The position numbers and the translations under genes were made by a program. Of a DNA stretch of 64,000 bases, positions 1-64,000 are shown piece after piece. Within the stretch, counting starts at the first letter, position 1. Every line of letters starts with the position of its first letter. The notes beneath the pieces were generated by a model. The model saw nothing but the letters and a program-made list of their open reading frames with translations. It was not told where the DNA came from and ran no database searches. The stretch lies in NCBI RefSeq assembly GCF_001275135.1, contig NZ_LFQU01000005.1:1-64000 (forward strand), written 5' to 3'. The stretch is from Xylanibacter rarus (GTDB lineage: Bacteria > Bacteroidota > Bacteroidia > Bacteroidales > Bacteroidaceae).

Positions 1-480
1 CTATTTTGCGTTATCATGTTGTTTTAAACTCGCTTAGACATTTAGATTTTTAACTTTTAATTTTTAATTTTCGCCAGAACTGTCCGATTACTTCATATTT
101 AAAATTACTTTATAACATTATACCAATTTGGTATTTGGATTTTTAACTTATCATCCTTAACTTAAATAAGCGGTATTTTAAGCGGATCAAGAGATCCTTA
201 TATTTAATTCCGGCGGAGCGCAGATCCGCCGGCACATTAGTCTTGTTGATTATTGCCGCAAGCACTACGTTAGCATTTGGATTTTTCACTCTTCACTCTT
301 CGTTCTTCACTTAAATATGCTCCTAGCTCACCTTAGTGAGCGATAACTTCTTTAACTCCCAATTACAATATCCAACAAGGCATTTGGATTCTTCACTCTT
401 CACTCTTCGTTCTTCACTTAGAAAATACTCCTTTAACTCCCAATAACAATATACCCAACAAGACAATTGCAAAAATAATT
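1..480. repeat. AT-rich intergenic region with imperfect direct repeats
   Basis: No credible gene is seen in the first 678 bases. Two imperfect copies of a roughly 90-base unit lie at about 274-378 and 380-460. Each contains a CATTTGGATT-type start, TTCACTCTTCACTCTTCG, and then ACTCCCAATaACAATAT. A shorter partial copy lies near 133-150. Related TTTTTCACTCTTCACTTTCG text recurs near 24655, between other genes, so this is probably a dispersed intergenic repeat of the genome. Function is unknown. Confidence 0.5.
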
Positions 481-646
481 AACAAATAACAGAATTATTA
501 AGACATTATCATTAACATGGCATTGGGGCTTATGGTAAGATAAATAACACAGAAAGAACATGAAAAATGGACAAAATGAGGCTATTTGTTTCGTATATGA
601 CAAATTTAGGGCGGATATAGAATAGTCTTAATCAAAGTTAAATCCG

Positions 647-654
647 TAATTTTG
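647..654 (+). promoter_or_regulatory. Bacteroidota -7 box (TAATTTTG) of the efflux operon
   Basis: TAATTTTG matches the Bacteroidota TAnnTTTG -7 consensus and ends 24 bases before the ATG of the TolC-like gene. A convincing -33 TTTG was not identified, so the assignment rests on the box and its spacing. Confidence 0.45.
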
Positions 655-678
655 CACACCAAAAAAGCGACATAAAGT

Positions 679-1995
679 ATGAGATTACGGAGATTAGCCG
701 TGTTGTTATTATTTGCCGGCAGCAGTGTTGTGGCGTGCCGGATGTCCGCTCAGAAACCGTTGAGGATGACAATTGACGAATTGTTTAGAAGAGTGGAACA
801 ATCGAATGTAGAAGTTAAAGCGGCACAAAAGGACGTGAACATTTCCAGACAACTAGAAAAGAACGCAAGGGCAAAGCGACTGCCCGACATCGGTCTGGAA
901 GCAGGAGTAAACTATCTGGGGGATGCAACAATTCTGGAGCGTGACTTTTCGAACCCTACACGTTCGGCAATGCCCCATCTGGGCAACTTGATTTCTCTTT
1001 CGCTCTATCAGCCTCTATACTCCGGAGGTGAGATAACGGCAGGAATACAGAAGACGAGATATCAGACACAGATGGCATCTACCGACCTGAAGATTGTTAC
1101 GGATAACATTAAAATGGAGGTGCTCGACTGCTATCTCAGTCTTCTGAAAAACCGCAACCTGCTGAGTGTGTACGACGAGAACATCAAGCTGACAAAACAA
1201 CTGATTGAGGAGATGAAGGTGCGCTCTGAACAGGGGCTGGCACTGGCAAACGACGTTACGCGCTACGAACTGACCCTGTCGAACCTTACTTACGACAGAA
1301 GCACCGTGGCCAACGCCGTGGAGCATCTTAACTACAGTCTGCTGGTGTATCTCGGACTTGACGAAGGCACGATGATAGAGCCATGGCTCGGCACGGACGA
1401 GATGAACCTGCCCGACCTTGGAGCAAGCCACTGGAGACAGGAGGCCGAGATGTCGCCCAAGCTGAAACGGCTCGACCTGGCCTACTCGCAGGCAAAGACC
1501 GAAGAGAAGATTGTGCGCAGCCGCATGATGCCCATGATAGGACTGACGGCAGGCAACAGTCTCGAAGGCCCGATAACCAACTGCACTCCCGTGAAGAACA
1601 ACAACATTAACACATGGTGGGTGGGCGTGAAGCTGTCGATGAACCTGTCGGCCTTCTACAAAGACAACACCTCGCTCAACGCCGCAAGGATGCAGACGGC
1701 AAAGCTGGTGGACAACCGCCAGGCCGAAAAGGAAACGATAGACCGAAAGGTGGACCAGATGTACAAATACTACACCGAGGCATGCCGTCAGGTGGAGACG
1801 CAGAAAAAGAACGTGGAACTGGCCAACGAGAACTACAGGATTGTGGAGCAGCGCTATTCGGCCGACCTGTCGCTGCTGACCGACATGCTCGACGCATCGA
1901 CGTCAAAGCTCGACGCCGAGGTAAGACTGGTTAACGCACGCGTGAATGTGGTGTACTATTATTATCAACTAAAATATATTTCAGGAAACTTTTAA
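679..1995 (+). CDS. TolC-family outer membrane efflux protein
   Basis: Outer-membrane channel of a tripartite export system. The 438 residues begin with a hydrophobic signal sequence (about residues 5-20, with a Cys at the end that could be a lipoprotein site). Two TolC/OEP-type long alpha-helical and strand repeats follow, with typical phrases such as SLYQPLYSGG and EQRYSADLSLLTDMLDA. The length is normal for the family. The gene is first in an operon: the HlyD-like gene starts 2 bases after its stop and the MFS pump 2 bases after that. This arrangement is the classic EmrAB-TolC drug or toxic-metabolite exporter. The substrate cannot be read from sequence. Confidence 0.9.
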   Translation: MRLRRLAVLLLFAGSSVVACRMSAQKPLRMTIDELFRRVEQSNVEVKAAQKDVNISRQLEKNARAKRLPDIGLEAGVNYLGDATILERDFSNPTRSAMPHLGNLISLSLYQPLYSGGEITAGIQKTRYQTQMASTDLKIVTDNIKMEVLDCYLSLLKNRNLLSVYDENIKLTKQLIEEMKVRSEQGLALANDVTRYELTLSNLTYDRSTVANAVEHLNYSLLVYLGLDEGTMIEPWLGTDEMNLPDLGASHWRQEAEMSPKLKRLDLAYSQAKTEEKIVRSRMMPMIGLTAGNSLEGPITNCTPVKNNNINTWWVGVKLSMNLSAFYKDNTSLNAARMQTAKLVDNRQAEKETIDRKVDQMYKYYTEACRQVETQKKNVELANENYRIVEQRYSADLSLLTDMLDASTSKLDAEVRLVNARVNVVYYYYQLKYISGNF

Positions 1996-1997
1996 AC

Positions 1998-3032
1998 ATG
2001 AACCGCAAAACAAGACGAATGATCCAGAACATCGTGGTTCTGGCTGTGCTGGCAATAGGTATATGGTGGATATGTGTACAGTTTATAAAATTCAACGTTT
2101 CAACCTTCACTGACAACGCGCAGGTGCGCCGACACATCGTGCCGGTGAACGCACGCGTGCAGGGCTACATCAAGAAGGTGTGCGTTGAGGAATATTCCTT
2201 CGTGCATAAAGGCGACACGCTGGTGATACTCGAAGACAGAGAATACAGGCTGAAACTGGCTGAAGCCGAAGCCGAACTGCAAAACGCCGTGTCGGGCAAG
2301 ACGGTGATGAGCTCGGCGATAAGCACCACGGAAAGCAACATAGGCGTGAACGAGGCGTCGATACTGGGCACAAAGGCCGAACTGGAGAACGCCGAACGCG
2401 ACCTGCAACGCTACTCGGTGCTGCTGAAAAACAAGGCCGTGACGCAGAAACAGTATGACGACGTGAAGACAAGATATGAAAGTACAAAGGCCGAATATGA
2501 CATGCTGTGCAGGCAGAAGCGCTCAACGTCGCTGACAAAAAATGAACAGACAAAGAAGCTGGGACAGCAGGACGCAAGCATAAAACTGGCCAAGGCGCGC
2601 AAGGACTATGCCGCACTGGACGTGTCGTACACCGTGATAACGGCACCTGTAGACGGATATACATCGAAGATAACGCTGCAGGAGGGACAGCTCGTGCAGC
2701 CCGGACAGACGCTGATGTCGGTGGTTGACGAAAACGACGTGTGGGTTGTGGCCAACTATAAGGAGACACAGACGGCAAAGATGAAGCCTGGCGACCGCGT
2801 GAGGATAACCGTGGACGCCATACCGGGCATTGAATATGTGGGCGTGATAGAGGCCATATCGAACGCCACGGGGGCACAATACTCCATAGTGCCGCAGGAC
2901 AACGCCACGGGCAACTTTGTGAAAGTGGAACAGAGACTGCCGGTGAAGATACGCTTCACGAAGGAGAACAGCAAAGAGAACATAAGGCGGCTGCGTGCCG
3001 GCCTGAACGTTGAATGTGAAATGATCGACTGA
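1998..3032 (+). CDS. HlyD/EmrA-family periplasmic adaptor (membrane fusion protein)
   Basis: Periplasmic adaptor joining the inner-membrane pump to the TolC-like channel. One N-terminal membrane segment (about residues 10-30) is followed by a biotinyl-lipoyl-like half (VPVNARVQGYIKKV), a long coiled-coil hairpin (about 80-200, rich in E/A/K), the second lipoyl half (VITAPVDGYTSKI) and a beta-barrel (VWVVANYKETQ), in the order expected for EmrA. The length of 344 residues is usual. It lies between the TolC-like and MFS genes with 2-base gaps, so translation is probably coupled. Confidence 0.92.
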   Translation: MNRKTRRMIQNIVVLAVLAIGIWWICVQFIKFNVSTFTDNAQVRRHIVPVNARVQGYIKKVCVEEYSFVHKGDTLVILEDREYRLKLAEAEAELQNAVSGKTVMSSAISTTESNIGVNEASILGTKAELENAERDLQRYSVLLKNKAVTQKQYDDVKTRYESTKAEYDMLCRQKRSTSLTKNEQTKKLGQQDASIKLAKARKDYAALDVSYTVITAPVDGYTSKITLQEGQLVQPGQTLMSVVDENDVWVVANYKETQTAKMKPGDRVRITVDAIPGIEYVGVIEAISNATGAQYSIVPQDNATGNFVKVEQRLPVKIRFTKENSKENIRRLRAGLNVECEMID

Positions 3033-3034
3033 TA

Positions 3035-4732
3035 ATGGCCAAGCTATATCATACGACAAACACCGTTATACGCACGCGGCAGCTCCTGATGTATAAAGAC
3101 TGGGTGCCGCCACGGCTGCGCTTCTGGCTGTATATGGCGTTCGGCTTCCTGTATCAGTATGTGGGAAGCATCAACACGTCGTACTCAAACCAGATTGTAA
3201 GCGAGATAGCGCTGCTCAACGAGGACATACAGATGGCAGGCTACTGCACCCTGGGCGGCATAACGGTGTGCTTCCCGGTGATGTACAGGCTGAAATTCTA
3301 TATGTACACGCGGCAGCTGTTTTTCGTTTCTGCCATCGGAATAATAATATGCAACGCCCTTACCATGTCGGTAACCGAGCCGTGGATGATATGGGGACTG
3401 GCCTTCATTGCGGGCTTCTGCAAGATGCTGGGCATGTTTGGCTGCACGAGCGTGTTCCGTCTATGCGTAACGCCGTCGCGCAACTATGCCGTGTTCTTCC
3501 CTGTTGTCTACATCATGGTGTGCGGCGGAACATATCTTTCAGGCTTAACGACGGCGTATCTTACATACTACGGCAACTGGCGACTGATGAACCTGTTTGT
3601 CATAGCGCTGATGATGATTCATTGCGGCATTGTATATTTCATGATGAAGCCCGACCATCGTCCGGGTCCGTTCCTGTCGCTAAAGGGTGTCGACTTCATA
3701 GGTCTGTTCCTCTGGAGCGCGTTCCTGATATCAGGCATGTGGATGTTCACCTACGGCGAGCATTACGACTGGTGGATGAGCAGCACTATATGGCAGGCCA
3801 CGGGCATAACGCTGGCGTTTTTTATCGCAGCCCTGTGCCGGTCAAAGTTTCACGAAAAGCCGTATCTGCCGCTGTCTATATTCAAGTTCAGGTCAGTGCA
3901 GCACCTCATGCTGCTTCTGCTCGGCGTTGGCATTCTTCAGGCTGCGCCCAAGCTGTTGCAGTCGATATATCTGTCATCTGTGCTGAAATACGACTCGCTC
4001 AACACGATATCGCTCAACTGGCCCATACTCTACGGCGTGGTGGTAGGCTCGCTGCTGGCCTTTGCCACATTCGTAAAGTGGCACTGGGGATTCAAGAAAT
4101 ACTTTATTGTGGCATTGGTGCTGCTCACCTTTTACGAAGTGTCGATGTATTTTCTCATCGACGGCGACACCAACAGAGAGGCTTTCTTCATCCCGCTGTT
4201 TGCCTTTGGCGTGTCTGAGGTGATGATAGGCTCGGCGTCTAACGTATATCTGTCGCAGTCGCTCCCCTTCTCTCACTTCTTCTTCGGCCTCAACTCCATA
4301 GGCTACATACGCTGCGGCATAGGAACAGCCTTAGGTTCGGCCACGGTGCAGCGCCTATACAACTGGTCGATATCAAAGAACAGCCTCAACGCGGCCGACA
4401 ACATGGACGGCACGGTGATGCCGTTCGACCTGCCGTCGTGGAGCGACACGATGGCTGTGATATCCAAGCAGGCCGTGATGATATCCATAAAGGAATGCTA
4501 CGGCTACATGACGGCCATAGGCATACTGATGATGATGCTCATCATTATTCATCACTACCGCCTGCCCGTAATCCGCCTGCTGCCCCGAATGGCAGCCATA
4601 CGCCAATGGATGAACACCGAGAAGACTAACGACCCGAAGGGCTCCGTTATTCCGAACAAAGCGGAAGAGGACGACGAGTATGAAGAAGATGACGCTGACT
4701 GTCTGGAAGATAAAAAAGAAAAGGAGAACTGA
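3035..4732 (+). CDS. MFS transporter, DHA2/EmrB-like (14 TM)
   Basis: Inner-membrane proton-driven pump of the tripartite system. The 565-residue protein has about 14 hydrophobic segments, typical of the DHA2 branch. It ends in a charged cytoplasmic tail that is strikingly acidic (EEDDEYEEDDAD) and then basic. It is the third gene of the operon, 2 bases after the adaptor. The sequence is divergent from Escherichia coli EmrB and resembles the Bacteroidota versions, where the loop motifs are weak. It could export drugs, bile acids or fatty acids; nothing in the window decides this. Confidence 0.85.
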   Translation: MAKLYHTTNTVIRTRQLLMYKDWVPPRLRFWLYMAFGFLYQYVGSINTSYSNQIVSEIALLNEDIQMAGYCTLGGITVCFPVMYRLKFYMYTRQLFFVSAIGIIICNALTMSVTEPWMIWGLAFIAGFCKMLGMFGCTSVFRLCVTPSRNYAVFFPVVYIMVCGGTYLSGLTTAYLTYYGNWRLMNLFVIALMMIHCGIVYFMMKPDHRPGPFLSLKGVDFIGLFLWSAFLISGMWMFTYGEHYDWWMSSTIWQATGITLAFFIAALCRSKFHEKPYLPLSIFKFRSVQHLMLLLLGVGILQAAPKLLQSIYLSSVLKYDSLNTISLNWPILYGVVVGSLLAFATFVKWHWGFKKYFIVALVLLTFYEVSMYFLIDGDTNREAFFIPLFAFGVSEVMIGSASNVYLSQSLPFSHFFFGLNSIGYIRCGIGTALGSATVQRLYNWSISKNSLNAADNMDGTVMPFDLPSWSDTMAVISKQAVMISIKECYGYMTAIGILMMMLIIIHHYRLPVIRLLPRMAAIRQWMNTEKTNDPKGSVIPNKAEEDDEYEEDDADCLEDKKEKEN

Positions 4733-4824
4733 AGGAAGACATACACCCCAAAACTTTACCTTTCGCCAGTTCCTCGGAATGAAGAGCAAACAGAAGGCTA
4801 AAACACTAAGACGGCATAAAAGTT

Positions 4825-4879
4825 GTAAAATTTTGAACAGTTAAGTATGTTTTATATATATTACTGTTCAAAATTTTAC
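4825..4879. promoter_or_regulatory. 17-bp inverted repeat, probable AbiEi operator
   Basis: GTAAAATTTTGAACAGT (4825-4841) is exactly mirrored by ACTGTTCAAAATTTTAC (4863-4879). The right arm ends directly against the TATATTTG -7 box at 4880-4887. AbiEi antitoxins of other bacteria are known to bind inverted repeats in their own promoter and repress it, so this is the likely autoregulatory site of the downstream abiE pair. Confidence 0.6.
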
Positions 4880-4887
4880 TATATTTG
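4880..4887 (+). promoter_or_regulatory. -7 box (TATATTTG) of the abiE operon
   Basis: TATATTTG fits TAnnTTTG and lies immediately downstream of the inverted repeat, so a protein bound to the repeat would overlap the polymerase site. The first in-frame start codon of the antitoxin is 65-90 bases downstream. Confidence 0.55.
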
Positions 4888-4976
4888 CAAAAACAAACAA
4901 TGTTCTCAATATCCATGCTAATCTAAATAAGCATGGTTACCAGACATCTTGTTTGAGTAAACTTTATCCGTACATC

Positions 4977-5609
4977 ATGAATAATGTTTTAGCAAAACTC
5001 GGCAACATACCGGTAACGTCCTCAATAATTGAATCACTATATCCACAATTAAAAGGAGGAAGCCAAAAAATAAGACAACTTGAGAAAAGCGGAGATATTA
5101 TCCGCCTTAAGAGAGGACTGTACATATGTAATCCTGAGATATCAGACAGGCCTCTGTCTACCGAGCTTATCGCCAATCATCTTTACACCCCGTCATATGT
5201 ATCTATGTCTTCTGCATTGCGTTACTATGGCCTCATACCTGAAATGGTTTACACTATGCAGTCAATGACGCTAAAACATTCACGTAGCTTTGACACTGCA
5301 TTTGGACGGTTTGAATATACATACATCCCAAGAAAATCATTTTCAATAGGACTGTCGAGCATTGAAAAGGACGGATATGCGTTCGTGATGGCTACACCGG
5401 AAAAAGCACTATGTGACCTGATTGCCAACTCACCAAGCGTAAATCTAAGATCCATAAAAGATGCTGAAACGTATCTTGAAGAAGACATACGCATGGAGAT
5501 GGACGACTTTTTAATGATGAACGTAAACATCTTTGAAGAATATGCCAAGACTGGCAAAAAGTCGGAATCAATAAGAACCTTAATAAAACTGCTAAACAAT
5601 GACAAATGA
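4977..5609 (+). CDS. abiEi: AbiEi-family antitoxin (type IV TA)
   Basis: Antitoxin and transcriptional repressor of an AbiE system. An N-terminal winged helix-turn-helix (ending IIRLKRGLYICNPE) is followed by the AbiEi core with the typical ELIANHLYTPSYVSMSSALRYYGLIPE and ATPEKALCDLI stretches. The reading frame is open from a TTG at 4953; the ATG at 4977 (MNNVLAKLGNIPVTSS) was chosen because Bacteroidota rarely use TTG and the fold begins there. It overlaps the toxin gene by 11 bases, so the two are translationally linked. A perfect inverted repeat sits at its promoter. It is AT-rich compared with the preceding efflux operon, which suggests transfer. Confidence 0.88.
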   Translation: MNNVLAKLGNIPVTSSIIESLYPQLKGGSQKIRQLEKSGDIIRLKRGLYICNPEISDRPLSTELIANHLYTPSYVSMSSALRYYGLIPEMVYTMQSMTLKHSRSFDTAFGRFEYTYIPRKSFSIGLSSIEKDGYAFVMATPEKALCDLIANSPSVNLRSIKDAETYLEEDIRMEMDDFLMMNVNIFEEYAKTGKKSESIRTLIKLLNNDK

Positions 5610-6432
5610 CATTTACGACAGTATGCTTTCGGCATACGACCTTTCTACCGAACAGAAGAAACGCAATGCCATATTTGAGGTTAACCAGCAAATAATACTT
5701 GCCGGTCTTTATAACGGAGGTTTCTTCAACGTGGCTGCGTTCTATGGCGGTACATGTCTTCGTATTTTCCATGATCTTCAACGCTTTAGCGAAGACATGG
5801 ACTTCTCTCTTTTGGCACCTGACGACGAATTTGATTTCAAGAAATATTTTCAGCCCATCATCGATGAATTTGCCGTTGTGGGAAGAAACGTGGAAATAAA
5901 GAAGAAAGACAAAAAGAGTTTCGGAAAGGTTGAATCGGCATTTCTAAAAGACAACACTGATGTTTACGACATATCTTTCCGTACAGACAAATCGATAAAA
6001 ATAAAAATTGAGGTTGACACACAGCCACCGCTGAAATTTGAAACTGAGCAAAAGTTGCTGTTGCAGCCACATTCATTTATGACACGCTGCTTTGTTTTGC
6101 CCGACCTGTTTGCAGGCAAAATGCATGCACTGGTGTACCGTGCCTGGAAAAATCGAGTAAAGGGACGCGACTGGTATGATTTTGAATGGTATGTACGCCA
6201 TAATGTACCACTTGACTTCAAGCATCTGGCAGAACGCGTAAAGCAGTTTAATAATGAGGAAATTGACATGGATACATTTATCGCGTTGCTGAAAGAAAAA
6301 TTATCAACTGCCAATATAAATCAGGTTAAAAATGACGTCCTGCCTTTTGTCAGGAATCCGAAAGAACTGGATATCTGGTCAAATGATTACTTTGTACAAC
6401 TGGCAGATATGATAAAAATTATAAATGTGTAA
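5599..6432 (+). CDS. abiEii: AbiEii/AbiGii-family nucleotidyltransferase toxin
   Basis: Toxin of the AbiE pair; family members are nucleotidyltransferases that block growth, which gives abortive phage infection. The diagnostic core is FFNVAAFYGGTCLRIFHDLQR followed by SEDMDFSLL, i.e. the GG-x-x-L-R and S-x-D-x-D-F/L catalytic motifs (about residues 43-75). A basic KNRVKGRDWYDFEWYV segment follows at about 188-203. The 277-residue length is normal. Its ATG lies inside the end of the antitoxin gene. The pair probably acts as phage defence and plasmid/island maintenance. Confidence 0.9.
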   Translation: MTNDIYDSMLSAYDLSTEQKKRNAIFEVNQQIILAGLYNGGFFNVAAFYGGTCLRIFHDLQRFSEDMDFSLLAPDDEFDFKKYFQPIIDEFAVVGRNVEIKKKDKKSFGKVESAFLKDNTDVYDISFRTDKSIKIKIEVDTQPPLKFETEQKLLLQPHSFMTRCFVLPDLFAGKMHALVYRAWKNRVKGRDWYDFEWYVRHNVPLDFKHLAERVKQFNNEEIDMDTFIALLKEKLSTANINQVKNDVLPFVRNPKELDIWSNDYFVQLADMIKIINV

Positions 6433-6454
6433 GAAATAACAAAAACTCGATGAT

Positions 6455-8128
6455 ATGAAAGAAATAAGATGTCCTAAATGTCAGAGCGTGTTTCAGGTAG
6501 ACGAGGCCGACTATGCTTCTATCGTCAGTCAGGTAAAGAACGCCGAGTTTAACGACGAACTCAACCGCAGACTTGAAGAGGTGAGGAAACAATATGCAGC
6601 AGAACTGAAGGCCGACGTGATGAAGTCGGAACAGACGTTCGGACAGCAGCTGTCGGCAAAGGATCTTGAAATAGGAGAAAAGAATACTGAGATAGAACGG
6701 CTGAAGGCGCAGATAGACAGCATGGCGCAGGCGAAGGCGCTTGAACTGGCTGAAGAGATGAGTAAGAAGGACCAGGAGATATCGGAACTGAAGGCTAAGA
6801 TTGAGAGCACGGCACAGGCTAAGGCACTCGAACTGGCTGAAGAGATGAGCAAGAAAGACCAGGAGATATCCGAACTGAAAGCCAAGATTGAGAGCACAGC
6901 GCAGGCCAAGGCACTAGAACTGGCCGGAGAGATGAACAAGAAAGACCAGGAGATATCCGAGCTGAAGGCTAAAATTGAGAGCACGGCACAGGCCAAAGCA
7001 CTCGAACTGGCAGGAGAAATGAACAAAAAGAATCAGGAGATATCCGAGCTGAAGGCCAAGATTGAGAGCATGGTACAGACTAATGCGCTCGAGCTGGCCG
7101 GTGAGTTGGCAAAGAAGGACAAGGAGATTTCGAAACTGAAATCCACCATTTCGCAGAGTAAGGATACCTGTCAGATAGCCGTGCTTGAGGAACAACGCAA
7201 GGCGCAGGACGCCCTGAAGGAGAAAGAAAACAAGATTGTTGAGCTTACGGGCATGGTGAACCAGCAGAAGAATGAGGCCGCACTGCGTGAGAACAACATA
7301 AAGGAAACTTACGAGATACAGCTGAAAAAGAAGCAGGAAGAGGTTGACTACTATAAAGACCTGAAGACAAGGATGTCGACAAAGATGGTCGGCGAGACGC
7401 TCGAAATACACTGCAGCACGGAGTTCAACCGCATGCGCCCGCTATTCCCCAACGCCTACTTTGAGAAAGACAACGACGCATCGGGCGGCAGCAAGGGCGA
7501 CTTCATCTTCCGCGACTATGAAGACGGCTTTGAATATATCTCCATTATGTTCGAGATGAAGAACGAAATGGACCAGACCGCTACAAAGCATAAGAACGAG
7601 GACTTCCTTAAGAAACTCGACGACGACCGCAAAGCCAAGAAATGCGAATTTGCCGTACTTGTGTCGCTGCTCGAACCTGAAAGTGAGCTGTACAACACGG
7701 GCATCGTTGACATGTCGCACCGCTATCCGAAGATGTACGTCATCCGTCCGCAGTTCTTCATTCCGCTGATAACGCTACTTGTGCAGACGTCAAAGAAGAG
7801 CATAGAGTATCAGCGCCAACTGGCCATTGCGCGCAGCCAGTCGGTAGACGTAACCAACTTTGAAAGCCGCCTCAACGACTTCAAGGAGAAGTTTGCCAAC
7901 AACTACCGCCTTGCGAGCGAGAAGTTCAAGACAGCCATCGACGAGATAGACAAGTCGATAACTCACCTGCAAAAGATAAAAGAGGCCCTTGTAGGCTCCG
8001 AGCGCAACCTCCGCCTGGCCAACGACAAGGCAGACGGACTGACGATAAAGAAACTTACATACAACAACCCGACTATGAAAGAGAAATTTAAGGAAGCACG
8101 GGCTGTTGAGGAGGATGAGGACGAATAA
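6455..8128 (+). CDS. DUF2130 protein with expanded coiled coil
   Basis: The protein begins with a zinc-ribbon-like knuckle (CPKCQSVF), runs into a long charged coiled coil (about residues 30-300), and ends in the DUF2130 domain (from about [22 protein letters not shown] to the end). Its function is unknown; the DUF2130 domain has a nuclease-like look ([18 protein letters not shown]), but this is inference. It is longer than typical DUF2130 proteins because residues 91-235 are five near-identical 29-residue repeats. It starts 22 bases after abiEii on the same strand, so co-transcription with the toxin-antitoxin pair is likely. Confidence 0.8.
6725..7159 (+). repeat. Five tandem 87-bp repeats inside the DUF2130 gene
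   Basis: Each unit encodes a 29-residue coiled-coil block beginning AQAKALELA and ending [11 protein letters not shown]. The first four are almost identical; the fifth ([15 protein letters not shown]) is divergent. The unit is a multiple of three, so copy changes keep the frame. Confidence 0.85.
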
Positions 8129-8161
8129 TACTCCTGAGTGACACACATCAGGCAAAAAAAC

Positions 8162-8229
8162 AATAAGCCCCGAAACATCATTATTTACGCACACAAGAAT
8201 GTAAAACCAATGACGCTTCGGGGCTTATT
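8162..8229. terminator. Convergent hairpin between DUF2130 and NADAR genes
   Basis: AATAAGCCCCGAA (8162-8174) and TTCGGGGCTTATT (8217-8229) form a perfect 13-bp stem around a 42-base loop. It lies between two genes whose ends face each other and could end transcription from both sides. Confidence 0.5.
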
Positions 8230-8285
8230 ATTATGTCTAATACAGCCACCTAAAAAGCAGTTTAATATAAAAATATCCACACTAT

Positions 8286-8864
8286 TTATTTCAGCAAATT
8301 TACAAAATCCAATGCGTCGTCAGACAAACTATAAGTCAACTTACCGTTGTCCCTTAATTCCATAAGCAGACGTCCCTGAAGATTTGGACCGACATATTTG
8401 TCATCTACTAATTTTACGCCCCAAGTATCTGCATACTTTTTACGGAATGTTGTCTGATCCTCAACTATATATCTGTTGTCGGTATCTTTAAGTTTTTCCC
8501 TGAAATCTGCATTTTGATCATACTTACATTGAAGACAGAACTTTATTGCGTCAACAATCATCTGTCCCCAATCGCTGCGCCTGTAAGCTCTCTCCCATTT
8601 CTTTGCTTTCATCTTCGGATTGCCGGCACCATATATATCCAACAGAACATCCTTATCCTTAAACTTCATCATCTGGAAGAGCTGCTCGGCAGACTTAAAC
8701 TCAACGCCGTTAACTACTATTGGAGTCCGTCCAAAGTTACTTAATATGCCCCACTCTTCTTTAACTTTATGTATGGTTACACATTGCTCTTTCGGATAAT
8801 CTTTGATAGAATAATACTGTGGATAGTATTTTTCTATGAATGGCGCTATGCTATAAAAACTCAT
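8286..8864 (-). CDS. NADAR-family protein, probable ADP-ribosyl-guanine hydrolase antitoxin
   Basis: NADAR (DUF1768, YbiA-like) proteins reverse ADP-ribosylation, and some serve as antitoxins to DNA ADP-ribosyltransferases. Visible family marks are WGILSNFGRTPIVVNGVEFKSAEQLFQ (about residues 37-63), then SDWGQMIVDAIKFCLQCKYDQN and KLKDTDNRYIVE, and DTWG near residue 145, all in canonical order. At 192 residues it is slightly longer than YbiA, with about 30 extra N-terminal residues. It starts 5 bases after the stop of the ADP-ribosyltransferase-like gene, so it is the second gene of a two-gene operon. Confidence 0.82.
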   Translation of the reverse strand: MSFYSIAPFIEKYYPQYYSIKDYPKEQCVTIHKVKEEWGILSNFGRTPIVVNGVEFKSAEQLFQMMKFKDKDVLLDIYGAGNPKMKAKKWERAYRRSDWGQMIVDAIKFCLQCKYDQNADFREKLKDTDNRYIVEDQTTFRKKYADTWGVKLVDDKYVGPNLQGRLLMELRDNGKLTYSLSDDALDFVNLLK

Positions 8865-8869
8865 ATCTG

Positions 8870-9457
8870 CTATACTTCGTTGTTTAATTGAAAAACCGGG
8901 ACGACAGTGTCTTGTATAAGATGTTTACTTGCATCCAGACAAACCCGGTCAATCCTTATTATCTCTATTTTGTTGACATTAAAAATCGCACGATTTGTAC
9001 CAAGAGAAGGATTTCGCCACGAATATGGCCACACAATACAGTCGACACCGATTTTGTTATCCAAAAACTCGGCAGCAGCTTTCTCTCCGATAAAGTCATC
9101 ATTCCCAGTAAGTGTGTTTGCCAGATATTTACGGAATAATTTCCCGTCAGCCTTAACCTTATCAGGAATTTTCTCACCAAGCACATTTTCTGTACGCATA
9201 ACAATCTTAGCATTAACAGGCTGCTTAAACATTATGTAATTATCATCCGTCAATGAAGGCACTGCCACGGTATAGACAAAGTTTTCACCTTCTGACTGTG
9301 CTTTTTGACCTGAATAATGGGCAGCAGAACTATATTTTGAAGTGACATACACACCATAACCGAACTTAATCTTTCCGCTTCCCTCCAAGACATGCTTCAA
9401 GTCAAACTCAGTAAAATAGTTATGTGAGCCATGATACATAATATCTGTGTTTTGCAT
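8870..9457 (-). CDS. ADP-ribosyltransferase-like toxin paired with NADAR
   Basis: The protein has the layout of an H-Y-type ADP-ribosyltransferase: MYHGSHNYFTEFDL near the N terminus (His9), FGYGVYVTSKYSSAAHYS (about 32-49) and, towards the C terminus, GVDCIVWPY and NRAIFNVNKIEIIRI, the pattern seen in DUF3990 and LPD29 ART domains. I infer NAD-dependent modification of a nucleic acid or protein, reversed by the NADAR partner. The frame is open to a TTG at 9526, but ATG 9457 is preferred because a promoter-like TATATTTG lies inside the extension. The third catalytic residue was not assigned. Length is 195 residues. Confidence 0.62.
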   Translation of the reverse strand: MQNTDIMYHGSHNYFTEFDLKHVLEGSGKIKFGYGVYVTSKYSSAAHYSGQKAQSEGENFVYTVAVPSLTDDNYIMFKQPVNAKIVMRTENVLGEKIPDKVKADGKLFRKYLANTLTGNDDFIGEKAAAEFLDNKIGVDCIVWPYSWRNPSLGTNRAIFNVNKIEIIRIDRVCLDASKHLIQDTVVPVFQLNNEV

Positions 9458-9502
9458 ATTATTTGTTCCAGCCAATTTCAATTCATAAATATTAATTAGA
9501 AG

Positions 9503-9510
9503 CAAATATA
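9503..9510 (-). promoter_or_regulatory. -7 box (TATATTTG on the minus strand) of the ART-NADAR pair
   Basis: CAAATATA on the plus strand reads TATATTTG on the coding strand, 45 bases before the chosen ATG. It supports the downstream start codon and an independent promoter for the pair. Confidence 0.5.
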
Positions 9511-9630
9511 TAAATTTTTCAGGCAATATAAAAACAGTCTATCTGAATGTTGGATATTTTAAATCCCAGAACTTTCATATGTTGTCCTCATGACGCACCA
9601 CAATACGCCATGAGGAAACAAACAACAATA

Positions 9631-9693
9631 ATAACCGGCAGAAGCAACATATAAATAAAGAACAAAAAACATTGTTGCTTACCAACCGGTTAT
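9631..9693. terminator. Hairpin downstream of the AAA+ gene
   Basis: ATAACCGG (9631-9638) pairs with CCGGTTAT (9686-9693), and inside it AGCAACA pairs with TGTTGCT. A second stem, CCTCATG (9586-9592) with CATGAGG (9609-9615), follows. Together they separate the AAA+ gene (stop at 9710) from the ART promoter. Confidence 0.5.
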
Positions 9694-9709
9694 GACACGA
9701 AGCAAAAAG

Positions 9710-11428
9710 CTAAAATCCTATTCTTACCTTATTTGATTTTCCTATAACCTCGTTTTTACAATATTCCTCAATCTTAGCAAGATTGACATTATCTTCGCCA
9801 TACAGGATTGAATCGACTACAGCTTTACGCGCCACATTTTCGATCTGACCTCCAGAGAACTGATACTTACCTGCAAGAAACGCAGCAGAACTGTCATCAA
9901 TAGTTGTCATTATAGTCTGCCATAATTTCTTTCTGGCCTTTTCTGTTGGCTTTGTAAACTCTATTTTATACAAGAAACGTCGTTCAAAAGCCTTGTCGAA
10001 ATTTTTAACAAGGTTAGTAGTAGCAATGAGTATGCCGTCGAAATTCTCCATTTCCTGAAGTATGATGTTCTGAATAGAATTTTCCATTTTGTCAACAGAG
10101 TTTTTTGCATTGTCAATTCGAGAACTGATAATGGCATCTGCTTCGTTGAAGAGCAAAATCGGAATACGCTCAGAACGCTTGCACATCTCTTTGTAATTGT
10201 CAAAAACAGCCTTTATGTTTTTTTCACTTTGCCCAACCCACATAGAGCGCATCCGTGAGATATTAATCTGCATAATCTCTCTCCCGGTACATCTGGCTAT
10301 CTGCTTGACGGCTTCAGTCTTTCCGGTTCCCGGCGCACCATAGAAAAGTATAGAAAATCCTCTGCTCATATTCTTCTCCTCAAGCCTTTGGCGAACAGTA
10401 TTCAGATTCTTATCACTAAGCAGTCCGCACAGTCTGTCATATTGCTCAGAAACGGTATTATCGAATATCATCTGCTTTTCATTAATCGCGTCAGGCTTCA
10501 ATATGTCCGTATGTTCGTCATTCACCTCGTCATAACATGCAATCTTTACGTTGTCAAGAAGAATTTTACGTGCCTTGTCGGTAAGCATGAACGTTCCGCG
10601 GTCTTTAAAGCCATTGCTCATTGAGAAATCTATCAGTCCAAGCTTCATCAGTTCATGACTTCCATTCTGCAATGCCCTTAACTGACGGGCGCGTACAGAC
10701 TCCTCGTCAAACAAATAAATAAAATTATCCAGCGCAACATTTTTTATGTTGCTGTTCATAAGACATCTTCCCATCTGTGACAACAAGAGGACAGATTCAT
10801 CCTCCAAGATTAGCTTACGGAGACCATCGACAAAACATATTTCTTTATTTTCATCATACAACTCGTTTATTTCAACAACAAGTTCTTCCGTGTCAATTTC
10901 TTCCATCTTGCGTAAACTGAGCAAATTATATACAAACGAAAACAGTTCATACAAATCAGAAGCCTTACGCGGTTTACATACATACGGCTCATTTGCCACC
11001 AAAGCGTCCATCACGCCGTCGTTTATCTTATAACCGTCAAACGGGCCATGTGCGCCGGATTTACGCAAGATACGTTTTTTCTCCAGTTCGTCAATCTCCT
11101 TCTGATAGCACAATATCTTCAGATTTTTACATTTAAGTTCACTTGCGATATCGGCAAGAGTTATGCACGGATCATTGCTGAAGTTAATATAAAGAGCCAT
11201 TAGCACAGTCTGCATACTGTTTAGTTTCTGACGTTCGGCAACATATTGAATATACCTTTGTGCTCTCTTTATTGACGCCGCACTTAACGACTCACCTGCA
11301 ACAATCTCCAATATTCTTTCAAGACAATTCATCATTGTCATATCTTTCTTTGGTATCGGCTTCAAGCGGGTTGACTTACCCTTGCTCTTTGATGCTAATT
11401 CGGTTTCTGAATTGTATGTATGTCTCAT
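9710..11428 (-). CDS. AAA+ ATPase with N-terminal helical/winged-helix region
   Basis: AAA+ ATPase, 572 residues from ATG 11428; a frame extension to 11503 lacks a better start. Walker A GAPGTGKT is at residues 364-371 and Walker B PILLFNEADA at about 423-432, with Asn in place of the usual Asp. Sensor-like ATTNLVKNFDKAFERRF and a C-terminal lid (FSGGQIENVARKAV) follow. The N-terminal 340 residues have no recognised domain beyond winged-helix-like pieces. The build resembles Bacteroidota Cdc48/SpoVK-type ATPases that remodel proteins. It sits on the same strand as the WG and SprT-like genes and the drm-like operon, so a role in the defence island is possible but unproven. Confidence 0.82.
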   Translation of the reverse strand: MRHTYNSETELASKSKGKSTRLKPIPKKDMTMMNCLERILEIVAGESLSAASIKRAQRYIQYVAERQKLNSMQTVLMALYINFSNDPCITLADIASELKCKNLKILCYQKEIDELEKKRILRKSGAHGPFDGYKINDGVMDALVANEPYVCKPRKASDLYELFSFVYNLLSLRKMEEIDTEELVVEINELYDENKEICFVDGLRKLILEDESVLLLSQMGRCLMNSNIKNVALDNFIYLFDEESVRARQLRALQNGSHELMKLGLIDFSMSNGFKDRGTFMLTDKARKILLDNVKIACYDEVNDEHTDILKPDAINEKQMIFDNTVSEQYDRLCGLLSDKNLNTVRQRLEEKNMSRGFSILFYGAPGTGKTEAVKQIARCTGREIMQINISRMRSMWVGQSEKNIKAVFDNYKEMCKRSERIPILLFNEADAIISSRIDNAKNSVDKMENSIQNIILQEMENFDGILIATTNLVKNFDKAFERRFLYKIEFTKPTEKARKKLWQTIMTTIDDSSAAFLAGKYQFSGGQIENVARKAVVDSILYGEDNVNLAKIEEYCKNEVIGKSNKVRIGF

Positions 11429-11515
11429 TTTCTCAATATTTTTTGTTTGTAAATAGTACCTGTATGTTTTTGCTGAAGAAGACACGAGAACATATCTTGA
11501 CAAGAAAAGATATGT

Positions 11516-11559
11516 AGATATAACGCCTTCGCACCGATGTATGCGAAAACGTTATATCT
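11516..11559 (-). terminator. Hairpin after the WG-repeat gene
   Basis: AGATATAACG (11516-11525) and CGTTATATCT (11550-11559) form a perfect 10-bp outer stem, with TCGCA/TGCGA pairing inside. It begins 11 bases past the WG gene stop, followed on the minus strand by an A/T-rich stretch. Confidence 0.55.
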
Positions 11560-11570
11560 TAATTTAATCT

Positions 11571-12263
11571 TTATACGGGATCACTCTGAACACCGAGCAA
11601 TAAGTGTTCGCTGTCTTCTGCATCATCGTAGACATTACCTTCCGTGTCTATATAGAATGTCTTTCCGTCACGGATAAATTTAATCGGCTCATCTATGTCG
11701 TCATGCTTTATGTCATCATATTCAGGACTTACATATACATCATTCTCAAAGGCATAAAGTCCTTTCTTATCATCTTTTCTAAACACAGCAAACTGATCTT
11801 CAAGTATCTGAATGTCATCATGCTCAACAGGAGCCACAATCTGTCCATTGGAATTTATCAAGCCCCAATAGTCGTCAGCCATTACAATAAAGCAGCCATA
11901 ATATATCAACGGCGCAATCTCATGATACTCGCATGGAGCAAGCATTTCTCCGGAGCCGTCTGATTTTACCATTCCGAAGTTGCCATGATTAATAACAATA
12001 TAAGGCATGTTTTTCACGAAATAGCAATATGTGAATGCTATTTTGTCAAACTTAGCCGGAACAAGAATTTCTCCCAATACATTTTTTACTCCTGCCTTAC
12101 CATCCTCATAGAAGATAACATCTGACCAGTCGAAACCGTTTTTGTATTTTTCTGCTTCAGCCAGTGCTTCGTCTCTCAATTTCTCGTCTGTCAGTTTATC
12201 AGCCTTAGCCAGCATGTTGTTATACACGCTCAGAATCTCCGATGTCGCTTTAATATTTTTCAT
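11571..12263 (-). CDS. WG-repeat-containing protein
   Basis: Protein of 230 residues built mostly of WG-type beta repeats: GKAGVKNVLGEILVPAKFDKI, HGNFGMVKSDGSGEMLAPCEYHEI, YWGLINSNGQIVAPVEHDDI and KKGLYAFENDVYVSPEYDDI, each about 40-45 residues. No signal peptide is seen, so it is probably cytoplasmic. WG repeats are presumed protein-binding. It stands between the SprT-like and AAA+ genes on the same strand, with its own hairpin after the stop. Its task is unknown; an adaptor for the ATPase is a guess from position only. Confidence 0.78.
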   Translation of the reverse strand: MKNIKATSEILSVYNNMLAKADKLTDEKLRDEALAEAEKYKNGFDWSDVIFYEDGKAGVKNVLGEILVPAKFDKIAFTYCYFVKNMPYIVINHGNFGMVKSDGSGEMLAPCEYHEIAPLIYYGCFIVMADDYWGLINSNGQIVAPVEHDDIQILEDQFAVFRKDDKKGLYAFENDVYVSPEYDDIKHDDIDEPIKFIRDGKTFYIDTEGNVYDDAEDSEHLLLGVQSDPV

Positions 12264-12353
12264 AACTTTTCGTTTTTATAGTTAATAATAATTTATAATC
12301 AATTTGTTTATTCTTTGTGTATGCCATTCTGTCATAACCTGATGATTACAACG

Positions 12354-12815
12354 TCATGCTTTCCGTTTTGAGAATAGTCTGGAAAAGAAAGATTCTTTCT
12401 GAATCATTTCCATGTTTGAGGTATCAGTATACTTATCTATATTCAGTCCATAAACAACATTCATGTATTTTGCAATGGTCCTGAATTCCTTACCATGACT
12501 CCACGTCGGGTTTACATTATTATAGTATAAGAAATAATGTATCATCTCGTGGGTCATTAGCGTCCGTAGTTGAGCATCTGTATATTTATACCTGTCGCTT
12601 ATCATGATACAGGCAGATAGAATTACGTCATTATAATAGTCACATGTAAAAGAACCTACAGGATCTTTCTTATGCATAAAATCCAGCTGAGGACACGGCA
12701 AAGTTCCACCGAAGAATCTGAAATTACATTCATCATACATGTCATACAGGTCAGGCAATGTCAGCACCTTTGCTGTTGCAGCCTTTGTCTTTGTAGTTTT
12801 TTGTCTATGTTTCAT
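12354..12815 (-). CDS. SprT-like zinc metalloprotease
   Basis: Short SprT-like (Spartan family) protein. LPDLYDMYDECNFRFFGGTLP opens the domain, and LMTHEMIHYFLYYNN carries the HExxH zinc site (HEMIH, about residues 91-95); the third ligand is probably the His in WSHGKEF. SprT/Spartan enzymes cleave proteins bound or cross-linked to DNA. The start is placed at ATG 12815 (MKHRQKTTKTK); the frame is open to a TTG at 12821. It lies on the same strand as the drm-like operon but is separated from drmB by 620 bases with a terminator-like hairpin, so it is probably its own unit. Confidence 0.85.
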   Translation of the reverse strand: MKHRQKTTKTKAATAKVLTLPDLYDMYDECNFRFFGGTLPCPQLDFMHKKDPVGSFTCDYYNDVILSACIMISDRYKYTDAQLRTLMTHEMIHYFLYYNNVNPTWSHGKEFRTIAKYMNVVYGLNIDKYTDTSNMEMIQKESFFSRLFSKRKA

Positions 12816-13396
12816 TGGCAATGCTTTTTAAGTTAAACATATTTATGTCAAAATAGGGGTGTTTCAAGTTTCAGTTTTTATTGTCGGATCTTTGTTGGCA
12901 CCATTTTCATCACCAGCAAAAAGTAAGCCAATAGTTTCTCATACTTGATTTTTGTGCTACTACAGACAACGTCCCTTAGAAATTATCTGCTTTTTCATTC
13001 TTTAATGCATATCCTGAGGTCAAAATGTCATCTGGTTTCCTATAGCATCCTATCGAAACATTTTCTCGTTTATTTTGTAAATATTGTTCCGACATATCTT
13101 GTTCGTTTTGTTTTCATATTGCAAATTATACGGCACTTATTTTTACTATCCAAAATAGGCTTAATAAATTTAACAACATTTTAAGATTTCTCAGCCAAAT
13201 TAAAATATGTTTACCATTTTCCAACTTATTATATGGAATATCTGTCATATATCATTTTTCTCGTTTTTCATGCAAATAACCGTATATCAACAATAAAATA
13301 TTTACATCAAATTTATTCTTTAAGCACCAATAAGTGCTTATATATTTTAGTTTATTTTTTAATTCATGGCATGCCATTTTGGCATAACTTATATAT
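12816..13396. other. AT-rich gap, no gene seen
   Basis: About 580 bases between the SprT-like start and the hairpin after drmB. No open frame with convincing coding character was found. One small perfect hairpin is present: TAAGCAC (13321-13327) with GTGCTTA (13334-13340). Confidence 0.5.
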
Positions 13397-13432
13397 AGGA
13401 CGGCCATAAGCTGAAACACCTATGGCCATCCT
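13397..13432 (-). terminator. Terminator-like hairpin of the drm-like operon
   Basis: On the minus strand AGGATGGCCATA and TATGGCCGTCCT pair over 12 positions with one G-U. The hairpin starts 14 bases after the drmB stop codon and is followed by an A/U-rich run. Confidence 0.6.
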
Positions 13433-13445
13433 CATATAATTTCAA

Positions 13446-15062
13446 TTATAAAACTAGTCCATTAGGACGAGGGTTAAACCATCTCTCAAGAAACAGCCTA
13501 CGGTTTAATTTTGCATTAAATTTAATACATGCAGTTTCAGGAAGATCCAAGCAAGCAAAACAATGCGCCTCATGCTCAGAACTGCAAATCGGATCGTTAG
13601 GACAATAACGTGCCCTCTCTGCCCCACGATTTATCAGGTCTATGATTTTTCCGTTTTGTGTAAGTGATATCAAACCGCCATAACTGCCCTCGCTTCCGGC
13701 TATAGTATATATCAAAAAGCCACCTTTAGAATTATCATTGTCTATATATATTTTTTCTTTTAACGATGTCAGTGGATAACCACATTGAAATTCCATTTCT
13801 TTCATGACTATATGACAAAAAGTATGTACAAAAGTCTCATAATCATCTGGCAGTATACTATTAAGATCTACTTCAAAAAGTACTCCTTCTCCATAAGATT
13901 CTACTGCAGGCATATATGTAGACATAATTGCTGCTTGCGAAGATCCATCGCCGAAAGGACGTTTTGACATAGCCGTTTCGCCTTGACTTTCTGCTTGTAG
14001 ACCTACATTATACCATTGCCTTGGTTCACCATATTTACCCATACGGGTATATGACAGCAGCACCGAAGTTTCTTTTAGCTTTTCTATAGCACTTATTCGA
14101 GAAATAAATGGCATTGTTAGTTCCGGCCTTCTTCTTACAACAAGATCGTCCTTCACAATCATATTTTCTTTAAAATTACCATCATTTGTCAGATACCTAA
14201 ATTCATGTAAATCTAATTCATCCGTATTTTGGGCATTGATGTTAGCACCAGCCTCCATTGGTATATAGAGAGAACGTACAATTTCAGGGAAATACAAACT
14301 TTGACTTCCTCTAACAACCATTTTATAAGCATTATCGTTATTTATTATATAATTTCGTTCAATTTGTGAAAGATATATCCTCCTATGAGTATCTGCATTC
14401 TCGATAAATAAGTTTTGAAGTCCGTCTCCATCTCCTCTCCGAGATCTATAGCGCAAATTTCTTGCTGCATTCATGATATTACCAACCTGCCATGCTCCGC
14501 CATTAGGATTATTCTCCCATAACCTATCGAAAGGCACATCCTCCATATCGCCAGAAAGAGATGCCATGACAAAACGAATTTGCTGTAAAGGATAACGACT
14601 TATTTTAATGGCATTAATTTGTCTACTACAAAAACAACATGCCGGTACATGTCTTCTGAATCTATTATCGTTAGGAAACGTATTATTCCAATGGAATTCC
14701 CATTCTAATAACTTATATAGACGTCTGCAATGTGGACAATAATACCATTCAGGAAAATACTTGGATGAAACAGTTGTTCCTACGTTTGCATTAGTAGCAG
14801 AATAAACAAAATTGCTTAAATCATTATCTGGTATAGGCACAAGCCTAATAACATTAGGATATCCATGTGCCTGAACATAACTAAGCAAACGGTTGTCCCT
14901 TATTTCCATAGGATTTTGGGTGACATTCACAAAACATTTCCATTGATCATATGGTAAAATTATAAGAGAACCATTTGTATTGGTTTCTATTATACTGCCT
15001 ACACCACCATAAGCAGAAATCAATTTATTTAATTGTATTTGTTCTAACTTTCTCATATTCAA
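13446..15062 (-). CDS. drmB: DrmB-like protein (DUF1998)
   Basis: DISARM component B. The 538 residues show the DUF1998 architecture: N-terminal QLNKLISAYGGVGSIIET, a zinc knuckle YYCPHCRRLYKLLEWEFHWNN followed by ACCFCSRQ (about 107-145), and a C-terminal cysteine cluster CSSEHEAHCFACLDLPETAC with NRRLFLERWF. DrmB acts together with the DrmA helicase and forms with it a DNA-binding complex in classical DISARM. Its ATG overlaps the drmA stop by 4 bases (ATGA). It is the last gene of the operon before a strong hairpin. Sequence and the pairing with DrmA agree, so the family assignment is firm; the exact system subtype is not. Confidence 0.82.
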   Translation of the reverse strand: MNMRKLEQIQLNKLISAYGGVGSIIETNTNGSLIILPYDQWKCFVNVTQNPMEIRDNRLLSYVQAHGYPNVIRLVPIPDNDLSNFVYSATNANVGTTVSSKYFPEWYYCPHCRRLYKLLEWEFHWNNTFPNDNRFRRHVPACCFCSRQINAIKISRYPLQQIRFVMASLSGDMEDVPFDRLWENNPNGGAWQVGNIMNAARNLRYRSRRGDGDGLQNLFIENADTHRRIYLSQIERNYIINNDNAYKMVVRGSQSLYFPEIVRSLYIPMEAGANINAQNTDELDLHEFRYLTNDGNFKENMIVKDDLVVRRRPELTMPFISRISAIEKLKETSVLLSYTRMGKYGEPRQWYNVGLQAESQGETAMSKRPFGDGSSQAAIMSTYMPAVESYGEGVLFEVDLNSILPDDYETFVHTFCHIVMKEMEFQCGYPLTSLKEKIYIDNDNSKGGFLIYTIAGSEGSYGGLISLTQNGKIIDLINRGAERARYCPNDPICSSEHEAHCFACLDLPETACIKFNAKLNRRLFLERWFNPRPNGLVL

Positions 15063-18000
15063 TAATTAACTTGTTGTATATTGATAAAAGCATCATTTGC
15101 TATATCCCTTAAAGATGTAGCACAATTAGCACCGACAGCAGCATTAGCTATTATATTAGATAAGCTTTGCCTCAATTCATCATCCATATTAAACCTATTA
15201 TTAAAAATAGCTTGTATCATAGCTTCAGCCAAATTACGTCCTCCCAAGCCTGGTCTATTCAATATATAATTTCTATAAATTATTATCATGTTATTCAAAA
15301 TATCATGCTTTATAGTTGAATACGTAAGTGGCGTTATGCTGAGCGGCTCAACTGATTTATAATAGGTTGCATGGAAAGACTTATAATTTTCAAAAAGAGA
15401 ATGTTCACGAATGCGCAGTGGGTTAAGAAGATTTATTACTAGTCCATAAGTATTTCTTGCAACACGGCTTGACGACTGCACATACTCAGAAGTAGAACGA
15501 GGCTGACCAACCATCACCATCTGATTCCATCTGGATATGTCAATGCCCACAGATATCATATTGGAAGCAAACACTAAATCATTTCCTGACGCCACATTCA
15601 GATGTCCGTTATCATTAACATTCAATCCGACACAAGATTCGGCCTCAGTCAAGAAGCCTTTTATACGGTTCGATTCTATGCGACTGGTAAACTCCAATAC
15701 CCTTTGGTCAAATCTGTTTTCTAACAAAGACAAAGACTTCGGTATCTGATAAAGATATTTATGAGCTCTGAAATTCTCAAAAACTTCTTGCGAAACACGA
15801 CTGCGAGAACGGCCGAGGTCCTTAAGACTGTTAAAGTATAATACAGTTGTCCAATAATTATCGAGTAACTGGAGAAGTTCGCCATCTTGATTACAAACAT
15901 TTATAACATCATCATCATTTGTCCAGTCAAGGCCTCTGTCTTCAATCTCTTTTTTAAAGACCTTAATCCTTGATAAAAGAAGAAAAGCAGTAAGACGTAT
16001 TTCTGCCATGTTTGAGCTTGAATTTCCTGACGGCATCATTCCTATATGACGACGCGTGGCACCGGGAACAATATGAGAAAAATAATTGTCATTGTAATTT
16101 AGTCCCTGAGGAGGGAATACAGCGACTTCGCGATTATACAAATTCGCGATCAAATTATTCGTATTACGAGTAGTTGCTGTAGAAGCAATAATCTTCGGTC
16201 TTCTGCCATTTCTTGATATTAACGCTTCAACAACAGATTCAAATAAACCTACAATAGACCCCAAAGCACCTACTAAAAGATGCAACTCATCTTGAATTAT
16301 CAAATCTGGTGCATCAATTCCGTTATCAGGATTTAGCAGACGTTGTGCATCGGGCCTGTTTAATTGAGCAAATTTATCAACTGTAGCAAACAGCAATGTC
16401 GGTTTTAGGTCATAAATATTTTCATCAATATAATATATTGGCAAGTGCTTACGATAAGAGCATCTTTGATTTATACACATCAGTGAGCCATTTCCTTGGC
16501 CATAACCATGATTCGAGCCATCAGGCAACACAAGCCTACTACCACACCAGGGACAATAGCTTACAGGGAATGGATTTTCGTCGCGGCGTGTAACAGGTTG
16601 AGTAAAAAATCTGCGATATGGATTCCTGTTTAGATCAGCGACATGATTTGGCGTAACACCTGATCCAACATATATACCAATTGAAATTTCTTGAGTACCA
16701 AGTCCAAGATTATGATCTTTTTGGCGCAAAAAATCAAGAGCACAAATTAAATATGAAGCTCTTTCAAACTGTTGGGACGTAAGCAAACGTAGAGTATAAC
16801 GCATAATTACAGACACACCGCTACCCTGTCCACGTCTACGTCTGTGTACTATTGTCAATGCTGTCAGAGCAAGATAAGCCTCGGTTTTACCACCACCAGT
16901 AGGAAACCATATCAAATCTACAACATCATTATGATATCTGTCATTTATTTCAAAAGTAGACTTGACATTCATAAGCAAAAAGGCCAACTGGAAAGGACGA
17001 TACTCCGGCTCAGGCATCTGAGCCGTATATTCTGCATTACGAAAATAATCTAATCTATCATAAATGTCAGGCTCGTTTGCATAGATATCTGCGTCACGGT
17101 TTTTTCTGAACAAAGGATGCCTTGCCACAACCATTTGAAGCAACATTGCGGTATTGGCTATCTTAAAACATTGAAGTGCTTCATTATTCTCAGTCAAATA
17201 ATCAATATTTTTTCCAAGCCTGGTGAGCAACTCTTTCTGTCTACTGAGAATTATTTTTGTAACATCCTGATACTGTTCCTCATTTCTTGCCGCTTCCACT
17301 TGAGCCTGCTGCCATGTACTATAACCTTCAACAAAATTTCTCAAGTAATCGATCATCTCATCATCATTCAGATTTGACCATATACTGACATTTCTCAAAG
17401 TACAAGCACTTCTTATATTATCGTTATTATATTCAGGTGCTATTTCATTAGAGAATTTTTCAACATCAACAGTAGGAGTAAATGTTGTGAACACTCTCTG
17501 ACCATCATTATCCCATCCTATAGCACAATTTACGCCTTTACCATAGTTGTGAACATTGCGATAGATAAATTCATTAATATTATTTTCTCTATCATCAATA
17601 TTTGTTATCGGCTCTACGTACGATTCTATTCTGCCTTCACCATTATGTGGAGTGACAACAATCTCAGGCTGATAAATTAAAGTATTCTGGCTTATAGATT
17701 TAACTAAGATCTTAACGAATTTCTTATCTCTGGCAGTAAATGTAGTCCAATACATTCTCATGTTTACGTCCAGATCTTCACTGCCGTTTTCGTTATCAAA
17801 ATTTAATGTTCCATGATAGTCATGGTGATATCTCTTGTAATGCTCACCCAAAAGAATATTAATCATACTGGCCTCTACAGGATATTCTGTATTTGGTATA
17901 CGCAATACATTTTGGGGTTCATGATTCTCCATAGCTTCTGACAATGATATAGTTCCATTCTCATCATCAATATTAAAACAATTAATGAATTCTTCAGGAA

Positions 18001-18586
18001 GGCCCTCCTCATTAAGCTGCTGTTGAAGAGCATTATTATTTCCAATATCTTCAATAGCCTGACGGATGGTTGCGCTAAAATGTCCTGTGCGGACTTTTAC
18101 TTCCCTGACAGATTCATTCCAGTTCAAATGGCTATAAGTTCCATAACTGATGCTGACATCAACATTATTTGTGTCATTAGATACACAAATAATCAAACCT
18201 ATATGAGACGACATTGGGTTATTACCCATATCCTGACTATTATTTTCAACGCTACCACCCAACAGTTTGCTCATACGGTCTTCTTGGTCAGTCATATCCA
18301 CATTATTTGGGATAGCATCCCCATCTGGCTGGTTATCATCATTGACGTCATTATTATTACCCTGTTCATTGTCTTGGTTACCATTCTGACCATTGCCCTG
18401 ATTACCATTCTGATTTCTGTTGTCAGGCAACAAGACACCTAACGAATAAGCCAAGCGTGGGCTTTCAGGTATAATTTCATTATGAGCATCCGGATCACAT
18501 ACAATTAAATCCTTGGCATAACCCGGACCGAGCATTTTAAGTTTTAATTCCTCTTCGATGAGGTTTCTTGCTTCTTGTTCAGTCAT
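15059..18586 (-). CDS. drmA: DrmA/YprA-type superfamily 2 helicase
   Basis: Large helicase (1175 residues) of the DISARM/Druantia group. The DrmA-type N terminus is clear: EEELKLKMLGPGYAKDLIV and ESPRLAYSLGVLLPDN. A remarkable Asn/Gly/Gln/Asp-rich linker follows (about residues 56-100). Walker A PTGGGKTEAY is at about residue 561, a Walker B variant DELH near 764, motif III ASTATTR, and motif VI in VQSSSRVARN near 1038, with VGIDISRW just before. Cysteine pairs (CPWCGSR, CINQRCSYRKH) near 690-725 suggest a zinc insert. In DISARM, DrmA with DrmB blocks incoming phage DNA. It lies 11 bases after the 737-residue gene and overlaps drmB. Confidence 0.85.
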   Translation of the reverse strand: MTEQEARNLIEEELKLKMLGPGYAKDLIVCDPDAHNEIIPESPRLAYSLGVLLPDNRNQNGNQGNGQNGNQDNEQGNNNDVNDDNQPDGDAIPNNVDMTDQEDRMSKLLGGSVENNSQDMGNNPMSSHIGLIICVSNDTNNVDVSISYGTYSHLNWNESVREVKVRTGHFSATIRQAIEDIGNNNALQQQLNEEGLPEEFINCFNIDDENGTISLSEAMENHEPQNVLRIPNTEYPVEASMINILLGEHYKRYHHDYHGTLNFDNENGSEDLDVNMRMYWTTFTARDKKFVKILVKSISQNTLIYQPEIVVTPHNGEGRIESYVEPITNIDDRENNINEFIYRNVHNYGKGVNCAIGWDNDGQRVFTTFTPTVDVEKFSNEIAPEYNNDNIRSACTLRNVSIWSNLNDDEMIDYLRNFVEGYSTWQQAQVEAARNEEQYQDVTKIILSRQKELLTRLGKNIDYLTENNEALQCFKIANTAMLLQMVVARHPLFRKNRDADIYANEPDIYDRLDYFRNAEYTAQMPEPEYRPFQLAFLLMNVKSTFEINDRYHNDVVDLIWFPTGGGKTEAYLALTALTIVHRRRRGQGSGVSVIMRYTLRLLTSQQFERASYLICALDFLRQKDHNLGLGTQEISIGIYVGSGVTPNHVADLNRNPYRRFFTQPVTRRDENPFPVSYCPWCGSRLVLPDGSNHGYGQGNGSLMCINQRCSYRKHLPIYYIDENIYDLKPTLLFATVDKFAQLNRPDAQRLLNPDNGIDAPDLIIQDELHLLVGALGSIVGLFESVVEALISRNGRRPKIIASTATTRNTNNLIANLYNREVAVFPPQGLNYNDNYFSHIVPGATRRHIGMMPSGNSSSNMAEIRLTAFLLLSRIKVFKKEIEDRGLDWTNDDDVINVCNQDGELLQLLDNYWTTVLYFNSLKDLGRSRSRVSQEVFENFRAHKYLYQIPKSLSLLENRFDQRVLEFTSRIESNRIKGFLTEAESCVGLNVNDNGHLNVASGNDLVFASNMISVGIDISRWNQMVMVGQPRSTSEYVQSSSRVARNTYGLVINLLNPLRIREHSLFENYKSFHATYYKSVEPLSITPLTYSTIKHDILNNMIIIYRNYILNRPGLGGRNLAEAMIQAIFNNRFNMDDELRQSLSNIIANAAVGANCATSLRDIANDAFINIQQVNY

Positions 18587-18597
18587 ATGCTTGTTCT

Positions 18598-20811
18598 TTA
18601 TTTTATGGTTTTTGTATTAAGGAAATTATTTTCAAGTTCATCCATTGTCGAATCTGTTCTATCTAAAAGGTCCTGCATAAAAGAAGGCAAATCTCCATCA
18701 GGATTAAGTTTATAATCAAGAAGAGCGCTTTTTAACTTTAATCCAAAATCTATATAATTAACCTGCATAAATTTACGTGCTGCTTTTACATATTTGGCCT
18801 CATCTTCAGTAAGCAAACCAGCTCCAATTAATTTGCTCAGAATAATGTTAAGGGGTCTTTTCCTCATAAACATTGATCTTCCTTCAAGATGATTATTCAA
18901 TACATTTCGTTTAATACCGACCTCCTGACATAATCTAGATATACCGTTTCTGTCTAATTGACTGACAAATGTTTTCAGTCTTTCTTGCCATAAATCAGAA
19001 TAATATCGTATGTCTCTATCGCCAGGTAAATTACAGTACGCACTAGCCAACTTGTTAAACAAGTCTGACTCTTCTGCGTTCTGAGAATAATACGTAATAG
19101 TTAAGCCTGACGGATTCTCAATAGCATTGAACGGCATGCGTCTTAAAGATTCATCAGGTTCATAAACCAATACGTCTCCATATATTATTTCCTTAGTTTT
19201 GTCTGTAAATTCAATTCTGTCAACACTATAAACTCGTCTTACAGAATAATTGACTGTTTCATCATTTTCAAAATAATCTTCAATTCTAAACGCAGCATCA
19301 TCTGCAGTAACATTTTGTTCCTCCGGAATATCTTCGTAATATAGAGGATCTCTGCGAATATTAAATGATGTTCTGTCCATAAGGCGAGTTTCAACCTCAC
19401 TATAATATAGGGCCTTAACCCTTGCAAAGTTATGAAATCTCATCAATGTTGTTATTGGATTAACATACTGAGGATTATTCGTATGAGGAGGAGCGTCTAT
19501 CACAATTATATTTCCTTCACCGCCTAAACCTTTAACTTGTCTGTATATGCTGTGATCAAGGTCAACAGCCTTAACTGCGCCTAATTCCGTTGCCTTCGCT
19601 AGCTTAGGATTTGAATCACTATTGTAGGTTAAACCACTCGCCCAGTCTTCCAATTCAGAAAAGACATCTTCATTATATATATTATCAAGAATTTTATCAA
19701 GGAATTTCGGGAAATATTCTTTAAAATTATTTAATCTAGTCTTCGAAAAATTTATGTCAGCAAGTATTTTTCTTGACATATTATATATGTGCTTTGCATT
19801 ATCATCCCCAATCTGATCTCTATATTTATCAAGTATATTTTTAAGACTTTTCATAGAGTCAGTCAGCCATGGGAAATCAATGGCTATGAACTCAGGATTA
19901 ACATATTCAACGTTTCTATTTGCTGCGCAATAATCATGAATATCCTTGAATGTCAAGGTAACGATCTGAGGCTTTCTTTCCAACAAATACATTGTGGGCT
20001 GCGACCCGTAAACAATTAATTTTTGTATTGGTCCATAAGGGTGCAGTGCATTTAATAATTGCTGAATACGGCCGAAAGCCTTGTCACCTAAGACAATGGC
20101 AATATCTGCAATTCTAGGAATTGTGCTGTTAGCATTTAACATATTCACCATAGGTAAGACATATTCTCCGGCAAACTCATACCCTCCGTAATCAGGGCTA
20201 CACACAATAAACCCCGTTGAATATCTTGCGTTTTCATTATCATATAAATTTAATATATTTATCTCATTGCTACATGACGTAAAACCATTATTCAACTGTC
20301 CGGGAATGTCATTTAACCTGTATATTGCTTTAGCACTTTTTATTACTTCATTTTTTTTCTGTATACTATATCCACATAGCCCCCTCTTTGGCAAAGGCCT
20401 CCAAATAAACGTTAACGTAGTTTTATTATTGTTTCTTACCCCGTTCAAATAATAATATGGCTCGCCGTCGTTTTCATCTGGTATAAGTAAGAATTTATCG
20501 TTTTCATTATACCATGTACCAGGATATGACAATTCACTCGGGTTAAGTCTGTCTTGCCTAAGTGCCAAACGTAACGCCAACGCAACAATATCACAAGTTT
20601 TTCTCCAATATTCATCCTGCCTATCTACATCATTTGTATATTCTTCGGCAGGCATGTTAAAATATAAGACATGTTCCTCTGAATCATTCAAAAAATGTAA
20701 CACCTCATAACAGATTCTTAAGTACAAAGGTGGATATCCATCTCTTATAATCCGATTATATAACCTATTGCCAAGATAGTTTTTTATGGTTTCTAATGTG
20801 ACTTCATTCAT
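18598..20811 (-). CDS. Protein of unknown fold in DrmE position
   Basis: Unrecognised 737-residue soluble protein. No Walker A or membrane segment is seen. The middle contains a possible Rossmann-like stretch (IADIAIVLGDKAFGRI, LIVYGSQPTMYLL, GGEGNIIVIDAP). The last 150 residues look like a helix-turn-helix region (RLCQEVGIKRNVLNNHLEGRSM). It lies directly upstream of drmA with an 11-base gap, the place taken by drmE in class 2 DISARM, so a DrmE-like role is a positional inference only. A profile comparison with DrmE is needed to name it. It starts at ATG 20811, 47 bases after the helicase gene upstream. Confidence 0.7.
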   Translation of the reverse strand: MNEVTLETIKNYLGNRLYNRIIRDGYPPLYLRICYEVLHFLNDSEEHVLYFNMPAEEYTNDVDRQDEYWRKTCDIVALALRLALRQDRLNPSELSYPGTWYNENDKFLLIPDENDGEPYYYLNGVRNNNKTTLTFIWRPLPKRGLCGYSIQKKNEVIKSAKAIYRLNDIPGQLNNGFTSCSNEINILNLYDNENARYSTGFIVCSPDYGGYEFAGEYVLPMVNMLNANSTIPRIADIAIVLGDKAFGRIQQLLNALHPYGPIQKLIVYGSQPTMYLLERKPQIVTLTFKDIHDYCAANRNVEYVNPEFIAIDFPWLTDSMKSLKNILDKYRDQIGDDNAKHIYNMSRKILADINFSKTRLNNFKEYFPKFLDKILDNIYNEDVFSELEDWASGLTYNSDSNPKLAKATELGAVKAVDLDHSIYRQVKGLGGEGNIIVIDAPPHTNNPQYVNPITTLMRFHNFARVKALYYSEVETRLMDRTSFNIRRDPLYYEDIPEEQNVTADDAAFRIEDYFENDETVNYSVRRVYSVDRIEFTDKTKEIIYGDVLVYEPDESLRRMPFNAIENPSGLTITYYSQNAEESDLFNKLASAYCNLPGDRDIRYYSDLWQERLKTFVSQLDRNGISRLCQEVGIKRNVLNNHLEGRSMFMRKRPLNIILSKLIGAGLLTEDEAKYVKAARKFMQVNYIDFGLKLKSALLDYKLNPDGDLPSFMQDLLDRTDSTMDELENNFLNTKTIK

Positions 20812-20858
20812 GATTATTATACTATTTACGTTAATAAAATTAATTTACCAGATTAAGG

Positions 20859-22742
20859 CTATATCTTACAATCAGTAAAATCCTGATGTTTCAGAGCAGC
20901 TCTACGTAGCATTGAAGCAATATCTGAAGAGGTATCTTCCAAAGTGATAACCAAAGTATCTATTGCCCTTGTCAGAGGCATCATTATCCATTGGAAAACT
21001 TGTTCCCATTTTAACCTGCTGACATCTCCAATAACATTTTCTTCAACAGACACTTCTTTGTATTTCAATTCCATTATTTCATCAATATTATAACATACAG
21101 TAACCCACCCTTCAAGACCTCGGCATGATTCATATTGAAAAATACGGCAACTGTCTATCAGCTCTTTCGGACTGCACGAAGCCAATGCTTTGGTATTTGT
21201 CCCGTCTATAAAATTAATTTTACCCGTATTTTTCCATAAATCAGCTTTTATAAAATGATTGTCTTTTACCTGAGCCGGTGAAACAAGAACGAGGATGTCA
21301 TAATTAGAGCACTCTGCATCCTTACATGTCTGTTCCAACATTGTATGCAAATCTGTTGTATAATGAGGAGCAATGATAACCTTACCGCCTTCAAGACCTT
21401 GTGCCGGTTCAAATCCTGCACATGTGTCTGAAATGCCCATTTCTTCTGTCAGACTTTTTAAGAAACTGACAATATTGGCTTTTTGGCGAAGGCCTTGTTT
21501 AAGTTTTATATTAGGTACGCCCCATCTTGCAGCTGTATTCCGTCTGATTTTCTGTAAGGCACTTTTTGCAACAATAATACGCTCTTTACCATACACACAT
21601 TCTAGAAAATCTTTTTCATCGGGAGTACAATCTTGAGCTTCATCCAAGAATATGAAGTCATCAATGTCATCTGCATATTTTGTTCTCAGCGGTTTTTTAT
21701 TATTTTGTTCATAAAGACAATGTATATATTCAATTATCTTGTTCGATTGATTAGACTTTTTCCATCCCAAATAAGATGCAAGCGAATAAAGATAAGAATG
21801 AAGCGTAGATATTGTCAGATTACTCCTTGCATCAGGTGAAGATGGAATAAAGCAGACCAAACGCTGCAAATCCATTGTAAGCGCGTTGTTATATGTCAAC
21901 AATGCACAGCTATACCCATCAGCCGCACGTTTTAATGCAGTCTGAAGCAACAAGAATGTCTTACCTGTTCCGGCTTTTCCGTCTATACAATTAAAATCAT
22001 TGTTATTTATTATTGCCTTTGCGTCATTTTCAAGCAAGCCTGAAACAAGATGTTCTGTTTTAACCCTAAGCGTAGCTGGCGCTACAGGGCGTTCCTGAAT
22101 AAAATCATTTACAAGCAGAGAAAGATCTTCTTTATGTTCTTCTTCTTTCCTTTTCATCAAAGCATCAAGTTTACCATGAAACAGGCTTTGTCCTGATTTT
22201 ATTATTTGCTTAATAATGTCTCCAAAGCAAAACGAAGAAAGCAGGACAGGATATGTCGTATTCCATTCCTTTGATTCCCAAATATCAAGAGAAACAGATT
22301 TTAGCCAAAGAATATTTGATATGAAAATCGAATAGTCATGATGTTTACAGTAATTTAAGATTGTGTATTTCTGATTTCTATTTTGCTCTGAAGCATTTTT
22401 ACGTTCATTCGTACTTGGATAGTTAACATAAATATTTGTCGAGGTAGCATATACATCATCAACCGTCTGTTCTTTAAGTTCGATTGCCGTACAAAAACTT
22501 CTGACATCAATTTCGTTATCATCAATAATCAGATGACAATCATGCAAATCTGCAACTAACAGAATATCTATATCCGAAACTCTTCCAAAAGGAATATTTA
22601 CTCCTGATAAAATATCTATAGTTCCTTTTGCAGCAGATGGAATTGTTTTACTTATCATCTCGCTCAACAATTTAGCCGCATCAGCTTCACTGCATTTACC
22701 ACTCAAAGGATAAAGATTTATTTGTAGTTGGTTGTCATTCAT
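20859..22742 (-). CDS. NERD-like nuclease fused to SF1 (UvrD/DUF2075-type) helicase
   Basis: First gene of the drm-like operon, 627 residues. The N-terminal 120 residues resemble a NERD nuclease: a conserved acid in GRVSDIDILLV and an E-x-K in FCTAIELKEQ (about residues 88-94). The C-terminal part is a superfamily 1 helicase: Walker A GKAGTGKTFLLLQ near residue 253, motif II DEAQD near 364, GLRQKANIVSFLKSL after that, and a UvrD-like end (YESCRGLEG, WIMMPLTRAIDTLVI). It probably unwinds and cuts foreign or damaged DNA. Classical DISARM has a SNF2-type DrmD here instead. A TAnnTTTG box lies 22 bases upstream. Confidence 0.8.
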   Translation of the reverse strand: MNDNQLQINLYPLSGKCSEADAAKLLSEMISKTIPSAAKGTIDILSGVNIPFGRVSDIDILLVADLHDCHLIIDDNEIDVRSFCTAIELKEQTVDDVYATSTNIYVNYPSTNERKNASEQNRNQKYTILNYCKHHDYSIFISNILWLKSVSLDIWESKEWNTTYPVLLSSFCFGDIIKQIIKSGQSLFHGKLDALMKRKEEEHKEDLSLLVNDFIQERPVAPATLRVKTEHLVSGLLENDAKAIINNNDFNCIDGKAGTGKTFLLLQTALKRAADGYSCALLTYNNALTMDLQRLVCFIPSSPDARSNLTISTLHSYLYSLASYLGWKKSNQSNKIIEYIHCLYEQNNKKPLRTKYADDIDDFIFLDEAQDCTPDEKDFLECVYGKERIIVAKSALQKIRRNTAARWGVPNIKLKQGLRQKANIVSFLKSLTEEMGISDTCAGFEPAQGLEGGKVIIAPHYTTDLHTMLEQTCKDAECSNYDILVLVSPAQVKDNHFIKADLWKNTGKINFIDGTNTKALASCSPKELIDSCRIFQYESCRGLEGWVTVCYNIDEIMELKYKEVSVEENVIGDVSRLKWEQVFQWIMMPLTRAIDTLVITLEDTSSDIASMLRRAALKHQDFTDCKI

Positions 22743-22764
22743 AGCTTTTAGTTTTCTTAGAAAG

Positions 22765-22772
22765 CAAAGTTA
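22765..22772 (-). promoter_or_regulatory. -7 box (TAACTTTG) of the drm-like operon
   Basis: CAAAGTTA on the plus strand is TAACTTTG on the coding strand, 22 bases before the ATG at 22742. It is the only good promoter candidate before the four tightly spaced genes, which fits a single transcript of about 9.3 kb. Confidence 0.55.
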
Positions 22773-22924
22773 ATGGTTTTTCTTGAAACTATAAAACGTT
22801 TCTTATCTTTTTGTAAAAATTTAGTAAACTATTAGCAGGCTCCGAGCGCTGTGGCGTACTAAATAAATTGTCAATTCTCTCCAATAAAAGAAAGTATGTC
22901 AGTACACCGTAATTGACTAAAATT

Positions 22925-22976
22925 AGTGGTCCGGTAACGAATAAAAACCGGGCCACTTTCGGTTAAAAAGTGGCCC
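22925..22976. repeat. Two overlapping, mutually exclusive stem-loops
   Basis: AGTGGTCCGGT (22925-22935) can pair with ACCGGGCCACT (22947-22957), allowing one G-U. GGGCCACTTT (22950-22959) can instead pair with AAAGTGGCCC (22967-22976). The rest of the 22743-23217 gap is AT-rich and shows no gene. Confidence 0.55.
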
Positions 22977-23217
22977 ACTTACGATGCGTAAACGATAGGT
23001 TAATGATTTAAAAGCTAAACACTGTTATTTGCTTACATATTTGTTTATAAAAACATTTTTTCTGCTTATTTTTTAACCATAAACACATGTTTTCCTTTCA
23101 ATTTTCAGCACTTAAAATCTGATATGCCAAAGACTGTGCTGACATTATACGCCTAAAGCAGCAAAACAGACATATAACATTTTACATTTTTATCAAAGCT
23201 ACGACAATCAACCTTCC

Positions 23218-24456
23218 CTACCCTCTCTGTTTCTGCTTGAACAACTGAAGAGGTTTGCCGTAGTTGAGCATGCGCCATATCCACTCTAGGGGGCCGAACT
23301 GGCAGTAATGGAACCACAGACGGCTTAGCAACATCTGAAGGACAAACACGCCGAGGGCTATAATCTCTGTAAACGAAAGGCCCACGCCGGCACCAAGGCC
23401 GAAGCCTATGCCGTAGAAAAGGAACATGCCTGCTATAGACTGACAGATGTAATTGGTCAAAGCCATGCGGCCGGTAGCGGCAAGGGCGCGCCATACCGCC
23501 GAACGGCTGCTGCGGAGATAAAGCAGGCAGAGGGACGACATATAGGCGAAACCGAGCGGATAGACGCTGACGGCGTAAAGCAATGAGTGGGCAGCGTTGC
23601 CAAATGGATGACCGCCAACGGCGCTCCATGCATAGACAACAGACAAAGGAATACCGACACTGAAGCCTATAACCGACACGCGGTGCAGCAAGTGCCTATG
23701 GGCTGAAAGGTCGGCATATATCTTCTGACGCCCGATGTAATAGCCTATCAGAAACAGGCCAAGGACCTTAAAATAGCGGTTGCCGTCGACAAACTCCTGC
23801 ACTCTTACCAACGCTCCCTGAATAAGAAACTGAAACACCTGAGCATAACTGTCAGCATCGCGCAGCCAATAGCCGAAGTTTTCTTCTGTTATGCCGTACT
23901 TGCGGCAGTAATGCCATTGAGCCTCAACGGCAGGAGCCGAAAGACTGACGCCGAAGATCTGTGTCAGTGTGTCGACAGCCACGGGCAACACAAGGAAGAA
24001 GGCTGCCCACGAAAGCATCTTCCGGTTGCTCACGTTTCTGAACAACGGCAGCACCATGCCCATAAGGGCATAAAGCATAAGTATGTCGCCGCTCCAAATG
24101 AACATAAGATGCAGGAATCCTATAGCGAGCAACACGGCCATGCGTCTGTAGAACAGTCTGAAAGCCCCGTTGCCTTTCTGCTCGGCATGACTTATTATTA
24201 TCGAGAAGCCCATGCCGAAGAGCAGCGAGAACAGGGTGTAAAACTTGCCGCCGATGAACACATACTGCAAGAATCGCACAATCCTGTCTACACCGGCTGA
24301 AGGCATTGACGCCGCAACGTCGGCCGGCTGAAACGTATAGAGCGAGAACTCGGGATAATTGGCAAGGCAGATGCCAAGCAAGGCGAAGCCTCTAAGTGCG
24401 TCGAGAATGACATAGCGTTCCGACGGCTTTACTGGGGAATAGTTGGTTTTGGACAT
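23218..24456 (-). CDS. DUF418 membrane protein (YeiB-like)
   Basis: Polytopic membrane protein of 412 residues with about 9-10 hydrophobic segments. The N-terminal family signature YVILDALRGFALLGICLANYPEF and the C-terminal DUF418 block (GRMALTNYICQSIAGMFLFYGIGFG ... FGPLEWIWRMLNYGK) are both present. The family is related to acyltransferase-3-type membrane proteins and is often proposed to be involved in transport or transfer of small groups; no function is established here. It is GC-rich compared with the drm-like genes upstream, which marks a return to core chromosome. It is monocistronic, with 350 bases before the next gene. Confidence 0.88.
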   Translation of the reverse strand: MSKTNYSPVKPSERYVILDALRGFALLGICLANYPEFSLYTFQPADVAASMPSAGVDRIVRFLQYVFIGGKFYTLFSLLFGMGFSIIISHAEQKGNGAFRLFYRRMAVLLAIGFLHLMFIWSGDILMLYALMGMVLPLFRNVSNRKMLSWAAFFLVLPVAVDTLTQIFGVSLSAPAVEAQWHYCRKYGITEENFGYWLRDADSYAQVFQFLIQGALVRVQEFVDGNRYFKVLGLFLIGYYIGRQKIYADLSAHRHLLHRVSVIGFSVGIPLSVVYAWSAVGGHPFGNAAHSLLYAVSVYPLGFAYMSSLCLLYLRSSRSAVWRALAATGRMALTNYICQSIAGMFLFYGIGFGLGAGVGLSFTEIIALGVFVLQMLLSRLWFHYCQFGPLEWIWRMLNYGKPLQLFKQKQRG

Positions 24457-24808
24457 GGATATTTTTTTTAGGAGTTAAGGAGTTATGAAGTTAAGGAGAA
24501 GTTCCTTGAGCATAGCGAAAAAAGACGTATGCCTTGAGGGGTATTGTCATTTGGAGTTAAAGTAGTTAAAGGAGTTATCGCCAACAAGTTGGCTAGGAGT
24601 TAAAGCCATATGCTTTGTGGATCCTTATCCAAAAATAGACACAAGACATTTGAATTTTTCACTCTTCACTTTCGTAAGGCGCTGTTTAATTTTACTTTTA
24701 ATTTTTAACTGCGCTTGCGCTCCCCGCCTGCTCTTCATTTTCACAAGGCAAATCATAATTAGCTAACGCTGAACTTTGTTTCTCCATTCTCAACTCTCAA
24801 TTCTCAAT
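24457..24808. repeat. Intergenic low-complexity repeats
   Basis: No gene is seen. The segment contains repeated GGAGTTAAGGAGTTA-type text (24472-24560), whose complement (TAACTCC) recurs at 350-440. It also carries TTTTTCACTCTTCACTTTCG near 24655 and CTCAACTCTCAATTCTCAATTT near 24790. It appears to be the same class of dispersed repeat as at 1-480. Confidence 0.45.
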
Positions 24809-25711
24809 TTACTTTCTGTTCACCATCATCACGCTTATCAGTATCACGGCAAGACCGGCGAGCTGTATCAGCGTTACGTCCTCATGACCAAGGCCGGCAC
24901 CGATTACTACAGCAACAACGGGATTGACGTAAGCATGAGTGGCAACTTCGGTGGCAGGACGCACACGAAGCAGCCAGATGTATGCCGTGTATGCCATCAT
25001 TGAACCGAATACTATAAGATAGGCCAACGAAAGCCATGAAACGGCTGATACTGCAGAGAGCTGCAAACTGCTGAAATCGCCCGACAATCCTGCGCACAAG
25101 GCAAACACGACGCCCGCACCGAGCATCTGCCATGCCGACGACGACAGTCCGCCGTCATCATTGCCGCGGATGTGATATTTTGAATACAGCGTACCGCATG
25201 CCCACGATATGCATCCACCTATAAGCAGAAGCACGCCATACTCATAATGACTGCCGCCGGGACGCTGCATGTTGAGCTGTTCGAGATAGAGCATGGCCAC
25301 ACCAAGAAAGCCAAGCACGATGCCTGCCACGGTGGAGACACTTCTGAAATTGCGACGCCACTGCGGAATATCGAGCAGCATTATCCACAAAGCCGTAGAC
25401 GAAGCCATTATTGCGACAAGACTGCTGCTGACATAGCGCTGGGCAAACATGATGACGCCCTGATCGACAAACAAAAGAATGATGCCGCACACGGCCGACT
25501 TAAAGATAAGTCCACGGCGCAACAGCCGCTCGCCACGCAACCGGCATACAGCAAGCAAGGCCAGACCTGCCACGGCGAAGCGCACCGTGCCGAGCACGAA
25601 CGGCGGAAAGTCGTGAAGACAAACCCCGATGAAATAATATGTGGAGCCCCATACAACGTATATGAGGAAATAGGCTGCAGCTACCGCAAGGCTGCCGGGG
25701 GGCTGTGGCAT
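24809..25711 (-). CDS. EamA/DMT-family transporter
   Basis: Inner-membrane metabolite exporter of the drug/metabolite transporter superfamily. It has ten hydrophobic segments in two EamA repeats; LIYVVWGSTYYFIGVCLHDFPP opens the first and PVVAVVIGAGLGHEDVTLIQLAGLAVILISVMMVNRK closes the second. The ATG at 25711 (MPQPPGSLAVAAAYFL) is chosen over a GTG at 25780, because the added residues are not membrane-like and the family starts just before the first helix. The length of 300 residues is normal. The substrate is unknown (amino acids or related compounds in relatives). Confidence 0.88.
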   Translation of the reverse strand: MPQPPGSLAVAAAYFLIYVVWGSTYYFIGVCLHDFPPFVLGTVRFAVAGLALLAVCRLRGERLLRRGLIFKSAVCGIILLFVDQGVIMFAQRYVSSSLVAIMASSTALWIMLLDIPQWRRNFRSVSTVAGIVLGFLGVAMLYLEQLNMQRPGGSHYEYGVLLLIGGCISWACGTLYSKYHIRGNDDGGLSSSAWQMLGAGVVFALCAGLSGDFSSLQLSAVSAVSWLSLAYLIVFGSMMAYTAYIWLLRVRPATEVATHAYVNPVVAVVIGAGLGHEDVTLIQLAGLAVILISVMMVNRK

Positions 25712-25816
25712 AGGCAGTTTGTTTGGTAAATAGTAATAATTGTCAGACCGAAAGCAGCGCGCCAGCCCTTTGGCCGGCACGTTGCCCTATATGCGTCAGC
25801 ACCATAAGCAATGATG

Positions 25817-26662
25817 TCAGCCTCTGGTCTTTATCTCGCAGTTGGCTGGTGCCTTGATGTTCTCGTCGATAGTTACCGAACCTATTGAGTCGGCCACAAT
25901 AACGCCCGATGTCGGATTCTTGATGTTGGTGATGGCTCCGCGTATGTCGGCGTTGAGCGTTGAATACTCGAAGGCCCTGTCGCACTCACTGTCGAACGTG
26001 CAGTTTTCCAACACCAGGTCGTGAGCATAGCACAGCGGCTGCTCGCCTGAGATATGACAGTTTACAAGGCGCAGGTTGCGCGAGTGCCATCCAAGATACT
26101 CGCCGTTAAGCTCTGAGTCGTAGATAGTAACGTTCTCCACCTCCCAGAAGGCATCCTTCGTGGTTATCTTGGCGTTGTGTATCTCTACGTTCTTTACATA
26201 CTGGAACACGTATTTACTGTCGCTCTCAAAGCCGTCTATGCGTATGTCGTTGCTGAACATGAAGGGATAAGTGCCGCCGTGCAGCTTCAGGTTCTTCACG
26301 TTGATGCGGTTGCAACGCCAGAAAATCTCGTCGGCGTCGTTTATCTCAACGTTCTCAATGTCGATGTCGTTCATCTCGCGGAACATCTTCGGCGCGTCTA
26401 TCACGGTGTTTTTCATCGTCAGATGGTCTGAATACCACAATGCAGAACGTCCGCCAACGGCAAAATAGCAGTTGTCTATCGTGAATCCGTGGACATGCCA
26501 GAACGGATAGTTACCTTCAAAGCGGCAATTGGTGGCCACAATGTTGCTGCATTCCTTTATGGCCGACTCGCCTTCGCGTATGGTTACGTTGTTGATATGC
26601 AGGTCGTGCGACGCGAACAACGGGCGTTCGCCGCCAAATTCGGTGTTCTCAATCAGTTTCAT
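25817..26662 (-). CDS. DUF3737 family right-handed beta-helix protein
   Basis: Soluble protein of 281 residues built of short repeated strands (ENTEFGGERPLFASHDLHINNVTI, ECSNIVATNCRFEG, HGFTIDNCYF, DIDIENVEI and so on), typical of a parallel beta-helix. The start MKLIENTEFGGERPLF and the end NIKAPANCEIKTR match the DUF3737 family, which has no established function. No signal peptide is visible. A -7-like box lies about 120 bases upstream, giving a long leader. It precedes the EamA gene by about 105 bases, so the two may share a transcript. Confidence 0.88.
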   Translation of the reverse strand: MKLIENTEFGGERPLFASHDLHINNVTIREGESAIKECSNIVATNCRFEGNYPFWHVHGFTIDNCYFAVGGRSALWYSDHLTMKNTVIDAPKMFREMNDIDIENVEINDADEIFWRCNRINVKNLKLHGGTYPFMFSNDIRIDGFESDSKYVFQYVKNVEIHNAKITTKDAFWEVENVTIYDSELNGEYLGWHSRNLRLVNCHISGEQPLCYAHDLVLENCTFDSECDRAFEYSTLNADIRGAITNIKNPTSGVIVADSIGSVTIDENIKAPANCEIKTRG

Positions 26663-26781
26663 AATATGTAATCTTTTTATAATTTATTTTTTCGTTGTCA
26701 GTAGAGCTGCGGAGCATTTCTTGCGCATCCGCCTTTAACAGACTATCGTCAGCAACGATATTTCTGTTGTTTTTTCTTTTG

Positions 26782-26789
26782 CAAAAATA
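26782..26789 (-). promoter_or_regulatory. -7 box (TATTTTTG), candidate promoter of the DUF3737 gene
   Basis: CAAAAATA on the plus strand equals TATTTTTG on the minus strand. It lies about 120 bases ahead of the DUF3737 ATG. The remaining 26663-27038 gap shows no convincing gene. Confidence 0.4.
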
Positions 26790-27038
26790 CGTATAATCAG
26801 ATAAAAAAGCTGTATCTAATTTACTGATTAGATGAAACAATTCACAGAAAATATGATTTGCTCAAATTAATTAACCGCCAATATAGGACTTTTCGGCACA
26901 AAATGATGACACAGAAACATTGGGCGGAGCGACCTGATTACCCCGAAACAACAGTTTATACTTACACTTGAAAGCAGCAGAATAATAACAAAAAAGGTTG
27001 GCATCAACGGCAAAACGGCCGACAGAATCAATGGCTTT

Positions 27039-27446
27039 TCAGCGCAAATCTGACTCTTCAATACATCTAACCACCGCAAGATCGGCCTCAGCCCAGTCGA
27101 CTGAGCGCAGCTCTTTAGCGCCGAGCCACACATAGTCTACATGCTCCGAGAGAACGAACCCGTCTGCCAGCGGCTCGCAGAGATATGCATTGAGCGTTAT
27201 CGAAAAGTCGGGATAATCATGACGGGCAGCCACTATCAGGTTGCCTACAGATATGTCATAATCAAGTTCCTCGGCAATTTCGCGCTTCAAAGCCTCCTGA
27301 GGCGTTTCTCCGGGCTCAATCTTTCCGCCCGGAAACTCGTATTTATAGCTTGTATAACTGTATTTTGTGCGGCCCTTTTTCACGCAGAAATATTTTCCGT
27401 CCTTGCGTATTACAGCTGCCACCACATTATAATGTTTAGCGTTCAT
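27039..27446 (-). CDS. NUDIX hydrolase (MutT-like)
   Basis: Nucleoside-triphosphate pyrophosphohydrolase of 135 residues. The NUDIX box is intact: GGKIEPGETPQEALKR followed by EIAEELDY (about residues 40-62), i.e. G-x5-E-x7-R-E-I-x-E-E. The N-terminal VVAAVIRKDGKYFCVKKGR and C-terminal VWLGAKELRSVDWAEADLAVV resemble the CTP/8-oxo-dGTP pyrophosphatase group that cleans the nucleotide pool. It lies 47 bases after the start of the transporter-gene end on the same strand and may be transcribed together with the GPH transporter gene. Confidence 0.9.
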   Translation of the reverse strand: MNAKHYNVVAAVIRKDGKYFCVKKGRTKYSYTSYKYEFPGGKIEPGETPQEALKREIAEELDYDISVGNLIVAARHDYPDFSITLNAYLCEPLADGFVLSEHVDYVWLGAKELRSVDWAEADLAVVRCIEESDLR

Positions 27447-27493
27447 ATTCAGCCTTTCTCCTTTTCTTGTTTCTTATATACTGCCGCAAACGG

Positions 27494-28942
27494 TCATTCG
27501 CCCTGCCCTTCTGCCGCTTTGCGTCTCTTTGCCAGTTCGGCCTGCATCTTCTCGTTGAAACGCTTTGTTATGGGATAAAACACTACCGACGCCAAAGCTA
27601 TGCCGAACACCACTGCCGGCACGATGCTCGACACGAGGCGTATACCCTCAACAGCCCCGCTGCTCTGCATGGCTGTGCCGCCCGACACGTAGCCGAATGC
27701 TGACAGCAGTATGCCAGACAAGGCTCCGCCGAAGCCGAGTCCCATCTTCAGTGCAAACATTATGCCCGAGAAGCAGAAGCCTGTTGCGCGCCGGCGGTTG
27801 AGATATTCCATATAGTCGGCCACATCTGCCACCATTGCCCACATAAGAGGTATCGTCGGGGCATAGGCCAGACTCTTCAGTACACACAGCAGATAAACAA
27901 GCACAACGTCATCGGGCGAAGGCAGATAGAACAGAGCCTGAAACAATACGGTGAGCGACAGGCACACTATATATACGGTCTTCTTGCCCAACTTGCCGGC
28001 AAGCCATCCCGAAAGGAACACCACACCTACAAACTGCATTATGGCGTTGAGTATGTTAAACAGCGAGAAACCTGCCGAATAAGCCTCACGCTCCGTATCG
28101 GCAAGTCCGAAGTTATGCAAAAACTCATAAAGCGAGCGCTGGTCGAGATAGCTTTGGAAATAGAAGTTCATCGACGAGCCGAACATCGCCAGCGAAGTAT
28201 ATACGGCAAGACACAGCACAAACATTACGCGCCACGACACGTTGCCGAAGGTTTCCTTTACGTCTTCCTTAACGCTTGCCTTCTGTTGCGGCGGCTGGGC
28301 TATGCGCTCTCTGGTGGTGAAGAATGTTATGAGCAGACAGATAAAGGCGATGAAGGCAAACAGCAGAATGGTGCGGCTCCATCCACGACTCGCATCCGAC
28401 CCGCCAAGGCGGTCAATCAGCGGCAGCGTAAAGCCCTGCACGGCAAACTGAGCTATGGTGCTTGCCACAAACCTCACCGTGTTGATGCTTGTGCGCTCCT
28501 TTATGTTGGCCGTCATCACTCCGCCGAGCGAGGCGTAAGGCGTGTTGTTGAACGAATACATCATCAGCAGAAGCACATACGACACGGCGGCATAAACGGC
28601 CAGCAGCGTCTTGTCCTGTATGTCGGGCCTGTGGAAGGCAAGGATGTAGAACAGGCAGAACGGCAGGGCCGATGCCAGTATCCACGGACGATATTTGCCC
28701 CAGCGCGTGCTGGTGCGGTCGGTAAGTATGCCCACTATCGGGTCGACAAATGCACTCACCATAGGCGCCACAAGCAGCACTGAGCCGGCAATGGCTCCGT
28801 TGAGTCCGAACACGTCGGTGTAGAACTTCAGCTGATATATCATTATCATCTGAAACACCAGATTGGCAGCCAGGTCGCCCAATGAATAGCCAACCTTCTC
28901 GCCGAAAGAAATCTTACCGTTATATGAATTATCTGCTGACAT
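27494..28942 (-). CDS. GPH-family (glycoside-pentoside-hexuronide) sugar transporter
   Basis: Cation-coupled sugar symporter of 482 residues with about 12 membrane segments. The family signature is KVGYSLGDLAANLVFQM at residues 16-32 and VDPIVGILTDRTSTRWGKYRPWI at 67-89. SFNNTPYASLGGVMT is also characteristic. It probably imports a glycoside or hexuronide, possibly to supply a neighbouring catabolic gene, but no glycosidase is nearby. A TAnnTTTG box lies 122 bases upstream. The gene precedes the NUDIX gene. Confidence 0.9.
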   Translation of the reverse strand: MSADNSYNGKISFGEKVGYSLGDLAANLVFQMIMIYQLKFYTDVFGLNGAIAGSVLLVAPMVSAFVDPIVGILTDRTSTRWGKYRPWILASALPFCLFYILAFHRPDIQDKTLLAVYAAVSYVLLLMMYSFNNTPYASLGGVMTANIKERTSINTVRFVASTIAQFAVQGFTLPLIDRLGGSDASRGWSRTILLFAFIAFICLLITFFTTRERIAQPPQQKASVKEDVKETFGNVSWRVMFVLCLAVYTSLAMFGSSMNFYFQSYLDQRSLYEFLHNFGLADTEREAYSAGFSLFNILNAIMQFVGVVFLSGWLAGKLGKKTVYIVCLSLTVLFQALFYLPSPDDVVLVYLLCVLKSLAYAPTIPLMWAMVADVADYMEYLNRRRATGFCFSGIMFALKMGLGFGGALSGILLSAFGYVSGGTAMQSSGAVEGIRLVSSIVPAVVFGIALASVVFYPITKRFNEKMQAELAKRRKAAEGQGE

Positions 28943-29063
28943 TGTTCTTATCTAGCTTTTCGTTTACATGGCGTATGCCTCTGCCAGGCTCATGCCCATT
29001 GCTACGGCTCATAACCATGAGGCCTGCACAACGCCCCTCTCAGGGGCATGTTCTTAGCAGGAA

Positions 29064-29071
29064 CAAAAGTA
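29064..29071 (-). promoter_or_regulatory. -7 box (TACTTTTG) of the GPH transporter gene
   Basis: CAAAAGTA on the plus strand equals TACTTTTG on the minus strand. The transcript would have a leader of about 115 bases. Confidence 0.45.
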
Positions 29072-29179
29072 ATAAAAATTCCTGACAGGAATAACAAAAC
29101 AACGAAATAATGCAATATTAGCTTATATGTAAATCTCCGCTTTACTCAATTATATTAATGCCGACAGCATCCCTAGTGC

Positions 29180-29533
29180 CTACATATTTATATAGGCCAC
29201 AGGATTTTGTTTGCGATAAAACAGTTTTCCTACATTCTGGCCTAAATAAGGTGAATCTGTAAGTTCTTCTCCGTCAAATTCCCAACGGCCTTCATACATC
29301 TTACAGTCTGTAATATACCAACGCAATGGTTTGTATACACCAATAATCTGTCCGTCACTGACAGCAAGTACATAGTCAGCTTCCTTAATACGCCGACCAT
29401 TCACACGCCAATATTTTTTTGCACATTCATATATGCTGTCTCTTTCTTTGTTTCGGTAAGTCTTAGTTATATTAAAACAAACTACCCTTTCTTTTATCTT
29501 ACTGATAAAGTCTTCATTTATAATCTTTTCCAT
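29180..29533 (-). CDS. Small protein of unknown function with a C-terminal QNPVxYIN motif
   Basis: Small soluble protein of 117 residues. The middle (YWRVNGRRIKEADYVLAVSDGQIIGVYKP) and the end (GRWEFDGEELTDSPYLGQNVG, then KQNPVAYIN) form a compact beta-rich domain that I have seen attached to nucleases and phage or defence proteins, but I cannot name it with certainty. No signal peptide or membrane segment. AT-rich and isolated: the gene on one side is the GPH transporter, on the other an apparent peptidase remnant. Starts at ATG 29533. Confidence 0.6.
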   Translation of the reverse strand: MEKIINEDFISKIKERVVCFNITKTYRNKERDSIYECAKKYWRVNGRRIKEADYVLAVSDGQIIGVYKPLRWYITDCKMYEGRWEFDGEELTDSPYLGQNVGKLFYRKQNPVAYINM

Positions 29534-29626
29534 TTCATCTGAATGTTTAATCTTGATTGTCTCCCAATCCGCAAGCTGTCGTTTGCCGTCAGCAATTCAA
29601 ATTCCGTCCGTATATCTTTATCCTCT

Positions 29627-29791
29627 TCATTCGTCCATTTTCAGTGCCACGTTCAAAATTCTGTCGTAGCCATTCATATAGTCTGTGGCATAAACGGGAA
29701 TTGTGATGTCGGGCTTAATGCCTCTTGCGTGATGCTGTTCCCCGTCCATGCAGCGCATTAGCATCCCTGTCATTGAGAAAGGAAACAGGGG
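29627..29791 (-). pseudogene. C-terminal remnant of an S41-type peptidase
   Basis: In one minus-strand frame, ending at a TGA (29627-29629), the residues read FPFSMTGMLMRCMDGE, then ARGIKPDITIPVYATDYMNG, then YDRILNVALKMDE. The G-I-x-P-D-I and YxxxxDxIL-x-x-AL pattern is the usual end of C-terminal-processing (S41) peptidases. An in-frame stop lies just upstream (about 29792-29794), so only about 55 codons remain. The rest of the 29534-29838 gap shows no other gene. Confidence 0.4.
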
Positions 29792-29838
29792 ATATCAAAT
29801 AGCCAAACAGAAATATAATGTTTCTGCCCAGAAACTTT

Positions 29839-30642
29839 TTATGAAATTCTTCTGAATCTATTAATTAAGGCAACCAATATCAGCAGGCAGAATATGGCGA
29901 TAATGATGAATCTGGTCTGATTCATTATGTCGGCATAGAAACTGCTGCCGGAGCTTATATAATCTATGACGCATGATGCAGAATTGTTTACCAGGTGCAT
30001 GCCGAAGCACACCATGACGTTGCGAGTTTTATAATAAACCCAGCCTAAAAGTATTCCGCTTATGAACGTGCCGATAATCAGGCTTGGATAGAAATGCAGT
30101 ATTGAGAACATAAAGGCGGAAATCAGAATACCTATCCACGGATTTGTCTTCCATTGGAGCAGTTTTTTCTCTATACCTCCGCGAAACACTATCTCTTCTG
30201 CCAGCGGAGCCAGTATGCTGATGCCTATTATACTTGCAAAAGAGAGCTGTCCGTCAGCTGCAACGGCCTCGCTATAGTCGTTAAGGTTTAGGGCCGAAAC
30301 AAAAAGGTTGAGCGGCAATATTGAGACCAACATCATCAGCATTGCCATCAGATAGACTGATGCCGGAGAGTTATCTGAGCCATGCTGACCGAAAGACGGC
30401 AGCTTCACATATTTTCTCTTTATAAAGAGGGCGGCGATAAACAGATTGCTCAGAATCAGCGTGGCGCTGTCCATACTGCCCAACTGCATGACATCCTCTA
30501 TCGGCATGTTGTTGTTGAGTACGTAATTCTCAAAAATCCAGCCGGCAACATAAACAATGGCCGGTACAAGTATCAATACGCCAAGAATGTATAACGCGTA
30601 ATATGTTATGGCGACAAATGGTTTTGGCATTGTTTCCATCAT
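29839..30642 (-). CDS. CPBP-family intramembrane metalloprotease
   Basis: Membrane protein of 267 residues with about 8 hydrophobic segments. The CPBP (Abi/CAAX) motifs are present: EEIVFRGGIEKKLL near residue 170 (EExxxR), then ISAFMFSILHFYPSLIIGTFISGILLGWVYYKTRN (FxxxH near 198) and HLVNNSAS (HxxxN near 240). Bacterial members process prenylated or bacteriocin-type peptides and some give bacteriocin self-immunity; the substrate here is unknown. Starts MMETMPKPF at 30642. It is divergently oriented from the His-rich exported protein. Confidence 0.88.
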   Translation of the reverse strand: MMETMPKPFVAITYYALYILGVLILVPAIVYVAGWIFENYVLNNNMPIEDVMQLGSMDSATLILSNLFIAALFIKRKYVKLPSFGQHGSDNSPASVYLMAMLMMLVSILPLNLFVSALNLNDYSEAVAADGQLSFASIIGISILAPLAEEIVFRGGIEKKLLQWKTNPWIGILISAFMFSILHFYPSLIIGTFISGILLGWVYYKTRNVMVCFGMHLVNNSASCVIDYISSGSSFYADIMNQTRFIIIAIFCLLILVALINRFRRIS

Positions 30643-30873
30643 AATTTATAAGTTTTTATAAGTTCTCCATATTTTATTTAAGGCATCGGCCTGAGTATGT
30701 TACGATTGTTGCCAGCCGACATCATATCTGCAAATATATAAAATTATTTGTATTGCCGCCCGTTAATCTGAAAAAATATATAGGTCATAGAGAAAAACAA
30801 TACCTTTTCCGATTCCGACAGCAGATTAATTCTTATTTTTTTGCGTTTATCTTTTAATTTCATAATTTATATG

Positions 30874-30881
30874 TATCTTTG
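30874..30881 (+). promoter_or_regulatory. -7 box (TATCTTTG) almost touching the start codon
   Basis: TATCTTTG fits TAnnTTTG. With the usual +1 about 6-7 bases after its G, transcription would begin at about 30887-30889, at most a few bases before the ATG at 30891. The mRNA would be close to leaderless. Confidence 0.5.
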
Positions 30882-30890
30882 CCGCCGGAT

Positions 30891-31244
30891 ATGACACAAC
30901 GCTCACGAACGCTGACAAGAGCATGCGCTGCCATGCTGCTTACCGTGTTTATGGCTTATTATGCCATAATCTCGGTGTATGCCCACGTGCATGTGGTCAA
31001 CGGCGTGATGGTGGTTCACTCACATCCCTTTAAAGACAAGCACAGCCACCCTACGGGGCAGACGCTCGTGCTGCATCACCTCACACATTTTAATTCGCTC
31101 GAAGCCGGACCTGCCGCCGAGATTGAGGCGCCCGACGTGAAGCTTATTCACACAAGCTACAGCGAATATGCAGTGGCACACGCCACGCCCGACTACAATT
31201 CGGGCATATATCTGCGCGCGCCTCCCGTTTCTTCATTTTCATAA
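30891..31244 (+). CDS. Exported histidine-rich protein beside a TonB receptor
   Basis: Small protein of 117 residues, starting at ATG 30891 (an in-frame TTG lies at 30879 inside the promoter box). A signal peptide fits residues 1-30 (basic start, then MLLTVFMAYYAIISVYA). The mature part is His-rich: HVHVVNGVMVVHSHPFKDKHSHP and LHHLTHF contain nearly all the histidines, suggesting metal binding in the periplasm or on the surface. The TonB-dependent receptor gene begins 290 bases downstream, so a metal-acquisition unit (zinc or copper) is a reasonable inference. The family is unnamed to me. Confidence 0.65.
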   Translation: MTQRSRTLTRACAAMLLTVFMAYYAIISVYAHVHVVNGVMVVHSHPFKDKHSHPTGQTLVLHHLTHFNSLEAGPAAEIEAPDVKLIHTSYSEYAVAHATPDYNSGIYLRAPPVSSFS

Positions 31245-31537
31245 ATCATTTTATCCCGAAATCGGCCGTTGGCATTCGGTTGGATTTTTGTTTTGCATTG
31301 GGCTGACTGACGTATGACTTTTTGCCGGCATGGTGAGCTATGCCTGCGAAAAAGCAGACGGCATGACGGCAACAAGAAAGCGAAAATACGGCCGGAAGGT
31401 TACATCCTACGGCATTAATAACCTCCAAGCGGCCCGATGACCGATCAGGGTTTATCTCAACATTATTATTTATGCTGTGACGACGCAGGCATGCCGTGCC
31501 GTCATGGCCGGATATTACGCATTTTTTTAAGAAATAA

Positions 31538-33847
31538 ATGAAGAAACTAATATTACTTTTTCTGGCGGGCCTGCTGTGCCCGCTGGCAGGGATGGCTCAT
31601 CCCGTTGAACCAAGTACGGTGAAAGAGGGCAACATCATAACAGGACACGTCATTGAGAAAGGAACAGAAGAAAATCTGGCCTACGCCACGGTGCTTATTG
31701 TGGAGAACGGCATGGGCACCGTTACGGGCGACGACGGCCACTTCCGCCTGAAGGATGTGCCGGCAGGCAAATACACGCTGAAAGTGCAGCTCATGGGCTA
31801 TGCTTCGCAGACCAAGACCGTTGTGGTGAGCAACGAATATACCGTTGACCTGCACTTCGTGATGGAGAAAGAGGACATCATGATGGACGAGGTGGTGGTG
31901 TCGGCCAACAGAAACGAGACCAACAGAAGGGTGGCTCCGGTGGTGGTGAACGTGATGAACAGCAAGCTGTTCGAGACGGTCAACTCTACCGACCTTGCCA
32001 AGTCGCTCAGCTACCAGTCGGGACTGCGCGTGGAGAACAACTGCCAGAACTGCGGTTTTCCGCAGGTCAGAATCAACGGTCTTGAGGGTCCTTACTCGCA
32101 GCTGCTCATCAACAGTCGTCCCGTGATGAGTGCGCTGTCGGGCGTGTATGGTCTCGAACAGATACCAGTAAGCATGATTGAGCGCGTAGAGGTGGTGCGC
32201 GGCGGAGGCTCGGCGCTGTTTGGCGCCAACGCCGTGGGCGGCACCATCAACATAATAACCAAGGACCCTATAGACAACTCGTTCCAGGTAAACTCTACGA
32301 TGTCGAACCTCGGCGGCAAGACATGGGAGCAGTATTTCGGCGCAAACGCCTCGCTCGTGTCGAAGGACCGCACCTACGGCGTGGCATTCTATCAGGCTTA
32401 CAGAAACCGCAACCCTTATGATGCCGACGGCGACGGCTTCTCCGAGCTGGGCAAGCTCAACATGAACACCTTCGGACTGAGAGGATATTACCGCCCCACG
32501 CAGTTCAGCCGCCTGAGCATAGAGTATCACACCACCAATGAATTCCGCCGCGGAGGCAACAAGTTTGACCTGCAGCCGCACGAAACCGACATAACCGAGC
32601 AGACACGCCACGTGATAAACAGCGGCGGACTGACCTACGACATATTCATGAACGAATACAAGCACAAGCTGTCGCTGTACGGATCGGTGCAGCATACCGA
32701 CCGCAACAGCTACTATGGCGCGGGCATGGACGCCAACGCATACGGCACTACTGACGACCTTACGGCCGTGGGCGGAGCCATGTACTCGGGCAACTTCGAC
32801 CGCCTGCTGTTCTCGCCTGCCACGCTGACGGGAGGCTTTGAGTATCAGTTTAACGGACTTCACGACGTGATGACTGGCTACGGCCGCGACCTGAAACAGT
32901 ATGTGAGGATTGCCGGGGCGTACCTGCAGAACGAATGGAAGATGAGATATCTGACGCTGCTTGCCGGATTCAGGCTCGACAAGCACAACCTCGTGGACAA
33001 CGTGATATTCAGTCCGCGCGTCAACCTGCTGTGGAAACCTACTGACAGGCTGCAGGGCCGACTGACATGGTCTACCGGATTCAGGGCGCCGCAGGCTTAC
33101 GACGAAGACCTGCACGTGGCTGCCGTGGGCGGCGAGGCGATGATGATAAAGCTGGCAGACGGACTGAAGCCCGAACGCTCAAACAGCTTCAGCGGCTCGG
33201 TTGACTGGGCTTTCAATCTGGGACACTTCAGCTCTAACCTGCTCATAGAGGGCTTCTATACCATGCTCAACGACGTGTTCTATCTCGAAGAGACAGGATT
33301 CGACGAGACCACGGGCACCAAAATACAGGAGCGCCGCAACGGCCACGGGGCAAGAGTCTACGGAGCCAACATCGACTATAAGATAGCCCACGGCAAGGAG
33401 GCGCAGCTGCAGCTGGGCTTCACCGTACAGCAAAGCCGCTACACCGAGGCGCTGGCATGGAGCAGCGACCCCGACGTGGCGCCAACAAAGCGCATGACGC
33501 GCACGCCCGACTGCTACGGCTACTTCACCTTCACGTCGGCTCCGCTCAAGAACTTCGACTTCTCTGTGTCGGGTGTCTACACGGGCAGCATGCTCGTGCC
33601 CCACTTCGCGGGATACATAGAGAAAGACAGAATGGAGAAGACGCCCGACTTCATGGACCTGAACCTGAAGCTCAACTACACCTTCGTGCTGAACGACCAT
33701 CTGAAACTGCAGTTCAACGGCGGCGTTAACAACATATTCAACGCCTTTCAGAAGGACCTTGACAAGGGTGCCGACCGCGACTCAAAATATTTCTATGGCC
33801 CCACTCAGCCGCGCACGCTGTTCATAGGCGTCAAGATATTCAACTGA
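31538..33847 (+). CDS. TonB-dependent receptor with CarboxypepD_reg-like domain
   Basis: Outer-membrane active-transport receptor of 769 residues. It has a signal peptide (about 1-20), a CarboxypepD_reg-like beta sandwich at about 32-110 (ITGHVIEKGTEENLAYATVLI ... LMGYASQTKTV), a plug at about 120-235 with a TonB-box-like DEVVVSANR start and a notable CQNCGFPQVRINGLEGPYSQ segment, then a 22-strand barrel ending in aromatic FIGVKIFN. The Cys pair in the plug and the His-rich neighbour point to a metal or metal-chelate ligand rather than a glycan. No SusD partner follows, so it is not a Sus-type complex. A long hairpin lies after the gene. Confidence 0.9.
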   Translation: MKKLILLFLAGLLCPLAGMAHPVEPSTVKEGNIITGHVIEKGTEENLAYATVLIVENGMGTVTGDDGHFRLKDVPAGKYTLKVQLMGYASQTKTVVVSNEYTVDLHFVMEKEDIMMDEVVVSANRNETNRRVAPVVVNVMNSKLFETVNSTDLAKSLSYQSGLRVENNCQNCGFPQVRINGLEGPYSQLLINSRPVMSALSGVYGLEQIPVSMIERVEVVRGGGSALFGANAVGGTINIITKDPIDNSFQVNSTMSNLGGKTWEQYFGANASLVSKDRTYGVAFYQAYRNRNPYDADGDGFSELGKLNMNTFGLRGYYRPTQFSRLSIEYHTTNEFRRGGNKFDLQPHETDITEQTRHVINSGGLTYDIFMNEYKHKLSLYGSVQHTDRNSYYGAGMDANAYGTTDDLTAVGGAMYSGNFDRLLFSPATLTGGFEYQFNGLHDVMTGYGRDLKQYVRIAGAYLQNEWKMRYLTLLAGFRLDKHNLVDNVIFSPRVNLLWKPTDRLQGRLTWSTGFRAPQAYDEDLHVAAVGGEAMMIKLADGLKPERSNSFSGSVDWAFNLGHFSSNLLIEGFYTMLNDVFYLEETGFDETTGTKIQERRNGHGARVYGANIDYKIAHGKEAQLQLGFTVQQSRYTEALAWSSDPDVAPTKRMTRTPDCYGYFTFTSAPLKNFDFSVSGVYTGSMLVPHFAGYIEKDRMEKTPDFMDLNLKLNYTFVLNDHLKLQFNGGVNNIFNAFQKDLDKGADRDSKYFYGPTQPRTLFIGVKIFN

Positions 33848-33883
33848 CACTAACGGCTGCAATTATCGGCCGCAACCATGCCC

Positions 33884-33947
33884 TGCCCCGCTACACACTG
33901 CATCTGCCGCAACAGCCATGCGGCAATGGTGCATGTGCAGCGGGGCA
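33884..33947 (+). terminator. Long GC-rich hairpin after the TonB receptor gene
   Basis: TGCCCCGCT and, further in, TGCCGCA (33884-33911) pair with TGCGGCA and AGCGGGGCA (33919-33947) in a stem of about 27 positions with a few mismatches. It begins 37 bases after the stop codon. No convincing gene is seen in the remaining gap up to 34720. Confidence 0.5.
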
Positions 33948-34722
33948 TTTCGTCTGCACAAGCCAGACTGGTGACAACGAAACGGAGCAGAAACGCCAGC
34001 TCCACAGAAGAAAAGTCTTTACATTTTTCATGTACAGAGTTTTCTTTAAAATAGAAAACAGACTTATAACGGATGTTAAAGAAACAGACAATCAAGCCTT
34101 CGGGATTTAACTTTGATTTACAATTAACGCCGTCTGACACCCCCAGACCAATGGTTTTAATGCCCTTAATCAGGCTTTTTAGAGGCACAAGTCTATGACT
34201 TACGAGGCAAAAACCTATTGTTTTTCACCCGTAAGTGGCCGAGTTATATTTTTTAACATTCACGTCCAGGGGTCCCCATCGGCATAAATCACGCTATATC
34301 AACTACTTAACAAAATCACGAAATTTCAGCGTTTTTCCGTCCGAAAGCCGTGTCTGCGCTGACGGAGGCCATTCTGAGAGCGTCAAAATCAAAAAGTTTT
34401 CTGTCTGCCAAGTTCTCAACAGGCAATAAAATAGAGGCGAGTAAATCCCGCTAAAATTCATCTCGATTTACTGTTTTAAAACTAGATTTAAAAAGTAGAT
34501 ATTTAGGCTTAATTTGTTCTCTTGAGAGGCCGAATTTATTCTAACCATTTCATTTCTAAAACACAAGGGAAAAAGTAATATAAATTGCTGACGCCAATCT
34601 AATGTTTTACATAAGTTGTTATAGAATGTCGATTAAGATGGCAGAATATAGAACTGATGTATTATTTATCAAATTATTTATCAGATTTTTTGGGAAAAAT
34701 TGTGAGAATAAGGAAAATATAG

Positions 34723-34730
34723 TATTTTTG
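34723..34730 (+). promoter_or_regulatory. -7 box (TATTTTTG) upstream of the AbiF-like gene
   Basis: TATTTTTG fits TAnnTTTG. The predicted +1 is about 34737, directly before a short hairpin that ends in seven T residues and lies ahead of the protein gene. Confidence 0.55.
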
Positions 34731-34736
34731 CATCAA

Positions 34737-34787
34737 CATACTTACCCCGCTTCCCACTAGAACAGCGCGCTCAGGGTAAGTTTTTTT
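34737..34787 (+). ncRNA. Candidate short terminated RNA upstream of the AbiF-like gene
   Basis: Between the -7 box and the protein ATG (34797) lies ACTTACCC (34740-34747) paired with GGGTAAGT (34774-34781), with inner CGC/GCG pairing, and a T-run at 34781-34787. This is an intrinsic-terminator shape inside what would be the leader, so most transcripts should be an RNA of about 50 bases. AbiF-type HEPN proteins have been reported to work with adjacent non-coding RNAs, so this RNA may be antitoxin, guide or attenuator. Sequence alone does not choose between these. Confidence 0.5.
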
Positions 34788-34796
34788 ATTAAAGAT

Positions 34797-35708
34797 ATGT
34801 CGAAGCAAATATATAACCAACCACAGATTTCGGTAAGTGAGCAGATTCAGCTATTAAAATCAGAAGGTCTGTCTTTCAAAGACGAAAAGCGTGCATTTCA
34901 TTTGTTGCAGAATATCAGTATGTTTAGGATGAAAAGCTATCTCAAACCATTCAGACAGCACGAAAGTCATCAGTTTAAAATCGGCTCTACTTTTGAGGAA
35001 GCATACAATATTTACAAGTTCGATTCTGAACTTAGGAAGATGGTTTGCTCGGAACTGGAGAAGATAGAGGTGTCTGTTCGGACGCAGTTGTCATTGATTA
35101 TGAGTGATGCAGCCGGTATATATTGGTTTGAGGATTCTGCGAATTTCCGTGATGCGAACCGTCATTCTTCTTTACTGAAAAGTTTGGATGAAGAACTTCA
35201 CCGCAGTGATGATGATGCCATTGTTGCCTTTCAACAGAACTATTCTAACAAATTTCCTCCGAGTTGGATGACCTTTGAAGTCAGCTCCTTTGGTACACTC
35301 TCCATGATGTACAGATGGCTCAATGCCGGTCTGTCGAGACGTCAGGTGGCAAAGTTCTACGGTCTGTCAGATACTGTAATGGAATCATGGCTGCACTCCA
35401 TCGTCTATGTTCGCAATATCTGTGCACATCATAGCCGTTTATGGAATCGCAGACTTAGCATCAATGCCATAGTGCCAAGACGCACCAATCTAACTTTTAT
35501 TCCAATCCCGAGTGATACCAAGAAAGTATATTACGTGCTTTCAATCATACTGTACTTCTTACAAACAGTAAATCCCAATACTACTTTTCCTGCCCGTTTT
35601 AAGGCATTGCTTAATAAATATCCTTCTATTGATGTATCTGCAATGGGCTTTCCAACTAATTGGGAATTAAATTCCTTATGGACTGATATAACAACATGTA
35701 GGATATAA
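34797..35708 (+). CDS. Abi_2 (AbiD/AbiF) family HEPN abortive-infection protein
   Basis: HEPN-type RNase-like protein of 303 residues that aborts phage infection in related systems. Family marks: SVSEQIQLLKSEGLSFKDE and RAFHLLQNISMFRMKSYLKPF at the N terminus, FDSELRKMVCSELEKIEVSVRTQL in the middle, PPSWMTFEVSSFGTLSMMYRWL, and the HEPN catalytic R-x4-6-H motif RNICAHHSRLWNRRL near residues 205-219. The length is typical. The gene is AT-rich compared with its neighbours and stands alone, preceded by its own promoter and a short terminated RNA. The protein family is considered a relative of the ancestor of Cas13. Confidence 0.9.
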   Translation: MSKQIYNQPQISVSEQIQLLKSEGLSFKDEKRAFHLLQNISMFRMKSYLKPFRQHESHQFKIGSTFEEAYNIYKFDSELRKMVCSELEKIEVSVRTQLSLIMSDAAGIYWFEDSANFRDANRHSSLLKSLDEELHRSDDDAIVAFQQNYSNKFPPSWMTFEVSSFGTLSMMYRWLNAGLSRRQVAKFYGLSDTVMESWLHSIVYVRNICAHHSRLWNRRLSINAIVPRRTNLTFIPIPSDTKKVYYVLSIILYFLQTVNPNTTFPARFKALLNKYPSIDVSAMGFPTNWELNSLWTDITTCRI

Positions 35709-36142
35709 TAACTCATCAAAAGAGCTTCTGTGAGAAGAAACTCAAAGATTCCCTACGGATACTACGCTGCCTGCGACTGATGCCGAATGCCAACATGCCA
35801 TGGGCACGACCGCAGCCATAAGCCGGAATGACATGAGGCAGACGGAGCCGTGGGGCCGCTGCAGAACAGGCAAACAGAACCGGCACGACAAGACTGAAAA
35901 ACAATAGCCACAGAATTTACGCCGCTCACCAATAATCTGACACACAGACATTTTCATCACTTAATTCTTGCACAGATGTTTTTTTGTTATTATCTTTGCA
36001 AGACAAGTTTATACGAGCTATATACGGCAGTCTGGCGCCATTGGACACGGATGCCTGCATCACGGCGCCGGCTGACTATCACCTTACATTTTGTTAATCT
36101 CTAAACAACTTACAGAATCAAAAAAATTAACACCATATAAAG
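35709..36142. other. Leader and promoter region of the hybrid regulator; no gene seen
   Basis: The only clear signal is the TATCTTTG box at 35991-35998, giving the regulator a leader of about 138 bases. No open frame with coding character was accepted. Confidence 0.5.
35991..35998 (+). promoter_or_regulatory. -7 box (TATCTTTG) of the hybrid two-component gene
   Basis: TATCTTTG matches TAnnTTTG; upstream T-rich sequence (TTTTTTTG at about 35979) could supply the -33 element. Confidence 0.5.
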
Positions 36143-39100
36143 ATGAAATCCCTGTTGCGCCTTATATTGCTGATAACGTTATTACCCGCTGTCGCCGCGG
36201 CCCAGCCTGACATGATAGTGGAGCACTACACCAAGGAGAGCGGACTGCCAAGCAACACGGTGTACTGCGCGCAGAAAGACGGCGACGGCTTTGTGTGGTT
36301 CGGCACATGGCACGGCCTGTGCTCGTTCGACGGCACTACGTTCACGCCCTTCATAACACGCACCAACCACAGGTCGGACATGCCGCCGCGCAAGGTGCGC
36401 AACATCATAGGCGACAAGAACGGATATCTGTGGATACGCAACACGGACAACCATCTGTATATGTTCAACAAGTATGACGAAACCTACCACGACATATACA
36501 ACGAACTGAAAAAGCAGTCGCGCAACGTGCAGGTGATAAAGATACAGGCCATGGACAACGGCCACATAATGCTGCTGACGCGCAACAAGGACGTGTTTGA
36601 GGCATACGTCAACGAGGAGAAGAAGATTGAGGTGAGAAAGATATTCGACTCGCGGCGCCACATCGACCCTGCCACAATGAAACTGAAGACCAACATCCTG
36701 GGCGAAAACAGCCGCTATGTCTACTGGATAAGCAGGAGTCTGGTGCTCAACATCGTTACGAAGAAAAACAGCGCCCCGCTGCTGGGCAGGATAAAGGACA
36801 GAGACATAACTTGCTTCAAGAAAAAGAAGCAGTATCTGTGCATCGGTACTGCACGCGGCATCCTGTATATCATCAACACCGCCAACGGTCACACCGACCA
36901 ATATGCCTTCAGGGGGATGCAGTCGGCCGTGTCGAGCATAAACATCATCGACGGCAAGGTGTACTTCACCACGAAAGACGGGCTCTACTCCTTTGCCAGA
37001 GGCTCGGCACCGAGGCTCATAACATCGCAGGCATCGGGCATCACGCAGTCGTTCACCGACAAATATAACAAGCTGTGGCTGTGCTCCGGCAGGGGCCTGC
37101 TTATATGCCACGACCCCAAGACAGCCACGTCGCAGACGTTCACCATGCCCACAGACAGCCTGTTTGCCGAGATGAAGTTCAGAGACACAGGCGCCAACGG
37201 CCTGTTCATACTGATGCGCAACGGCGAGGTGTGGCGCTACAACCATCAGACAAGGATGGTGCAGAACATCAACCGGCAGAAAGACTTCAGCAACTACACG
37301 TCGGAGCCTCACTTCTTTGACATCGACATCGACGCAAACGGCATCCTATGGCTGTCGTCCACCAGCAGCGGTGTCTACAAGGTGTGCTTCCCGCGATACA
37401 ACTTCAGGTTTATGTTCCCGCAGATGCTCATAACCGACAACGACAGCGACAACAACGGCATACGTGCCGTATATCAGGCACGCAACGGCGACCTCTGGAT
37501 AGGCACGCGCAAGGGCGAGCTGTTCTGCATGGACCTGAAGACCAGGAACATAAAGCGAAAGTTCGGCAGCAACGAGATAGGCCCAGTCTACCACATAATG
37601 GAAGACAAGAAGGGCAACTACTGGTTCTCTACAAAGGGCGCCGGACTGATAAAGGCCACGCCCGACGCCATGGCGCCGCAGGGACTGCGCATAACACGGT
37701 ATACCAACAAGCGGGGCGACCGCAACTCGCTGAGCAGCAACCGCGTGTATTACACCTATCAGGACAGCCGCGGGCGCATATGGGTGTGCACCTTCTACGG
37801 CGGACTGAACCTCATAGAGGAACGCGGCGGCAGAATAATATTCAGAAACAAGCGCAACGGATTCAGGCAGTATCCGCGCTACGAGCTATACACAGACGTG
37901 CGCTCCATAACAGAAGACCGCAACGGACGCATGTGGGTGGGCACAACAGACGGACTGATGTCGTTCGACGGAAAGTTCAGCAAGCCGTCTGACATAAAGT
38001 TTGAGACCTACCGCGAAAGCCACAAGTCGGGAATAACCGACAACGACATCTTCACGATGTATAAAGACCACAAGGGATATATCTGGATGGGCATATTCGG
38101 CAGCGGCCTCAACAAGATAGAATATTACGACGAGAAGAACCGCCAGCCCGTGCTGAAGACATACATGATAAACGAGAAGCAGGGCGGCGACGTAATATCG
38201 TCTATCGTCGAGGACAAGAGCCACTGCCTGTGGATATGCACCGAGAACGGACTGGCAAGCATGAAGCAGGGCTCGTCTTACCTGAAGAGCTACGACAGGT
38301 TTGCGGGCTTCCCCGAGGTGAACATCGAGGACAACACATCGATATGCCTGCACAACGGCACCATTCTGATAGGCAGCCGCCAGGGCCTGCTGTCGTTCGA
38401 CCCTGAGGCAGTAAGAAACGACAACGACGCCCGATACCCCACCTTCATAACCAACTTCAAGGTGGTTAACCGCGAGCTGTGGGACTTCAACCCGCCGATA
38501 TTCGAAGGCTCGCTGAAGTATGCTGACAAGATTGTGCTCGACCACGACCAGTCGACATTCACCATTGAGTTCTCGGCACCATACTACGCCGACAACAGCC
38601 TTATACCCTACACCTACATACTCGACGGATACGAAGACGAATGGCACAACAGCGGCACCAACCGCATAGCGTCGTATGCCAACGTGCCGCCGGGCCACTA
38701 TAAGTTCAGGGTTAAGGTCAACGACAACAACTCGCCCGAACGCGTCATCGAGATAATCATCAGTCCGCCGTGGTGGGCCACATGGTGGGCTTACACCATA
38801 TACACCCTGCTGGCGCTGCTGGCTCTCTACGGTGCGCTGCGCCTCGTGATGTACATGATAAAGATGCGCAACGAGGTGTATATCAACGACCGTCTGGCCG
38901 AACTGAAGATACGCTTCTTCACCAACGTCAGCCATGAGCTGCGCACGCCGCTGTCGCTCATAAAGGGGCCGATAGAGGAACTGAAGAACACCGAGAAGCT
39001 GAGCCCTACGGGCAAGGAGTATATAAGCCTCATCGACCGCAACGCGCGCAAGATGCTGCAGCTGGTAAACCAGATACTCGACTTCCGCAAGATTCAGAAC

Positions 39101-40516
39101 GGCAAGATGAAGATGCACGTGTCGTATGTCGACCTCAACAGCATGATAGAGCAGCTCATGCAGGAGTTCAGGATGCATGCCGAAGAGCGCGACATAGCCT
39201 TCGTGTTCGACAAGGCTGAAGAACACGTTACGGCATGGTGCGACGCCGAAAAGATAGCCATAGTGCTCAACAACCTGCTGAGCAACGCCTTCAAGTACAC
39301 CGGCGAGGGAGGCAAGATATGCATAGCGCTCGAACACGACTACGACAGGCACATGTGCACGATAAGGGTTGAAGACGACGGAGTGGGCATACCAAAGTCG
39401 CAGCTCGAGGTGATATTCGAGCGCTTCTCGCAGGCAAGCAACAAGACGTCTGACGACAACGCCTACGCCGGCACGGGCATCGGCCTTTCGCTGTCGAGAG
39501 AGTATGTCAACATGCACCACGGACGCATATGGGCCGAAAACATCGACGGAGGCAAGGGTGTGGTGTTCTCTGTAGAACTGCCTACAGGCCGCGAACACTT
39601 CGACGAGAAAGACATCGAGGTCTACTTCGACGACAACACTGCTGGCAGCAAGACAGCTGACGAGGCCGAAGCAGAACAGGACACGCAGGAGCAGAAAGCG
39701 GAAGAGCCGCAGGACGACCTGCCTACGATAATGCTCATAGAGGACAACATCGACATGTGCCGCATGCTGCAGCTGCAGCTGCGAAGCAACAAATACAACG
39801 TGTTTACGGCGCACGACGGCGAGGAAGGACTGAAGAAGATTTATCAGCACCACCCCGACATAATAATAACCGACCTCATGATGCCGGGCATGGACGGCAT
39901 GGAGCTGCTGCGCAACGTAAGACAAGACTTCAACATCAGTCACATACCCGTCATCGTGCTCACGGCAAAGAACACCGAGGAAGACAAGCTGACATCCATA
40001 AAGAGCGGAGCCAACGCCTTTATAACAAAGCCCTTCAGCAGCAGTCACCTCATGGCCAGAATAAACCAGCTGCTCGAGGAGCAGCGCATCTTCCAGCGCA
40101 AGATGGTGGTGCAGACCACCGTGGAGAGCACGGCCGAGGCAGCCAACGACTCTTACGAACAGCACCTCGTGAAGAAGGACATCGAGTTTGTACACAAGAT
40201 TCATGAGATTATTGAGGAGAACCTCAACTCTAACGACTTCAACATCGACACCATAGCCGGCACGATAGGTCTTAGCCGCTCTGCCTTCTTCAAGAAGCTG
40301 AAGAGCCTGACGGGCTTTGCCCCGGTAGACCTTGTAAAGGAGATAAGGCTGACCAAGGCTGCACGCCTCATAGAGACAACCGACGACAGCATAACAGAGA
40401 TAGCCTACTCTGTGGGCTTCCGCGACGCCGGCTACTTCGGCAAGTGCTTCCGCAAGAAATATGACATGACGCCAAAGGAATACAGAGCCGAAAAGCGTCA
40501 GGCGCAGCAGCAATAG
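36143..40516 (+). CDS. Hybrid two-component system regulator (sensor kinase, receiver, AraC output)
   Basis: One-protein signalling system of 1457 residues. A signal peptide (1-20) is followed by a periplasmic two-propeller sensor of Reg_prop repeats (about 25-770, e.g. GDLWIGTRKGELFCMD, GRMWVGTTDGLMSFDG), a Y_Y_Y domain (about 790-860), one membrane helix (about 876-906), HisKA with phospho-acceptor His931 (NVSHELRTPLSLIKG), HATPase_c (about 1025-1150), a receiver with Asp1244 (DLMMPGMDG) and an AraC-type helix-turn-helix (about 1351-1450). Such regulators sense glycans and switch on a nearby utilisation locus; none is in this window. The gene is GC-rich, as in core Bacteroidales. Confidence 0.95.
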   Translation: MKSLLRLILLITLLPAVAAAQPDMIVEHYTKESGLPSNTVYCAQKDGDGFVWFGTWHGLCSFDGTTFTPFITRTNHRSDMPPRKVRNIIGDKNGYLWIRNTDNHLYMFNKYDETYHDIYNELKKQSRNVQVIKIQAMDNGHIMLLTRNKDVFEAYVNEEKKIEVRKIFDSRRHIDPATMKLKTNILGENSRYVYWISRSLVLNIVTKKNSAPLLGRIKDRDITCFKKKKQYLCIGTARGILYIINTANGHTDQYAFRGMQSAVSSINIIDGKVYFTTKDGLYSFARGSAPRLITSQASGITQSFTDKYNKLWLCSGRGLLICHDPKTATSQTFTMPTDSLFAEMKFRDTGANGLFILMRNGEVWRYNHQTRMVQNINRQKDFSNYTSEPHFFDIDIDANGILWLSSTSSGVYKVCFPRYNFRFMFPQMLITDNDSDNNGIRAVYQARNGDLWIGTRKGELFCMDLKTRNIKRKFGSNEIGPVYHIMEDKKGNYWFSTKGAGLIKATPDAMAPQGLRITRYTNKRGDRNSLSSNRVYYTYQDSRGRIWVCTFYGGLNLIEERGGRIIFRNKRNGFRQYPRYELYTDVRSITEDRNGRMWVGTTDGLMSFDGKFSKPSDIKFETYRESHKSGITDNDIFTMYKDHKGYIWMGIFGSGLNKIEYYDEKNRQPVLKTYMINEKQGGDVISSIVEDKSHCLWICTENGLASMKQGSSYLKSYDRFAGFPEVNIEDNTSICLHNGTILIGSRQGLLSFDPEAVRNDNDARYPTFITNFKVVNRELWDFNPPIFEGSLKYADKIVLDHDQSTFTIEFSAPYYADNSLIPYTYILDGYEDEWHNSGTNRIASYANVPPGHYKFRVKVNDNNSPERVIEIIISPPWWATWWAYTIYTLLALLALYGALRLVMYMIKMRNEVYINDRLAELKIRFFTNVSHELRTPLSLIKGPIEELKNTEKLSPTGKEYISLIDRNARKMLQLVNQILDFRKIQNGKMKMHVSYVDLNSMIEQLMQEFRMHAEERDIAFVFDKAEEHVTAWCDAEKIAIVLNNLLSNAFKYTGEGGKICIALEHDYDRHMCTIRVEDDGVGIPKSQLEVIFERFSQASNKTSDDNAYAGTGIGLSLSREYVNMHHGRIWAENIDGGKGVVFSVELPTGREHFDEKDIEVYFDDNTAGSKTADEAEAEQDTQEQKAEEPQDDLPTIMLIEDNIDMCRMLQLQLRSNKYNVFTAHDGEEGLKKIYQHHPDIIITDLMMPGMDGMELLRNVRQDFNISHIPVIVLTAKNTEEDKLTSIKSGANAFITKPFSSSHLMARINQLLEEQRIFQRKMVVQTTVESTAEAANDSYEQHLVKKDIEFVHKIHEIIEENLNSNDFNIDTIAGTIGLSRSAFFKKLKSLTGFAPVDLVKEIRLTKAARLIETTDDSITEIAYSVGFRDAGYFGKCFRKKYDMTPKEYRAEKRQAQQQ

Positions 40517-40611
40517 CATAGCCGGAACTACGGCACGAAATAAAGCTATGGCACGAAATAAGACTTAAAAGCAAGCTAAGGAATTGCACTAAACAGCACT
40601 CTGCATCAGCC

Positions 40612-40658
40612 TGCCTTCCGTCCCATTCGTTTGTATCAACCGGAATGGACGGAAGGCA
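40612..40658 (+). terminator. Terminator-like hairpin after the hybrid regulator
   Basis: TGCCTTCCGTCCCATTC (40612-40628) pairs with GAATGGACGGAAGGCA (40643-40658), leaving one unpaired C, about 95 bases after the stop codon. The rest of the 40517-40801 gap shows no gene. Confidence 0.55.
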
Positions 40659-40800
40659 CGTTGATTATATATAAACAGACAGCACGACAAAACTAGCTTT
40701 CTTTCCAATATTGCAATAACATCGCTACGACAGCAAATCCTCTATGATAAAAGTACATTTTTTTGCTTTAAAAGAATAAAATTACAGTTTTTTTTCATAT

Positions 40801-41423
40801 ATTTGGAGTGCCGTACAACGGAACGGACAACGATGACGATGTGGACGGCGAAGTGTTCATTGAAGAGCGGAATAACATCTGGAATACGACTTACCTCTTC
40901 AACGCGAAGGAGAAACCTCGTTTACGTCAACACCGGACACACAAAGAAAGACGGAACAACAGACGAGAAAGCCCATGAGCGCAAGCTGAAATGGGACGAG
41001 GAGAACCATCTGCTGGCCTCTGACGACGACGGATTCGTGACCAACTACTGGTATGACGCTGACGGCGAGCGCACAGTGAAGACCAGCGGAGAGAGCGAAC
41101 AGGTATATGTGAACTCAGAGTTTGCCGGCGGACGCACCAACACGGCCAGGTTCTCACTCTACGTGAGTCCTTATCTCGTGGCCAACCAGGGCGGACGCTA
41201 CACTAAGCACATCTATATAGGCTCACAGCGCATCGTATCAAAACTCGGTGATTTCGCATCCTACGGCGCAGATCCGAGGCGCATAGAGTACGCCGGCAGC
41301 GAGGCTGACGCGGTAAATGTGGACTATGATGTTAAATATAGTCAACAACTGCAGGCAATCAAAGAAAATTATGCTACATTTGGGGTGCCGTACAACGGAA
41401 TGGAATTAGGATCCAAACTTTAA
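40801..41423 (+). pseudogene. Rearranged RHS-repeat protein fragment
   Basis: Remnant of an RHS/YD-repeat toxin-delivery protein. From about 40912 the frame reads typical Bacteroidales RHS core: LVYVNTGHTKKDGTTDEKAHE, KLKWDEENHLLASDDDGF, NYWYDADGERTVKTSGE, ending TFGVPYNGMELGSKL. Before that, in the frame one base earlier, FGVPYNGTDNDDDVDGE joins directly to VFIEERNNIWNTTYLFNAKE, which in intact proteins lies later, after the DHLGSS region. So pieces are deleted and joined out of frame. The near-identical 23-base phrase with GTGCCGTACAACGGAA at both ends (40801 and 41378) suggests recombination between core repeats. Confidence 0.7.
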
Positions 41424-41441
41424 CCACTTAGATAATTATAT

Positions 41442-41942
41442 ATGAAAATAAATATTATACTAATAATGTTTCTTTCCATTTTTTTTGATGCTTGTAGTCA
41501 AAACGTCAATATAAAAAGTGAAAAAAGAAACAAATTTGATGCTTGTAGCCAAAACGTCAATATAAAAAGTGAAAAAAGAAACAAAAATTCTTTTACAAAT
41601 AATCTTGATAAAAAATATTTTGAATTAAGTTCTTTTGAAAAGTATCAAACATTCAATGAATTAAAGATGGAAGGAATGGGAAAAGTTGCATTAAATCCGT
41701 TTGTGTATGTACGCAAAAAAAATGACACAATATATGTTATTGCATCTAATGACACAACAACTATAAAAAAATATTTTTTATGTAATCACAAATGGTGCAG
41801 TTATGAAGAATATATAATCCGCAAATCCAAATTTCCGCAGAATCCGAAACGAAGCGTTCGATTTTCAGGGAAAAGGACAAAACGAAGCGTTCAAAAAAGG
41901 AAAGCGCGCAACACTCAAAAAGCCGAAACAAAAGTTTTGTAA
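41442..41942 (+). CDS. Putative lipoprotein, orphan next to the RHS remnant
   Basis: The protein starts with a short hydrophobic stretch ending in a Cys (ILIMFLSIFFDACS), which fits a lipoprotein signal. The block FDACSQNVNIKSEKRNK is then duplicated exactly once in tandem. The body (ELSSFEKYQTFNELKMEG ... CNHKWCSYEEYIIRK) has no family I recognise. Position right after an RHS core suggests an immunity or tip-associated protein, by inference. The last 40 residues are abnormally basic, and their DNA contains two 13-base repeats and a terminator stem, so the true gene was probably cut here, possibly by prophage insertion near 41.83 kb. Confidence 0.5.
   Translation: MKINIILIMFLSIFFDACSQNVNIKSEKRNKFDACSQNVNIKSEKRNKNSFTNNLDKKYFELSSFEKYQTFNELKMEGMGKVALNPFVYVRKKNDTIYVIASNDTTTIKKYFLCNHKWCSYEEYIIRKSKFPQNPKRSVRFSGKRTKRSVQKRKARNTQKAETKVL
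41484..41585 (+). repeat. 51-bp tandem duplication
   Basis: Two copies (41484-41534 and 41535-41585) differ at a single base early in the unit (TAGT versus TAGC). They encode the 17-residue unit FDACSQNVNIKSEKRNK twice. The second copy places a second Cys after the signal region. Confidence 0.85.
41847..41892. other. Candidate prophage end sites (two 13-bp repeats)
   Basis: AAACGAAGCGTTC occurs at 41847-41859 and again at 41880-41892, exactly 33 bases apart. The flanking text (GAAACG...CGATTTT) resembles the transposase-binding sites at ends of Mu-like phages. They lie just where the lipoprotein frame turns into atypical sequence and before the first phage gene, so they may mark the right end of the prophage. 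No transposase gene is in the window to confirm this. Confidence 0.35.
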
Positions 41943-41961
41943 TGACCTCTGTTTCGGCTTT
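41919..41961. terminator. Perfect 12-bp stem, terminator candidate
   Basis: AAAGCCGAAACA (41919-41930) and TGTTTCGGCTTT (41950-41961) pair perfectly and are flanked by A and T runs. The stem overlaps the last codons of the putative lipoprotein frame. Confidence 0.55.
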
Positions 41962-42051
41962 ATAATTTCATAAAAAATGGCTTTATAACGGCATTAAAAT
42001 AAGGCTCAAAAGTTTGGCCTTCTACTTGAAAAATTGTATCTTTGTTCAGTG

Positions 42052-42912
42052 CTAAGCAGCTGTTTTATGAACTAATTTTTCCTGTTTCTTATACAGCATC
42101 ATGTCTGTATATTCGGCAGAATAATTCATGTGGGCATTGAATTCCTTTTTTGTACAACCCTCAAAAGGATTGCCAATGGTTTTGTTTGCTCCAATCCATT
42201 CACACAGTTCAAGTATGGAGGATTTATTGGATGTGAAATAAACGAAGGAATGCTTTTCGAGTATCTTTAAAACATCCAAATAATCAGACAAGCGCCAATA
42301 CATATTGTACGTACCAACATCAGTGGAAAGATAAGGCGGATCAATTAAAAAGACGACTCCGGGAACATCCTTATATTGGTTGAATACTGCTTTGTAGTCG
42401 CATGATACAATTTCAAGCCCTTTTAAGTAGTCAGAAGACTCCGGATAACCGGTCTTGCGAATGTTGTTATAAAGGACTTCCTTGCGCATTTCGGCTACAG
42501 ACAATTTATACTTCATGGAGAACATAAGTGAGGATGATAAGGTTATAAAATCCACGTACCCAACATTTAGTTCTTCTTCCTCGATACGTTTAAAAATGCG
42601 TTCTCTAAGTTCCCCTTTAATTGGTTTATGTTTGGGTATCGAATTACCCACCAGCTCCCTAATATCGGCAAGCAGTTTATTTGTCTGTGGGATATTTTTC
42701 AGTCTGAACCGGTAGTTGTCGAAGTCATTGTAGACAACAGTAGCATCGGGCTTGCTTCTTTTGGCTATATGCGAAAGAAGTCCGGAACCGCCAAACAAGT
42801 CCACAAACACGGTATCTTCAGGGAACTGTTCCAAAACTTTAATAAACTCTTTAGCAAACATTCTTTTTTGGCCTACAAATGGCAGTGGTGCAGATAAATT
42901 CATATTCTTCAT
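42052..42912 (-). CDS. D12-class DNA N6-adenine methyltransferase (phage)
   Basis: Dam-like methyltransferase of 286 residues. The SAM-binding motif I variant PFVGQKRMFAKEF (about residues 9-21) is followed by VFVDLFGGSGLLSHIAK (about 34-50), a target-recognition region, and the catalytic DPPY in FLIDPPYLSTD (about 189-199). It transfers a methyl group to adenine N6 in a short DNA site. It is the last phage gene before the presumed prophage end and overlaps the thymidylate-synthase-like gene by 4 bases. It probably protects phage DNA from host restriction; the recognition site is not predictable here. Confidence 0.9.
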   Translation of the reverse strand: MKNMNLSAPLPFVGQKRMFAKEFIKVLEQFPEDTVFVDLFGGSGLLSHIAKRSKPDATVVYNDFDNYRFRLKNIPQTNKLLADIRELVGNSIPKHKPIKGELRERIFKRIEEEELNVGYVDFITLSSSLMFSMKYKLSVAEMRKEVLYNNIRKTGYPESSDYLKGLEIVSCDYKAVFNQYKDVPGVVFLIDPPYLSTDVGTYNMYWRLSDYLDVLKILEKHSFVYFTSNKSSILELCEWIGANKTIGNPFEGCTKKEFNAHMNYSAEYTDMMLYKKQEKLVHKTAA

Positions 42913-43547
42913 ACGTTCAAGTCAAATTTAATGTTTTCAACTCCGGATAACAGTTCCAGAGTCCGGTCAATGTTATTTTCATATATATGCACATTTCCAA
43001 GGTCAAGGGTTATGGACTTCAGGGGAAGCTCCACCTGCCTTGCCATCAGATAAAGATGATAAATATCAGCCGGAAGCCCAAGGTTCGCATCAGAACTACG
43101 CTGATATGCAGATAGCACCAATTCTCCCTCATCAATTTGGAACTGCACAAGACTCAGGCAGGGTGCCTGGTTGCTTTCCACCCCGGTTTCTCCAAGAAAC
43201 AGGACATAATTCTTGCTGTTGCGCTTTTCCCGGTTAATCCTGGTTATGAGGGGTGGAAGCTTTTCAAAGTAAGTTGGATAGCTGTTTACAAGGGTATGGC
43301 CGCAATAATCCCACCAGGTAATCCCTGCCTCTTTGTATTTTTCCACATCCCGGACTCCTTGCATAAACAGTTTCAATTCCTCTTTCAGCTTTTTCCTGGC
43401 TATCCCGTGGCTTTCAAATATGTCAAGTAAATCAGCGGGGGTTAGCATGAGCCTTTCGTTTAATAGATACTTGATACGCCCTTTCCTATTGGTCTGGATT
43501 TTGCCCGTTTGGAGTATCTTGTCTAATGTCTGGTAATACTTATTCAT
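42909..43547 (-). CDS. Thymidylate-synthase-family protein, probable dCMP hydroxymethylase type (phage)
   Basis: The 212-residue protein follows the thymidylate synthase fold: NRKGRIKYLLNERLML, LKEELKLFMQGVRDVEKYKEAG with ITWWDYCG, then APC with nucleophile Cys130, YQRSSD with phosphate-binding Arg150, LGLPADIYHLY, and GNVHIYENN. The residue matching Asn177 of E. coli ThyA is Asp161; in T4 gp42 Asp at this place gives dCMP specificity, so a dCMP hydroxymethylase-like activity is inferred. It is shorter than ThyA (264 residues). Start at ATG 43547; a frame extension to 43613 has no good start. It is coupled to the adenine methyltransferase gene. Confidence 0.72.
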   Translation of the reverse strand: MNKYYQTLDKILQTGKIQTNRKGRIKYLLNERLMLTPADLLDIFESHGIARKKLKEELKLFMQGVRDVEKYKEAGITWWDYCGHTLVNSYPTYFEKLPPLITRINREKRNSKNYVLFLGETGVESNQAPCLSLVQFQIDEGELVLSAYQRSSDANLGLPADIYHLYLMARQVELPLKSITLDLGNVHIYENNIDRTLELLSGVENIKFDLNV

Positions 43548-43613
43548 GAGCTTTATTTTTGGTTGTACAAAGGTAGCTCTACCGGACAACACAAGGCATC
43601 CCCGGCACATCAA

Positions 43614-43862
43614 TCACACTGCACCGAGCGTGCAGTGCTTTCCAAACCGTTTGATAACATCATACACCTTACGTTCGCTTACCGAATATTTATTTGCCAA
43701 AAACGCCACTGCATAAGTGGTCTTTTCACCTTGTTTTTTCATGACCTCATACTCCGTATATAAGTCTATGAATCGAAGGTCATCCTGCTTGCCGCCCAAA
43801 CTTATAAGCATTTCAAGCGGTTCTCTGTTAAATTTAAGTGCTTCAAACAATGTCATATCCAA
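43614..43862 (-). CDS. Small phage protein with a Mor-like helix-turn-helix
   Basis: Small protein of 82 residues. Its second half, TTYAVAFLANKYSVSERKVYDVI, reads as a helix-turn-helix reminiscent of the Mor/C activators of Mu-like phages, which switch on middle and late genes. The N-terminal half (MDMTLFEALKFNREPLEMLIS) is helical without known match. It sits at the head of the short modification-gene cluster (dCMP-type enzyme, adenine methyltransferase), just after a very large inverted repeat, so it may regulate that cluster. Function is inferred only. Confidence 0.55.
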   Translation of the reverse strand: MDMTLFEALKFNREPLEMLISLGGKQDDLRFIDLYTEYEVMKKQGEKTTYAVAFLANKYSVSERKVYDVIKRFGKHCTLGAV

Positions 43863-43883
43863 TCATTTTTGTACTTTTGCAAT

Positions 43884-43987
43884 GCCAATCATTTATTTAA
43901 TGCGTAAAAACGCCACGAGAGTGCGGCAGAGGGCATTGCCCCCGGTCGCGCACTCTCGTGGCGTTTTGTGTTAATAAATGATTGGCG
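43884..43987. repeat. Large near-perfect inverted repeat (cruciform) between phage genes
   Basis: The inner arms CGCCACGAGAGTGCG (43911-43925) and CGCACTCTCGTGGCG (43949-43963) are perfect. They extend through AAAA/TTTT to outer arms GCCAATCATTTATT (43884-43897) and AATAAATGATTGGC (43973-43986), with small mismatched bulges between. The loop is about 23 bases (GGCAGAGGGCATTGCCCCCGG region). It lies between the gene following the reverse transcriptase and the small Mor-like gene. Confidence 0.7.
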
Positions 43988-44041
43988 TCTATATTAACAG
44001 GCCGGGGGCTTTTTTTATCCCTCCCCCGAAGGGATTGTCAA

Positions 44042-44527
44042 TCACTCAATCCGATATAATTCCAAATTGAACTTGTCCTTTTTTTCCCAGCCTTCAGCCA
44101 GAACTGTCTGAATGAATCCTACTGCTTTTGTATAGAAATCTTTCAGTTCTTCTAACTGAGTAAAAGTATGGTATTCCGGTTGTTCATCCGAACCAAACTT
44201 AAACGTCACTGGCAGGGTTTCTCCGCCCGTCTGAACGGCCAAATCGTATGCTGCCTTATAGTTGTACTGGTTCTCCACAGAAAGCCATACATGGGCACCA
44301 TTATAGGCGAATCCGGATAGGATAGCCGCATCAGTCTGGCTGTTATACCAGGACATAACCAATGTGTGGATTTCCTCATCAGTAGGCTTATGCCCGAACT
44401 CCTCTTCCATGTAGGAGGCAGAGCCGTTCTCTTTTTCCTGCACATCCCATCGGATGCGCCATTTGTCTTTAACCGGGTTCGTGCATTCCATCAGCGAAAC
44501 CCCGGAACTTCCTTCAACTCTTCTCAT
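44042..44527 (-). CDS. Phage protein coupled to the DGR reverse transcriptase
   Basis: Protein of 161 residues, start overlapping the reverse transcriptase stop (ATGA). The segment MSWYNSQTDAAILSGFAYNGAHVWLSVENQYNYKAAYDLAVQ and the ending FYTKAVGFIQTVLAEGWEKK resemble DUF4376-like and tail-fibre-associated phage proteins common in Bacteroidales phages; I do not know a function. Tight coupling to the reverse transcriptase means it is made with it, but the usual helical accessory factor Avd is basic and about 120 residues, which this protein does not clearly resemble. Confidence 0.65.
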   Translation of the reverse strand: MRRVEGSSGVSLMECTNPVKDKWRIRWDVQEKENGSASYMEEEFGHKPTDEEIHTLVMSWYNSQTDAAILSGFAYNGAHVWLSVENQYNYKAAYDLAVQTGGETLPVTFKFGSDEQPEYHTFTQLEELKDFYTKAVGFIQTVLAEGWEKKDKFNLELYRIE

Positions 44528-45825
44528 GTAAACACGTATTTGGTTCTACCTTTGCCGAATGTCTCTGTCTTGATGGTCGTTTCAAACGGGAAACCATCCG
44601 GCATTTCCTTTACTTGTGCGAGAATATTCTTCATTTCCTCGCTGTTGGTGAAGAACTTCTTTGCCTCGCCGTTCACTTCGATGGCCACAATACAGCGGTC
44701 TTCTCCCTGCTCGGTTTTGATACCGGTCTCAAAGTCCTTCACTACAATGGGTAAGTTTACCAGTTCCCGGATGCTTACCACCACTCCGGGGAATCGCTTT
44801 TTACCGTCTTCCGGCTTGTAAGCGACATTCAAGTCTTTAAAACTTCTCATTTCTTTGCCTGTTAATTTTTTAAACAACTTATTACAGTCGGCGTGCTTCG
44901 TCATGCCGTAGAAACTGGCAATCAGTTCCCGCCGTCTTTTTCTCGATTTTACCTCGTGCATTTTCCGGGCAAACTTCTGTTTGATGCGTTTCCGCAATCT
45001 TACATAGTCGGGACGGATAACATAGCCAAGGAAATCAATGCCTTCTTCCACAGGGAACACCCGTTCATTCGGCTTTATTTCCAAGTCTATTTTTCCCATT
45101 TGCCCGTGAACAGCATCACGAATCTTCCACAATTCCGCTTTCGTTTTACCGAGTACCAGTCCGTCATCGCAATAGCGATAGTAATAACGAACCCCGTACT
45201 TATCCTTCAGATAGTGGTCTAAAAATACAGACAGAAGCAGATTTCCTGCCCCTTGTGAACTGCGCAGTCCGAAACTGATACCTTCCGGCAGCAGCTTAAC
45301 AAACCGCTCCAACAAGACCAACAGCCTTTTGTCCTTGAACACCCTCCGGAAGCACCACATAACAAAGTCCTGCCGCGCATTGTCATAAAACCTCCGGATG
45401 TCAAATTTGTATGCGTAAAGCGTGCCTTCCGGATTTTTTTGCAAATCGGTACGTATGCAGTTCATCAGGTCATGAGTACCGCGCCTTTTGATGCTTGCAC
45501 CGGTTGTCCGGATATAACGTTTTTGCAGGTGGCGGTCCACCACATTCATGATGGCAAACACAGCGATGCGGTCTTTCATGGACAGGATCTGCAAAATACG
45601 TTTTTTACCGTATTCTTCAATTTCCCTCTCATGGTAGCCGCCCAGCCGGAATGAGCCGTCCGCAATGGAAGCCGTCAGTTCGGTGATAATCTTCTCCCTA
45701 TGGGCAAGCAGGAATCGTCCCTGCCTTGACCTCTTACGATCGGTTCCGCGAAGTACCGAATCGAATGCCTCCGACATATTGGAGTATTCGATGATTTCCT
45801 CGATAATATATCCTTCCCTGCGCAT
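44524..45825 (-). CDS. Reverse transcriptase of a diversity-generating retroelement
   Basis: RNA-directed DNA polymerase of 433 residues. It copies the template repeat RNA into cDNA with errors at adenines, and the cDNA then replaces the variable repeat of the target gene. RT motifs are seen in order: KFDIRRFYDNARQDFV (palm aspartate), FGLRSSQGAGNLLLS (the SQ motif of the DGR group), catalytic YCDD within YYRYCDDGLVLG (about residues 213-224), IDLEIKPNERVF and GIDFLGYVIRPDYVRLRK. The template repeat lies 204 bases upstream of its start codon and the variable repeat 807 bases upstream. No group II intron maturase or retron-type partner is visible. Confidence 0.92.
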   Translation of the reverse strand: MRREGYIIEEIIEYSNMSEAFDSVLRGTDRKRSRQGRFLLAHREKIITELTASIADGSFRLGGYHEREIEEYGKKRILQILSMKDRIAVFAIMNVVDRHLQKRYIRTTGASIKRRGTHDLMNCIRTDLQKNPEGTLYAYKFDIRRFYDNARQDFVMWCFRRVFKDKRLLVLLERFVKLLPEGISFGLRSSQGAGNLLLSVFLDHYLKDKYGVRYYYRYCDDGLVLGKTKAELWKIRDAVHGQMGKIDLEIKPNERVFPVEEGIDFLGYVIRPDYVRLRKRIKQKFARKMHEVKSRKRRRELIASFYGMTKHADCNKLFKKLTGKEMRSFKDLNVAYKPEDGKKRFPGVVVSIRELVNLPIVVKDFETGIKTEQGEDRCIVAIEVNGEAKKFFTNSEEMKNILAQVKEMPDGFPFETTIKTETFGKGRTKYVFT

Positions 45826-45986
45826 AAGCTATTGGTTAATAAACATGGAAGATGAGGGCCTTCCTTTCCCCGGGTCTGACTTCTTCGAACTGATAACAGC
45901 CTACCAAACTCCACCCGACGCGTGATTTTTCAGCTTTCCACCTTTTCTGGTGCTGTTGCTGTGGCTTGCTCCCCTCGGCACCGCTT

Positions 45987-46002
45987 CGGGGACACGTCCC
46001 CG
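45987..46002. repeat. 7-bp perfect hairpin between template repeat and reverse transcriptase
   Basis: CGGGGAC and GTCCCCG form a perfect 7-bp stem with a 2-base loop, 26 bases downstream of the template repeat on the transcribed strand. It may end or fold the template RNA. Confidence 0.5.
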
Positions 46003-46028
46003 CTGCTGTACGCCGATTTGTTAGATTT

Positions 46029-46141
46029 CCAGACGCGAGCCGACATTCGCATTCGTATTCGAAGCATCGTTATTCGCATTCGCATTCGACACACCGCCAT
46101 TCGCATTCGCATTGTTGTACCCGCGATAGACCACACGGACT
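46029..46141 (-). repeat. DGR template repeat (TR), 113 bp
   Basis: Non-coding copy of the variable repeat, offset by exactly 603 bases from it. Read on the transcribed strand it would encode YNNANANGG and further Asn-rich text, with about eleven AAC/AAT codons, the usual adenine-rich composition of template repeats. Of 113 positions, 108 are identical to the variable repeat. The five differences are all adenines in the template strand. The rest of the 45826-46200 gap holds no gene. Confidence 0.93.
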
Positions 46142-46200
46142 ATTGGGGAACTCTACCGCTTGCAAAGTTACTGATTTAACAGGCAAAACAGATAAACGAA

Positions 46201-46434
46201 TTACACTATCATCCAAAATAAAACGGATATACTGCCACCCGCGACGGTGAGCCCCCAATCAATCCAGTCCCAAGGACTTCCCCGAAGAGTATCTTTCAGT
46301 TCCAGACAGGAAGCTGCAATGGCCGCAGCATAAAAGGCCGTCCAAGGAGTAAATCCCAATAGACCTACCATCAAACCACCGATAAGATGCTTGTAACGGT
46401 TACTCATTTTTAAAAATGCGATAATCTTTTTCAT
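46201..46434 (-). CDS. Small membrane protein, probable holin
   Basis: Protein of 77 residues from ATG 46434, preceded by a GAGG-type ribosome site in TTTTGAGGTATATG. Two to three membrane helices are visible (HLIGGLMVGLLGFTPWTAFYAAAIAASCLEL and LTVAGGSISVLFWMIV) with a short charged link (KDTLRGSPWDW). Size, topology and place after the tail genes fit a phage holin, which would open the inner membrane during lysis. No endolysin is recognised next to it. It lies between the variable repeat and the template repeat. Confidence 0.65.
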   Translation of the reverse strand: MKKIIAFLKMSNRYKHLIGGLMVGLLGFTPWTAFYAAAIAASCLELKDTLRGSPWDWIDWGLTVAGGSISVLFWMIV

Positions 46435-46563
46435 ATACCTCAAAATTCTATTTTTTCGACCGGCTTCGCCGGTATTTGAATACCTTTTAAATGGAATTCG
46501 GAAACCATCCGAATCCCGTTCTTTCGTTTTAGTCGCTTCGCTCCACGCTTTGGCGCTTTGCGC

Positions 46564-49500
46564 TTACGCCACCTCGCGTATCGCCTTGTACGCTGCCACG
46601 CTTTGCGCCCGGACGATTTTGCCGCGGAAGGCCAGACGCGAGCCGACATACGCATCCGTATTCGAAGCATCGTTATTCGCATTCGCATGCGACACACCGC
46701 CACTCGCATTCGCATAGTTGTACCCGCGATAGACCACACGGACTGTAGCGGTGCTTATCCAGTACATGTCGGTATAGTAGGTGGAAGATGATCCGTTCAA
46801 ATTACCTACCGGAACCATGTCCATATACTTGCCGTGCGCCACGCCTGTAATCCACTGACCGCTGTCCTTCTTGCCCTGTACCATACGGATACTGCCGTCA
46901 GGCATCCAGATGCGCCATTTGCCCTGGTTGCCGCTGTCATTCGGCAGATCCACGCCGTCCATCATGTCATACTTGTTGCCGTAGATGTCCTCGTAGCCCA
47001 GGCAGCAGATATTGTTCACCTGCACCACGGTCGCCTGTCCGTATTCGTCCCGGCTCTTATACCAGGCATACTGATGCACCAAGCCGTCAATCAGCGAATT
47101 CGTGATTTTGTTGTTGATGACATACGCTTCGTCATAGCCGATGGTGTCTGTCATTCCATGGTCGGCCGTTCCACCCGTTGTCCGGTTATTGTTATGCTGA
47201 CCGGCACCGCATTGTTCCTGTATGTCCCTACGCCCGTACTTTGCATAGCTCAGGTTCGCGATGCGGCTGTGCATCAGGGCATCTATCTGCTGCATGCCAC
47301 GCTGCTGGCTGTAATAGTGGAAGTCCGTCCATGTCATGCTTGCCGTGGTCGAAGCTCCGGTTATGCAGGCACGCAACTTGCTGCCCACTACAGAACTGCC
47401 CACAACGGCACACAGATGTTCCTCATTGGCCACCCAATCCGGTTCCATGTCCTCTATCTTGTCGCTGTTGCTCAGCACCACGCAGTCAAACTCTGCCGTG
47501 TTCAGAATGGAGAAATGCAGGGCTGTAGCACGTTCCGGAACGTCTGCTATCAGATACATGCCGGCTTCAAATTTCAAGCCGATGGTCGGCACCACAATAC
47601 TCTTCAGGATGTTTCCCTCCGCATCAGCAAACACACTGCCGATAAGCCCTGTTCCTGGAACGCTCGGGAAGCGGACACGTCTGTAACCCGACACGTCCAC
47701 TTTGCACACGGAATAAGCCTTGTCCGTCGTATAGGATTCCATCAGCGTGGGCTTGCCGCTCATGATCTTGCGTTCACCCAGCCAGCCGCCCTGTGTCTCC
47801 TTGATGGCATCCAGTGTCAGTACCGTCGCGTCCGGAATCGGGGGCATTTCGTCCTCCGGATAACTGCTGTAGCAGGCGTACTTCTTGTTGTTCAAATAAT
47901 CGTTGATGCCTTTGCTCCAGTAAAACGGCTCATACATCATCCAGTCTCCCTCGCTGCCGTCCAGCTTCGCCACCGTGCAATCGTTCATATCCTCCGCATC
48001 GGCATAGAAGTTCGAGCTTTCGTCATGCAGGGGGAAATAGGTCATCTCCCCGTCCGGGTTGTTCACTTCCACCTGCTGCCCGGCTATCTCCACCTTCCGG
48101 CTCGTGGGCATCCTGGTCACCTTGGCCAATACGCGGTGGCGCTTGGACAGGATGGCATTCACATGCCCGCTCATTTTGTACGTATTGCCGAATTTGTACC
48201 CCGTCTTGTTGTCCAGGTTCGAAACATTGGCATCGTCGGCCACACTGTCGTCAAACTCAATCATCGTATAGGGCGGCTGCTTGATGGTCAGTTCCGGATA
48301 ACGGGCGGCATACTTCTCCAGTTCCTCATCAGCCAGATACTTCGTCAGGGTCAGCTTGCCCCTCAGTCCCGAATGCCGGTCATCCACGGCACCCGTCTGC
48401 GTATACGTTCCGTAGTCGTAATACTTCTTCAGCAGGGTTCCGTCGTCTTCCCGGTCTATCTCCAGCACGAAGCGTTCCAGCTTGCCGCTGCCGTTCAGTC
48501 TGGCCTGGTGAAGGCGTTCCAGCATAGCGAACCCGTCGATGCCGGGGCAGTTGGTGTAGCGGTAGCCCCGCACATTATTGATGCCTTCCAGTATCAGGCC
48601 ACTGTCGGACAGCTTGGTCAGATATTCCAGGAACAGTTCCTCAATCGTGTCCGGCAGGCATAACTGCACAACGGGCGCACCGGTGGCCAGTTTCACACGG
48701 GTCAGCCCCGTACCCCTCACGTCCAGTTTCTTCAGGCGGCCCTGCCAGCTCAAGTCCAAAGTGGCCACATTGCCGTTGTCCCCGTTCCGGGCCAGCCGGT
48801 TGTTCCGCATGTTCACTTCTTCCAGAAGCAGCATGCCGTTCGTCGAAGCCATGAACGAGCCATTCCGGTAACCGCTGGCTTTCTCCACGCTCATGTCGAG
48901 TTTTACCAGTGAGGTCAGCAGACCGAAGTTGAAGCCGATTGCGAACGCATCCTCATGCCAAACCAGTTCCTTGACTTTCGCCGCACCGATGATCTTCAAC
49001 GGGTCATTTTCACCGAAGGCACGGGTCAGCTGCAACGAGTGGAGCACGTCCGCATCCACCACGCCGCTGTCGGCCTGCACGCCGTTGCTGGTGGAAAGCT
49101 GCACACGGTACGGAATGGTCAGACGGTACTGCATCGGTTTCAGCGTGTAGGCCTTGTCCAGCGATGCCGTACTCTGGTAGAACTGGGCACCCAGCGTGGA
49201 TACATAGCCGTACTCCACCTGCTTCAGGTCATACCGGCGTTGGATGAAGTAGTTTCGGTGTGCTTTCAACGAACCCTTCAGACCGTAGATTTGCGGATAG
49301 GTCTGTTTGGCTCCGTCCGCACCCACCGGCATTTCGTTCAGGAACGGATAGATGTATTTGAAGATGCCGGACTTGTTATAGAGGCGCGAGCACCACTTCT
49401 TCATCTGTTCGGTATCGAAATGGTCAATGGCTTTCTGGATACTGAAAGCACTCATGAAGCTTGCGCCCCCGTTCCATCCGCTCACCATAATCTCCACAAT

Positions 49501-52500
49501 CATGTCCCAGCAATTGGCCACGATGAGGTTCCACAGCCACGAGTTATGACCCTGCATCACATAAGCCCCGTCGCGCTTCGTCTGGCGGTTGTCGTCATAC
49601 TTCCCGGTCAGGAACGACTTGTTGTCAGAACCGAGCTGGCAGTCGCCGTCATAATAGTCAATCAACCATTTCACACCGTCCCATGTGCGGATAAGCATGT
49701 TCTTCGCAAGCTGGTCCACGCCGAGGTTGAACTGCACGTACAGATAGTAGGCAATCAGGTGGGGAAGGTCGAAATACTTCGATGCCTCTTTCCTGAACGT
49801 ATCGCTCTGCCACTTGGCGGTAGGGAACTTGTCGCCGTCGTCCTCATAGTCCACCCCCTCGAACGAATGGGATTCCGTGCTGTAAACCATGTTCCTGCCC
49901 GCAGGCGTTTCCTTTACGCACCGGTAGACGAAACTCATCATGCGGTCGGTGGCCTTGTACATCTTGTCGTACTTGTCACCGGTACCGAGGTGGTCTTTCA
50001 GGTTCGGTTCTTCCTCCGCGTCACCGCCTCCGTCCGACCAGAAGGTATCTTTCGGATGATTAAATTCCAGTCCTCCGTCAAAGTTGTAGTCCATGAAATC
50101 CTTATGCTCCGGTTCGGTACTCGGCAACCAGTGGAACAGGCACAGCGGATTGGAGTTGTTCAGCGTCTCGAAGCAGACGGGCAGGTACTGCTTGTGTCCT
50201 TCCTCGTCGGCTTCCAGGTAGTTCAGCGTGTCGCCCTCGCCCCATTTCTCGCCGCCGATGGTCTCATCCTGCCCGAAGATGGGGTAGCTGTCGCTCTTCT
50301 CGTTGTTCATGTTGTACTGGCCGTAATAGGTCAGGTCTTCGTCGGCACTCTTCGCTACGAACAGGTCGCACGGCAGGCCGTCGATGGCCGAACGGTAATC
50401 GTCCTTCAGCCCATGGTCTTTGGCGTAACGCTGGGCAGGCGTAAGCAGCCCCATCTCTTTCAGTCCGTCATTGATAAGCTTCGCACCTCCGGTATTGGTG
50501 GTCATGGACGAGTCCGAGAAGTCGCATTTGGAACATGCCAGCTTCGCGCCTACCGAGTTCCTGCGTAACTTGAAGAGATTTTTTTTGCCGGTAGTTACCA
50601 CCGGATTCTTCTGCCTGCCGTTTCCGTCAATCTCCCCGTAGCTCAATGTAACCGTCCAGCCGCTTGCCGTCTTCTGGAAGTAGAAACGGAAGTTCTTTCT
50701 GGCATAGTTCACGGAAGAAGTACCCTGAATACGGACATATACGTTGGTAAGGATAAAGTCAAGCGTCCTGTCCTCTCCGTTATAGAAACGGACCTCCCTT
50801 ACCAGTTTGTTGGCCTTCTTGTCGTTCAGCTGGGCCAGTGCATCCACCACGTTCAGCGTGTCGCTGTCGCTCGGAACCTCACTGCCCACGCTGCCCGTGC
50901 CTATCAGTACCAGGATCGAGTTCCGGCGCTTCTTCATCAGCCCCATCAGCTTCTCCATGCTCACCGTATCTCCTTCATTCAGCACGCGGTTGTCCTCATC
51001 CAGTGAGCGCACGCCCGGTTCCCCGTCGGCATCCTCCAGGTGGTTGCGGTCCACGATGTAGTTGTTCAGCACCTCGTCCGAGGTCAGCGCCTTGTTATAG
51101 ATACGCACGCTCTTCACGTTCAGGTCGGCACCCGCCGACTTAAATTCCAACTGGCTCTGAATGTCAAAATTCACCTTGTCGAGCCACTTGGAAGCAGCCG
51201 ACTCTTCACCGTTCACATAGAAACCGATCAGCGTGCGCTGTTCGTTGGTCTGCACGTTCGGATAGAACACGTAGGTAATGCGGATATTCGTACCCGGCTG
51301 GAACTTGGTACCCACCGAGTCTTCATAGCGCAGCATCTGTCCGGCATCCATCGCCTCGGTCACCACACCGGTCAGGAACTTGGCCTCTTCCGGAGTCACA
51401 ATCAGCCCGTACCGGTTGCCGTTGTCCAGCTGCCCCAGGCAGGTGATCAGCTCGGCATCCGTATCCGTCACGTTGGCCGTGCTGTATTCTATCTCCAGCG
51501 TCATGCCCACGTCACGGATGGCAAATCCCTCGGGCTTGTCCGCCTCGTTGAAGGGGCGGTAACCGCCGTCAGCGGTCAGGGTCATACCTGCACCACCGGC
51601 CAGCAGCAGGCGGTCCTTGTGCCAGCCGCTACCGGCACCATATTCGTTCACGCTCCACAGCACGTCCCGGAACTCCATACGCTTGTCACCGCTCACCCAG
51701 CTTGCCGGGTTGTTTTCCGTGTTGCTTCGCCCGAAGGCGTCAAACGTACACACGGCATCCGGTGCCAGCGTGGCTTCAATGTCCGGGTGCGATGTGGTGT
51801 TCACCTGCACCTCAAGCACGGCATCGCCGCATGACACACGGTAGTCCAACGGTTCCACGTTCACGTTCGTCCGTCCGTAGCTGCCGGTCTCACCGCGTTG
51901 CAGCAGGTCTTCCTTCACCACGCTGCCCCGGTCGGTCACTTTCACACGGGCCGTGTACGCATCGCGGTCATAGCCGGCATACGTGAAGTTCCATGCCGTG
52001 AACTGCTCTGCCTCCAGCACCGGGTGTTTCCAGTCACGCTGGAACCCCGCTGCCCGGTGGCTGAACATCAGGCCGGCATACGCTGTCACACCTCCGCCTG
52101 CCTTCAGCAGCGTAATGTAATGCACCCGGCTCACCACACCGGAGTTCTCATGCTGCGCGTAGGCTTCCACCACGTTCGTACCCTCCTGCATCTGTGTCAG
52201 GGGGATGGTCACGTTCTTCTGCTGCACACCGCTGCCGGCCGAAAGACCGAGGGTAAAGGCCTGTCCGCCGTTCACGCGGTAGTAGATGTTCTTCTCACCG
52301 CTCGTGCCCTTGGCAGTAAAGGGGATGTTCACGTCATTTTTATATCCCCCGTCGGCCAGCCCGTTGCCCGCCGAGTAGGTGGTCTCCAGCTCCATGGCCA
52401 CCATGGTCACCTTGGCCGTGGCCGTCTTCATCAGCGTGCCGTCCTGGTAAGTTGCCTGCGCTTCCACCTGTACGGTATAGGCAGTGGCATCCTTCAGATA

Positions 52501-53115
52501 GGGCGAAGCGTCAAAGGTATAGCTCTGTCCGGCTGTAACGCCCACAAACTCCGCATCCCGGAACTCACTGATGACGGTCGAACCGCGTTTCACGATTACA
52601 CGGGCTTTCAGGTCGCTGTAGCCGTCCACCGTACCGCCACCGGCAGTGCCCACACCTACGGAGTATTTCACCACAAAGCCGCTGCCCAGTGCCAGATACT
52701 GCGAGGCGGGAAGTCCCGCACCGCCGCTGTCCGTCAGGTCGATGTTCACCACCACCTTGTCATCGTCCGTGTACTTGGAAAAGCGCACTTCCTTCGAGCT
52801 CTCGCCGCCCTGGTTGTCCTTCTGCTTGACGGTCATCACGTACTGGGTGCCGTCCTCGCTGTCCTGCACATCCACGTCCGTCACCGTACCCACCATCGCA
52901 TCGAACACCGTTCCGGATGTAGGAGGTTTCGTCTCGCCGCTCACCAGTTCCTCGGTAGGGGTACGGTTTGACAGTTCCTTCTTCAGGAACGCTTCGATGT
53001 CATCGCCTGCATAGGCATGATAGGTGCCGTCCGGCTGTTTCTGATTCCATGGTGTTTCAAGATTCATCGGATGCTCGGTCGCGTTGATGATTCCGCTTAT
53101 TTTCCTTTTTGCCAT
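46564..53115 (-). CDS. Giant tail/receptor-binding protein, DGR target
   Basis: Phage tail protein of 2183 residues that displays the diversified tip. The N terminus (MAKRKISGIINATEHPMNLE) probably attaches to the baseplate; Ig-like beta domains follow (about 100-440). A LamG/concanavalin-like jelly-roll is suggested at about 560-740 (IRDVGMTLEIEYS, GFYVNGEE, LNVKSVRIYNKAL). A large central region has no clear family, with leucine-rich-like parts near 1450-1560. The C terminus is a C-type-lectin-like fold ending with the variable repeat: YRGYNYANASGGV and NTDAYVGSRLAFRGK. It binds the host surface and changes specificity through retrohoming. It is upstream of the holin and reverse transcriptase. 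Confidence 0.88.
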   Translation of the reverse strand: MAKRKISGIINATEHPMNLETPWNQKQPDGTYHAYAGDDIEAFLKKELSNRTPTEELVSGETKPPTSGTVFDAMVGTVTDVDVQDSEDGTQYVMTVKQKDNQGGESSKEVRFSKYTDDDKVVVNIDLTDSGGAGLPASQYLALGSGFVVKYSVGVGTAGGGTVDGYSDLKARVIVKRGSTVISEFRDAEFVGVTAGQSYTFDASPYLKDATAYTVQVEAQATYQDGTLMKTATAKVTMVAMELETTYSAGNGLADGGYKNDVNIPFTAKGTSGEKNIYYRVNGGQAFTLGLSAGSGVQQKNVTIPLTQMQEGTNVVEAYAQHENSGVVSRVHYITLLKAGGGVTAYAGLMFSHRAAGFQRDWKHPVLEAEQFTAWNFTYAGYDRDAYTARVKVTDRGSVVKEDLLQRGETGSYGRTNVNVEPLDYRVSCGDAVLEVQVNTTSHPDIEATLAPDAVCTFDAFGRSNTENNPASWVSGDKRMEFRDVLWSVNEYGAGSGWHKDRLLLAGGAGMTLTADGGYRPFNEADKPEGFAIRDVGMTLEIEYSTANVTDTDAELITCLGQLDNGNRYGLIVTPEEAKFLTGVVTEAMDAGQMLRYEDSVGTKFQPGTNIRITYVFYPNVQTNEQRTLIGFYVNGEESAASKWLDKVNFDIQSQLEFKSAGADLNVKSVRIYNKALTSDEVLNNYIVDRNHLEDADGEPGVRSLDEDNRVLNEGDTVSMEKLMGLMKKRRNSILVLIGTGSVGSEVPSDSDTLNVVDALAQLNDKKANKLVREVRFYNGEDRTLDFILTNVYVRIQGTSSVNYARKNFRFYFQKTASGWTVTLSYGEIDGNGRQKNPVVTTGKKNLFKLRRNSVGAKLACSKCDFSDSSMTTNTGGAKLINDGLKEMGLLTPAQRYAKDHGLKDDYRSAIDGLPCDLFVAKSADEDLTYYGQYNMNNEKSDSYPIFGQDETIGGEKWGEGDTLNYLEADEEGHKQYLPVCFETLNNSNPLCLFHWLPSTEPEHKDFMDYNFDGGLEFNHPKDTFWSDGGGDAEEEPNLKDHLGTGDKYDKMYKATDRMMSFVYRCVKETPAGRNMVYSTESHSFEGVDYEDDGDKFPTAKWQSDTFRKEASKYFDLPHLIAYYLYVQFNLGVDQLAKNMLIRTWDGVKWLIDYYDGDCQLGSDNKSFLTGKYDDNRQTKRDGAYVMQGHNSWLWNLIVANCWDMIVEIMVSGWNGGASFMSAFSIQKAIDHFDTEQMKKWCSRLYNKSGIFKYIYPFLNEMPVGADGAKQTYPQIYGLKGSLKAHRNYFIQRRYDLKQVEYGYVSTLGAQFYQSTASLDKAYTLKPMQYRLTIPYRVQLSTSNGVQADSGVVDADVLHSLQLTRAFGENDPLKIIGAAKVKELVWHEDAFAIGFNFGLLTSLVKLDMSVEKASGYRNGSFMASTNGMLLLEEVNMRNNRLARNGDNGNVATLDLSWQGRLKKLDVRGTGLTRVKLATGAPVVQLCLPDTIEELFLEYLTKLSDSGLILEGINNVRGYRYTNCPGIDGFAMLERLHQARLNGSGKLERFVLEIDREDDGTLLKKYYDYGTYTQTGAVDDRHSGLRGKLTLTKYLADEELEKYAARYPELTIKQPPYTMIEFDDSVADDANVSNLDNKTGYKFGNTYKMSGHVNAILSKRHRVLAKVTRMPTSRKVEIAGQQVEVNNPDGEMTYFPLHDESSNFYADAEDMNDCTVAKLDGSEGDWMMYEPFYWSKGINDYLNNKKYACYSSYPEDEMPPIPDATVLTLDAIKETQGGWLGERKIMSGKPTLMESYTTDKAYSVCKVDVSGYRRVRFPSVPGTGLIGSVFADAEGNILKSIVVPTIGLKFEAGMYLIADVPERATALHFSILNTAEFDCVVLSNSDKIEDMEPDWVANEEHLCAVVGSSVVGSKLRACITGASTTASMTWTDFHYYSQQRGMQQIDALMHSRIANLSYAKYGRRDIQEQCGAGQHNNNRTTGGTADHGMTDTIGYDEAYVINNKITNSLIDGLVHQYAWYKSRDEYGQATVVQVNNICCLGYEDIYGNKYDMMDGVDLPNDSGNQGKWRIWMPDGSIRMVQGKKDSGQWITGVAHGKYMDMVPVGNLNGSSSTYYTDMYWISTATVRVVYRGYNYANASGGVSHANANNDASNTDAYVGSRLAFRGKIVRAQSVAAYKAIREVA
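46632..46744 (-). repeat. DGR variable repeat (VR), 113 bp
   Basis: The 3' end of the giant tail gene. Compared with the template repeat, five bases differ: 46650, 46656, 46689, 46703 and 46716. On the coding strand all five are template A changed to T, G, C, G and T respectively. The resulting residue changes are Asn to Tyr, Ser, His, Asp and Tyr. The GC-rich end GTCGGCTCGCGTCTGG is unchanged and would be the initiation-of-mutagenic-homology side. Confidence 0.93.
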
Positions 53116-53140
53116 AATACTGTCCTTTTATAATAATCAT

Positions 53141-53335
53141 TCATTTATCAGTTTTACTGCTACCGTTCCATGCGTCCGATCCGTTCCACGGCTCGTCGCC
53201 TTTCCAGTATCCAAGTCCGAAACAGCTGCTTATCGCAGACCACACCAGTCTTGCCCCGGCATAGACTGCCGACAGGGCACGTTTCCCCACATACGCAGCC
53301 GTTATTTCCTTACCGCCTATGGTTATCATCGTCAA
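53141..53335 (-). CDS. Small phage tail-module protein
   Basis: Protein of 64 residues (MTMITIGGKEITAAYVGKRALSAVYAGARLVW ... CFGLGYWKGDEPWNGSDAWNG). It has no recognised family, but short proteins of this pattern, with a repeated A-x-Y-x-G core and Trp/Gly-rich end, sit between tail fibre genes in Bacteroidales phages. It overlaps the preceding gene by 4 bases and ends 25 bases before the giant tail protein, so it belongs to the same operon; structural role assumed from context. Confidence 0.6.
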   Translation of the reverse strand: MTMITIGGKEITAAYVGKRALSAVYAGARLVWSAISSCFGLGYWKGDEPWNGSDAWNGSSKTDK

Positions 53336-54051
53336 TCCTCCTCATAAATCAGATACAGCGTATTCGCATCCTTGTCCTGCAGCGCCTCGTAAGCTTCCCC
53401 GCTCATCACCTCATGCCGGTAGGCCAGCAGTCTCAGGCTGCCGCCTGTTCCGGTATATACGGCATCACCCAGCAGGTAGAGCTTGTCCGGCAGGATGGCT
53501 GTCCGGTCCGCATTCATGAATATGCCGGCAGGAGGCACACCCGCCACATCCCAGTCCCCGTACAGGGTGGAGTCCATGTGGTAGGCGAACTTCCCGGCAT
53601 CCGCTACATACACTACGCTGCCGCCCGGTTTGGTACTCTTGTCAGGTAAAACGTTGCCTGTTTCCATCCATGAGGAAAAGCGTGCGGTAGCCCCGCCGAT
53701 GGCTGCTGCCGTAGTCTGTTCCACCTTGGCAGCGGCGTTTTCTGCCTTGGCTGCCGCTTCGTTGGCCTTGGTGGCCGCTTCCGTGGCGGCCTGGGTCTTT
53801 TCCTCCAGTCCGGCTACGGCTCCTTCCGCTTTCTTGGCGGCAGCCAAGGCACGGGCGGCGGCATCGCTCGCAGGCTTCCCTATCAGTTCCAGGGGGACGT
53901 TCACCATCTTGCCGTCCTTCTCCCCGGGCAGTGATTTCACACCGCTCAGCGAGGTGACGGTCTCCAAGTCCTCCACGCCGGTAGAACTCTGGAGTACACG
54001 GTCCAGCACTTCCTGAACCAGTTCTTCTTGTGTCATTTCTGCCATACTCAT
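53332..54051 (-). CDS. Tail fibre-like protein with coiled coil
   Basis: Protein of 239 residues. A short N-terminal helical part (TQEELVQEVLDRVLQSSTG) is followed by an Ala/Lys/Glu-rich coiled coil (about 85-145: AAARALAAAKKAEGAVAGLEEK ... AAAKAENAAAKVEQT) and then a beta-rich C-terminal part (GSVVYVADAGKFAYHMDSTLYG ... LLGDAVYTGTGGSLRLLAYRHEVM). This is the layout of short trimeric tail fibres. It overlaps the genes on both sides by 4 bases, so it is translated as part of the tail operon. Confidence 0.65.
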   Translation of the reverse strand: MSMAEMTQEELVQEVLDRVLQSSTGVEDLETVTSLSGVKSLPGEKDGKMVNVPLELIGKPASDAAARALAAAKKAEGAVAGLEEKTQAATEAATKANEAAAKAENAAAKVEQTTAAAIGGATARFSSWMETGNVLPDKSTKPGGSVVYVADAGKFAYHMDSTLYGDWDVAGVPPAGIFMNADRTAILPDKLYLLGDAVYTGTGGSLRLLAYRHEVMSGEAYEALQDKDANTLYLIYEED

Positions 54052-54335
54052 TCGTTTTTATCGGTTTCTGACCCGCCCAGGATTTCGTTCAGGGCATCTA
54101 TCACATTGGGAAGACAATAGCGTTCCACCGCCATGTGTATCATCCCGGTTTCCTCATCGCTGAACTCGGTCTCGCCGGTACTCTCGAAAATCTTGAACGC
54201 AAGCCGATGGGCCTTGATGCCACTGACACGCGTATACAGCAAATCGGCTATCTGCTCACGTGCATCGAAAACCTCCCTCGTCTGACGGGTTATTCCGGTG
54301 GGAACGCTGAAATTCCTGAAATCTAACTTTTTCAT
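54048..54335 (-). CDS. Small phage protein upstream of the fibre gene
   Basis: Protein of 95 residues (MKKLDFRNFSVPTGITRQTREVFDAREQIADLLY ... MAVERYCLPNVIDALNEILG). Soluble, largely helical, without recognised family. It overlaps the fibre gene by 4 bases and lies 13 bases after the hub gene, so it is part of the tail operon. Proteins of this type and place are frequent in Bacteroidales siphophages; role unknown. Confidence 0.6.
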   Translation of the reverse strand: MKKLDFRNFSVPTGITRQTREVFDAREQIADLLYTRVSGIKAHRLAFKIFESTGETEFSDEETGMIHMAVERYCLPNVIDALNEILGGSETDKNE

Positions 54336-54348
54336 ATATATCTGTTTT

Positions 54349-57300
54349 TTAGGATGAATGATTCAATATCTGGTAACGGAATCCGTCCGCTTTTGTAATA
54401 AGTACCGTTACGGAGTCCCCGGATGCCATCTCGTAGTTTTGCAAATCTTCATTGTGGTTATAGATACCTTTTAGTATGATATTCTTTGAACCGGGTCTGA
54501 CCCTGAACGTGACAATGGCTGCAAAATCGGTAGGCAAGTAACTCATGCCGAACTTGTATGCCACAGAACTTTCCGACGGCAGCGTAACCTCTACCTTACT
54601 GTAGTTGGGTTCATTGTAATACATCAAAATGATATTGTGTTGTGAGAAATCCACCGTGTAGTTTCCACTTCCGAAGGTAAGCAGCTTGGCTTTCGTATTG
54701 ATAAACGCCGGGGCAAGTAATGCCGCATTGCTGCTGATACCGTAGTTCTTCGTACCGCCGGTAACATCTATAAACAATCCATAGTTCGCTTGGTCGAAGC
54801 CGTAATTCCCGTATATATTGGGGGCTGAGTTCACGATACGACCGACAGCGGTAAAAGCTCCTCCTGCAGAAGACGGTATCACATCATCACCGAACATCAC
54901 ATATCCTTTGCTGCCGCCGACACGGAAAAAATCATCATAAATGGCAAGACCGCCACCGCTCCCGTGAGAGTCGGCCACAGAACCGATACGGCCGTTCCCT
55001 ATCTCAAAGCCGCCGATTTTCCCTTTGCTGCTGTCTATCTCTCCGGTAAACTTACCGTTGGTCGTTTCAATGCTGCCGTCTTCCAGTATCTTGAAGTTGC
55101 CGTTGGCCGTTACCAGTCCCTCCAGCTGTATATGGTCGGCTGTCAGCTTGATTTTGCTCACGGTATTTCCGTACTCGTCCTCTTCCTCCACGCTCACCCC
55201 GATAAGGGCAATCTTTCCTGTATTGTCCTGCGCATACAGACCGGAACCTTCAGGCTTTATGACAAGCCCGGTCTCTTTCAGCGCATTACCGTCCTTGTCG
55301 AAGACCGCCGCTGAAATCTTTACCAGCCGGTCGCTCTGTTCGAACAGTGTACGGTACTTATAGGCCAGTGCGTCCGCCTTGTTGGTGCTGAACACCAGCA
55401 GCGAAATGTAAATCACGCCCGTAAACGACAGCTTGAAGTCGCCAGTGCCGTTCCAAAGTCCGTCCAACGTGAACATCTTCTCACCGCCAACGGGCAGGTC
55501 CTCTTCATGGCCGAACATGTTGAAGTTCTCAAACCCGGTCTTATCAGCGTTCACAAATTCTATTTTCAACCTTCCGGCCTTGATAACCCGGTAGCTGAAC
55601 GACAGATACACCACGCCGGGCACCCGTTCGCCCTGGCTGTTCGTCTGCCGGTACTCCGGTACCAGCCGGAAGTCCTCCAGTTTCTGCATGATATAGCTGT
55701 TCCGGATATAGGCATAAGGCACCTTGCCTTCGGTCCGTATCTCGGCATGGCCGTCCGGCTTCGTACCGTAAGGACCGCCGTTCGCCCAGATCCAGCGTCC
55801 GCCCAGGGTGAACAGCGTAGCCTTGCTGCCCGTCTTCCATTTGTCCATGCCGTCGGCAAAACTGCTGTTGTCCAGATAACTCTGTTCTTCGCGTATTTCC
55901 TTGCGCAAGCTTTCCACGGCTGAATGGATTTTCCCCTCGGTTATCTCAAACCGCGTCAGGATGTCCTCGCCCGTCATCAACACGAACGTACCCTTCAGCC
56001 ACACGTTGTCGGCATACAGGCCGTTTCCTTTCGGCTGTTTGTCTGCCGGGAAAGCGCTGCTCCTGATGCCGTCCAGCTTACCCAGCCGGCAACGAAGGCA
56101 GCCGTTGAAGTTCTTGGCCTTCACACCGTCCAGAATGTCGATACGGGGCTGCCCGTCCTCCGTGGCCGCAATGGATATAAGGTTCTGCCGGAGCGGGTTT
56201 TCGGTGTTGCCCATCAGCACGCACTCATCGCCTGCCTCCGGCTTCACCCCGCCAAACTCGCTTACCGGGACCAGCACACCGCCGGCTATCACCGAAGCCA
56301 CCTCCACCCAGTATGCTTTTAGTTTCTTACCACCCGTAACCGCACAGCGCATCAGGTCATGGGCCACAAAGCCCGATTCCTGCTCAAACACGATGCGGTA
56401 GTTGTCGCCCTGCTTCACCACGTCCTTGATCTTGCCGTTGGCAGCGGACACCACCAGCTGGCCGCACACGCTGCGCACCTTCTCGATCAGCAGTTCCAGC
56501 GCCACCAGGCTTTGCCGGGCAGTCACTTTGTCCACCGTCAGGTTTGTCAGTCCGGTCAGCTGGTCAATCCACAGCTGCCAGCCCTCACCGGTCAGCCCGT
56601 CCACAAACTCCGTGCTGCGCAGCAGTTCGCGGATCACGGCAGTCAAGTATTCGGCATTGCCCTCACCATCCACGATGCCGCAGGGCTTGCCGCCAGCAGC
56701 CTCGCCAAAGCTCACACCCTTCAGGAAGCGGATGGACTCTTTGGCTGTGTCCGGCTGGTTCTTGCTCAGGAACTCTTTCTGGCTGCACCGGGCGGAAAAC
56801 AGGTTGTTGTCCGTGGGCAGCGTCTTGTCCCAGCTTCGTATGATGTCCGGAAGGGCAGCGCCTTCCGTCTTTGATTTCGTATAGCTTTTCAGCGCACCGA
56901 TGCTGTCCGTCACCTTGTCGAACTTGCCCACCTGCAGCGCATCGCTTATCTCGATGTCCATCTGCCCGGGTTCGTTCACCTTGCGGCTGATCTTGGTGAT
57001 ACGGCTCTGACGGTAGCCTTTTTCCGGGAAATACTTCCGGCTCTCCAGCTTCACCCGTCTGCCCACAAACAGGTCTATGCCGTGCTCCTCGATGTATACC
57101 GGGTCTGTCGGGGCTTTGTAGGCGGCAATGTCCAGCCAGTGGTCCCGGTTGTACTCGTCCACCGCAACCGCAAACTCCTCTTCGGCCAGCCGGTAATACT
57201 CATCCGGCATCCGGATATTCCACAGGATATAGGTGTCGCCTGCTCGGGGCACCAGCTTGCCGCCCGGCAGCTGGGTGTCGTCATCGTAGGGCCAGATGGT

Positions 57301-58329
57301 GATCAGTTCGAATTCACGTGCCGCGCTGTCGTAGTTCACCTCAAAATAGTGGTCGTCACTCTCCCCGAGTCCGGCCAGGTCGCCTGTCTGGAACGACACA
57401 CGTTTTGTCTCACCCGCCAGCTCGTACAGGTTGGGGTCAAAGTCCAGTTCCCCGTCCCGGAAATAATAGACGGTGAATTTGTTTCCTTCATCGTCTGCCA
57501 CCTCCTCGCTGCGAACCGAGCTCACCGTACCGACCCGACGGGGGAAGATGCCGCTGAAAGCATCCTGCTCGTAATGGTCATAGATGCCATATTCCTCCAC
57601 GCCCTGCTCGATGTACTTCCTGCCGCCGGGAAGCATCAGACGCGGGCTGCCGTATTTCTCCGCATCGATGTTGCGGGTCGAGCCTACCGGGAACAGGCGC
57701 GTATAGAATTTGGCCGTGTTGCTCGTATCTCTTTCCAGGGAGGTCAGCCCCTTGCCATAGCCAAGTGTGATTTCTTCCCCGTGTTCGCAGCGGCACACGT
57801 TCACAGTCTGCCCCTCAACCCACCATTCCACCTTGCCGCCTGCCTTTTCCGCGATGGCTTTCAGCGCTTCGTCGCAGTACATCCCCTCGTAGTCTATCGT
57901 GATCAGCTCCGTACCTTCCACCGTACCCGTCTTCCAGTCAGTAATGTGGCCCATGCCGTTATTGATAGCCTTCACCACCATCGCCACATGCTCGCGGGGC
58001 GTGGCCGTCAGGGTAAACAGGGGGTTGGTGTCCCCGTCCGTCGTCTCCAGCACCAGGAACCGCTTGATCAGGCTCTCGATACCGTACAGCTTCAGGTTAT
58101 ACTCCCATTCACCATCGCTCACCTGCTTCGGCGTGTAGCGTTCTGTCAGCCAGTACCGTTCGCCCAGATAGTCCGTGTAGTCGTTCACGTCCAGGGGCAG
58201 GAAGGCATAATAGCTGAACGACAGGGAAAGCACATTGTCTCCCTGCACTTCCTTGCTTTGCGTCGAGCTGTCGTTCACGGCCACATCCGCACGCTTGGTT
58301 CCGGCTTTATCATATATCGTTAGAAGCAT
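54349..58329 (-). CDS. Baseplate hub / tail-associated (Tal-like) protein
   Basis: Large structural protein of 1326 residues. The N-terminal 500 residues look like the gp27/Tal hub fold: YWLTERYTPKQVSDGEWEYNLKLYGIESLIKRF and GGKVEWWVEGQTVNVCRCEHGEEITLGYGKGLTSLERD, followed by a SRKYFPEKGYRQSRITKISR beta domain. The middle carries coiled and Ig-like parts (GKIHSAVESLRKEIREEQ). The C-terminal 250 residues are a collagen-free beta structure with LEGLVTANGNFKILEDGSIETTNGKFTG-type segments. It closes the tail tip and may carry peptidase activity as in Tal proteins, but no catalytic site is assigned. It lies between the distal tail and fibre genes. Confidence 0.78.
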   Translation of the reverse strand: MLLTIYDKAGTKRADVAVNDSSTQSKEVQGDNVLSLSFSYYAFLPLDVNDYTDYLGERYWLTERYTPKQVSDGEWEYNLKLYGIESLIKRFLVLETTDGDTNPLFTLTATPREHVAMVVKAINNGMGHITDWKTGTVEGTELITIDYEGMYCDEALKAIAEKAGGKVEWWVEGQTVNVCRCEHGEEITLGYGKGLTSLERDTSNTAKFYTRLFPVGSTRNIDAEKYGSPRLMLPGGRKYIEQGVEEYGIYDHYEQDAFSGIFPRRVGTVSSVRSEEVADDEGNKFTVYYFRDGELDFDPNLYELAGETKRVSFQTGDLAGLGESDDHYFEVNYDSAAREFELITIWPYDDDTQLPGGKLVPRAGDTYILWNIRMPDEYYRLAEEEFAVAVDEYNRDHWLDIAAYKAPTDPVYIEEHGIDLFVGRRVKLESRKYFPEKGYRQSRITKISRKVNEPGQMDIEISDALQVGKFDKVTDSIGALKSYTKSKTEGAALPDIIRSWDKTLPTDNNLFSARCSQKEFLSKNQPDTAKESIRFLKGVSFGEAAGGKPCGIVDGEGNAEYLTAVIRELLRSTEFVDGLTGEGWQLWIDQLTGLTNLTVDKVTARQSLVALELLIEKVRSVCGQLVVSAANGKIKDVVKQGDNYRIVFEQESGFVAHDLMRCAVTGGKKLKAYWVEVASVIAGGVLVPVSEFGGVKPEAGDECVLMGNTENPLRQNLISIAATEDGQPRIDILDGVKAKNFNGCLRCRLGKLDGIRSSAFPADKQPKGNGLYADNVWLKGTFVLMTGEDILTRFEITEGKIHSAVESLRKEIREEQSYLDNSSFADGMDKWKTGSKATLFTLGGRWIWANGGPYGTKPDGHAEIRTEGKVPYAYIRNSYIMQKLEDFRLVPEYRQTNSQGERVPGVVYLSFSYRVIKAGRLKIEFVNADKTGFENFNMFGHEEDLPVGGEKMFTLDGLWNGTGDFKLSFTGVIYISLLVFSTNKADALAYKYRTLFEQSDRLVKISAAVFDKDGNALKETGLVIKPEGSGLYAQDNTGKIALIGVSVEEEDEYGNTVSKIKLTADHIQLEGLVTANGNFKILEDGSIETTNGKFTGEIDSSKGKIGGFEIGNGRIGSVADSHGSGGGLAIYDDFFRVGGSKGYVMFGDDVIPSSAGGAFTAVGRIVNSAPNIYGNYGFDQANYGLFIDVTGGTKNYGISSNAALLAPAFINTKAKLLTFGSGNYTVDFSQHNIILMYYNEPNYSKVEVTLPSESSVAYKFGMSYLPTDFAAIVTFRVRPGSKNIILKGIYNHNEDLQNYEMASGDSVTVLITKADGFRYQILNHSS

Positions 58330-58350
58330 ATTCTAATAGCGTTTGAATGG

Positions 58351-58815
58351 TTATATAATCGGTTTCGGTTCCCGGAACTTTACCCGGAACTTTCCGGCAT
58401 GCACACCTTCCGTCCACAGATAGGTCAGCGGGGTGAACTTCGTACAGTCGGCATACTTCACCCGCAGCTGCAGATCCAGCTGGGGGAAACGGATCTCCAG
58501 CCAGCCGTCCTTCCCTTGCTTCAGGAAATTCACAAAGGCAAAGTACTGCTTCATCCAGCCTGCCTGGGTCTTGTTGTAAAGCGCAAAATGCAGCGTCACG
58601 TCACGCGCTTCATTCCGTGGGGTCAGCACGGGGCTGTATTTTTCCCCGTGCTCTTCCCGTATGTCCACAGCCGTATCCTTCTTGGCCTTGCTCGGGGTCA
58701 GGATGGCCGTCAGGTTCTCCATGCCCCCGCGCCGGTCTTCCACCAGGAACACGCCGTATTCCGTCCAGATGTCCGTGCCGTTCACCAGCACCAGTCCGCT
58801 CAGTATATTGCCCAT
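58351..58815 (-). CDS. Distal tail-like protein
   Basis: Protein of 154 residues: LVLVNGTDIWTEYGVFLVED, then a beta-rich core (YSPVLTPRNEARDVTLHFALYNKT, KDGWLEIRFPQLDLQLRVKYADCTKF) ending in KFRVKFREPKPII. This is the size and layout of the ring-forming Dit N-terminal domain that connects tail tube and hub. Position between tape measure (1-base gap) and hub (21-base gap) supports this. Sequence identity to named Dit proteins cannot be assessed here. Confidence 0.65.
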   Translation of the reverse strand: MGNILSGLVLVNGTDIWTEYGVFLVEDRRGGMENLTAILTPSKAKKDTAVDIREEHGEKYSPVLTPRNEARDVTLHFALYNKTQAGWMKQYFAFVNFLKQGKDGWLEIRFPQLDLQLRVKYADCTKFTPLTYLWTEGVHAGKFRVKFREPKPII

Positions 58816-58816
58816 A

Positions 58817-61800
58817 TCACTTCACTTTTAGTCCGTCACGTATCATTTTCTTTATCACTTCCTTCAGTTCGCCCAGGTGTCCGGCGCTCACACCGGTGTT
58901 CTCGGCTATCCGGGCCAGATGCCCTTCAGCCGTGTCCATCTTCTCCACCACGCTTTCCAGCCGGTCGTCCATGCTGCTCCAGTGCTGCAGCCCGCCGGTG
59001 AACATGCCCTCCAGCTTCGTGCCCTGGTCCTGCGTCATGGCCGTAAAGCCGCCCGCTTTCGCACTTTGGCTCGTACCGCCCTGCTGCGTCTTGTCATAAC
59101 CGGTGGCTGCCGCCAGGTTGTCACGCAGGGCAAGGGCTTCATCCATATACTGCATGTACTCTTCCATCAGCGCGTTCCGTTCCGCCTCGGTCAGTTCGTT
59201 GTCCTCCATGGCCTTGCCGAACTTCTCCCACCAGCCTTTCAGTTTGTCGCTGTACATCTCACCGATCTTGTTGCTCAGCATCGCCCGCATGAAGTACTCG
59301 GATATATCCTCCGCCGCATCCTTGGCACCGTACTTCATGTTCATCAGGTTGTCGATGAAGCTGCTGTACATACCGTCGAACGAAATGCCCGTCAGCCCTT
59401 CATACAGCTGGTCGGTCAGTTCCTCCAGCTTGCCGGCCTGGTCTATGTAGTCATCCAGTTTCTCGGTCAGTCGCCCGCCATAGCCTCCCTTACCGGTATT
59501 CTGGATTTGCGTCCACATATCCACGTTGCTGCGCAGTGCCTTCATTTCCTCCGGGCTCAGGCTCCACAGGTTCCCGTCCCACTGGCGGCCGATCTGTCCG
59601 CTCAGTTTGTCTATCTGTGCCTGGTTGAAACCGCCCCAGTAGTAGTTCCAGCTGTGGTGACTTCCGTGGTAGCCGGCTTGCGCCATAGCCATCTGCAGGT
59701 AGTTCGAATTCGTTTCCTGCTGCATCTTGTACGCGTCGCGGTAAGCCGCCACACTCTTCGTCCCCTGGCTCTGCTTGATGGTGTCGGTCAGATCCTCTAT
59801 CGAGGTCTGCAGCAGCTCGTTCCGGTCTGTAAGACGGTCTATAGCCGCCTGCACTTCCTTGGCGTTCCCGCCGATGCCGAACAGTTTGTTGAAACCTCCG
59901 AAAGACACCGTGTTCAGCAATCCCCCGATACCTTTCACAAGGGAACCGCCTATCTGTTTGAACAGGTCTCCGCTGAGGATATTGTCGAGTATTCCGGTTA
60001 TCGCATTGAAAATGGTGTCTATCAATGATGAGATAATCGGGCCAATACCGTCTTTCAGCAAATCCAGTATGGAGAGAATGGCCGATATGATCTGCCCGAT
60101 GACTCCGGCACTTGACAGGGTTTCGGACATCCGGCTGATGGCATCGCCGACCTTGCCTCCGATATTCAGTTTTGAAAGACCGGTAAGCATGTTCTGGATT
60201 CCTTCAAATGATCCCTGCAAGGTTCCGCTCGCAAAGCCGTGCAACCCGTTGGATACCATGTTCAATCCGTCAACCGTGTCCCGGGAGGCACTTTTCACCT
60301 CCCCGGCAAGCGCCTTCATTTCAGAGGTGGCGTTCAGGTATTCTTCGTCAGCTGAAATGCTGGACGATTGGGCCGTTTGAAGAGCGATTTTAGTACGTTC
60401 TATTTCTGCCTGGTTACCGCTTTCAAGAGCCTTGTTGTAATCGGTCTGCGCCGCTTTTAACCGAATGAATGCCGCTTCCTGCTGCAGTTCCGCATTTTGC
60501 ACGCGTGTTACGGCATCCCCCAAAGCGTGCATCTGCGTTTGCAGCCGGGCAAAATCCAATGTCCCGTTGCCACCGGGGAGCATGCTTTGAATCCGTTCGA
60601 TGGCATCGTAAACGACCTGCTGGTCTGCGGCTCCCGTTTTTTTGAACTCATCCGTCTTGACATACTGTTTAAGCTCGCCAAGCAGGTTCTTCATCTGGTC
60701 TGCAAGCAGACCGGTCAAATCCCCGAACGCTGCTCCCCAGTCTATCTTCTGGGTAAGGGCTTCCATGTCCACTTTGTGCACAGCCGCATCACGCTGCTTC
60801 TCCAAAGTCAGCCTTTCTCCCTGGGACTGTGCCTTGCGGATTTTCTCGGCATATTCTTCAGCGATGGCCAGTTTCTGCTGCTGGAAGGTCCCGTATTCCT
60901 TCAGATAGTCACGCATGGCTTCCGCCTCTTCCCTGTACACGTCCGCCTCCGCTTTTTTCCTTGACTCGGTGTTTGAGGCACGGGCTTTTTCAAGTTCATC
61001 CTGTTGCTCCCGGGTAAGTCCGTTATCTCCGGTGGAAAGACCGGCTTCCTTGTTCTCACGCTTCCAGTCGGCTTCCTGCCGGTTTATTTCTTCTTTCCGG
61101 GCGTTATAGTCATATTCGATTTGTGCCAGTTTCTTTTCGGTACCGGCTTGCATACGGTCTATCTCTTCCTTCCGGTTCTCGGCCTGCAGGGCGGCAAGAT
61201 CCTGCGCCAGCCTGCGCTCTGTGGCAAGCCGTTGCTTGGCTTCCGCTTCCGGATTCTTCCCGGACTGCTTGGGGTCGATATGTCCGCCGATATGTCCGCC
61301 GATATTTCCTTTTTTGGCTGCTTCTGCCGCTTTCTTTACCTCTTCCTCCGCTTTTTTCAGATAACCGTCGCGTTTGTTTTCGGCATTTTTCAACAGTATG
61401 TCATAAGCTTCCTGATCATGTTTCTTAATGGCAGCCTGTGCATCATAGAACTGCCCGGATTCTGCCATGCTTGACTGCATGATATATTGTCCCCATTTCC
61501 CGAAAAAACCCATGGCGCTTTCCGCCTCTTCCGGTTTCTGCGCCTTGACTTTATTCACCTCTTCATCGGCTTCTGCAGCTTTTTTTACAAGGTTCTGGAC
61601 ATTGGCCTGGTGCAGCAGGACCTGTACATAGTCCTCGCTCTTTTGGATAAGGGTATCATACCATTCGGAAAGTGTTTTATAATACCCGAAAGATTCCCCG
61701 TACTTGCGGTTCAGTTCCTCCACCTTCGCCTTTTCCTGTTCCTTGCTGCCGGTGAAGTTCTTTATTTCATCGATGACCGATTTCAGTTCGAAGCGGGTAC

Positions 61801-62476
61801 GCACCATCTGGGCACGGCCGTCCTTCTCTATCTCGGTCATTTCCTTGACTGATACGTTGAATTCATCCACGCCTTTTTTGGCACTGAACAGGTTTTTCGT
61901 CCAATCCCAGATTTCATCACCGTACATTACCAGCAGCATGATGCCGGTGGTCATGGCCGTCTGCCAGGAAAAGAGCGAGGACAGGACCTGTTTCCATACC
62001 GGTGTGCCTTTCTTGCCTGACTTCTGCAGCTCATCATATTCCTTACGGGCACGGGCCAGTTCGTCCGTAAAAATCGGCAGGTTGTTGGATATGGCCAGAA
62101 AGAACATCTGCGGTCCCATGGCCAAAGAAGGCATTTCACGGGCCATCTGCTGGATGCTGTTGTGAAGCCCGTTGAACTGGCGCTGTGCATTGGGCATGTC
62201 TGCAGGGGTGACCTGCACGGATTCCGATTCCTCCTGCAGCAGTTTCAGTTTGCCGCGCAATTCCTCAAGCTGCTTCTCCAGTGCATGGATCTGCGCGATA
62301 TTGGCACTCTGGTCCAGATTGGGGGCAGCCGTCTCCCCGGCAAGGCGCAGCCTTTCCAGTTCAGCCTCCAGCAGCCTGACGGTATTACGCAGTTCCAGCG
62401 CCTCACGTTCGGCCTTGTTCATGCCGGGCGTGAGTTTGTCCTTCATCAAAAATTCAACTTCTACAGGTTTGCTCAT
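58817..62476 (-). CDS. Tail tape measure protein
   Basis: Protein of 1219 residues that sets the tail length and is ejected with the DNA. The N-terminal third is coiled coil (KLTPGMNKAEREALELRNTVRLLEAELERL). Charged helical repeats follow to about residue 600 (EAEAKQRLATERRLAQDLAAL). Then come hydrophobic segments (about 780-860: VGDAISRMSETLSSAGVIGQIISAILSILDLL, IGPIISSLIDTIFNAITGILDNI) and a Gly/Gln/Tyr-rich C-terminal part. Its ATG overlaps the end of the chaperone's downstream frame by 4 bases, as usual for siphophages. Confidence 0.9.
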   Translation of the reverse strand: MSKPVEVEFLMKDKLTPGMNKAEREALELRNTVRLLEAELERLRLAGETAAPNLDQSANIAQIHALEKQLEELRGKLKLLQEESESVQVTPADMPNAQRQFNGLHNSIQQMAREMPSLAMGPQMFFLAISNNLPIFTDELARARKEYDELQKSGKKGTPVWKQVLSSLFSWQTAMTTGIMLLVMYGDEIWDWTKNLFSAKKGVDEFNVSVKEMTEIEKDGRAQMVRTRFELKSVIDEIKNFTGSKEQEKAKVEELNRKYGESFGYYKTLSEWYDTLIQKSEDYVQVLLHQANVQNLVKKAAEADEEVNKVKAQKPEEAESAMGFFGKWGQYIMQSSMAESGQFYDAQAAIKKHDQEAYDILLKNAENKRDGYLKKAEEEVKKAAEAAKKGNIGGHIGGHIDPKQSGKNPEAEAKQRLATERRLAQDLAALQAENRKEEIDRMQAGTEKKLAQIEYDYNARKEEINRQEADWKRENKEAGLSTGDNGLTREQQDELEKARASNTESRKKAEADVYREEAEAMRDYLKEYGTFQQQKLAIAEEYAEKIRKAQSQGERLTLEKQRDAAVHKVDMEALTQKIDWGAAFGDLTGLLADQMKNLLGELKQYVKTDEFKKTGAADQQVVYDAIERIQSMLPGGNGTLDFARLQTQMHALGDAVTRVQNAELQQEAAFIRLKAAQTDYNKALESGNQAEIERTKIALQTAQSSSISADEEYLNATSEMKALAGEVKSASRDTVDGLNMVSNGLHGFASGTLQGSFEGIQNMLTGLSKLNIGGKVGDAISRMSETLSSAGVIGQIISAILSILDLLKDGIGPIISSLIDTIFNAITGILDNILSGDLFKQIGGSLVKGIGGLLNTVSFGGFNKLFGIGGNAKEVQAAIDRLTDRNELLQTSIEDLTDTIKQSQGTKSVAAYRDAYKMQQETNSNYLQMAMAQAGYHGSHHSWNYYWGGFNQAQIDKLSGQIGRQWDGNLWSLSPEEMKALRSNVDMWTQIQNTGKGGYGGRLTEKLDDYIDQAGKLEELTDQLYEGLTGISFDGMYSSFIDNLMNMKYGAKDAAEDISEYFMRAMLSNKIGEMYSDKLKGWWEKFGKAMEDNELTEAERNALMEEYMQYMDEALALRDNLAAATGYDKTQQGGTSQSAKAGGFTAMTQDQGTKLEGMFTGGLQHWSSMDDRLESVVEKMDTAEGHLARIAENTGVSAGHLGELKEVIKKMIRDGLKVK

Positions 62477-62727
62477 TCCAGTTTGCTTTGAAAAAATCCT
62501 ACTATATCGTTCGCTTCATCCTCGGCGCTGTGTTCCGGTCTGGGAGCACCGTTTCCGCCGCCTTGCTTTTTCCGCACATACCGCGGCGCGTCGCTCAGCA
62601 TCATGATCAGCGTCTGGTAATTCACCCCATCAAGGATGTAATCCACGCTCCAGCCGGTCGCCGATGCAATCTGCCACACGAAGCCGAAAGGGCTATGGGA
62701 ACCTTCATACCGGGTTCTTAACTCCCC
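62473..62727 (-). CDS. Downstream (-1) frame of the tail assembly chaperone
   Basis: The last 84 codons, open until just before the tape measure start, encode FGFVWQIASATGWSVDYILDGVNYQT and MMMLSDAP-like text typical of the T part of G/GT chaperones. No start codon is suitably placed to begin it. It is reached by a -1 slip from the upstream gene at the GGGG run (plus positions 62724-62727), just before that gene's stop at 62718-62720. The fused product would be about 244 residues. Confidence 0.65.
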   Translation of the reverse strand, partial: GELRTRYEGSHSPFGFVWQIASATGWSVDYILDGVNYQTLIMMLSDAPRYVRKKQGGGNGAPRPEHSAEDEANDIVGFFQSKLE

Positions 62728-63206
62728 TTCCTTGCCTGGCTCAGTCTCGGAGTCATCGGGTTCGCCCGCGCTGTCGAGCTGATAATACGCATAAAATCCT
62801 TCGTGCCCATCAGACGCTCGAATGTTCGGAACATGGCCGTCAGATAACGCCACTCCACAAAGTTCCGCAGTACCCACGCTGTCACCCCGATGCCCACGTG
62901 CCGCGACACGTATCCCCGGCATACCGTATAGGCCAGCAGGCGGCTCACAGCCTTACCATGCTCCGCCACAAAGGCCAGTTCCTCGGTCTTGTCCTTCGGT
63001 TGCCAATCGGGTTTGACACCCGTCTTCAGGTATTCCCGCGCCAGCAGAATCTGACCCCGCAGCCTCGGACGCTTCATCGTCACACGCACCTCCACCGGGC
63101 GTTTCAGCCACGGAAGCTTCCACCTTTTAAGAGGTACGGACACGCCGCTGTCAAGCAGCGCGTCCGCACACTCCATCTCTATCAGTTGTTCCAAACGGTC
63201 AGCCAT
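62718..63206 (-). CDS. Tail assembly chaperone, upstream (G) frame
   Basis: Protein of 162 residues (MADRLEQLIEMECADALLDSGVSVPLKRWKLPW ... TARANPMTPRLSQARKGS). Basic, helical, with no enzymatic motif. Its place, 3 bases after the tail tube gene and directly before the tape measure, together with an overlapping -1 frame, fits the G protein of the G/GT chaperone pair that coats the tape measure during tail assembly. The stop lies 4 codons after a possible slippery AAGGGGAG. Confidence 0.72.
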   Translation of the reverse strand: MADRLEQLIEMECADALLDSGVSVPLKRWKLPWLKRPVEVRVTMKRPRLRGQILLAREYLKTGVKPDWQPKDKTEELAFVAEHGKAVSRLLAYTVCRGYVSRHVGIGVTAWVLRNFVEWRYLTAMFRTFERLMGTKDFMRIISSTARANPMTPRLSQARKGS

Positions 63207-63209
63207 ACG

Positions 63210-63785
63210 TTAGCCCTCCTCACTTTGGAGCGATGCTGCAGCCGCGGCTTCCGCCGGCGGCAGCTTGTACTGCCCCCACTCGTCCGGTATTGCTTCCGTA
63301 TCGAACACGCCGTAAGGCTGCGAACCGTCCTCCGGCATCGCCACTTCGAGCGTAACCTCTATCTTGGAGGTTTCTGTAAGGGTCAGCTTGCCTGCAGGAT
63401 TGGAAAGCAGCGTGGCGTTGGGAATCAGTACGCTCTGTCCGGACACGAGGGAGAGTTCCCATGGTCCCTGCATGACAAGCACCTCCGACGGGGCTGTCCA
63501 GCCGATCGGAGTTTTCTTTTCCGAGTCTTCTTTCTTATAATGCAGGCTGCCGCCAAGCAGTTTGTGCAGGTTCGAATAGTTCATCTGGATCACATTGAAC
63601 GTCGGGGCGATGCCGCCGTTACTCTGTGGGATGACCAGCACCGGGGCACCCTGCACCTGTTCGGCCTCGATCTTCGCGGCCTCGGGTTTCTTGCCGCCCA
63701 GGTCAAACGAGTTCTTTTCAATATACCCGATTGTGAAATCCTTATACTTTACGGCTCCTATGCCGTACATGAAATTCTTGTTCAT
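63210..63785 (-). CDS. Major tail tube protein
   Basis: Protein of 191 residues, beta-rich: FMYGIGAVKYKDFTIGYIEKNSFDLGG, then VLVIPQSNGGIAPTFNVIQMNYSNLHKLLGG, and KLTLTETSKIEVTLEVAM. This composition and order (tail tube, chaperone, tape measure, distal tail, hub) is the standard siphophage tail module, so tail tube is the most likely role. It ends with an Ala/Glu-rich tail (PPAEAAAAASLQSEEG). It overlaps the preceding gene by 4 bases. Confidence 0.72.
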   Translation of the reverse strand: MNKNFMYGIGAVKYKDFTIGYIEKNSFDLGGKKPEAAKIEAEQVQGAPVLVIPQSNGGIAPTFNVIQMNYSNLHKLLGGSLHYKKEDSEKKTPIGWTAPSEVLVMQGPWELSLVSGQSVLIPNATLLSNPAGKLTLTETSKIEVTLEVAMPEDGSQPYGVFDTEAIPDEWGQYKLPPAEAAAAASLQSEEG

Positions 63786-64000
63786 CGTTTATAAAGTTTG
63801 ATGGTTAATAACACACCGGCCAATAAGCCGGCCAATACACCTGTGATAAACGTCCGCATCCGGTTCGGAGGGCGTTTTTCTACTGTTTGAACGTCATTTG
63901 AAATTTCGCTCTTGGTTTCGCTACGGATGCGCGCCAGCTCTTCTTCATACCATAGCACCAGCTGCTGCAGACTGTCACACGAGGCTTCGGCCACGATGTT
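63782..64000 (-). CDS. Small phage protein with a C-terminal membrane segment (partial at window end)
   Basis: At least 72 residues. A helical N-terminal part (SLQQLVLWYEEELARIRSETKSEI) is followed by a hydrophobic helix near the C terminus (FITGVLAGLLAGVLLTIKLYKR). Only a GTG start (63994) lies in the window and the frame stays open to the edge, so the real start may be beyond position 64000. It is the first visible gene of the tail operon and overlaps the tail tube gene by 4 bases. Function unknown. Confidence 0.6.
   Translation of the reverse strand, partial: NIVAEASCDSLQQLVLWYEEELARIRSETKSEISNDVQTVEKRPPNRMRTFITGVLAGLLAGVLLTIKLYKR

Follow-up and report, generated by a model that had tools for sequence, protein, structure and literature searches.

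A putative DISARM-like operon with a NERD-SF1 helicase and without a linked methyltransferase in Xylanibacter rarus

An operon of four genes in Xylanibacter rarus is read here as a DISARM-like anti-phage operon, with a DrmE-DrmA-DrmB core and a NERD nuclease-helicase and without a methyltransferase of its own; we put the probability of this reading at roughly 0.6. The operon lies in a stretch of 64,000 nucleotides (contig NZ_LFQU01000005.1), which is the window of this analysis. Its gene content, homologies, intact sequence motifs and lack of a linked methyltransferase are results of the analysis. The features are as follows.

22765..22772, minus strand: TAACTTTG box, possible -7 promoter element (motif)
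20859..22742, minus strand: NERD-SF1 helicase, 627 aa (motifs and homology)
18598..20811, minus strand: most likely a divergent DrmE homologue, 737 aa (hhalign profile match and structure model)
15059..18586, minus strand: DrmA-type YprA-family SF2 helicase, 1175 aa (PADLOC, PDB, NCBIfam, motifs)
13446..15062, minus strand: DrmB-type DUF1998/MZB protein, 538 aa (PADLOC, PDB, NCBIfam, cysteines)
13389..13439, minus strand: hairpin directly 3' of drmB, likely terminator (folding energy, z -6.2)

Structure of the operon

The four codirectional ORFs (627, 737, 1175 and 538 aa) run on the minus strand from 22742 to 13446. They are spaced by gaps of 47 and 11 bases and one 4-base overlap, in agreement with a preliminary description of four tightly packed genes. 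That description placed the boundary at 12354, which is too wide and takes in a SprT gene; the operon is confined to 13446-22742. At -30.3 kcal/mol (z -6.2), and with 0 of 200 shuffles equally good, the hairpin that follows drmB is the likely terminator. The SprT gene starts about 570 bases past it and by this evidence is outside the operon. SprT-like, WG and AAA+ genes had been proposed as accessories. This is not borne out, since they lie past the hairpin and a 624-base gap, and none of the three is the best label of any gene up to five positions away from DrmA in the 102 loci of relatives. The description also gave the operon a single promoter and a terminator hairpin; the hairpin stands. 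The TAACTTTG box at 22765..22772, which would be a -7 box of the Bacteroidota type, is plausible; the pattern TANNTTTG is found across the window at about chance frequency (55 observed, 44 expected), and the promoter is therefore a guess.

DrmA and DrmB

The helicase matches the PADLOC DrmA model at 520.8 bits (1.3e-156) and the DrmA structure PDB 7s9v_A at 3.7e-101. Its motifs are PTGGGKT (562), DELH (766) and SSRVAR (1039). A stretch rich in N, Q and D (residues ~57-110) could be a flexible gate. DrmB (DUF1998), which is encoded separately, matches PADLOC DrmB (1.3e-41) and PDB 7s9v_B (2e-24); it carries C-terminal cysteines at 487, 493, 501, 504 and 512, and scores 18.5 bits against Pfam MZB, under the cut-off of 24.2. 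Both proteins are considered divergent because they fall under the NCBIfam cut-offs: DrmA scores 670.5 bits against DrmAS (cut-off 950), and DrmB scores 218.1 against DrmB (cut-off 240). The DruE helicase of Druantia is not matched; the best DruE score is 11.1 bits, compared with 520.8 bits for DrmA. The earlier reading of the operon as DISARM-related, with a NERD-SF1 helicase next to DrmA and DrmB, is borne out.

The 737-residue protein

The protein encoded directly before DrmA was previously described as an unknown; it is now most likely to be a very divergent DrmE. It has no PADLOC match, and its Pfam and NCBIfam rows are at chance level (E about 0.1); Pfam DrmE_C and PADLOC DrmE both miss it. 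In many relatives' loci, the gene that directly precedes that of DrmA or of the NERD helicase encodes a protein of 500-1130 aa, and one similarity cluster holds 61 of the 164 upstream proteins longer than 250 aa (two positions upstream). Pfam DrmE_C (cut-off 27) matches two of six upstream proteins tried (L042, 42.1 bits; L037, 35.7 bits) and does not match those of L028, L038, L124 and L090. PADLOC DrmE matches two of 11 (L067 and L092); those of L028, L029, L030, L031, L033, L038, L060, L063 and L085 give no match.

Of nine profiles built from upstream proteins, one is matched by the 737-residue protein in hhalign. This is the profile of 23 proteins encoded just upstream of DrmA in group A (defined below), one of which has Pfam DrmE_C. 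Residues 532-737 align with 604-809 at 92.4% (E 5e-7), and the realigned match is colinear from residue 218. The other eight profiles (C, F, G, R, S, Big, K and actinobacterial) give at most 0.9% each. The controls were the NERD helicase and five shuffled versions and the reverse of the 737-residue sequence; over the nine profiles they reach a maximum of 2.8%. Four other large proteins were also compared: two type I R-like proteins (L052, 95.4%; L043, 71.3%) match the actinobacterial profile, which is made of 1555-1614-aa proteins and is not a DrmE-type profile, and all else is at most 1%. Links of the group-A profile to C, F, Big and K are at 95.5-99.8%; those to G, S and R, at 71-86%, are less firm. 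The AlphaFold2 model has a mean pLDDT of 52.5; its confident fold is limited to the C-terminal third (fair to high confidence), where residues 531-737 are mostly at 70-94.

The group-A match, the clean controls, the colinearity from residue 218 and the folded C-terminus are the reasons for the DrmE assignment. If it is correct, the core resembles class 2 DISARM, the DrmE of which is matched here by profile-profile comparison only (92.4%, E 5e-7); the NERD helicase, DrmE, DrmA and DrmB would thus make up a class-2-like DISARM core without DrmMII and DrmC. The 737-residue protein was not found in any other genome searched, as would also be expected of a locus that decays or changes very fast.

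The NERD-SF1 helicase

The product of the first gene has NERD-like residues D59, E88, K90 and Q120, which align with the NERD motif residues of relatives, a Walker A motif (255-262) and DEAQD (367-371). Compared as a whole with 27 NERD helicases encoded beside DrmA, it matches at 98.3% (residues 41-493) and the helicase core is clear; the nuclease part alone is not significant (at most 1%; 0.2, 23.0 and 23.6% with two relatives added).

Six homologues were found outside its own genome, three in the 295 other genomes of the phylum and three in plasmid records. Three of the six are in Druantia-type operons (L136/L141, L138 and L139). DruE and DruF are recognised by PADLOC in L136/L141 and L138, and L139 is assigned by its similarity to L138. 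L135 is on a 9-kb contig without a DruE/DruF-type gene, and no DruE/DruF relative was found in the stretch around L140 or L142. In a tree of 38 helicases, the window helicase groups with L135, L136, L138 and L139 (SH-aLRT 100), three of these four being in Druantia-type operons, and 33 DISARM-associated helicases are separate (100); long branches call for caution in reading this tree. It was previously suggested that the operon might belong to YprA-helicase families, such as ARMADA, that bridge DISARM and Druantia. The idea of a bridge to Druantia gains support, unexpectedly through the relatives of the NERD helicase; the place in ARMADA does not.

In the Druantia-type operons of L136, L138 and L139, DruE or DruF has as its neighbour an SF1 helicase of the NERD type, which is without a Druantia model in PADLOC. 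For these Druantia-associated helicases, the NERD motif alignment covers L136.

Methyltransferases, DrmC and SNF2 helicases

Non-overlapping window ORFs of at least 80 aa were scanned with a C5 profile, and ORFs of more than 200 aa were scanned for methyltransferase motifs. The scans flagged only a 1457-aa histidine kinase and a 286-aa D12 methyltransferase. The latter (42052-42912) is 19 kb from the operon, in a phage-like part, and adjoins thymidylate synthase; the only methyltransferase seen in the window is on the phage side, as first noted. Pfam was applied to 32 window proteins (9 + 3 + 10 + 10) and PADLOC to the 9 operon and island proteins. Pfam lists no PLD nuclease or SNF2 helicase among the 32. 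The PLD nuclease DrmC is absent from both sets of results, the SNF2 helicase DrmD of class 1 has no match, and the operon contains neither DrmMI nor DrmMII. The earlier statement that methyltransferase, DrmC and SNF2 helicase are not linked to the operon therefore holds for the Pfam, motif and profile scans of the window. Elsewhere in the genome, one C5 methyltransferase is encoded on contig C22, and other contigs give five N6_Mtase matches; an N6_N4 match is sub-threshold. With these C5 and N6_Mtase-type genes, DNA could be marked in trans.

Relatives of DrmA

A DrmA homologue is present in 15 of 296 genomes of the phylum (including that of the window), from which 14 neighbourhoods were collected. 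The plasmid records that matched numbered 85 and gave eight loci; from genome contigs, the best 80 of at least 581 matches were taken. In a tree of 101 DrmA proteins (of 103; two fragments were dropped), that of the window is placed with 16 rows of group A (SH-aLRT 95), on a branch that measures 1.15; the window and the full 26 group-A rows together have an SH-aLRT of 92. In a second tree of 52 rows, forcing the window DrmA to join groups GS and R costs 23.9 log units, and the test does not reject this placement (p-AU 0.166). Group A appears to be its best place. This group consists, among the matches listed, of 26 loci with DrmE-DrmA-DrmB cassettes; an organism is named for 23 of them, and in 17 cases it belongs to Bacteroidota.

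C5 methyltransferases were counted from 6 kb upstream to 4.5 kb downstream of DrmA, in loci with full flanks; it should be noted that the groups were named after the neighbourhoods had been seen. Among the matches listed, group A has one in 0 of 13 full-flank loci (of 26 in all), group C in 9/11 (of 18), F in 4/4 (of 4), GS in 6/6 (of 10), R in 0/5 (of 6) and the rest in 11/27 (of 36). Groups C, F and GS together have one near 19 of 21 loci. The difference from group A has a Fisher p of 1e-7 for these three groups and 1e-4 for all other groups, kinship being ignored. Outside the span, L028 has a C5-like fragment 8.1 kb off, at the end of its stretch; in L043 an annotated methyltransferase is part of a type I system ~7 kb upstream, and L052 has a type I R protein. 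L028 and L055, both of group A, adjoin McrBC-type genes. Adenine methyltransferases in relatives were screened by motif only: L058 has a DPPY protein at 8.5 kb and L068 has an NPPF protein at 6.1 kb, both outside the span, the match in L062 is an aminotransferase, and that in L082 belongs to a locus left out of the count. The lack of a close C5 methyltransferase in group A is a narrower claim than an absence of methylation. DISARM-like relatives without a linked C5 methyltransferase do recur (group A, 0/13).

The first gene of group R operons (L090:3177-4589, L095:3185-4618, L096:2678-4180, L102:3141-4568, L124:3086-4519) stands ahead of NERD, DrmE-type, DrmA and DrmB genes, and its product has a conserved CxxxCxxC in 5/5. 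The radical SAM Pfam is weakly matched in one of three scanned (L096, 18.5 bits, cut-off 29.5). Hosts are Prevotellaceae, Bacteroidaceae and Dysgonomonas; group GS has a C5 methyltransferase in that position. A further locus, L028:5937-19561, encodes in one direction a pAgo (PADLOC 1.4e-248), a 559-aa protein, an AAA_5 protein (McrB-like) and, directly downstream, DrmE-DrmA-DrmB.

These results bear on the main rival explanation, in which the operon is a class 2 DISARM in degeneration: methyltransferase and DrmC have been lost, and the remainder is either on its way out or rescued by host methyltransferases in trans. A DrmE match, with a methyltransferase in the relatives' copies, had been named as the sign of such an origin. 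The DrmE match was obtained; the methyltransferase result is mixed, with none in the 13 loci of the nearest group and 19/21 in three other groups. Degeneration is consistent with the gene order shared with GS and R, whose operons open with a C5 methyltransferase or a radical SAM-like gene, with the very long DrmA branch (1.15), with the p-AU of 0.166 for placement with GS and R, and with the methyltransferases elsewhere in the genome. However, the four ORFs are all open and their motifs are kept, the best tree puts DrmA in a group without a linked C5 methyltransferase (17 rows, SH-aLRT 95), and the window NERD helicase is not of the GS/R type. We regard a degenerate system as rather unlikely.

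Genomic setting

The stretch 8286-22742 has 36% GC, compared with 47-53% around it. In a genome of the same genus (G642), the three genes at 23218-26662 are kept and the sequences then diverge; the next 9.5 kb of G642 matches no window ORF. This is a synteny break. Some YprA helicases, MrfA among them, have a role in repair (PMC12458937), and a repair or housekeeping operon is another explanation; it is improbable, as DrmA and DrmB are of the DISARM branch, the AT-rich stretch holds ART, NADAR and IetA-like genes with AbiEii and Abi_2 some kb to either side, and G642 has no matching gene at the same place.

At 8286-9526, an ADP-ribosyltransferase-like gene (PARP/DUF3990) adjoins a NADAR-domain gene. 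Both match PADLOC candidate defence models, and they are possibly a toxin-antitoxin pair. Defence-type genes near the AT-rich stretch include an AbiEii toxin-type gene with its neighbour (4953-6432) and an Abi_2 gene (34797-35708). Phage-like sequence at 44524-46751 and 46564-53115 encodes a reverse transcriptase (RVT_1) and a 2183-aa protein. A 120-base repeat (46029-46148) has a 93% copy at 46632-46751 inside the 2183-aa gene, and six of the eight differences are at adenines of the first copy; the region is likely to be a diversity-generating retroelement.

Proposed mechanism

A role of the operon in defence, its sensing of DNA and the roles of nuclease and DrmE are what we infer from these features. 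According to the available part of PMC9142583, DrmAB is autoinhibited by a trigger loop which 5'-overhang DNA dislodges, DrmC is dispensable, and the Serratia DrmAB structures led to the proposal that DNA structure, perhaps with methylation, is read so that host DNA is spared. In the window operon, DrmA and DrmB would form a gated SF2 translocase, which would load where phage DNA exposes single-stranded 5' ends or has replication forks. Discrimination between self and non-self would then be based on structure, as the available part of PMC9142583 proposes for Serratia DrmAB; the operon probably senses DNA structure rather than methylation. DrmE may be a scaffold or sensor, a non-ATPase partner with a helicase-like fold and without a P-loop, and the NERD-SF1 helicase may supply the cut in place of DrmC.

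A bolder and more tentative version can be drawn from the relatives. The DrmE-DrmA-DrmB cassettes that have no linked methyltransferase may be a methylation-independent branch of DISARM, the local copy of which recruited a Druantia-associated NERD effector; it would be a DISARM-Druantia hybrid that reads phage DNA by structure alone. DrmE would in this case correspond structurally to DrmD, as a subunit with a helicase fold and no P-loop. If such a branch occurs in nature, with the DISARM core but without a linked methyltransferase, it would permit a direct test of the methylation-independent part of the system. A Druantia-associated helicase next to a DISARM core shows that modules move from one YprA-based system to another. 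In group R, where a radical SAM-like gene takes the position of the methyltransferase, there may be another way of marking or cutting.

Comparison with known systems

What defines ARMADA is a YprA helicase, typically fused to DUF1998, that has a BrxHII helicase and a PglX methyltransferase next to it (PMC12458937). The 9 operon and island proteins give no BrxHII, PglX or Vsr match, and DrmA is encoded apart from DrmB; an ARMADA identity was rejected. DrmA matches neither MZB nor a C-terminal Vsr, and the sub-threshold MZB match is in DrmB. In ARMADA type II, a UvrD-like helicase and a protein of the SNF2 fold accompany the YprA helicase, and the likeness of this set to the window operon is by analogy only; ArmA, ArmB and the DUF1998-fused ArmC are not matched. 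The pairing of a UvrD-like with a YprA helicase resembles ArmD beside ArmC (PMC12458937) and the NERD relatives are in Druantia-type operons, but membership of ARMADA or of another ARMADA-Druantia branch is highly improbable given this gene content and DrmA scores that far exceed that of DruE. TALON combines TPR-CSD and TBP genes with a NERD nuclease and an ARMADA-like YprA helicase; TPR-CSD and TBP are not listed for the 9 proteins.

PADLOC's definition of two types is given in the available part of PMC9252829, and DISARM-like loci with ShdA are reported in that of PMC10270631. The gene set found here is not described in the available parts of these two papers or of PMC11090510; their supplements may already tabulate part of group A.

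Druantia type II/IV-like operons (L136/L141, L138, L139) contain some of the closest relatives of the window NERD helicase, but are built on DruE and DruF, unlike the DrmA, DrmB and DrmE of the window. Groups GS and R have the order NERD-DrmE-DrmA-DrmB of the window operon; their first gene is a C5 methyltransferase (GS) or radical SAM-like (R), and their NERD helicases are of another subfamily. Group A cassettes have the nearest DrmA relatives and the sole matching DrmE profile, with C5 close by in 0/13, whereas the window type of NERD helicase was not seen beside them; the neighbours of some are McrBC-type genes (L028, L055), a type I R protein (L043, L052) or a pAgo (L028). Compared with class 2 DISARM (DrmMII, DrmE, DrmA, DrmB, DrmC), the window operon is without methyltransferase and DrmC and has the NERD-SF1 helicase in addition; its DrmA and DrmB are under the NCBIfam cut-offs and its DrmE is missed by the published models tried. 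What the two have in common is DrmA, DrmB and a DrmE-like protein encoded directly upstream of DrmA.
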